A stretch of DNA of 25,988 bases, taken from the IMG/VR virus record IMGVR_UViG_3300030085_003924, positions 48,687 through 74,674 of that record; one strand, written 5' to 3'. Made by a program: the position numbers and the translations under genes. The first letter of the stretch is position 1. Each line of letters starts with the position of its first letter. Of this stretch, positions 1 through 25,988 are shown piece after piece. A model generated the notes under the pieces. It saw nothing but the letters and a program-made list of their open reading frames with translations. It did no database searches and was not told the origin of the DNA. This DNA comes from a virus.

Positions 1-1
1 T

Positions 2-526
2 AAACAGATGTTAAAGTTTTGGCAGTTTAAAGATGATGAAATGAAAGATTACACACCAGAACTTTATTGGACAGAAGAAGAAAGACAGAGAGGTGACGAA
101 ATCATCCACAGGTTCGCCGGTGATAGTGAATTTGGTGGTCTGGTAATCACCAGCAGATTTGAAGGTCGTTCAAAAACAACGGATACAATATATGATGCAG
201 AGGGTAACAAAATGATTATGACTGCGTTATTAGAAAAATGTGGTGATTTACCATTTTTCTATTATACTTATAAACAACCAAAGGAATACCCTTTCAGTTT
301 TAATAAGTGTTTGGATATGAGACATATGGAAACTCGGTTACAATTATATATTCGTAGTAAGGCAAAACTTAATATTGGAACACATTGTGGAATTGTAGAT
401 GCAATATCAGGATACTCTCAAGCATTTCAGATACAAAGAGTGTTTCCTTTAAATCAAAATATCATAGAGGCAAATCATTATGTCAATAGAGACAATTATT
501 TAGAAAAATTGGAGTTGATTGAATGA
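2..526 (+). CDS. Unidentified protein, probably the C-terminal part of a larger gene
   Basis: The reading frame is open to the left window edge, so the ATG at 8 may be internal and the gene 5'-truncated. From that ATG there are 172 residues. There is no signal peptide or membrane segment. Around residues 120-150 the segment KLNIGTHCGIVDAISGYSQ followed by an FPLNQN stretch looks like the donor-binding end of a GT-B type glycosyltransferase, but no named family can be assigned. It overlaps the next gene by four bases (ATGA at 523-526), so it is the first visible member of the glycan operon. A glycosyltransferase role is inferred from context and weak resemblance only. Confidence 0.6.
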   Translation, partial: KQMLKFWQFKDDEMKDYTPELYWTEEERQRGDEIIHRFAGDSEFGGLVITSRFEGRSKTTDTIYDAEGNKMIMTALLEKCGDLPFFYYTYKQPKEYPFSFNKCLDMRHMETRLQLYIRSKAKLNIGTHCGIVDAISGYSQAFQIQRVFPLNQNIIEANHYVNRDNYLEKLELIE

Positions 527-1692
527 AAAGAGAATTTTTAGACTTAGGTAAACAACCTTTAGGAAATAAATTTTTGAGTGAAGAACAATTTGATACAGAA
601 TTTTTCTATAACTTAAAGGTTGTATTTGATGAAGATACTAAGTTAGTGTCAATGAAAGAGTTTGTTAAACCAGAACAAATATACGATGCTGAGTATCCCT
701 ACTGGACTTCACAATCCGTACCGATGATTGAACATTTTAAAAAAACTGCTGAAATGTTACAAGATGAATTTGAGATAGATAAGGTTTTAGAAATTGGTTC
801 AAATGATGGAACTTTCATAAAGAATTTTAATAAAGAAAATACAGTATGTGTAGAACCTTGTGATAATTTTGCAAAATATATTAACGAAGAATTAAATTAT
901 AAGGCATACAATGATTATTGGACTACTGATTTGGCCAAAAACATTGGTGACAATCATGGTAAGTTTGATTTGATTTATTCTGCTAATTGTATTTCACACA
1001 TAAATGATTTGGAAGATACATTTGAAGCAGTAAAAAGTTTATTAACAGATAGAGGTATCTTTGTGTTTGAAGATCCATCTTGTTTATCAGTACTGAAACG
1101 AAATTCATATGACCAAATATATGATGAACATCCTCATTTATTTTCTGTAATTTCATTAAATAATCTTTTATCCAATCACGGATTAGAATTGTTTAGAGTG
1201 GATAATTTAAAAGTTCATGGTGGTTCTAATAGAATATTTGCTAGATTGACGAGTGACAATCCACCTGAAGATTCTGTGACTAATAATATAAATCAAGAAT
1301 CTGATTTTGGTCTTAATTGGTTTGAAACTTATGAAGATTTTGGTAAAAGAGTAGAACAATCAAAGAAAGATTTATTAGAATTGTTACATAAGGCCAAATC
1401 TGAAGGTAAGAAAGTTTTGAGTATTGGAGCAACTGCTAAATCTATTATCGTGTTTAACTATTGTGGGATAGATGAATCATTAATACAATGTATTACTGAT
1501 ACCACACCAAACAAACAAAATTTATTACAACCTGGTACACATATACCTGTGGTGGATAGGAAGGATATTGACATAACAGAATACGATTACGCCTTTCTTG
1601 GGGCTTGGAATTTTGTAGACTATATTCGTGAACAAGAAACAGAATTCAAAGGTCAATATATAACTCATGTGCCAGAGGTTCATTGTGTATGA
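523..1692 (+). CDS. SAM-dependent sugar C-methyltransferase (TylCIII/NovU-like)
   Basis: Likely adds a methyl carbon to a nucleotide-linked 4-keto-6-deoxy sugar in the cytoplasm. The 389 residues match the three-part family: an N-terminal module (LDLGKQPLGNKFL at 6-18), a Rossmann methyltransferase with SAM motif VLEIGSNDGT at 88-97, and a C-terminal domain with GATAK at 302-306. The YxEH motif of the active site is present as Y200-D-E-H203; in relatives this tyrosine and histidine support catalysis. Relatives carry four zinc-binding cysteines in the N-terminal module. Here the first cysteine is C109, so the metal site is missing. The ATGA overlap with the upstream gene supports the start. 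The adjacent RmlC fits a dTDP-sugar route in which methylation precedes epimerisation, as in NovU/NovW. Confidence 0.9.
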   Translation: MKREFLDLGKQPLGNKFLSEEQFDTEFFYNLKVVFDEDTKLVSMKEFVKPEQIYDAEYPYWTSQSVPMIEHFKKTAEMLQDEFEIDKVLEIGSNDGTFIKNFNKENTVCVEPCDNFAKYINEELNYKAYNDYWTTDLAKNIGDNHGKFDLIYSANCISHINDLEDTFEAVKSLLTDRGIFVFEDPSCLSVLKRNSYDQIYDEHPHLFSVISLNNLLSNHGLELFRVDNLKVHGGSNRIFARLTSDNPPEDSVTNNINQESDFGLNWFETYEDFGKRVEQSKKDLLELLHKAKSEGKKVLSIGATAKSIIVFNYCGIDESLIQCITDTTPNKQNLLQPGTHIPVVDRKDIDITEYDYAFLGAWNFVDYIREQETEFKGQYITHVPEVHCV

Positions 1693-2237
1693 ATATTTAC
1701 GAATCAAGTTTAAAGGATGTATATGTTATTGAACCTAAAATATTTGAAGATGACAGAGGATATTTTTTAGAGTCGTTTTCTCAAAAAGAATTTGAAAAAA
1801 ACGGATTGGATTGTAATTTTGTCCAAGATAATATATCCAACTCTACTTCAGGTGTTATTCGTGGATTACATTATCAATTAAAAAATCCACAAGGTAAGTT
1901 GGTAAGATGTTTACAAGGTAGAGTAATGGATGTTTGCGTAGACATACGAGTTGGTTCACCTAATTTTGGTAAATTTTATTCTCAAGTGTTGACCGATAAA
2001 AATAAATTATCTGTTTATGTACCACCAGGTTTTGCACATGGATTTCATGTAATGAGTGATGAGGCTACATTTTACTACAAGTGTACTGAGTATTATTATC
2101 CACAAGACCAATATGGTATTCGTTGGGATAGTATAGATTATAGCTGGTTAGTCTCAGAACCAATACTATCAAAAAAAGATGCAGAGGCACCATTACTATC
2201 AGAACAAGATGAAGGATTATTACCAAAATATGAATAA
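1689..2237 (+). CDS. rmlC: dTDP-4-dehydrorhamnose 3,5-epimerase (RmlC)
   Basis: Cupin-fold epimerase that inverts C3 and C5 (or only one of them in relatives) of dTDP-4-keto-6-deoxyglucose. The 182 residues are the usual family length. Family signatures are RGYFLESF at 23-30, GVIRGLHYQ at 55-63 with the catalytic base H61, PQGKLVRC at 67-74, VPPGFAHGF at 111-119, and LSKKDAEAPLL at 160-170 carrying the Asp that pairs with the base. The chosen ATG at 1689 overlaps the upstream stop as ATGA; a TTG six bases earlier is in frame but less likely. RmlA and RmlB are not in the window, so the dTDP-4-keto sugar must come from genes further left or from the host. Confidence 0.95.
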   Translation: MNIYESSLKDVYVIEPKIFEDDRGYFLESFSQKEFEKNGLDCNFVQDNISNSTSGVIRGLHYQLKNPQGKLVRCLQGRVMDVCVDIRVGSPNFGKFYSQVLTDKNKLSVYVPPGFAHGFHVMSDEATFYYKCTEYYYPQDQYGIRWDSIDYSWLVSEPILSKKDAEAPLLSEQDEGLLPKYE

Positions 2238-2970
2238 GAAAGTTATATATACTGCAACATTTCCACATCAAAACAATATGGATTACATTCTGTTTGAACC
2301 AGAAGTAATTCCTGATGGATATGATTTTGTTTGTTTCACAAATAATACAGATTTTAAATCTGATGTATGGGATATTAGATTAGTTGAACCACTATATACG
2401 GATAGTGCTAGAAATGCTAAGAGATATAAAACTCTACCACATAGATATCTACAAGATTATGACGAAAGTATTTGGATTGATATTGATGTAAAGATTTCAA
2501 AGAATCCAAATGAATTGGTAGAAGAATTACTTGGTGATGTTAATCTTGCAATATTGAACCACGAGTTATGTGGTAGAACCGTAACAGGTAATTTAAATGT
2601 TAGGAAGTGTGTTTACGAAGAAGCCAGATTTATACAATGGTTAGGTGACCAAAATCCAAATAAAGAGTACAAAGACAATATGAACATTATTCATTCACAA
2701 GTGGATAGATATAGAAAAGATGGATATCCCGAAAACAATGGATTGGCAAGAACAACCGTAGTTTTTAGACGACACAACGAAGAAGATGTTATTACTAACT
2801 CTGAAAACTGGTGGAGTGAAATGAAATATGGTAGTAGGAGAGACCAAATAAGTTTTAATTATGTTGCATGGAAACATAATTTGAAGTTTAATTATATACA
2901 AGAGGATATAGATGACAATGAATACTTTCATTATATGAAAGGGTGGAGACAGAGGCAATTAAATAAGTGA
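2230..2970 (+). CDS. TOD1/DUF616-family glycosyltransferase-like protein
   Basis: The protein has 246 residues and matches the DUF616 (TOD1/MUCI70-like) pattern. It has FVCFTNN at 33-39, KTLPHRYL at 67-74, SIWIDIDVKI at 80-89 holding the acidic DxD-like motif, HxxCGR-type residues at 111-116, the Q-x-x-x-Y segment near 157-161, GLARTTVVFRRH at 171-182, and SRRDQISFNYV at 202-212. This family is a predicted GT-A glycosyltransferase with few characterised bacterial members, so donor and acceptor are unknown. The frame extends upstream to an ATG at 2179 inside rmlC, but the ATG at 2230 gives the eight-base ATGAATAA overlap typical here and starts right at the conserved fold. Confidence 0.82.
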   Translation: MNKKVIYTATFPHQNNMDYILFEPEVIPDGYDFVCFTNNTDFKSDVWDIRLVEPLYTDSARNAKRYKTLPHRYLQDYDESIWIDIDVKISKNPNELVEELLGDVNLAILNHELCGRTVTGNLNVRKCVYEEARFIQWLGDQNPNKEYKDNMNIIHSQVDRYRKDGYPENNGLARTTVVFRRHNEEDVITNSENWWSEMKYGSRRDQISFNYVAWKHNLKFNYIQEDIDDNEYFHYMKGWRQRQLNK

Positions 2971-3917
2971 AGATAGTAGTTATTCCACCAAAAGACAAAT
3001 TAGATTATTTGGCAGAAACCATAGTAGAAGGGTTGTATAAAAATAATGTGGAAGTGTATTCTTCAGATTTGGGTAATGGAATAAGACAGAATGATGTTTA
3101 CTCTGATGAAGAAATAATAAAACATTCTAAAGATTGTGATTATATTTTTGTGATTTGGGGTAAGATAAAAAGTGGATTTCCTGGACCTAAATATCATTTA
3201 TTAAATCATATTAATCAAAAAGACAAGGTTGTTTTTGTAGATGGAAGTGAATGGACATCGACTGGTCATCCAATTCCAAATCAAGTTAGAGATGCAAAAC
3301 AAAATCCACTACTGAGGAGAGGAGAACCTTGGATAGATGAGTTTATGTTTGAGAATAGTAATTGGTATTTTAAACGAGAGTGTTATTCTGAGGATGTGGA
3401 TAGAGGAATCATACCTTTACTTTTTGGAGCAACCGATAGAAACTTTTTTCGAAATGAAGTTGAAAAGAAATATGATGTGGTTTGTTCTTATGGTCAGATG
3501 AATGATGGATTACGATTGGAAACATACAATTTATGTAATCAGTTAAAGAATGAAGGTTACAATGTAATTACAGGTGGTGGATTTAGTTATGAAGAATTTA
3601 AAGAAAAGATAAAATCATCTTGGATTGGTGTAGATGCTTGGGGTGGTGGTGATTGTTGTGCAAGACTATGGGAAGTGTTAGCAAATAAAACGATGGCAAT
3701 GACACAAAAATATCAAATAGAATTTCCACATGATTTTACTGATGGAGAAAATATTGTACATTACGAAACAATCGAAGAATTTGAAAAAAAGATAAGGAAG
3801 TATTTAGGTGATAAAAATGAGATACAAAGAATATCTGAAAACGGATATCAACATTTATTAGATTATCACACTTCACAAAAAAGAGTAGAATATATTTTGG
3901 ATATAATAAATGAATAG
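2967..3917 (+). CDS. GT-B-like glycosyltransferase
   Basis: The protein has 316 residues, without signal peptide or membrane helices. The N-terminal half resembles a Rossmann-like acceptor domain (MKIVVIPP start, YIFVIWGKIKSG near 60). The C-terminal half looks like a GT4-type donor domain: VVCSYGQ near 171, then WGGGDCCARLWEVLANK near 225-240, the position where GT-B enzymes bind the nucleotide sugar, followed by a short helix-rich tail with YHTSQKRVEYI that resembles the end of glycosyl transferase group 1 proteins. The start is GTG, overlapping the upstream stop as GTGA. The substrate cannot be told. Confidence 0.7.
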   Translation: MKIVVIPPKDKLDYLAETIVEGLYKNNVEVYSSDLGNGIRQNDVYSDEEIIKHSKDCDYIFVIWGKIKSGFPGPKYHLLNHINQKDKVVFVDGSEWTSTGHPIPNQVRDAKQNPLLRRGEPWIDEFMFENSNWYFKRECYSEDVDRGIIPLLFGATDRNFFRNEVEKKYDVVCSYGQMNDGLRLETYNLCNQLKNEGYNVITGGGFSYEEFKEKIKSSWIGVDAWGGGDCCARLWEVLANKTMAMTQKYQIEFPHDFTDGENIVHYETIEEFEKKIRKYLGDKNEIQRISENGYQHLLDYHTSQKRVEYILDIINE

Positions 3918-4632
3918 TTTAAAAATTTACATATCAACTTCTGATAATTATCATAGTTGTTTACCACCATTTGCATACTTATTTAATAAATTTTGGTCGA
4001 GTGATTTAAAGGTTACCTTTCTTGGATACAAAGAACCTAATGTATCACTACCAAGTAATTTTGATTTCATATCACTTGGAGAGCAAAAAGGTCCTTCTTA
4101 CTATGGTCAAGATATGAGAACATTTTTTGAATCGATAGATGATGAATATTTTATTTATACAATGGAGGATCAATTCATACTTGATTATGTTAATGTGGAT
4201 GTCATAGATAAATTATTACCATACACAAACAATTCAAATGTTGGTAGAATATGTTTAACAAATTCTATTTTTCAGTCTCACATGGGAAAGAAACACGAGA
4301 AGTGGTGTGATGATGTAGGATACGAGTTGGTTCAATACACCCAAGACTCAGAATTTAGGATGACTTGTGAATGGACAATTTGGAAGAAAGATTACTTGTG
4401 TAGATATTTATTAGACGGAATGGATCCTTGGCAATTTGAGTCAGTAGCTTCAAGAGAATCTAAAGGTAATGGTTATCATTTGATTGGTTGTAAGAATAAG
4501 GTGGCAATACAACACGCAGAAGCACTAAGACGAAGAAATACAGAACAAGGTTTTGATTTTAAATTTGTAAATGAAGATAAGTATCTTGATAATAATATTA
4601 TCGAAGATATGAAACAAAGGAATATAATATGA
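3910..4632 (+). CDS. Predicted GT-A glycosyltransferase, unclassified
   Basis: The protein has 240 residues. The segment YFIYTMEDQFILDYV (80-94) has the shape of a GT-A metal-binding loop, with EDQ replacing the usual DxD. Later come CEWTIWKKDYL (153-163) and DPWQFE (172-177), which look like the acceptor side of the pocket, and a QHAEALRRR segment near 201-209. No membrane segment is seen. The ATG overlaps the upstream stop by eight bases (ATGAATAG). The glycosyltransferase call rests on fold-like motif order and on neighbours; donor and acceptor are unknown. Confidence 0.65.
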   Translation: MNSLKIYISTSDNYHSCLPPFAYLFNKFWSSDLKVTFLGYKEPNVSLPSNFDFISLGEQKGPSYYGQDMRTFFESIDDEYFIYTMEDQFILDYVNVDVIDKLLPYTNNSNVGRICLTNSIFQSHMGKKHEKWCDDVGYELVQYTQDSEFRMTCEWTIWKKDYLCRYLLDGMDPWQFESVASRESKGNGYHLIGCKNKVAIQHAEALRRRNTEQGFDFKFVNEDKYLDNNIIEDMKQRNII

Positions 4633-5588
4633 AGAAGGCGTTAGTATGTGGAGCAGGTGGATTCATCGGTTCACATTTAGTAAAAAGATTGAAGAAAGAA
4701 GGTTATTTTGTAAGAGGTGTTGATTTAAAATATCCTGAATTTAGTAAAACAGAAGCTGACGAGTTCATTAAAGGTGATTTGAGGGATTCCTATCTCGTAG
4801 ATGTTTGTGTTGATGGGATGGATGAGGTATATCAGTTAGCTGCAGATATGGGCGGAGCAGATTTTATTTTTACGGGTGTAAATGATTCAGAGATAATGCA
4901 CAATTCGGCTATGATAAATTTAAATGTGGTAGATTCCATGAAACGACTTGGAGTTAAGAAAGTATTTTATTCATCATCGGCCTGTATGTATCCTGAGGAT
5001 CACCAATTAGAAATTGATGTACCAGCCTTGAGTGAAGATATGGCATATCCTGGTAATCCAGATTCAGAATATGGTTGGGAAAAGTTATTTAGTGAAAGGT
5101 TATTTTTAACTTACGCTAGAAATGAAGATTTTGATGTTAGGATAGCAAGATTCCATAATATATTTGGACCTGAAGGAACATACGATGGTGGTAGAGAAAA
5201 GGCACCAGCTGCTTTATGTAGAAAGGTGATTAAATCAGATGGTAAAATAAAAGTTTATGGTGATGGTAAACAAACTCGTTCATTTTTATACATTGAAGAA
5301 TGTGTTGATGGTATAAGAAGATTGATGGAATCGGATTGTACAGAACCCTTAAATCTTGGTTCGGATGAAGTAATTTCTATTAACGATTTTGCACAGATGA
5401 TTATAGATATTTCTGAAAAGGATGTTAGTATAGAAAATATAGATGTACCACAGCTTGGAGTACGAGGAAGAAATTCAGACAACACATTGATTAAAGAAAA
5501 ATTAGGATGGGCACCAAAACAATCATTGAGGGTTGGTATTGGAGAAACCTATAAGTGGATTGAAAATCAAGTTAAGGGAGAGTCATAA
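4629..5588 (+). CDS. GDP-mannose 3,5-epimerase-like SDR
   Basis: Extended short-chain dehydrogenase/reductase fold sugar epimerase of 319 residues. It resembles plant GDP-mannose 3,5-epimerase, which converts GDP-D-mannose to GDP-L-galactose or GDP-L-gulose. Visible marks are the NAD-binding GAGGFIGSH at 8-16, AADMGGADFIF at 71-81, SSSACMYPE at 115-123 with catalytic C119, Y148-GWE-K152, RFHNIFGPEGTYDGGREKAPAA at 174-195 with K191, DGKQTRSFLYI near 212-222, and GVRGRNSDNTLIKEKLGWAP near the C terminus. The catalytic Cys, Tyr and two Lys are all kept, so activity is likely. It starts within an ATGA overlap. It could supply a GDP-L-sugar to one of the transferases. Confidence 0.88.
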   Translation: MKKALVCGAGGFIGSHLVKRLKKEGYFVRGVDLKYPEFSKTEADEFIKGDLRDSYLVDVCVDGMDEVYQLAADMGGADFIFTGVNDSEIMHNSAMINLNVVDSMKRLGVKKVFYSSSACMYPEDHQLEIDVPALSEDMAYPGNPDSEYGWEKLFSERLFLTYARNEDFDVRIARFHNIFGPEGTYDGGREKAPAALCRKVIKSDGKIKVYGDGKQTRSFLYIEECVDGIRRLMESDCTEPLNLGSDEVISINDFAQMIIDISEKDVSIENIDVPQLGVRGRNSDNTLIKEKLGWAPKQSLRVGIGETYKWIENQVKGES

Positions 5589-6013
5589 TGGAATTGATTT
5601 ATTCAAAGGTAGAACCTGATAGGTTACTACATATTATCCACAAGTCAGATGAATTTTACACCATAGAAGAAGGTCATAGGAGAGATGTGGTTGGAGAAAA
5701 GGAATTTATTCAGTTATCTGCTTTAAATATGAATGAAGGACATACATTTAAACCACACCAACACATTTGGAAACCTGGTGAAGAACAATGTATAGCACAA
5801 GAATCATGGGTTGTAATTAAAGGTAGTGTTGAATGTCATTTTTACGATACAGATGGAACTCTATTAGAGAAACCTGTCTTAAAACAAGGCGATTGTTCTG
5901 TGACTTTAGGTGGTGGACATACCTATTTAATATTAGAAGATGATACATTAGTTTACGAATATAAAACAGGTCCTTATAAGGGACAAGAGAACGATAAGGT
6001 GTTTCTTGATTAA
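5588..6013 (+). CDS. Small cupin-fold protein
   Basis: The 141-residue single-domain cupin has likely metal ligands H57, H59, E72 (in QESWVVIKG) and H111 (in GGGHTYL). The ending YEYKTGPYKGQENDK is typical of small cupins that sit in surface polysaccharide clusters. These are thought to act on sugar nucleotides as epimerases or isomerases, or to be metal-bound accessory proteins, but few have known reactions. The start overlaps the previous stop by one base (TAATG). It is not RmlC: it lacks the RGLHYQ motif and is shorter. Confidence 0.75.
   Translation: MELIYSKVEPDRLLHIIHKSDEFYTIEEGHRRDVVGEKEFIQLSALNMNEGHTFKPHQHIWKPGEEQCIAQESWVVIKGSVECHFYDTDGTLLEKPVLKQGDCSVTLGGGHTYLILEDDTLVYEYKTGPYKGQENDKVFLD
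5996..6001 (+). promoter_or_regulatory. Ribosome binding site supporting a TTG start
   Basis: AAGGTG lies four bases before the TTG at 6006. There is no ATG near the beginning of the following conserved domain, so this site is what supports a rare TTG start for the DUF5672 protein. Confidence 0.45.
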
Positions 6014-6677
6014 TTTACCAAATGTTACATTGTATGCAATTTCTTCTGTTCAAATAGAACAGACAATTAAAGCACTTGAGTATTCGTGTAGAGGAATCAA
6101 TTTTGGTGCGGTAAAGTTTGTAACACATGAGGATATAAATCACGATTATATTAAGGTAGAGAAAGTATCAAGAATCAATAGTATAGACGAGTTTAGTAAG
6201 CTTATGGTATATGATTTACCTAAATATATTGATACTGATTACTCTATTTCAGTTCATTATGATGGATTTATAGTTAATCCTGAACAATGGAGAGATGATT
6301 TTTTAAATTATGATTGGATAGGACCTCTTTGGACGAAAGGTCATAATTATTTTGACAAGAATGGTAACCAAGTTAGGGTTGGAAATGGTGGTATTTCCTT
6401 TAGAAGTCAAAGACTTATAGGACTGGCAAAAAAGTTAAATTTACCTTGGGAGCCGTTTACTAATAATGGAGAACATAAACCAGGTTATTGGGAAGATGCT
6501 TTGATTTGTGTAAAGAATAGACATATTTATGAAGAACATGGATGTAAATTTGCACCAATAGAAATAGCAGCAAAATGGGGTAGAGAATTACACAACCCAC
6601 CTATTTCAGAAAATGAAGGAATAACACCTTTCTCATTTCACGGAAAAAAGGATCCGTACTTAGACCTTATACAATAA
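6006..6677 (+). CDS. DUF5672-family glycosyltransferase-like protein
   Basis: The 223 residues match the DUF5672 pattern. It has VTLYAISSVQIEQTIKALEYS at 7-27, a central HYDGFIVNPEQW at 84-95 (the D of YDG stands where GT-A folds bind metal), FLNYDWIGPLW at 99-109, and VGNGGISFRSQ at 125-135. The family is predicted to transfer sugars and is common in polysaccharide clusters and in large aquatic viruses. The start is TTG, overlapping the cupin stop by eight bases, with AAGGTG just upstream. The next in-frame ATG would remove the first conserved block. Confidence 0.78.
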   Translation: MINLPNVTLYAISSVQIEQTIKALEYSCRGINFGAVKFVTHEDINHDYIKVEKVSRINSIDEFSKLMVYDLPKYIDTDYSISVHYDGFIVNPEQWRDDFLNYDWIGPLWTKGHNYFDKNGNQVRVGNGGISFRSQRLIGLAKKLNLPWEPFTNNGEHKPGYWEDALICVKNRHIYEEHGCKFAPIEIAAKWGRELHNPPISENEGITPFSFHGKKDPYLDLIQ

Positions 6678-7309
6678 TGGGATTTTCTTTAAAACATATT
6701 TTGTATTTTCATATGCCAAGGACTGCGGGTGATTCTATTAGAAAATCTATATCCAATTTCCCAAAGATGTGTAGAGTTACAACTCATCATAGTCAAGTTC
6801 ACGCCATCAAAAATATAAAACAACATTCAACTTATTCACATCACAAATCATTTACATTTGTTCGTAACCCTTATAATAGACTTTATAGTTCTTATAATTG
6901 GATTATGAACAGAGATACATCAAGAAATGAAGATTTGAGTGGAATTGATTTGTTGGAATATGATTATCTAAAGGGATTCAATGATTTCAACGATTTTGCC
7001 ACTAATGTAGATGTGGATGGAATAAATAAAGAATTTATGATACACTTTCACCCTTGTAGTAAATGGATTTGGGATTCAAAACTTTTAATTACAAATTTTT
7101 TCAAGTTCGAAGATTTATTCAGTAACGATGATTCATTCTTACATTGGTGCAAAGATAACGGACTTAATTATCAAGGACTTGTAGATGAAACACACAAATC
7201 TAAATGGACAGAAAGAAATTATTTTGATTATTTTAATTCTGAATCGATATTTAATATAAACAAGTTATATAAAAAAGACTTCGAACTTTTTGGTTATGAG
7301 AAAATATGA
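6677..7309 (+). CDS. PAPS-dependent sulfotransferase
   Basis: Likely moves a sulfate group from 3'-phosphoadenylyl sulfate to a sugar hydroxyl. The 210 residues show the two nucleotide-binding elements of the family: FHMPRTAGDSIR (11-22), matching the 5'-phosphosulfate loop usually written hxPKTAGTS, and FTFVRNPYNRLYSSY (59-73), matching the 3'-phosphate site with its conserved Arg and Ser. The rest is aromatic-rich and weakly conserved, as expected for acceptor recognition. There is no membrane anchor or signal peptide, so it should act in the cytoplasm. The start overlaps the previous stop by one base. No PAPS synthesis gene (cysC, cysN, cysD) is present, so the donor must come from the host. 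Confidence 0.85.
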   Translation: MGFSLKHILYFHMPRTAGDSIRKSISNFPKMCRVTTHHSQVHAIKNIKQHSTYSHHKSFTFVRNPYNRLYSSYNWIMNRDTSRNEDLSGIDLLEYDYLKGFNDFNDFATNVDVDGINKEFMIHFHPCSKWIWDSKLLITNFFKFEDLFSNDDSFLHWCKDNGLNYQGLVDETHKSKWTERNYFDYFNSESIFNINKLYKKDFELFGYEKI

Positions 7310-8127
7310 TAACAACAAGATTAAGACATACATTTACACCTAATCCCGAAACAAAGACACCAGACATAGGATTGGCTAATAGATTGTTTCAAATAGCAGC
7401 AGGTATTGGTTATGCAAAAAAATATAATGATAAGGTAGTTTTTCCTGATATCTTACATAAGAACTATGATATTCATAGGAATACTATATTCAGAAATCTA
7501 AACTCTAATGGTGGTTCAAGAAATTTTATACAGAATACACATAGTTATACTGGTTATGGATACCAACCGATACCATTCAAACCAAATATGGAACTTAATG
7601 GTTGGTTTCAATCTTGGAAATATTTTGAAGGTGCAGACAACGAAATAAGAGAAACATTTTCAATACCAACAGATATGATGGATTACTTAAATTCAAAGTA
7701 TTCCGATATTCTAAGTAAAAAAACAGTTAGTGTTCATGTCAGACGAGGTATACAGGCAGCAGACGAAGCCGCATTAAGACAATATCCACAGGCTGGAGCA
7801 GACTATATATCCGAGGCAGTAAAAATGTTTGATTCATCTTATACTTTTGTTTTATTTAGTGATGGTCATAATTGGTGTAGAGAAAATCTCAGAGATGATG
7901 TACCATTTGTTCATATTGAAAATGAAACAGAGATAGTTGATTTATATTTAATGTCACTAATGCATCATAACATTATTTACAATAGTACATTTAGTTGGTG
8001 GAGTGCTTGGTTGAACAAAAATCCAAATAAAAAAATAATCACTCCCAATACTTGGTACGGACCTGATAATCCATGGCCAAACCAACCTGATGAAGATTTG
8101 ATACCAAATAATTGGATACGAATATAA
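7306..8127 (+). CDS. GT11 alpha-1,2-fucosyltransferase
   Basis: The 273 residues hold the GT11 motifs in order: ANRLFQIAAGIGYA at 24-37 (family G-x-GNQxFQ), NGWFQSWKYF at 98-107, VSVHVRRG at 141-148 (GDP-fucose binding), LFSDGHNWC at 183-191, and DLYLMSLMHHNIIYNSTFSWWSAWL near 212-236. It probably transfers L-fucose (or a related GDP-L-sugar) from GDP to a galactose-like acceptor. The Asp that usually follows HxRRG is Ile149 here. Gmd is encoded at 10318, but no clear GDP-fucose synthase (WcaG/Fcl) is seen. The GDP-L-sugar could therefore come from the host or be another sugar, such as GDP-L-galactose made by the epimerase at 4629. Confidence 0.88.
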   Translation: MITTRLRHTFTPNPETKTPDIGLANRLFQIAAGIGYAKKYNDKVVFPDILHKNYDIHRNTIFRNLNSNGGSRNFIQNTHSYTGYGYQPIPFKPNMELNGWFQSWKYFEGADNEIRETFSIPTDMMDYLNSKYSDILSKKTVSVHVRRGIQAADEAALRQYPQAGADYISEAVKMFDSSYTFVLFSDGHNWCRENLRDDVPFVHIENETEIVDLYLMSLMHHNIIYNSTFSWWSAWLNKNPNKKIITPNTWYGPDNPWPNQPDEDLIPNNWIRI

Positions 8128-8807
8128 TGGAAAAAGATATAAATAAAGATTATTTCAAAGAAAAAATAACTAAAGAAAATCCAACAATATTCGATGTTGG
8201 AACTTTTGATGGAAGTGATTGTTTAGATTTTTATTATTTATTTTCAAATCCAACCATCTATGCATTTGAAGCTGATAAAAGGTCAGTTGATATTTTCAAA
8301 AAATATGTTGGTCATAGACCAATTAATTTGGTAGAAACTGCTCTTTCAAATGTAGATGGTGAAATTGAGTTCTATCAAAGTGAAAGTGAAACTCGTAGAC
8401 ACTCTCAAAGATATGATTACGAAAAGACTTGGAGTGCGTCAGGTTCAGTAAAGAAACCAGATAATCACCTTAGTGTATTTCCTGATATACAATTTGAATT
8501 AAATAAAGTTAAATCTACAAAATTAGATACTTGGATGTCAGATAAAGATATTGATTTAATTGATATAATGTGGGTGGATGTTAATGGTGGAGAAGAAGAA
8601 TTTTTAAGTGGTGGAAAAAACACCATAAATAAAAAAGTTAATTATTTATATATAGAATTCAACGGAGTTGATGACCGAAAGTTATACAAAGATTGTTATA
8701 CTGCAAATCAGATTAAAGACACATTACCTAATTTTGAAGAAATAGGTATCTATAATTTTATGGGAAATTTTGGTAATATATTATTGAAGAATAAAGGAGT
8801 AGGATAA
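8127..8807 (+). CDS. FkbM-family SAM-dependent methyltransferase
   Basis: The protein has 226 residues. The SAM motif IFDVGTFDGSD is at 21-31, the acidic ribose-binding residue is in FEAD at 47-50, KLDTWM lies near 132-137, and DVNGGEEEFLSGG (151-163) matches the DVEGxE motif of FkbM methyltransferases, which usually O-methylate sugars or polyketides. The frame extends to a TTG at 8112, but the ATG at 8127 gives a one-base TAATG overlap and is preferred. With the C-methyltransferase at 523 it suggests at least one methylated sugar in the product. Confidence 0.87.
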   Translation: MEKDINKDYFKEKITKENPTIFDVGTFDGSDCLDFYYLFSNPTIYAFEADKRSVDIFKKYVGHRPINLVETALSNVDGEIEFYQSESETRRHSQRYDYEKTWSASGSVKKPDNHLSVFPDIQFELNKVKSTKLDTWMSDKDIDLIDIMWVDVNGGEEEFLSGGKNTINKKVNYLYIEFNGVDDRKLYKDCYTANQIKDTLPNFEEIGIYNFMGNFGNILLKNKGVG

Positions 8808-9568
8808 TGGGAAATTATCAAGGATTAAAGAAAGAAGAAACTCGTAATGAGTATGGTGAAGATATTCATTATACAAGTTGGCCAGTTGGGAAAATTCCTA
8901 AAGAATTTCAACGACCTGAACTTGACCAAGTAAGAGAATTGGGATATGATTGGGATGATCCACGAGATGTAGTGGATATGTTTGAGGAGAAGGTTGCTAA
9001 ATTTGCTGGTAGTAAATACGCTTGTAGTATAGATTCATGTTCCAACGGATTATTTTTGGCAATGAAATATCTTAATGCCGAAGGAACGATTACAATTCCT
9101 AAGAGAACCTATGTTTCACCACCAATGCAAATAATACATGCTGGATGTAAAGTAAAGTTTGAAGATAGAGAATGGAGTGGAGTTTATAAATTAGAACCAT
9201 ATAATATTTGGGATGGTGCTACGGCTTGGACGAAAGGAATGTATGTTGGAAACGATGCAATACAAGTTGTGTCTTTTCAAATAAAGAAAAGAATACCAAT
9301 TGGTCGTGGTGGTATGATATTAACAGATAGTAAAGAGGCATTTGAATGGTTCAAATATGCTACATATGATGGTAGAAATCTTAGAGAATATTATATGGAT
9401 GATAAGTTTGCAATGATTGGTTGGCATATGTATATGACACCTGAAGATGCCGCCAGAGGTATAATATTGATGGATTCAGTTCCAGAGGTAAATGAGGATA
9501 CAGGTGGTTCAACCACATATTCGGACTTATCAGATAGAGAAGTATTTAAAGATTACTTAGGAGAATAA
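8807..9568 (+). CDS. Short DegT/DnrJ/EryC1-type PLP aminotransferase
   Basis: The 253 residues cover only the large domain of the sugar aminotransferase family, whose members usually have 360-400. Conserved points: FAGSKYACSIDSCSNGL at 66-82, a D136-GATAW segment in place of EDxAHxxG (the Asp contacts the PLP ring nitrogen), and SFQIKKRIPIGRGGM at 156-170 with K161 aligned to the PLP-binding lysine. The C-terminal small domain is replaced by a short tail, with no frameshift visible and another gene starting directly after. AAGGAG at 8794-8799 is a good ribosome binding site for the ATG at 8807. It may make an amino sugar alone or work with the full-length homologue at 12149. Confidence 0.82.
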   Translation: MGNYQGLKKEETRNEYGEDIHYTSWPVGKIPKEFQRPELDQVRELGYDWDDPRDVVDMFEEKVAKFAGSKYACSIDSCSNGLFLAMKYLNAEGTITIPKRTYVSPPMQIIHAGCKVKFEDREWSGVYKLEPYNIWDGATAWTKGMYVGNDAIQVVSFQIKKRIPIGRGGMILTDSKEAFEWFKYATYDGRNLREYYMDDKFAMIGWHMYMTPEDAARGIILMDSVPEVNEDTGGSTTYSDLSDREVFKDYLGE

Positions 9569-10321
9569 ATGACACCTAAAATATCCATAGTTACAGCAAC
9601 ACATCGTAGACCTGATTTATTGTACAAATGTATAAAGTCAGTTCAAACCTCAACCTTACAAGAATATGAACATATAATAGTAGGTGACCATTGTGATTGG
9701 GCACAAAGAGTATGTGAGTTATTTTCAGATGATAAAAGAATAAAATATTTTGAAACACCACATCCTCATGTTTGGAATGCTGGTGCCAGTTCAAAAAATA
9801 TTGGGATAGAAAAGGCACAAACTGATTACATTGTTTATTGTGATGATGATAATATAGTATTAGAAAATCATTTAGAGGTGATGTACAATGAGATGTCGAA
9901 GGGAACTAAGTTGTGTGCGTCAAAATTATATGAAATCACATTGGATAATTGGGGAGATGGTTCAATAGAAACTCTCATGAACATACCATTACCAAAGTTA
10001 AATGAATTACAGAATGGTCGGTCACATTATGGTGATATGCAATGTTATGGACACACGAAGTCATTATCGGATTGTGTGGGTGGATGGCAAACAGCCGAAG
10101 AAATACAACACGATAGTAGGTGGACAAAATCAGCAGTAAATGAAGATGGATATTTACTATGGAAATTCGATAGACTTATTAATGAGAAGCCTGTGTTTCT
10201 TGATTCCATAAGTGTTGTGTATTATGGTAGAGGTGCCTGTTCGAATAAAGACAATGAATACGAAAAATTATTAAATATTGATGAACTATTTGTTTATCCA
10301 AACCTTACGGAGAAATTATGA
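9569..10321 (+). CDS. GT2-type (GT-A) glycosyltransferase
   Basis: The 250 residues start with a classical GT2 N terminus: ISIVTATHRRPDLLYKCIKS at 5-24, YEHIIVGDHCD near 33-43, and a metal-binding YCDDDN at 90-95. The segment GRSHYGDMQCYGHTKSL near 153-169 and EDGYLLWKF near 192-200 fall where the acceptor base and ED motif of GT2 enzymes lie. There is no membrane helix, so it is a soluble cytoplasmic enzyme. AGGAG at 9559-9563 precedes the ATG, which directly follows the stop of the aminotransferase. Donor sugar unknown. Confidence 0.85.
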   Translation: MTPKISIVTATHRRPDLLYKCIKSVQTSTLQEYEHIIVGDHCDWAQRVCELFSDDKRIKYFETPHPHVWNAGASSKNIGIEKAQTDYIVYCDDDNIVLENHLEVMYNEMSKGTKLCASKLYEITLDNWGDGSIETLMNIPLPKLNELQNGRSHYGDMQCYGHTKSLSDCVGGWQTAEEIQHDSRWTKSAVNEDGYLLWKFDRLINEKPVFLDSISVVYYGRGACSNKDNEYEKLLNIDELFVYPNLTEKL

Positions 10322-11304
10322 AGAAAAAAGCGTTTATAACAGGTATATCTGGTCAAGATGGTAGTTATCTTGCAGAATTACTATTGGAAAAAGATTATGA
10401 GGTCTATGGTATAATCCGTAGAAACTCCACACCCGAACACCAAGAAAGTAGAATTGACCACTTGGTTGGGAATGGAGTAGAAACAGAGTATGGTGATTTA
10501 CTTGATGTAAGTTCATTAGAGAGAATGATACGAACAATACAACCTGATGAAATATACAACATAGCAGCACAAAGCCATGTTAGAATCAGTATGGATATTC
10601 CACAATTTACAGTTCAGGCTAACTGCCTTGGGTTATTGAATGTATTAGAGGCATATAAAAACAATTGTCCTACCGCAAGATTTTATCAAGCATCATCATC
10701 TGAGATGTTTGGTCGTTCAGTTGATGAGGATGGATATCAAAGAGAAACCACACCTATGCATCCTACAAGTCCTTATGGATGTACAAAAGTATTTGGATTC
10801 AATATGGTAGTTCATTACAGACACGCCTATAAATTATTTGCATCAAATGGTATTCTATTTAATCACGAATCACCAAGACGAGGTTCTAATTTTGTAACCA
10901 ACAAGGTTGTTAAATGTGCTGTTCAAATTAAACACGGATTACGAGACAAGTTACCACTTGGTAATTTAGAAGCATATCGTGATTGGGGACATTCAAAAGA
11001 TTATGTTAGAGCCATGCATATGATTATGAATCATACAGAACCAGATGACTTTGTATGTGCTACAGGTCAGAGTAGGTCGGTAGGAGATATGTGTGAGTAT
11101 GTATTTTCAACTCTTGGATTAGATTACAAAGACTATGTAACTGAAGATCCAAGATTCATGAGAGCAGAAGAATTAAAATATCTTAGAGGTGACTCTACTA
11201 AACTCAGAGAAACCTTTGGATGGGAGCCAGAATATACATTTGAAACCTTGATGGATGAGATGATAGAACATTGGGAAAAAATATACGATTTTGGGAATAA
11301 ATAA
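10318..11304 (+). CDS. gmd: GDP-mannose 4,6-dehydratase (Gmd)
   Basis: Converts GDP-D-mannose to GDP-4-keto-6-deoxy-D-mannose, the branch point to GDP-fucose, GDP-rhamnose, GDP-perosamine and colitose. The 328 residues are a little shorter than the roughly 345-375 of most bacterial Gmd. Diagnostic features are GISGQDGSYLAELLL at 9-23 (NADP binding), RRNST at 34-38, NIAAQSHVRIS at 81-91, SSSEMFG at 126-132 with S128 and E129, Y153-GCT-K157, NHESPRRGSNFVT at 182-194, and RDWGHSKDYV at 221-230. The catalytic Ser/Glu/Tyr/Lys set is intact. ATGA overlap at the start. Likely users in this window are the aminotransferases and the RmlD-like reductase at 13302. Confidence 0.95.
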   Translation: MKKKAFITGISGQDGSYLAELLLEKDYEVYGIIRRNSTPEHQESRIDHLVGNGVETEYGDLLDVSSLERMIRTIQPDEIYNIAAQSHVRISMDIPQFTVQANCLGLLNVLEAYKNNCPTARFYQASSSEMFGRSVDEDGYQRETTPMHPTSPYGCTKVFGFNMVVHYRHAYKLFASNGILFNHESPRRGSNFVTNKVVKCAVQIKHGLRDKLPLGNLEAYRDWGHSKDYVRAMHMIMNHTEPDDFVCATGQSRSVGDMCEYVFSTLGLDYKDYVTEDPRFMRAEELKYLRGDSTKLRETFGWEPEYTFETLMDEMIEHWEKIYDFGNK

Positions 11305-11318
11305 GGATATATATTAAT

Positions 11319-12149
11319 ATGAAAGAAAAGGTTTTAGTAGTAGCTCCAACAACTGCAAGTAGATTACCATTATTAAAAGAGGTTTTAGGAAAATTATATG
11401 ACAATACTAATTTAGACATTAAAACTATTGTTGTAAAGAATGGTACTTATTCAGATGAAGAATATCAGAATTTTGATTTTGGATTACCCAATATAATAAA
11501 AACCACTTCAGAACCTGGTGGACATATATCACATGCTATGAATGTTGGTATGGAATATATGACAGACGAGGATTGGTTTGTATATCAAGAAGATGATATA
11601 GTGTTTCAAAATGAAAAGTGGTTAGAAAATATGATTTCCATATACAAGACTATCGATAATTGTGGTGCCTTTGGAACAAGACTTCATGGACAACAAAGAC
11701 AATTTACTAATACATCAGAGTCTTTGAAAAAGAAAGATGATGATACATTCGAGGTTTATTGGTCAGACGGGTTTACTTTAATTAGTGGTGATATAATTAG
11801 GAAACATAATTTAAGGTATGATGAACATATGATGACCGTTCCAAATGCATGTATTAACTTACAATTAATCGAATTGGGTTATGAAAATTGGAGAACAGAG
11901 TTAGAATATGTCCATCATCACATTGGTGGAGATAGAACTGGTACACCCAAATGGAAACATGCTGATGTACCGATACATATGAAACGAGGTGATTGTCAGA
12001 TTTACCTAAAGTATAATGGATGTGGTATTGAGAAAATACAAGATTGGGTTAATATGGATACTATTAAGGCCAGAGATTGGTTAATATCAAAAGGTAGAGA
12101 TAAAGAAGATTATCAAACTTTTGAGTTGAATGAGGAGAACTATGTATAA
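11319..12149 (+). CDS. Predicted GT-A glycosyltransferase
   Basis: The 276-residue soluble protein has a GT-A layout: VLVVAPTTASRLPLLKEVL at 5-23, TIVVKNGTY at 36-44, GGHISHAMNVGMEYM at 67-81 (the usual G-x-x-x-A-x-N-x-G helix), and WFVYQEDDIVF at 86-96 with EDD as the metal motif. Further on, YWSDGFTLISGDII near 146-159 and EYVHHHIGGDRTGTP near 196-210 resemble the acceptor part. It follows gmd after 14 untranslated bases, one of the few gaps in this operon. Those bases (GGATATATATTAAT) are AT-rich but do not form a convincing promoter. The start codon is ATG. Confidence 0.78.
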   Translation: MKEKVLVVAPTTASRLPLLKEVLGKLYDNTNLDIKTIVVKNGTYSDEEYQNFDFGLPNIIKTTSEPGGHISHAMNVGMEYMTDEDWFVYQEDDIVFQNEKWLENMISIYKTIDNCGAFGTRLHGQQRQFTNTSESLKKKDDDTFEVYWSDGFTLISGDIIRKHNLRYDEHMMTVPNACINLQLIELGYENWRTELEYVHHHIGGDRTGTPKWKHADVPIHMKRGDCQIYLKYNGCGIEKIQDWVNMDTIKARDWLISKGRDKEDYQTFELNEENYV

Positions 12150-13312
12150 TGGATATTAGAGAAAAACCATTAAAGGTTTTAGGGCCATTTGGAGACAAAT
12201 CAGATATAGATTCTATTGGAGAAGTTATTGAAAGTGGATGGTGGGGAAAAGGACCTAAAGTTCAAGAGTTTGAAGAAAAATTTGCAGAACTTGTTGGTGC
12301 AAAACATGCGATAGCAGTTACAAGTAATTCTCATGGTCAAGATTTGGTTATGAAAGCCATGGGATTTAAAGGTATTGATGTTATCAATCCAACAATATCT
12401 TTCGTAGCAACGGCACAGATTCCATTGTGGAATGATTGTACTTCCAACATAGTAGATGTCGATTCTGTAAATCTTAACATAACGGCAGAAGAAGTAGAAA
12501 AGTGGAAGAAACCAAATTCAGAAGTTTGTATTGCTGTGAATATGGCTGGGATTCCAGCACCTATTGACGAGATTAGAAAAGTATTTGGTGGATATATTAT
12601 TGAAGATTGTGCACATAGTTGTTATACAGAAGGTGCTGGTACAAAAGGTGATGTGGCAGTTTGGTCATTTCAGGCAGTGAAAACGATGCCGATTGGTGAT
12701 GGTGGAATGATTACATTAGATGATGATGATTTGGCAAATAGAATCAGAGAAATGTTATGGTTTGGTGTTTCTTCAACTTGGAGTAGAGCAGCAGATTCGA
12801 GTGGTACTCGACCTGGTTACGCTTGGGATTATCAAGTAGATAAACTTGGGTATAAATACTATATGATTGATATTATAGCAGCTCTCGGTTTATCTCAGAT
12901 GAAAAAACTACCTCAATTCTTGGATACTCGTAGACATATACAAAAAAGATATAATGATGAGTTACATCCAATAATCGAAAGACCAGCATATTCTGATACG
13001 GTTCAGTACTATTGTGCTAGATTACCTATGAAGTTTGAAAATATGGCACCTGATGGAAGTGGATATAGCAGAAAAGTGTGTAGAGATGACTTAATTAATT
13101 ACTTGGCAGATAAGAAGATACATACATCAGTTCATTTTAAACCTTTACATCTGTATAATTTATTAAAGGATGATACCAAAAGATTACGAGTTGCAGAACA
13201 AGAGTGGGTGAAGTTAATAAGTTTACCTTGTCACAATGGAATGACAGACGAAGATATAGATTATGTAGTTTATTGGGTTAATAAATTTATAGAGGAAGAA
13301 TATGAAAAGTAG
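12149..13312 (+). CDS. DegT/DnrJ/EryC1-type sugar aminotransferase
   Basis: Full-length PLP enzyme (387 residues) that probably puts an amino group on a 4-keto sugar nucleotide, using glutamate as donor. It shows SGWWGKGPKVQEFEEKFAE at 29-47, TSNSHGQDL at 58-66, IIEDCAHS at 150-157 with D153 contacting the cofactor, and SFQAVKTMPIGDGGM at 173-187 with K178 as Schiff-base lysine. Because Lys is kept, it is not a ColD/E1-type dehydratase, which has His there. With gmd in the same operon, a GDP-perosamine synthase-like reaction is plausible, but a dTDP-sugar substrate is equally possible. One-base TAATG overlap at the start. Confidence 0.88.
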   Translation: MDIREKPLKVLGPFGDKSDIDSIGEVIESGWWGKGPKVQEFEEKFAELVGAKHAIAVTSNSHGQDLVMKAMGFKGIDVINPTISFVATAQIPLWNDCTSNIVDVDSVNLNITAEEVEKWKKPNSEVCIAVNMAGIPAPIDEIRKVFGGYIIEDCAHSCYTEGAGTKGDVAVWSFQAVKTMPIGDGGMITLDDDDLANRIREMLWFGVSSTWSRAADSSGTRPGYAWDYQVDKLGYKYYMIDIIAALGLSQMKKLPQFLDTRRHIQKRYNDELHPIIERPAYSDTVQYYCARLPMKFENMAPDGSGYSRKVCRDDLINYLADKKIHTSVHFKPLHLYNLLKDDTKRLRVAEQEWVKLISLPCHNGMTDEDIDYVVYWVNKFIEEEYEK

Positions 13313-14000
13313 ACTCATATTAGGTGATGGTAGTTTAGGAACTGAATTAGTCAAACAAACTGGTTGGGATTATATTAGTAGAAAGAAAGATGGTATTGAT
13401 TTTAAGGATATTAAAACATATCAAGGCTATATGTTTGGTTATGATGAGATAATTAATTGTATAGCATGTACTAATACTTATGACAAATGGAAAGATGAAA
13501 ATTGGAATACAAATTATAAGGGTGTAGTTGATTTAGTGGATTATCTTGATGGAACAGACACGAAGCTAATTCAGTTTTCTACCGATTATGTTTATGCCCA
13601 ATCAAAGACAAACGCCTCTGAAACAGATGTTCCTGTACACAATGGAAATTGGTATAGTTATACAAAGGTAATATCAGAACCATACATAGAATTGAGATTA
13701 GACGATTACTTAATAATAAGGTCAACTCACAAACCAAGACCTTTTATGTTCGAAAAGGGATTGATAAGTCAAATTGGTAACTTTGATTATATTGATATTG
13801 TTTCAAAAATATATATTGATTTGATAGAAGGAGATGCAAAAGGTATTTATAATGTTGGAACTGAATTAAAAACTATGTATGAATTGGGTAAGAGAACTAA
13901 GGATGACATCGTACCCACTAATGAAAAATTTCACGATACCATGCCATTGGATGTGAGTATGAATTTAACTAAACTAAAGAAGTTTTATGATAAAAAATAA
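13302..14000 (+). CDS. RmlD-like NAD(P)-dependent sugar reductase/SDR
   Basis: The 232 residues resemble the dTDP-4-dehydrorhamnose reductase family. LILGDGSLGTEL at 5-16 is the nucleotide-binding loop, INCIACTNTYDKW at 51-63 sits where family members have NxAAYTxVD, FSTDYVYA is at 92-99, and Y118-SYT-K122 is the catalytic pair. It is shorter than typical RmlD (about 290), and the C-terminal substrate-binding part is compact. It could reduce the 4-keto group of either the RmlC product or the Gmd product. The ATG lies 11 bases inside the previous gene. Function beyond keto-sugar reduction is not supported. Confidence 0.8.
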   Translation: MKSRLILGDGSLGTELVKQTGWDYISRKKDGIDFKDIKTYQGYMFGYDEIINCIACTNTYDKWKDENWNTNYKGVVDLVDYLDGTDTKLIQFSTDYVYAQSKTNASETDVPVHNGNWYSYTKVISEPYIELRLDDYLIIRSTHKPRPFMFEKGLISQIGNFDYIDIVSKIYIDLIEGDAKGIYNVGTELKTMYELGKRTKDDIVPTNEKFHDTMPLDVSMNLTKLKKFYDKK

Positions 14001-14688
14001 GAAAGTAGCATTTGTTGTAGCATTACATCAAAGTAAATTACATAGACCTAATGGATTTGAGCTGTTTAATAATTATATTGGTTCTGTATATGATTCGTGT
14101 GAATATCCATTTAAAGTTTTTGCATTTGACAACCAATCCGACCATAAATTTGAAGTAGAAAACCAACCAGATAATTTGACCATAACAAGAGTTGATGACC
14201 AATACAAGGGTGGATGTACTTATACTTGGAATGAAGGAATTAAACAGGCAATTAAAGAAGATTTTGATGTAGTAATAATAACTTCAGATGACCAAATTTA
14301 TAATGAATCTGTAAACGATTTTGTAGATGTTATATTAACACACGAACTTAGAGACGATGCTATATTTGGCCCGATGTCAAATAATCCAAATAACAATTAT
14401 CAATTATCTCATGAACCAATTGATGATGTGTGGGAGATTTCAGGAAAACCAGAAGATGAACTAAATGGATTCTGTTTGGCAATGACACGAGAGTCTATTG
14501 AGAAGAATTACTTTGATGAGGATGGTAATTTTTTTAACACAGGACAAGAATTTATTTGGGGTAAACAGGATGTTGAAGTCCAGTCGAGAGTTGGGCATTC
14601 CATAGTGGTTGGAAAATGTTATGTTCATCATTATAAACAAGGTGGGTGGAGAGAGATACGAGATGGTTTGAGGATAGATGATGTCTAA
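13987..14688 (+). CDS. GT2-like glycosyltransferase
   Basis: The 233-residue soluble protein has a GT2-like start (VAFVVALHQSKL at 7-18), FAFDNQSDHKFEV at 46-58 in place of VVDNxSxD, the helix GGCTYTWNEGIKQAI at 75-89, and IITSDDQIY at 97-105 as the metal motif. DELNGFCLAMTRE near 156-168 matches the GxxxxxRR-like acceptor segment seen in rhamnosyltransferase-type GT2 proteins, and EFIWGKQDVEVQSR near 188-201 matches the ED-x-x-x-x-R part. The ATG at 13987 overlaps the upstream gene by 14 bases. Donor unknown. Confidence 0.82.
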   Translation: MIKNKKVAFVVALHQSKLHRPNGFELFNNYIGSVYDSCEYPFKVFAFDNQSDHKFEVENQPDNLTITRVDDQYKGGCTYTWNEGIKQAIKEDFDVVIITSDDQIYNESVNDFVDVILTHELRDDAIFGPMSNNPNNNYQLSHEPIDDVWEISGKPEDELNGFCLAMTRESIEKNYFDEDGNFFNTGQEFIWGKQDVEVQSRVGHSIVVGKCYVHHYKQGGWREIRDGLRIDDV

Positions 14689-15454
14689 AAATGTCGTGTT
14701 CATACCTAATATAGATTTAGGTGATGGTAGAAATAAATCCTATAAATACTCAATAGATAGTTGGAGTCATTTCGCTAAGAAGAACGATTGTGAGTTATTG
14801 ATTTGGGAAGATTTATTATTTCCCATAGAACAAATGAAGATAACTTGGCAACGATATTATATGTTTGATATTTTAGAGGCAAATAATATTGATTATGACC
14901 AAATTTTAATAGTTGATGCTGATACAATAGTTCATCCTGATTGTCCTAATTTCTTTACAGAGACAAATGGTAAGTATAGTGTAGTTAGAAATAATGGTAG
15001 TTTTGAGTGGACGAGAAGGTCAATGGATGGATTCTCTAAATTATTATTTGATGGAGAAGTTCCATTTAAAGTGTGGGATTATTTCAATTGTGGATTTCAG
15101 ATTGTTAATAAAGAACACAAGGAGTTTTTTGAATATGTGAGAGATTATTATTTAGAAAACCAAAATAAGATACAAAACGCTATAGAACAAGTTCGAGCTG
15201 GTACAGACCAAACACTAATCAATTTTTTAATTAGAGAACAGAATGTAGAATTAAATTATTTACCGATAGAATATAATTTACAGGATTTACATTCAAAACA
15301 ACTACTATTTCTTCATCCACAAATGTGGTTCGAAGATAAATTAATATTCGAAAATTGTGGTTATGTATTTCATTTTAATGCGATACCACCAAATGATATG
15401 AATAGAGATGCAAGTTATTGGATTAAAAGAACATATGAGGAGTTTTACGGATGA
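14678..15454 (+). CDS. DxD-containing GT-A glycosyltransferase (GT8/GT34-like)
   Basis: The 258 residues contain the clear DxD motif ILIVDADTIVHPDCPNFF (77-94, D80 and D82) with the preceding helix ITWQRYYMFDILEA (55-68) typical of retaining GT-A enzymes. Later, DYFNCGFQIVNKEH near 130-143 matches the NxGxxxxN region, and TDQTLINFLI near 173-182 matches the DQxxlN segment of the GT8-like folds. A C-terminal FHFNAIPP near 235-242 holds the His that often binds the metal-nucleotide. Two ATGs, at 14678 and 14681, are possible; AGGA at 14671-14674 is better spaced for the second. Substrate unknown. Confidence 0.8.
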   Translation: MMSKNVVFIPNIDLGDGRNKSYKYSIDSWSHFAKKNDCELLIWEDLLFPIEQMKITWQRYYMFDILEANNIDYDQILIVDADTIVHPDCPNFFTETNGKYSVVRNNGSFEWTRRSMDGFSKLLFDGEVPFKVWDYFNCGFQIVNKEHKEFFEYVRDYYLENQNKIQNAIEQVRAGTDQTLINFLIREQNVELNYLPIEYNLQDLHSKQLLFLHPQMWFEDKLIFENCGYVFHFNAIPPNDMNRDASYWIKRTYEEFYG

Positions 15455-16374
15455 AAGTAGCATTCTTTTCAGAAACGGGTAGTAATCAAAAATATCCAAG
15501 AGACTTTCCAAATGCCCGTACAGAAGTGGGTTGGTGTTTGGCATTAGATGCCCCAATGTGTCATTTGAATCCATCCATAAAGGAGAGATTAGAAAATTTC
15601 GATTTAGGGATAGTTATAATTCCTAAAAATAATCCTGAAAAGATTGATTGGGATTGGATAAGGAGTAAGTGTAAAAATGTTGCGGTAATGCAAGAAGGCC
15701 CACATTGGTACTTTCAAGATTATACAATCGATAAACAATTTCATTATTATAATAGTTTACTTGAAGCAGATTGGGTATATTGTCATAATACTTCAGATGT
15801 AAATTACTACAAAGGATTAGGATGTAAAGATGTTAGGGTGATGAGAAGTTTGATGATACCTGATGGATTAGTCCCAAGAAACGAGTGGGGAGATGTAACA
15901 ATTATTGGTGGTAATTTTGTTAGTTGGTATGGTGGATTTGATTCCTATATGGTTGCAAGAGAGATAGGAGACCCGATAGTAGCACCATCAATGGGTAGGA
16001 AACAAGATTTGGAAAATCAAATAGAAGATATTCAGTATTTACCATACATGAGTTGGAGAGATTGGATTAATAGTTTATCCCAATACAATATAGGAATACA
16101 TTTGATGAGAACACATGCAGCTGGTACATTCGCTATGAATTGTGGATTTCATGGAATACCATGTATTGGATACAAAGGATTGGACACACAAGAATTAATA
16201 TTTCCAAACACAACAATAGAGGTTGGTGATTTGGAAGGAGCACAAAAGATAGCAAAGAAACTCAAAACGGATGAAAAATTTTATGATGAGTGTAGTAAAG
16301 AAGCATTATATAGATTTAGTGAATATTACACAGAAGAAAAATGGTTAGAAAATTGGGAGAATACAAACAAATGA
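15451..16374 (+). CDS. GT-B-like glycosyltransferase
   Basis: The 307-residue protein has no membrane segments. The N-terminal half holds LGIVIIPKN near 52-60 and VAVMQEGPHWYFQDY near 77-91. The C-terminal half has VTIIGGNFVSWYGG near 148-161, IQYLPYMSWRDWINSLSQYNIGIHL near 193-217, and HAAGTFAMNCGFHGIPCIGYKG near 221-242. That is the order of a GT-B donor domain (strand, loop, then the E-x7-E-like helix region, here without the usual Glu pair). ATGA overlap at the start. It is the second GT-B-like protein of the operon; the other is at 2967. Donor and acceptor unknown. Confidence 0.72.
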   Translation: MKVAFFSETGSNQKYPRDFPNARTEVGWCLALDAPMCHLNPSIKERLENFDLGIVIIPKNNPEKIDWDWIRSKCKNVAVMQEGPHWYFQDYTIDKQFHYYNSLLEADWVYCHNTSDVNYYKGLGCKDVRVMRSLMIPDGLVPRNEWGDVTIIGGNFVSWYGGFDSYMVAREIGDPIVAPSMGRKQDLENQIEDIQYLPYMSWRDWINSLSQYNIGIHLMRTHAAGTFAMNCGFHGIPCIGYKGLDTQELIFPNTTIEVGDLEGAQKIAKKLKTDEKFYDECSKEALYRFSEYYTEEKWLENWENTNK

Positions 16375-18044
16375 AAATAGTCGGATTTCAATCTGGACAC
16401 GATGTTTCATATTGTGTTTTAGAAGATGGTGTACCTATAATACACGAGGAGTTAGAGAGATTTACAAGAGAGAAAGAACCATATGGTGATGGTTTAGAAA
16501 TGTTCTTTAATATAGTCGAAGATGTTGATGAATATAAATACTTTTGTTACGGAAATCCTGGTAATAGAACTGGTAGGATACAGGCAGGTTCAATGAACAC
16601 AAATCCTGAATCATCTAAAAAAATGAATGATTTAATTGAAAAAAATGATGGTCAGTTTTATATTATAAGTCATCATCAATCTCATGCAGCAAATGCATTC
16701 TTTTCGAGTAATCATGATGAGGCATTAATCATAACCATTGATGGTGCAGGAGTAGATAAAACTGATTGGGAAGATATTACAAGTGAACGAGATGGAACTG
16801 ATGAATTCTCATTCCCAACATCATTCACTTTTTGGATGGGTAAGGGTAACAAAATCAAACCTTTAGAACGAATACATATGTACGAAATTACATTGGGTTC
16901 ACCTTATAAAATATTCACAAGAGATTTATTTGGTTTATCTGGTGGTTATCCACACGGAAATCAGGCAGGAACGGTAATGGCAATGGCATGTATGGGAGAT
17001 TCTGATAAATATTGGAAGGAGTTTTACGATAGTTTGAAATTAGGTGGTGGTGGACCTTCTGCCTCTAATATGAACTTAGCAAAAAAATACAGAGAGTTGA
17101 TTGAAAGTGAAGTAGATGAAAAGAAAAAAGAAACTTTAAAGTTTGATGTATCAGCTGGAATACAGAGAGCAGTAGAAACGATAGCGAAAGAATATATTAC
17201 ACCTTATGTGGATAAATACAATCCTAAAAATATTTGTATGGCTGGTGGTGTGGCATTAAATTCTGTAATCGTTGGTAAAATGTATGATTGGTATCCTGAT
17301 GTTAAAGATATATATGTATGTCCTGTACCATATGATGCAGGGTTGGGAATAGGTTCAGCACAATATGTATATCATCAAGTAATGGATAATCCAAGAATTA
17401 CTTGGAAGGATAATACATCACCTTATTTGGGTAGGACTTATGATTTAGAAGATATTCAAGAATCTTTAAATGAAGTTAAAGATAAAGTATCCACAGAAGA
17501 AGTAGATGATGATGCTGTAGCTATGTTATTATCAGTAGATAATAATGTTATTTCAGTATTTGGTGGTGGTTCAGAATCAGGTCGTAGAGCATTAGGAAAC
17601 AGAAGTATATTAGCAGATCCGAGAAGTCCTGATATGAAAGATATCATAAATGAAAAGGTAAAACACAGACAATGGTTTAGACCATTTGCTCCAAGTATTA
17701 CACGAGAGGATGTAAAAGATTGGTTTGAGAAAGATGTAGATAGTCCTTACATGACCGCCGTAATAAAGTTCAAAGAGGAGATGAGAGACAAAGTACCAGC
17801 TGTAGTTCATTTTGATGGTTCGGCTAGATTACAGACGGTAACAGAGAATGATAACGAATGGTATTACAACTTTATTAAAAAGTTTGAATCTATGTCGGGT
17901 GTTCCTATTGTATTAAATACAAGTTTTAACGATAGGGAGCCGATTGTTGAAACACCAGAACACGCAATTAATTGTTTTTTACGGACAGACATAGACTATT
18001 TATATTTTAGAGAGTATGGAATATTAGTGAGGAAAAATGGATAA
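16371..18044 (+). CDS. NodU/TobZ/CmcH-family carbamoyltransferase
   Basis: Transfers a carbamoyl group from carbamoyl phosphate to a hydroxyl via carbamoyl-adenylate. The 557 residues are normal for the family. The N-terminal Kae1-like domain has GFQSGHDVSYCVLEDG at 5-20, HHQSHAANAF at 101-110 (metal-binding H101 and H105), ITIDGAG at 121-127, and CMAGGVALNSV at 289-299 for ATP binding. The C-terminal YrdC-like carbamoyl domain begins near 395 with VFGGGSESGRRALGNRSILADPR (396-418), then RPFAPSI (437-443) and VLNTSFNDREPI (514-525). The frame extends to an ATG at 16341, but the ATG at 16371 (ATGA overlap) starts exactly at the conserved MKIVGF. Sugar carbamoylation as in NodU is the likely use. 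Confidence 0.94.
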   Translation: MKIVGFQSGHDVSYCVLEDGVPIIHEELERFTREKEPYGDGLEMFFNIVEDVDEYKYFCYGNPGNRTGRIQAGSMNTNPESSKKMNDLIEKNDGQFYIISHHQSHAANAFFSSNHDEALIITIDGAGVDKTDWEDITSERDGTDEFSFPTSFTFWMGKGNKIKPLERIHMYEITLGSPYKIFTRDLFGLSGGYPHGNQAGTVMAMACMGDSDKYWKEFYDSLKLGGGGPSASNMNLAKKYRELIESEVDEKKKETLKFDVSAGIQRAVETIAKEYITPYVDKYNPKNICMAGGVALNSVIVGKMYDWYPDVKDIYVCPVPYDAGLGIGSAQYVYHQVMDNPRITWKDNTSPYLGRTYDLEDIQESLNEVKDKVSTEEVDDDAVAMLLSVDNNVISVFGGGSESGRRALGNRSILADPRSPDMKDIINEKVKHRQWFRPFAPSITREDVKDWFEKDVDSPYMTAVIKFKEEMRDKVPAVVHFDGSARLQTVTENDNEWYYNFIKKFESMSGVPIVLNTSFNDREPIVETPEHAINCFLRTDIDYLYFREYGILVRKNG

Positions 18045-19257
18045 GGTAATAAGTTTTATACAACCAAGTAGAAACAATTTAAAATATTTAAAGTGGTCTT
18101 ACAATAGTATAAGAAAACACTTAGGATACAGACATGAGATATGTATGTCTGATGATTTCTCGGATGATGGTACTTGGGAATGGATGAACGAAATAGTTAA
18201 GAAAGACCCGAATGTACAGATACATAGAAATAACGGGCCTGAAAGATTAGGACATACAATTCTATATGATACATTAGTCGATATGGCTACCAATGATATT
18301 GTGATGATTTATCACGCCGATATGTATGCTTGTCCTAACTTAGATACAGAGATACTTAAACATTTGGAACGAGGTAAGGTAGTAAGTGCAACACGGATAG
18401 AACCACCATTACATCCTGATGGGCCAGAAAAGGTTTTACAAGATTTTGGAATAGAACCTGAGGAGTTTGATGAAGAAGGATTATTGAATTTTATAAATCA
18501 GACTTGGGAAGGAATGCCAGAAGATAAGATTACTAATGGAATATTTGCTCCGTGGGCGATATACAAAGATGACTTTACAAGTATTGGTGGACACGACCCG
18601 TTATATGCACCACAATCAAAAGAGGACTCGGATATATTCAACAGATTTAAATTGGCTGGTTATGAATTAATTCAGACTTGGGAAGGTTATGTTTATCATA
18701 TGACTTGTAGAGGTTCAAGATTTAAAGATGGGGCTCTTAGAAATCCAGCAGGTCAAGTATTTATGAAGGGTAGAGAATCATCGGAGTGGTTAGCACAAAA
18801 CCTTAGAAGTACAAGAAACTTTATTCGTAAATGGGGACATATGGTAAAACACGATGAACTATTACATCCAATTATCCCACCAAAATATGATGTAGGATTT
18901 GTGGTTAAGAATTGTGACAATAAAATGTTAAGAGAGTTAGAACCTTGGTGTTCGGATATGTATGGTGATTGGGTTGGACATAAAGGATTTGGTGTGAATA
19001 AATACATTGAAGAAGAACAACCAAACACTCAGTTTGATTTGAGTAAGAAATTACACTCACTCTATACTGAACCTGATAATGATGTGGTTATTAGGTTTGA
19101 TGCCAGTAAATTGAATCAAGATAACTTCCAAATAATAGTTAATTTATCAGAGATACTTCAACAAAGCGGTGAAGTCGGTGAGATGGAGTTAGAAATATTT
19201 GAATTTTTTATAAAATCACTTGATACTTATGAAAGAGAATTAATAAATGTTAAATAA
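18037..19257 (+). CDS. GT2-type glycosyltransferase with C-terminal extension
   Basis: The protein has 406 residues. The first 250 or so form a GT2 domain: ISFIQPSRNNLKYLKWSYNS at 5-24, ICMSDDFSDDGTWEWM at 35-50, MIYHADMYACPN at 90-101 (H-A-D in place of DxD), WAIYKDDFTSIGGHDP near 173-188, and APQSKEDSDIFNRF near 191-204 (the ED motif). About 150 further residues are hydrophilic and not recognised, with an acidic, leucine-rich end that could bind a partner. ATGGATAA overlap (eight bases) with the carbamoyltransferase. It appears to be the last transferase of the main glycan operon. Confidence 0.83.
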   Translation: MDKVISFIQPSRNNLKYLKWSYNSIRKHLGYRHEICMSDDFSDDGTWEWMNEIVKKDPNVQIHRNNGPERLGHTILYDTLVDMATNDIVMIYHADMYACPNLDTEILKHLERGKVVSATRIEPPLHPDGPEKVLQDFGIEPEEFDEEGLLNFINQTWEGMPEDKITNGIFAPWAIYKDDFTSIGGHDPLYAPQSKEDSDIFNRFKLAGYELIQTWEGYVYHMTCRGSRFKDGALRNPAGQVFMKGRESSEWLAQNLRSTRNFIRKWGHMVKHDELLHPIIPPKYDVGFVVKNCDNKMLRELEPWCSDMYGDWVGHKGFGVNKYIEEEQPNTQFDLSKKLHSLYTEPDNDVVIRFDASKLNQDNFQIIVNLSEILQQSGEVGEMELEIFEFFIKSLDTYERELINVK

Positions 19258-19693
19258 AAAAATCTGTATTTTTGGTCCACCATGTGTAGGTAAGACTACT
19301 TTAGCATATACGGCTTTAAAAAATAAAATACCTTCATTTACCACACATGATTATAATCCATCCATGTGGCAAAGTAATGAAGAATTTTTTACTCGTATAC
19401 TTAATTTAGATATACCTTTATTTCTTGATGTTGGAGGAAAAAATATTGGTTGGATAGATGGTGGAGATGATATAAAAACAGTATTATTATTACCACCAAG
19501 AGATGTTTATTTAGAACGAGAGAGAATGGATATTGAAAATATAGGAGAACATAGGAATCAAAGTGGTATACAACACTATGATGACTTAATGGAATCAAAA
19601 TCAGAATTTGATTTAGTTATTGAAGATGTCTTATCTCCACAAGAGATTTTTGATTATATTATTGAAACAATGGAACTTAAAAATGAATTATAA
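19247..19693 (+). CDS. Small P-loop kinase-like protein
   Basis: The 148 residues include a Walker A motif GPPCVGKTT at 10-18 straight after the first strand, a probable Walker B strand IPLFLDVGG at 56-64, and an arginine-rich lid-like segment PPRDVYLERERMD near 83-95. The size and layout suit a small nucleotide, shikimate-type or sugar kinase, or an adaptor ATPase, but the substrate cannot be read. The ATG lies 11 bases inside the upstream transferase, and the following APRT starts 11 bases inside this gene, so it may be co-translated with nucleobase salvage. Confidence 0.72.
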   Translation: MLNKKICIFGPPCVGKTTLAYTALKNKIPSFTTHDYNPSMWQSNEEFFTRILNLDIPLFLDVGGKNIGWIDGGDDIKTVLLLPPRDVYLERERMDIENIGEHRNQSGIQHYDDLMESKSEFDLVIEDVLSPQEIFDYIIETMELKNEL

Positions 19694-20189
19694 AGATTAT
19701 ATTATAGAAGTACAAGATTTTCCAATCGATGGTGTGAACTTTAAAGACCTTTCACCATTACTTGCCGACCAAGAGACATTTAGGTCTGCTCTCGTGGAAA
19801 TGGGAAAGAGAGTCAGACTACCTGATTATTGGATTGGGATAGATTCTCGTGGATACATATTTGCATCAGGTTTAGCCACATATTTTGGTGGTGGTGTTGT
19901 ATGTGCAAGGAAAGAAGGAAAGACACCAGGTGATAAGGTATCGGTTAGTTATGATTTAGAATATGGAAGTGCCACATTAGAGATGGGAAAACTCGGAATG
20001 GGTGGTGGAGAGGCCGTAATAGTGGACGATGTTCTCGCCACAGGTGGAACACTCAAGGCAACCAATGAGTTAGCAGAAAGGGCTGGATATAGTGTGGTTG
20101 GTAACTTGGTATTGGTTGATTTAAAATATGTACCGAGAGTTGATAATTTTAATTTAAATGTGAGGAGTGTAATAAAATATGAAGATTAG
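19683..20189 (+). CDS. apt: Adenine phosphoribosyltransferase
   Basis: Makes AMP and pyrophosphate from adenine and PRPP. The 168 residues fit the family length (about 170-180). The N terminus carries VQDFPIDGVNFKDLSPLL (10-27), the signature of APRT (family DxPxPGIxFxDxTPLL). GIDSRGYIFASGLA at 52-65, ARKEGKTPGD at 75-84, LEYG at 92-95, and the PRPP-binding loop EAVIVDDVLATGGT at 110-123 are all intact. An in-frame ATG at 19620 lies inside the upstream gene and is rejected, because the conserved protein begins at 19683. Adenine could be supplied by the nucleosidase at 22106. Confidence 0.93.
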   Translation: MNYKDYIIEVQDFPIDGVNFKDLSPLLADQETFRSALVEMGKRVRLPDYWIGIDSRGYIFASGLATYFGGGVVCARKEGKTPGDKVSVSYDLEYGSATLEMGKLGMGGGEAVIVDDVLATGGTLKATNELAERAGYSVVGNLVLVDLKYVPRVDNFNLNVRSVIKYED

Positions 20190-20661
20190 AGATATTACGA
20201 TATTGTCATTAATAGTTTTGGCAGTATTAACAAGATTAATTCCACATCCACCAAATGTAGCACCAATAACAGCAATAGCACTATTCGGTGGAAGTAGGTT
20301 TGATGATAAGAAAATGGCATTTTTATTACCATTATTATGTATGTTTATTTCAGATATATTTTTGGGTTTTAGTGTCATAACACCATTTGTATATTTGTCA
20401 TTTATGATGATTTCATATATTGGTATAAATTCAAAAAAAATTAGTAACGGAACAATACTTGGTAGTTCTACATTGTTCTTTTTACTTACAAACTTTGGTG
20501 TTTGGATGTTGGGGTATCCTTTCACACTTGCTGGATTGGTTAGTTGCTATACTATGGCATTACCATTCTTTGTTAATACAATTATAGGTGATTTATTTTT
20601 CACCCATGCCCTTAGTTATAGTTTCTCTACAATAAAGAAAAAACTACCACAATTAACATAA
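20179..20661 (+). CDS. DUF6580-like integral membrane protein
   Basis: The 160 residues contain about five predicted hydrophobic segments: 7-18, 28-38, 47-64, 68-83 and 94-140 (probably two). Conserved family-like motifs are RLIPHPPNVAPITAIALFGG (19-38), AFLLPL near 47-52 with S58-D59, FFLLTNFGVWM (100-110), and CYTMALPFFVNTIIGDLFF (123-141). DUF6580 proteins resemble the substrate-binding S components of ECF vitamin transporters and often lie near cobalamin uptake genes in Bacteroidota. No ECF ATPase or T component is present, so any transport would depend on host partners. The ATG is 11 bases inside apt. Confidence 0.8.
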   Translation: MKIRDITILSLIVLAVLTRLIPHPPNVAPITAIALFGGSRFDDKKMAFLLPLLCMFISDIFLGFSVITPFVYLSFMMISYIGINSKKISNGTILGSSTLFFLLTNFGVWMLGYPFTLAGLVSCYTMALPFFVNTIIGDLFFTHALSYSFSTIKKKLPQLT

Positions 20662-20677
20662 CAGAAAAGGAAACAAA

Positions 20678-21694
20678 ATGAATAAAATGGTTATAACTCT
20701 AATAACATCGTTGTTATTAATAAGTGGTTGTAGTAATCCAACGGAATCTAATGAACCAGCTATAGTACAAGAATGGGTATTTGTAGCAAATGAGGGTAAC
20801 TTTGGTGCCAGTAATGGTTCTATATCTATGATTAATCAAGACGGCATTGTTCTTGAGGTCACAGAAGTTGGAGATGTAGTTCAATCATTAGAGGTATACG
20901 AAAACAAACTAATCGTGGTTGTAAACAATAGTCATATGATTAAGGTTTATGATATTACAGAAGATGGTTTAGCTTTACCAGGTATCGAAGTATCAACAGA
21001 CAACTCAAGTCCAAGAGAACTCGTGGTGGTAGGAGATAAAGTATATTTTACTAATTGGAATACTAAAGATGTAAAGGTATTAAATCTATTCAATTATAAT
21101 ATAGAAACTTCTATATCAGTTGATGGATTACCAGAATCAATAGTTTCAGATGGTTCGTATCTTTGGGTAGGAATTATGATGAATGAAGATTATAGTTCAG
21201 CAAGTAGTGTAGTCAAGATTGATATGAATACTAATTCAGTAGTTGAAACATACGAGGTAGGATTGGGACCAACTTCATTGGAAGTAGATGAGGATGAGGT
21301 TTATGTAGCAAGAACATTCTATGATGAGAATTGGATTCCATTTTATGGTTCAAGTAAAATAGATGGTTCTGGTATTACTATAAATAATTATGGTGCAGGG
21401 GTGGCCTGTGGTGGTTCAGTAATGAAATATAATAATGAAATCTATCGTTCATTTGATGGTGGTATAGCAAAATTAGATTTTGAATTAAATATAAATACAG
21501 CATCAAAGATAGGTTCATATGACCAATCTCAAGTATATTCTACTGAAGTAATCGGAGATTATATATATTTCGGTATTACCAATTATGTAGATGTGAACCA
21601 AGTAAGAGTAGTAGATTTTAATAATAATGAAATCTCTACATATGATGTTGGAATATCACCTGGAGATTTTGCGGTTTGGAAAAATAATGAGTAA
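20678..21694 (+). CDS. YncE/DUF5074-like beta-propeller lipoprotein
   Basis: The 338-residue exported lipoprotein has a short positive N terminus, a hydrophobic stretch, and lipobox LISGC with C18 as lipid-bearing residue. The mature part begins VFVANEGNFGASNGSISMI (33-51), matching the NEGNF-x-x-x-N-x-S-I-S opening of DUF5074/YncE-like surface proteins. It then shows repeated beta-propeller blades of about 40 residues with VGDVVQSLEVYENKLIVVVNNS (68-89), SPRELVVVGDKVYFTNW (108-124) and GLPESIVSDGSYLWVG (149-164). In Bacteroidota such proteins accompany corrinoid receptors, so binding of a vitamin-like ligand at the outer membrane is possible but unproven. AAGG at 20667-20670 is a suitable ribosome binding site. 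Confidence 0.85.
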   Translation: MNKMVITLITSLLLISGCSNPTESNEPAIVQEWVFVANEGNFGASNGSISMINQDGIVLEVTEVGDVVQSLEVYENKLIVVVNNSHMIKVYDITEDGLALPGIEVSTDNSSPRELVVVGDKVYFTNWNTKDVKVLNLFNYNIETSISVDGLPESIVSDGSYLWVGIMMNEDYSSASSVVKIDMNTNSVVETYEVGLGPTSLEVDEDEVYVARTFYDENWIPFYGSSKIDGSGITINNYGAGVACGGSVMKYNNEIYRSFDGGIAKLDFELNINTASKIGSYDQSQVYSTEVIGDYIYFGITNYVDVNQVRVVDFNNNEISTYDVGISPGDFAVWKNNE

Positions 21695-22106
21695 AAGAAA
21701 AATGTGGAAAGATGCAGATAAATCACTTCTGAAATCTTTACCAAACTTAGATGGTGAAAATCCATACGAATTAAAAATGAAACAACCTGAATTAACATTC
21801 TTGGGTGTGTATGAACAACCTGATTTTGCCACATTGTATATTTTGATGCATCCTAATGGTAAAATAGTTGAGTTAAAATCGTTGAAGATATACCTACAAC
21901 AATATAGGGATATCATAATATCATATGAGAGATTGACAAATGTGATTTACGACCATATGATGGAAGTCTACTCACCACAGAGATTACGACTTGTGTTGGA
22001 TTGTATGCCACGAGGTGGTATCATGTCAAGAGTAACCATCGATTCTGATTGGGCTGTAAAGGGTGGAGAAGAAAAATACAATAGTTGGGGTGAAGATGTC
22101 TGGTAA
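21687..22106 (+). CDS. QueF-like T-fold protein lacking the catalytic Cys and His
   Basis: The 139 residues align along their length with NADPH-dependent preQ0 reductase QueF of the short single-domain type. Kept residues: QPDFATLYI at 44-52 with D46, the substrate motif VELKSLKIYL at 61-70, E81, and PRGGI at 108-112. Two essential residues differ. The family motif TSLCP is TFLGV (37-41), so the nucleophilic cysteine is Gly40 and the loop is one residue shorter. The catalytic His before the conserved Glu is Tyr80. Preq0 reduction or thioimide formation should therefore be impossible, while the deazapurine pocket may remain. In-frame ATG at 21627 rejected; ATG at 21687 gives an ATGAGTAA overlap. 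Function unknown. Confidence 0.85.
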   Translation: MSKRKMWKDADKSLLKSLPNLDGENPYELKMKQPELTFLGVYEQPDFATLYILMHPNGKIVELKSLKIYLQQYRDIIISYERLTNVIYDHMMEVYSPQRLRLVLDCMPRGGIMSRVTIDSDWAVKGGEEKYNSWGEDVW

Positions 22107-22804
22107 TGCTATCACAATCATTTTTAATACAACGAGGTTATTGTTGTGGACACGGATGTTTGATGTGTCCATACGAACCCAAACACACAAAAGGAAATAC
22201 TAAACTTATGGGTTATGGTAATGTAGAGAAAAAACCACTCATAGTTTGTGCACTCGAAGTTGAGACACAAGGACAATTGGATGACTACGATGTATTATAT
22301 ACAGGAGTTGGTAAGGTTAATGCCACATTCAAACTTACACAGAAGTTTGGTAAACATGGTAGTTATATTCCATATGATATGGTAATCAATTATGGAACTG
22401 CTGGTAGTAGAAAAATAAAGAAGAAACAATTAGTTGATTGTACGAAGTTTATTCAAAGAGATATGGATGTTACTGGTCTTGGATTCATGAGAGGTGAAAC
22501 ACCATTTGAAGATAATCCACCAATAACAATAGAAACATCTAAGGATGTATTTAATCCTATTGGTAGGAGAGCAACTTGTGGTACAGGTGATAATTTTGCA
22601 GAGGATAAATCACAATACTATGGTGAGGTTGTTGATATGGAAGCCTACGGATTGGCAAAGGTATGTTATCACTATGATGTTCCATTTATCTCATTCAAAT
22701 ATATTACAGATGGGGCTGATGAACAGGCTCACGAAGATTGGGAAGCAAATCTTGCCGATGGTATAGAAGTATTTAAGGAAAAAATATTAAAGGAATTGAA
22801 ATGA
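22106..22804 (+). CDS. Cys-motif (DUF5522-like) fused to a nucleoside phosphorylase/nucleosidase
   Basis: The protein has 232 residues in two parts. Residues 4-23 carry RGYCCGHGCLMCPY (C13, C14, C18, C21), matching the RGYCCGxGCxxCPY hallmark of small DUF5522 proteins, a likely metal or Fe-S site. From residue 44 a PNP/UDP-type domain follows: IVCALEVETQG (46-56, E51), INYGTAGS (94-101), CGTGDNFA (158-165), VVDMEAYGLAKVC (175-187, E179), and YITDGAD (199-205, D202). These match the catalytic positions of methylthioadenosine/SAH nucleosidase, so base release from a nucleoside is likely, though the base is uncertain. TAATG overlap with the QueF-like gene suggests coupled translation. Confidence 0.85.
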   Translation: MLSQSFLIQRGYCCGHGCLMCPYEPKHTKGNTKLMGYGNVEKKPLIVCALEVETQGQLDDYDVLYTGVGKVNATFKLTQKFGKHGSYIPYDMVINYGTAGSRKIKKKQLVDCTKFIQRDMDVTGLGFMRGETPFEDNPPITIETSKDVFNPIGRRATCGTGDNFAEDKSQYYGEVVDMEAYGLAKVCYHYDVPFISFKYITDGADEQAHEDWEANLADGIEVFKEKILKELK

Positions 22805-23730
22805 AAGTATTAGTAACAGGTGGTGCAGGTTTTGTTGGAACTAACCTTATAAAAAGATTATTAAAAGATGATTACGAGGTGGTATCGGTAGATAATTACT
22901 CAACAGGTAAAAAAGAGAACCATCAGAAAGGGTGTACATATTTTGATTATGATATATCAAGTGAACATACACTTGGAATTTATGTAGACCATCAAAACTA
23001 CCCATCTTGGAGAGAGGTAGAATATGATATTATATTTCATGTTGGAGCACTTGCTAGAATTCAACCATCGTTGAAAGACCCGATGACAAATATTAAAAAT
23101 AATGTTCTATCAACATTACACATGATTGAGTTAGCCAAAAAGAACAACACACCCATTGTTTATGCTGGTTCATCATCCAAACACCACGCACCTTACGGAA
23201 GTGCTTATGCGTGGTCTAAGTACGCTGGTGAACAATTGTGTAAACTATATACTGAATGTTATGATTTACCAACTGCAGTATGTAGATTTTATAATGTATA
23301 CGGGCCACATCAATTGGTAGATGGAGATTACGCTACCGTACTCGGTATATTTGAAAGACAATATAAAAACAATGAACCATTAACCATTACAGATAAGGGT
23401 GAACAAAGACGAGATTTTACTCATGTGGATGATATAGTAGATGGATTAATTAAATGTGGTAGGTCTTTATTAATCCCAAACGCTTATCATGCTAAAGTTA
23501 GTGGTGAGGAATTCGAATTAGGTAGTGGTGTAAATCATTCAATTAATGAGGTAGCTGATATGTTTGGTAAAGATTATCCAAGAAAATATGTACCAGCAAG
23601 AAAAGGTGAGTATGATAAAACCCTATGTACTGATGATAAGGCACATAAATTGTTGGGATGGAAACCAACAAGAACACTACGAGCATATATTAAGGATTTC
23701 TTAGAAACGGAGAGGTTTTTAAACGAATAA
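22801..23730 (+). CDS. NAD-dependent sugar-nucleotide epimerase/dehydratase
   Basis: Extended SDR of 309 residues, UDP-glucose 4-epimerase-like. It has the NAD loop TGGAGFVGTNL at 6-16, VDNYSTGKKEN at 30-40, HVGALARIQPSL at 80-91, a serine-rich SSS at 124-126, the catalytic Y136-AWS-K140, RFYNVYGPHQ near 166-175, RRDFTHVDDIV near 203-213, and LLGWKPTRTLRAYI near 286-299 at the end. The exact sugar is not readable; a 4-epimerase for UDP-hexose or UDP-HexNAc fits the motif pattern best. ATGA overlap with the nucleosidase. It is separated from the main glycan operon by the salvage/lipoprotein block. Confidence 0.88.
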   Translation: MKVLVTGGAGFVGTNLIKRLLKDDYEVVSVDNYSTGKKENHQKGCTYFDYDISSEHTLGIYVDHQNYPSWREVEYDIIFHVGALARIQPSLKDPMTNIKNNVLSTLHMIELAKKNNTPIVYAGSSSKHHAPYGSAYAWSKYAGEQLCKLYTECYDLPTAVCRFYNVYGPHQLVDGDYATVLGIFERQYKNNEPLTITDKGEQRRDFTHVDDIVDGLIKCGRSLLIPNAYHAKVSGEEFELGSGVNHSINEVADMFGKDYPRKYVPARKGEYDKTLCTDDKAHKLLGWKPTRTLRAYIKDFLETERFLNE

Positions 23731-23736
23731 AATCTA

Positions 23737-23979
23737 ATGACATACTATTTATTATTGGAAGGTGATTCTGAGAAAGACGCCTATTATGACTCAAATGTTT
23801 TAGGAGAAGAAAGTTTTGGAATGTTTTATGCAGGTCAAGGTATGGTAGCCTTAACCAATATAGTAAACAAAAAACCTAAATTAATCGAAACCATCAAGAT
23901 TCTTGATGATTATAAGAAATCGTACACTCTTACAGAATTTTTTGACATTTTATCTAAATTAAAGATAAAAAGTCCTTGA
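23737..23979 (+). CDS. Small protein of unknown function
   Basis: The 80 residues read YYLLLEGDSEKDAYYDSNVLGE (3-24) followed by SFGMFYAGQGMVALTNIVN (26-44) and a lysine-rich, helical end. There is no signal peptide or membrane segment. The regular pattern and good start suggest a real conserved protein. I cannot assign a family, although small proteins of this style are common in T4-like marine phages. It begins six bases after the epimerase and its stop codon lies inside the -35 box of the promoter at 23976. Confidence 0.7.
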   Translation: MTYYLLLEGDSEKDAYYDSNVLGEESFGMFYAGQGMVALTNIVNKKPKLIETIKILDDYKKSYTLTEFFDILSKLKIKSP

Positions 23980-23984
23980 CTTTT
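23968..23984. repeat. Perfect 7-bp inverted repeat overlapping a -35 box
   Basis: AAAAGTC, a CTT loop, then GACTTTT. The right arm and loop cover the stop codon of the upstream gene and most of the -35 element. As an RNA it is a short, A/U-rich hairpin; a T7 run follows only at 23991-23997, after six other bases. It could be a weak terminator, or a DNA operator for a repressor. Both readings are inference. Confidence 0.45.
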
Positions 23985-24004
23985 ATGTGCTTTTTTTGTA
24001 AGAT
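23976..24004 (+). promoter_or_regulatory. Sigma70-type promoter, TTGACT-N17-TAAGAT
   Basis: The -35 box TTGACT is at 23976-23981 and the -10 box TAAGAT at 23999-24004, with the optimal 17-base spacer, which includes a T7 run. The first ATG downstream is at 24026. It lies at the boundary between the sugar/salvage genes and the small phage-like genes, where a new transcript is expected. It is the best promoter candidate in the window. Confidence 0.65.
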
Positions 24005-24025
24005 CGTACATAGTGGAGAAATACA

Positions 24026-24214
24026 ATGACGAATTGGACAAGGTATTACGAAGATTATGAGGAGGAACTTCATAGTGAAACCACTCGTAAATCTGTAAAA
24101 CAAACTAAGAAGAAGAAAACTTGGAAACAGATGAACGAACAGAAAAAGGATAAACCACGAAAGCAGTGGCAAAAAAAGAAAAGGAAGTCAAGAAATGAAA
24201 AGGGGATTAAGTAG
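24026..24214 (+). CDS. Small lysine-rich basic protein
   Basis: The 62 residues have an acidic, aromatic start (NWTRYYEDYEEELH at 3-16) and then roughly 40 residues dominated by Lys, Arg and Gln. This composition suggests nucleic acid binding or a disordered tail. No family is recognised. It is the first gene after the promoter at 23976 and overlaps the next gene by 20 bases. TGGAG lies at 24013-24017 before the ATG. Low-complexity reading frames can be spurious, but the position after a promoter and the start context support it. Confidence 0.6.
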   Translation: MTNWTRYYEDYEEELHSETTRKSVKQTKKKKTWKQMNEQKKDKPRKQWQKKKRKSRNEKGIK

Positions 24215-24737
24215 TCTATTATTAATATTATTTATTGGTTGTTCAGATTCAACATCAGTATTTGAACCAAAAGAACCAGATGTAATAAGGATAGAACTTG
24301 ATTATGGATTAAATAGTGAGTATCCGTTATCAAAAGATAACAATGGATATTATCACATGACATTGGGTAATACCTGGCAAACCACACAACGAATTAGTGG
24401 AACTGCTTATATAAATGATGTACCACTTGAGGTGTTGAGAGTCGAATGGGAATCCGATTTATTTTGGTATCTCGGAGATACTTTGGGGTATATTGTCAAT
24501 AGAAATTTTAATGATGATGGAATGTATGTATCGGTGGATACTTCATATGTAACAGGATTCAATGGAATGGAAGTTCCCACAATTAATTGCTGTAGTTATA
24601 GTAATTCATATGGGGAAGTCAATACAATGATAGCACCAGTTCAAACTATGGTTGGAGATACAATGACCATCAGAATGTATTTTTGGAACAACAATTATGA
24701 ATTAGTAGAGGAGTTTATTCATATTGTATTAAAGTAG
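24195..24737 (+). CDS. Predicted lipoprotein of unknown function
   Basis: The 180 residues begin with a lipoprotein signal: positive KR, hydrophobic LSSLLLILF, lipobox FIGC with C16 as first mature residue. The mature part is beta-rich and acidic, with Trp/Tyr-rich segments (WESDLFWYLGD near 84-94) and a pair of cysteines in INCCSYSNS near 130-138. No domain family is recognised. It is presumably anchored to a membrane of the infected cell. A role in excluding other phages (superinfection immunity) or in lysis would fit a phage lipoprotein but is speculation. Confidence 0.72.
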   Translation: MKRGLSSLLLILFIGCSDSTSVFEPKEPDVIRIELDYGLNSEYPLSKDNNGYYHMTLGNTWQTTQRISGTAYINDVPLEVLRVEWESDLFWYLGDTLGYIVNRNFNDDGMYVSVDTSYVTGFNGMEVPTINCCSYSNSYGEVNTMIAPVQTMVGDTMTIRMYFWNNNYELVEEFIHIVLK

Positions 24738-24740
24738 GAG
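24735..24740 (+). promoter_or_regulatory. Shine-Dalgarno site deciding a GTG start
   Basis: TAGGAG overlaps the stop codon of the lipoprotein gene and lies six bases before the GTG at 24747. It supports GTG as start of the following small gene. Confidence 0.55.
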
Positions 24741-24746
24741 AGTAAA

Positions 24747-24998
24747 GTGAAATATGTGTTGGTGGATAAGTATGATAATATCATCACTTCAGTTGACCTT
24801 GCAAGTAATGTAGGTTTAAGTGGTGCAAAAACTTATTTTGTAGGTATAAAACAAATAGATGAAAATGAATTTGACAAACTATGGAAAGTGATGTCAGAGA
24901 AGGATTATGATTTACAATTTAAGGCATCTTTACAAAATAGACAATATAAATGGTGGGAAGAAGATAAAGCAATAACGGATGACGAATTGAAAATTTAG
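24747..24998 (+). CDS. Small protein of unknown function
   Basis: The 83-residue soluble protein reads KYVLVDKYDNIITSVDLASN (2-21) and GAKTYFVGIKQID (26-38), then a charged C-terminal half with QYKWWEEDKAITDDELKI. The opening resembles short beta-hairpin proteins common in phage accessory regions, but no family can be named. It uses a GTG start with a strong ribosome binding site (TAGGAG at 24735-24740) and lies nine bases after the lipoprotein. Confidence 0.62.
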   Translation: MKYVLVDKYDNIITSVDLASNVGLSGAKTYFVGIKQIDENEFDKLWKVMSEKDYDLQFKASLQNRQYKWWEEDKAITDDELKI

Positions 24999-25012
24999 AA
25001 AAGAGAAAGGTT

Positions 25013-25276
25013 ATGAGTAAAAAAGATAAATTAACTCCTGAACAAGAGAAGGAGTTGATTATGTTAGCGGCCGAAATCGAGGCCGAAGCAATCAAAATGA
25101 AAATAGATTATGAAAACAATCCATCCGAGGAAAGTGGAAGTGTTGTTTTTGTAAATGAAAGGAGTTCTTTGTTAGAAGATGAGGATGAAGAATTAGGACA
25201 TCAGGCACTTGTCAGTAGTACACAGATACTTAAAAAAGAACTCGAAAAACAGAAGAAAAACGGAGATAAAAAATGA
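25013..25276 (+). CDS. Small acidic helical protein of unknown function
   Basis: The 87 residues have a highly charged first half, TPEQEKELIMLAAEIEAEAI (8-27), likely one amphipathic helix, then a central acidic run LLEDEDEELGH (53-63) and a basic tail. No family is recognised. GAAAGG lies seven bases before the ATG. It overlaps the next gene by four bases (ATGA). Confidence 0.6.
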   Translation: MSKKDKLTPEQEKELIMLAAEIEAEAIKMKIDYENNPSEESGSVVFVNERSSLLEDEDEELGHQALVSSTQILKKELEKQKKNGDKK

Positions 25277-25521
25277 CAGATGTGTTATGGGTTTTAGTTG
25301 GAATAATTATTGGCTCAATAGGTGGAGTGCTTAGTATTTCATTGGTTAGTGCTGGTAGATTTGAAGATAAAGAAAAAGAAATCCAAGATTTAAGAACTCA
25401 AAGAGAATTACTCAAAGAAGAAATATTTAGATTGAGTAAACCAAGACGAGGTAAACCACAACCAAGAAAGAAAAGATACTACAAACCAAAAAATAATCAA
25501 CCTAAGAACAAAAAAGTTTAA
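25273..25521 (+). CDS. Single-pass membrane protein with coiled coil and basic tail
   Basis: The 82 residues begin with an N-terminal hydrophobic helix VLWVLVGIIIGSIGGVLSISLV (4-25), then a heptad-like charged stretch EDKEKEIQDLRTQRELLKEEIFRL (31-54), then a Lys/Arg/Pro/Gln-rich tail (57-82). This layout suggests an inner-membrane anchor with a positively charged soluble end. It sits right before the holin-like gene, so a lysis role such as an i-spanin-like or antiholin-like partner is possible, but no spanin lipobox partner overlaps it. Family not recognised. Confidence 0.65.
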   Translation: MTDVLWVLVGIIIGSIGGVLSISLVSAGRFEDKEKEIQDLRTQRELLKEEIFRLSKPRRGKPQPRKKRYYKPKNNQPKNKKV

Positions 25522-25563
25522 ATTACATATATTTATATATATTATAACTTACATGGAATTTAA
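25522..25563 (+). promoter_or_regulatory. AT-rich intergenic stretch, possible promoter
   Basis: These 42 bases between two genes include TATATTTATATATATTATAAC, mostly alternating A and T. A -10-like TATAAC or a T4-like late element could be placed here, but there is no matching -35 box and the sequence is too simple to decide. It is among the longest non-coding stretches of the window. Confidence 0.3.
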
Positions 25564-25851
25564 ATGCCAATCAAAAAACTTAATAAAGCAATAAACAATC
25601 CACCAATAGGACCTGATAATGTTCATGGTGGAGACGGACTGCCTGATTGGATGCAGTTCACCATAACTTTATTGATGTTTGGTGCATTTGGTGGTATAAT
25701 ATTGTTATTATTTGATAAAGATAGTTATGAATTAGATGAAAAGTTTAGAGATTTACTTAATATTATAGTTGGTACATTTTTAGCGTCATTCGGTAAAGTT
25801 GTTGACTTTTGGTTTAAACACGATAAGTCAAAAAAGACCGAATCACAATGA
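25564..25851 (+). CDS. Holin-like two-helix membrane protein
   Basis: The 95 residues have a Pro/Gly-rich start, then two hydrophobic segments, WMQFTITLLMFGAFGGIILLLF (29-50) and LLNIIVGTFLASFGKVVDFWF (64-84), joined by a charged loop and ending with a basic tail. This is the shape of a class II holin or of the gene-transfer-agent holin type, which form membrane holes to release lysin. No endolysin gene is visible in the window, so the call rests on topology, size and the phage-like setting. It follows the AT-rich stretch at 25522 and its stop overlaps the next ATG (ATGA). Confidence 0.6.
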   Translation: MPIKKLNKAINNPPIGPDNVHGGDGLPDWMQFTITLLMFGAFGGIILLLFDKDSYELDEKFRDLLNIIVGTFLASFGKVVDFWFKHDKSKKTESQ

Positions 25852-25988
25852 TAAATGTTATAATAAACTTTATTAAGAATCTATTTATTAGTGAAGGTGA
25901 AAAACCAACAAAGGTTATCACAGAAACACAAAAGGAGATAGAAGATATGCCGATTTTAGATACATTTGAAGAAATCATAGATAAGGTA
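25848..25988 (+). CDS. Partial gene running off the right edge
   Basis: An ATG at 25848 overlaps the holin-like stop as ATGA and opens a frame without stop to the window end (47 codons). The start reads MINVIINFIKNLFISEGEK, with a short hydrophobic helix, then a charged stretch and DMPILDTFEEIIDKV. An internal ATG at 25948 is also possible. The product is unknown. The close coupling to the holin-like gene suggests a shared transcript. Confidence 0.55.
   Translation, partial: MINVIINFIKNLFISEGEKPTKVITETQKEIEDMPILDTFEEIIDKV

Follow-up and report, generated by a model that had tools for sequence, protein, structure and literature searches.

The gene at positions 21687 to 22106 of this DNA raises the question of what a protein of the QueF fold does once the catalytic cysteine of QueF is gone. 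The window (the whole stretch that was analysed, 25,988 nucleotides) forms the last part of a viral IMG/VR record of 74.7 kb. An earlier note, made from the letters alone, had described a QueF-like product without the nucleophilic Cys and the catalytic His. It had suggested a binding protein, a sensor or a new reaction on a deazapurine or pterin-like compound. The genes that matter here are the following.

19686..20189, + strand: adenine phosphoribosyltransferase (APRT), matching NF002636 with 159.7 bits (cut-off 125); recycles adenine released by the nucleosidase
20179..20661, + strand: DUF6580 membrane protein; shares with the next ORF the slot of MetK in close relatives
20678..21694, + strand: putative lipoprotein, no Pfam match; its 3' end, stop codon included, extends 8 nt into the QueF-like gene
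21687..22106, + strand: Cys-less QueF-fold protein of 139 aa (profile matches, alignment, AlphaFold2 model); proposed T-fold methylene-THF reductase
22106..22804, + strand: MTA/SAH-type nucleosidase (PNP_UDP_1) with an N-terminal DUF5522 Cys motif (profile matches)

The QueF-like protein and its fold

The QueF-like ORF starts with the ATG at 21687 and stops with the TAA at 22104-22106. A mechanically called start at 21627 is not supported, as relatives begin at the Met of 21687. QueF was the sole Pfam family matched (1.8e-19, 70 bits; cut-off 27). The NCBIfam QueF-II match scores 89.4 bits against an equivalog cut-off of 86.9, so automatic annotation would read preQ(1) synthase. The nearest solved structures are those of B. 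subtilis QueF, the C55A mutant among them. The AlphaFold2 model (pLDDT 82, pTM 0.79) matches B. subtilis QueF (4fgc/4f8b) with TM scores of 0.77-0.79. A T-fold QueF domain is present by both profiles and modelled fold, and the well-kept QueF frame described earlier is borne out.

The alignment to B. subtilis QueF places Gly40 at Cys55, with one residue fewer before Gln44 of the QPDFA strand, as the earlier note had seen. Asp62 (Asp46 in the window protein), the substrate anchor Glu97 (Glu81) and PRGGI are retained. The NADPH motif ESKSLKLY of B. subtilis reads ELKSLKIY here. Across the relatives described below it is nearly invariant as E-L-K-S-h-K-x-Y, with a variable seventh position (I in the window protein), compared with E(S/L)K(S/A)hK(L/Y)(Y/F/W). 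The protein ends with a clade-specific TIDSDW tail. Sequences without Cys55 have been treated as non-QueF (PMC5372742). By the published definition (Cys, Asp, Glu and motif), the window protein is not a QueF, since it fails on the Cys.

The change of His96 to Tyr80 is also seen in the alignment. The substitution itself stands, but its reading as a sign of lost catalysis does not, because many QueFs that keep the Cys have Tyr or Met there. His is not universal in QueF. Tyr was rejected as a clade hallmark, being common among QueFs with Cys, for example in Planctomycetes (many, including L098-L102, L105, L106, L112, L116, L130, L134 and L135). Met occupies the position in several viral QueFs (L041, L043, L049, L078 and L084).

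A clade of proteins without the cysteine

A first scan returned two near relatives with 96-98% protein identity. A scan with an alignment of Cys-less proteins returned 207 viral relatives, of which 80 were kept, and the dereplicated set comprises 66 proteins (54 viral and 12 bacterial). One further match, L004, was rejected as false, having only a short peptide in common. Gly40, Tyr80, Asp46 and Glu81 are present in 66/66 members and the core of the NADPH motif is essentially invariant. Fourteen clade-invariant positions (F38, G40, S79, R82, R99, R101, S114, D119, S120, D121, W122, G126, G127 and W134; S120 in 65/66) are seldom or never found in ordinary QueFs, the comparison set for these residue counts holding a few GTP cyclohydrolases picked by length. 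Tyr80 comes in addition to these and occurs in ordinary QueFs too.

In a tree made without the cyclohydrolases, the proteins form a single clade with a support of 100 (SH-aLRT, short alignment); its branch is 1.9 changes per column long. Values of dN/dS between clade relatives are 0.03-0.12, which is strong purifying selection. The clade is real, conserved and previously overlooked. The earlier note had allowed for an isolated degraded copy without relatives sharing Gly40 and Tyr80; the opposite was found.

Gly at the Cys position was rejected as a hallmark by itself, since one protein with Gly falls outside the clade. This QueF of a Bacteroidetes MAG (L148:3225-5333) reads TTLGPVNRQ, with Gly for Cys; nothing is deleted there, and the signature residues of the clade are all missing. 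Judged by these letters it would be an independent loss of the Cys. Its genome has MetF.

The closest known enzyme is unimodular QueF/YkvM, the NADPH-dependent 7-cyano-7-deazaguanine reductase (EC 1.7.1.13), with which the window protein has in common the T-fold, the Asp, the Glu, the motif core E(S/L)K(S/A)hK and PRGGI. It differs from this enzyme in the missing Cys55, the shorter loop, the Tyr for His and a gene context without queuosine genes, and in the clade-specific F38, S79, R82, R99, R101, D119-S-D-W, GG and W134. Archaeal QueF-like (QueF-L, archaeosine synthase) is also a T-fold QueF homologue of different activity; its substrate is preQ0-tRNA and it still has the thioimide Cys (PMC5485725), which the window protein does not.

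Methionine-cycle neighbours and the distribution of MetF

A methionine-cycle gene lies within two genes of the QueF-like gene in 12 of the 54 dereplicated viral loci; the other 42 have no methionine gene beside it. Within 8 kb, every methionine-cycle gene found in these 54 loci lay at most two genes away, and none further. MetK is at -1 or +1 in 7/7 cases, AhcY at +2 in 4/4, MetE at +1 in 2/2, MetH at +1 in 1/1 and the nucleosidase at +1 in 4/4. Counted by contig, MetE is directly downstream on three and MetH on one. Close relatives of the window have the order APRT, MetK, QueF-like gene, nucleosidase. In two of them, L002 and L003, MetK holds the slot taken in the window by the DUF6580 protein and the lipoprotein (20179-21694). 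APRT, nucleosidase, MetK, the QueF-like gene and MetE lie inside 6 kb in L029. The order is MetK, QueF-like gene, MetH, AhcY in L036, and QueF-like gene, MetK, AhcY in L302, L303, L317, L319 and L328. The adjoining MetE has its N-terminal domain and the MetH its pterin-binding domain (Pfam). With these folate-binding parts present, both should need 5-methyl-THF. The linkage to methionine synthase genes, by which we would recognise a methylene-THF reductase, is found in these viruses.

Two viral-database contigs with MetH and no QueF-like gene (L481 and L485) have MetF directly beside MetH, where it takes the place held by the QueF-like gene in phages. Both came from scans for phage MetE or MetH, which returned the QueF-like loci together with MetH contigs that are possibly host DNA, these two included; with single MetE or MetH sequences as queries, nothing but the starting loci was returned. 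Cultured-phage records with MetE or MetH in our judgement mostly look like host DNA. No MetF was found in 81 viral loci, and MTHFR was absent from all 16 viral records searched, including a 273-kb record with MetH.

The nucleosidase of the window was followed separately. Its start codon and the QueF-like stop codon do overlap (TAATG at 22106); the earlier note had called the two genes translationally coupled. The dedicated partnership proposed from this coupling was rejected, because about 75 further viral loci have the nucleosidase and no QueF-like gene nearby, the DUF5522 motif occurs elsewhere, and the QueF-like gene is found more broadly next to MetK, MetE, MetH or AhcY. The nucleosidase fits as one more gene of the methionine/SAM cycle. 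The DUF5522 segment of 35 residues (MLS.EFL..RGYCCGHGCLMCPYEPKHTKGN) precedes the nucleosidase in the window (22106-22210) and an unrelated glycosyltransferase in L236:6001-6105, and some relatives' nucleosidases are without it. The segment behaves like a mobile N-terminal module or a small gene. APRT and the MTA/SAH nucleosidase are a recurrent pair in L177-L217; where there is no QueF-like gene, the two are usually separated by a gene for a PhoH-like ATPase.

No MetK, MetE, MetH or MetF was detectable in the rest of the window's own record. Positions 523-19257 of the window hold a long sugar-nucleotide cluster with epimerases, a carbamoyltransferase (NodU/CmcH type) and glycosyltransferases. 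Radical-SAM-like and glutamine-synthetase-like ORFs lie elsewhere in the record.

The bacterial sample comprised 71 species genomes (MAGs) of the deltaproteobacterial class to which the genome of L097 belongs. Twelve of the 71 have the Cys-less protein (189-213 bits). Among 379 genomes of the phylum there were no carriers beyond the class, the next matches reaching at most 84 bits against at least 189. MetF (PF02219) is present in 0/12 carriers and in 53/59 of the other class genomes; a Fisher test gives p = 1.45e-9, if the genomes were independent. MetH is present in 12/12 carriers, whole or in fragments. Besides the Cys-less protein, no carrier has a QueF-family protein above cut-off; ten further genomes of the class were tested and had none. 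No conserved neighbours of the gene were found in the bacterial carriers.

Since these are MAGs, and rpoB was undetected in 6/12 carriers, a missing MetF in one genome proves little. Five carriers have a full rpoB and yet no MetF (G025, G028, G037, G038 and G069). If each carrier showed a gene half the time, the probability of missing MetF in all 12 would be 0.00024. The carriers are scattered on trees and give two to three independent contrasts on rpoB and four supported ones (seven in all) on MetH. None runs in the wrong direction, but they are too few for a sign test to reach 0.05. Methionine synthase without detectable MetF (PF02219) is what the carriers have, as expected of hosts of another methylene-THF reductase, read with this incompleteness and phylogeny in mind.

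The proposed reaction and its alternatives

From these data we infer a substrate, a use of cofactor, a chemistry and a biological role. The protein is probably a Cys-free, QueF-derived T-fold reductase that uses NADPH to reduce the iminium of 5,10-methylene-THF, and so a non-homologous replacement of MetF. MAG incompleteness and the small number of independent phyletic contrasts limit our confidence in this reading. The product would be 5-methyl-tetrahydrofolate, feeding MetE or MetH upstream of MetK and SAM. Of the earlier suggestions, that of a new reaction with a pterin-like substrate is the one to which the evidence points. We know of no solved T-fold protein that binds methylene-THF. A full-text literature search found no paper linking QueF with methylenetetrahydrofolate reductase.

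T-folds bind purines and pterins; QueF uses Glu97 to anchor preQ0 and its motif helix to bind NADPH (PMC5372742). Its reaction passes through a Cys thioimide, which is reduced once, and the imine then released is reduced to preQ1 in the final step (PMC5372742). The QueF Asp is a general acid/base (PMC5485725). In MTHFR-type enzymes, methylene-THF is protonated to a 5-iminium cation that accepts hydride, and the mycobacterial Mfr does this flavin-free, with direct hydride transfer from NAD(P)H (NADH) (PMC11094777).

Pterin and preQ0 share a 2-amino-4-oxo-pyrimidine ring, and in the window protein Glu81 would anchor this ring of the pterin in the way that Glu97 of QueF anchors it in preQ0. Asp46, the counterpart of the general acid Asp62, would protonate the substrate, and the N5-CH2-N10 bridge would open to give the N5 iminium. 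NADPH on the ELKS.K helix would then give one hydride to the exocyclic carbon, forming N5-CH3. The pterin N5 would correspond to C7 of preQ0, each being bonded to the ring-fusion carbon that adjoins the oxo carbon, so that the carbon to be reduced would hang from an equivalent ring atom in both. A nitrile needs activation by Cys as a thioimide and an iminium does not, and we propose that the Cys for this reason became Gly and the loop was shortened. We speculate that the p-aminobenzoyl-glutamate part may be held by the arginines specific to the clade together with the DSDW tail.

The protein would share its reaction and pathway position with the FAD-dependent MTHFR MetF (PF02219), and its logic of hydride transfer directly from NAD(P)H to the 5-iminium with Mfr (PMC11094777). 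It is neither of these, because fold and sequence differ: MetF is a TIM barrel with FAD and no sequence relation to the window protein, and Mfr is a TIM barrel distantly related to MetF, whereas the window protein is modelled as a T-fold.

An NADPH-dependent pterin or folate reductase of another kind, such as a dihydrofolate or dihydropteridine reductase analogue supporting the one-carbon cycle, would have the same T-fold, anchor Glu and NADPH motif and would sit as well beside folate-linked methionine synthases. The complementarity is specifically with MetF, in genomes that keep MetH, and MetF is what fills the slot beside MetH on other contigs, which makes this reading unlikely. Loss of the nucleophile next to MetK, MetE and MetH could also suggest a protein without catalysis that binds a ligand of the methionine/SAM or folate cycle or regulates the cycle, either as a T-fold sensor or as a subunit accessory to methionine synthase or MetK. 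Such a protein is quite improbable: the conservation of the NADPH-motif core, Asp46 and Glu81 goes beyond the need of binding alone, the gene stands alone in bacteria and many phages, and binding or sensing explains the complementarity poorly, leaving the missing MetF unaccounted for. That the gene is a decayed or drifting copy of QueF without a definite function, as the lost Cys alone would suggest, was rejected on clade conservation and dN/dS. With 14 clade-specific invariant positions kept in one clade of viruses and bacteria, we give it practically no weight.

The fold and the conserved anchor Glu could also belong to a 7-deazapurine enzyme that works without the Cys in modifying phage DNA or tRNA (one example being the 7-carboxy-7-deazaguanine chemistry proposed for DpdL) or to a binder of preQ0 or preQ1. 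Phage QueFs exist in 7-deazaguanine DNA pathways (PMC6884629), and in the known phage clusters (L005-L013) QueC/D/E, FolE and DpdA adjoin QueF. The true pathway QueFs of phi38:2, Mufasa8, Funsized and HVTV-1, however, keep the Cys, and no TGT/DpdA-like protein (PF01702, which some DpdA types may escape), QueD or above-cut-off QueC was found in 14 relative records, where one sub-cut-off QueC match reached 16 bits; the window's own record has no TGT. The deazapurine role suggested earlier was therefore not upheld, and we regard this reading as very unlikely, slightly more so than a sensor. Of the QueFs named, those of Cellulophaga phage phi38:2, Mufasa8 and Funsized (L005:5836-6237, L012:2842-3249 and L013:1296-1694) adjoin QueC/D/E, FolE and TGT/DpdA genes and show Gln/Tyr or Cys in place of the His. 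DpdL, reportedly described by Cui et al. in 2023 as a phage 7-carboxy-7-deazaguanine decarboxylase, belongs to 7-deazaguanine DNA pathways; such a home for the window protein was rejected, as the pathway genes were missing from the records searched.

To our knowledge, all established methylene-tetrahydropterin reductases (MTHFR, Mfr and Mer) are (beta-alpha)8 barrels. If the proposed methylene-THF reductase activity is true, the T-fold enzyme would be an independent evolutionary solution for a most central one-carbon step, and the new activity would have arisen through loss of the catalytic cysteine, the residue thought to define the parent enzyme. The NCBIfam annotation as preQ(1) synthase would then need correction, and the supply of methyl-folate in MetH-bearing bacteria seemingly without MetF would be explained. 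Aquatic phages would then carry regeneration modules for methionine and SAM that include methionine synthase. We think it rather likely that a flavin-free, NADPH-dependent T-fold methylene-THF reductase is a widespread third, non-TIM-barrel solution, one that stands in for MetF in some bacteria and that many aquatic phages carry, at times within a portable cassette for SAM regeneration (methionine synthase and MetK, with either AhcY or nucleosidase plus APRT).
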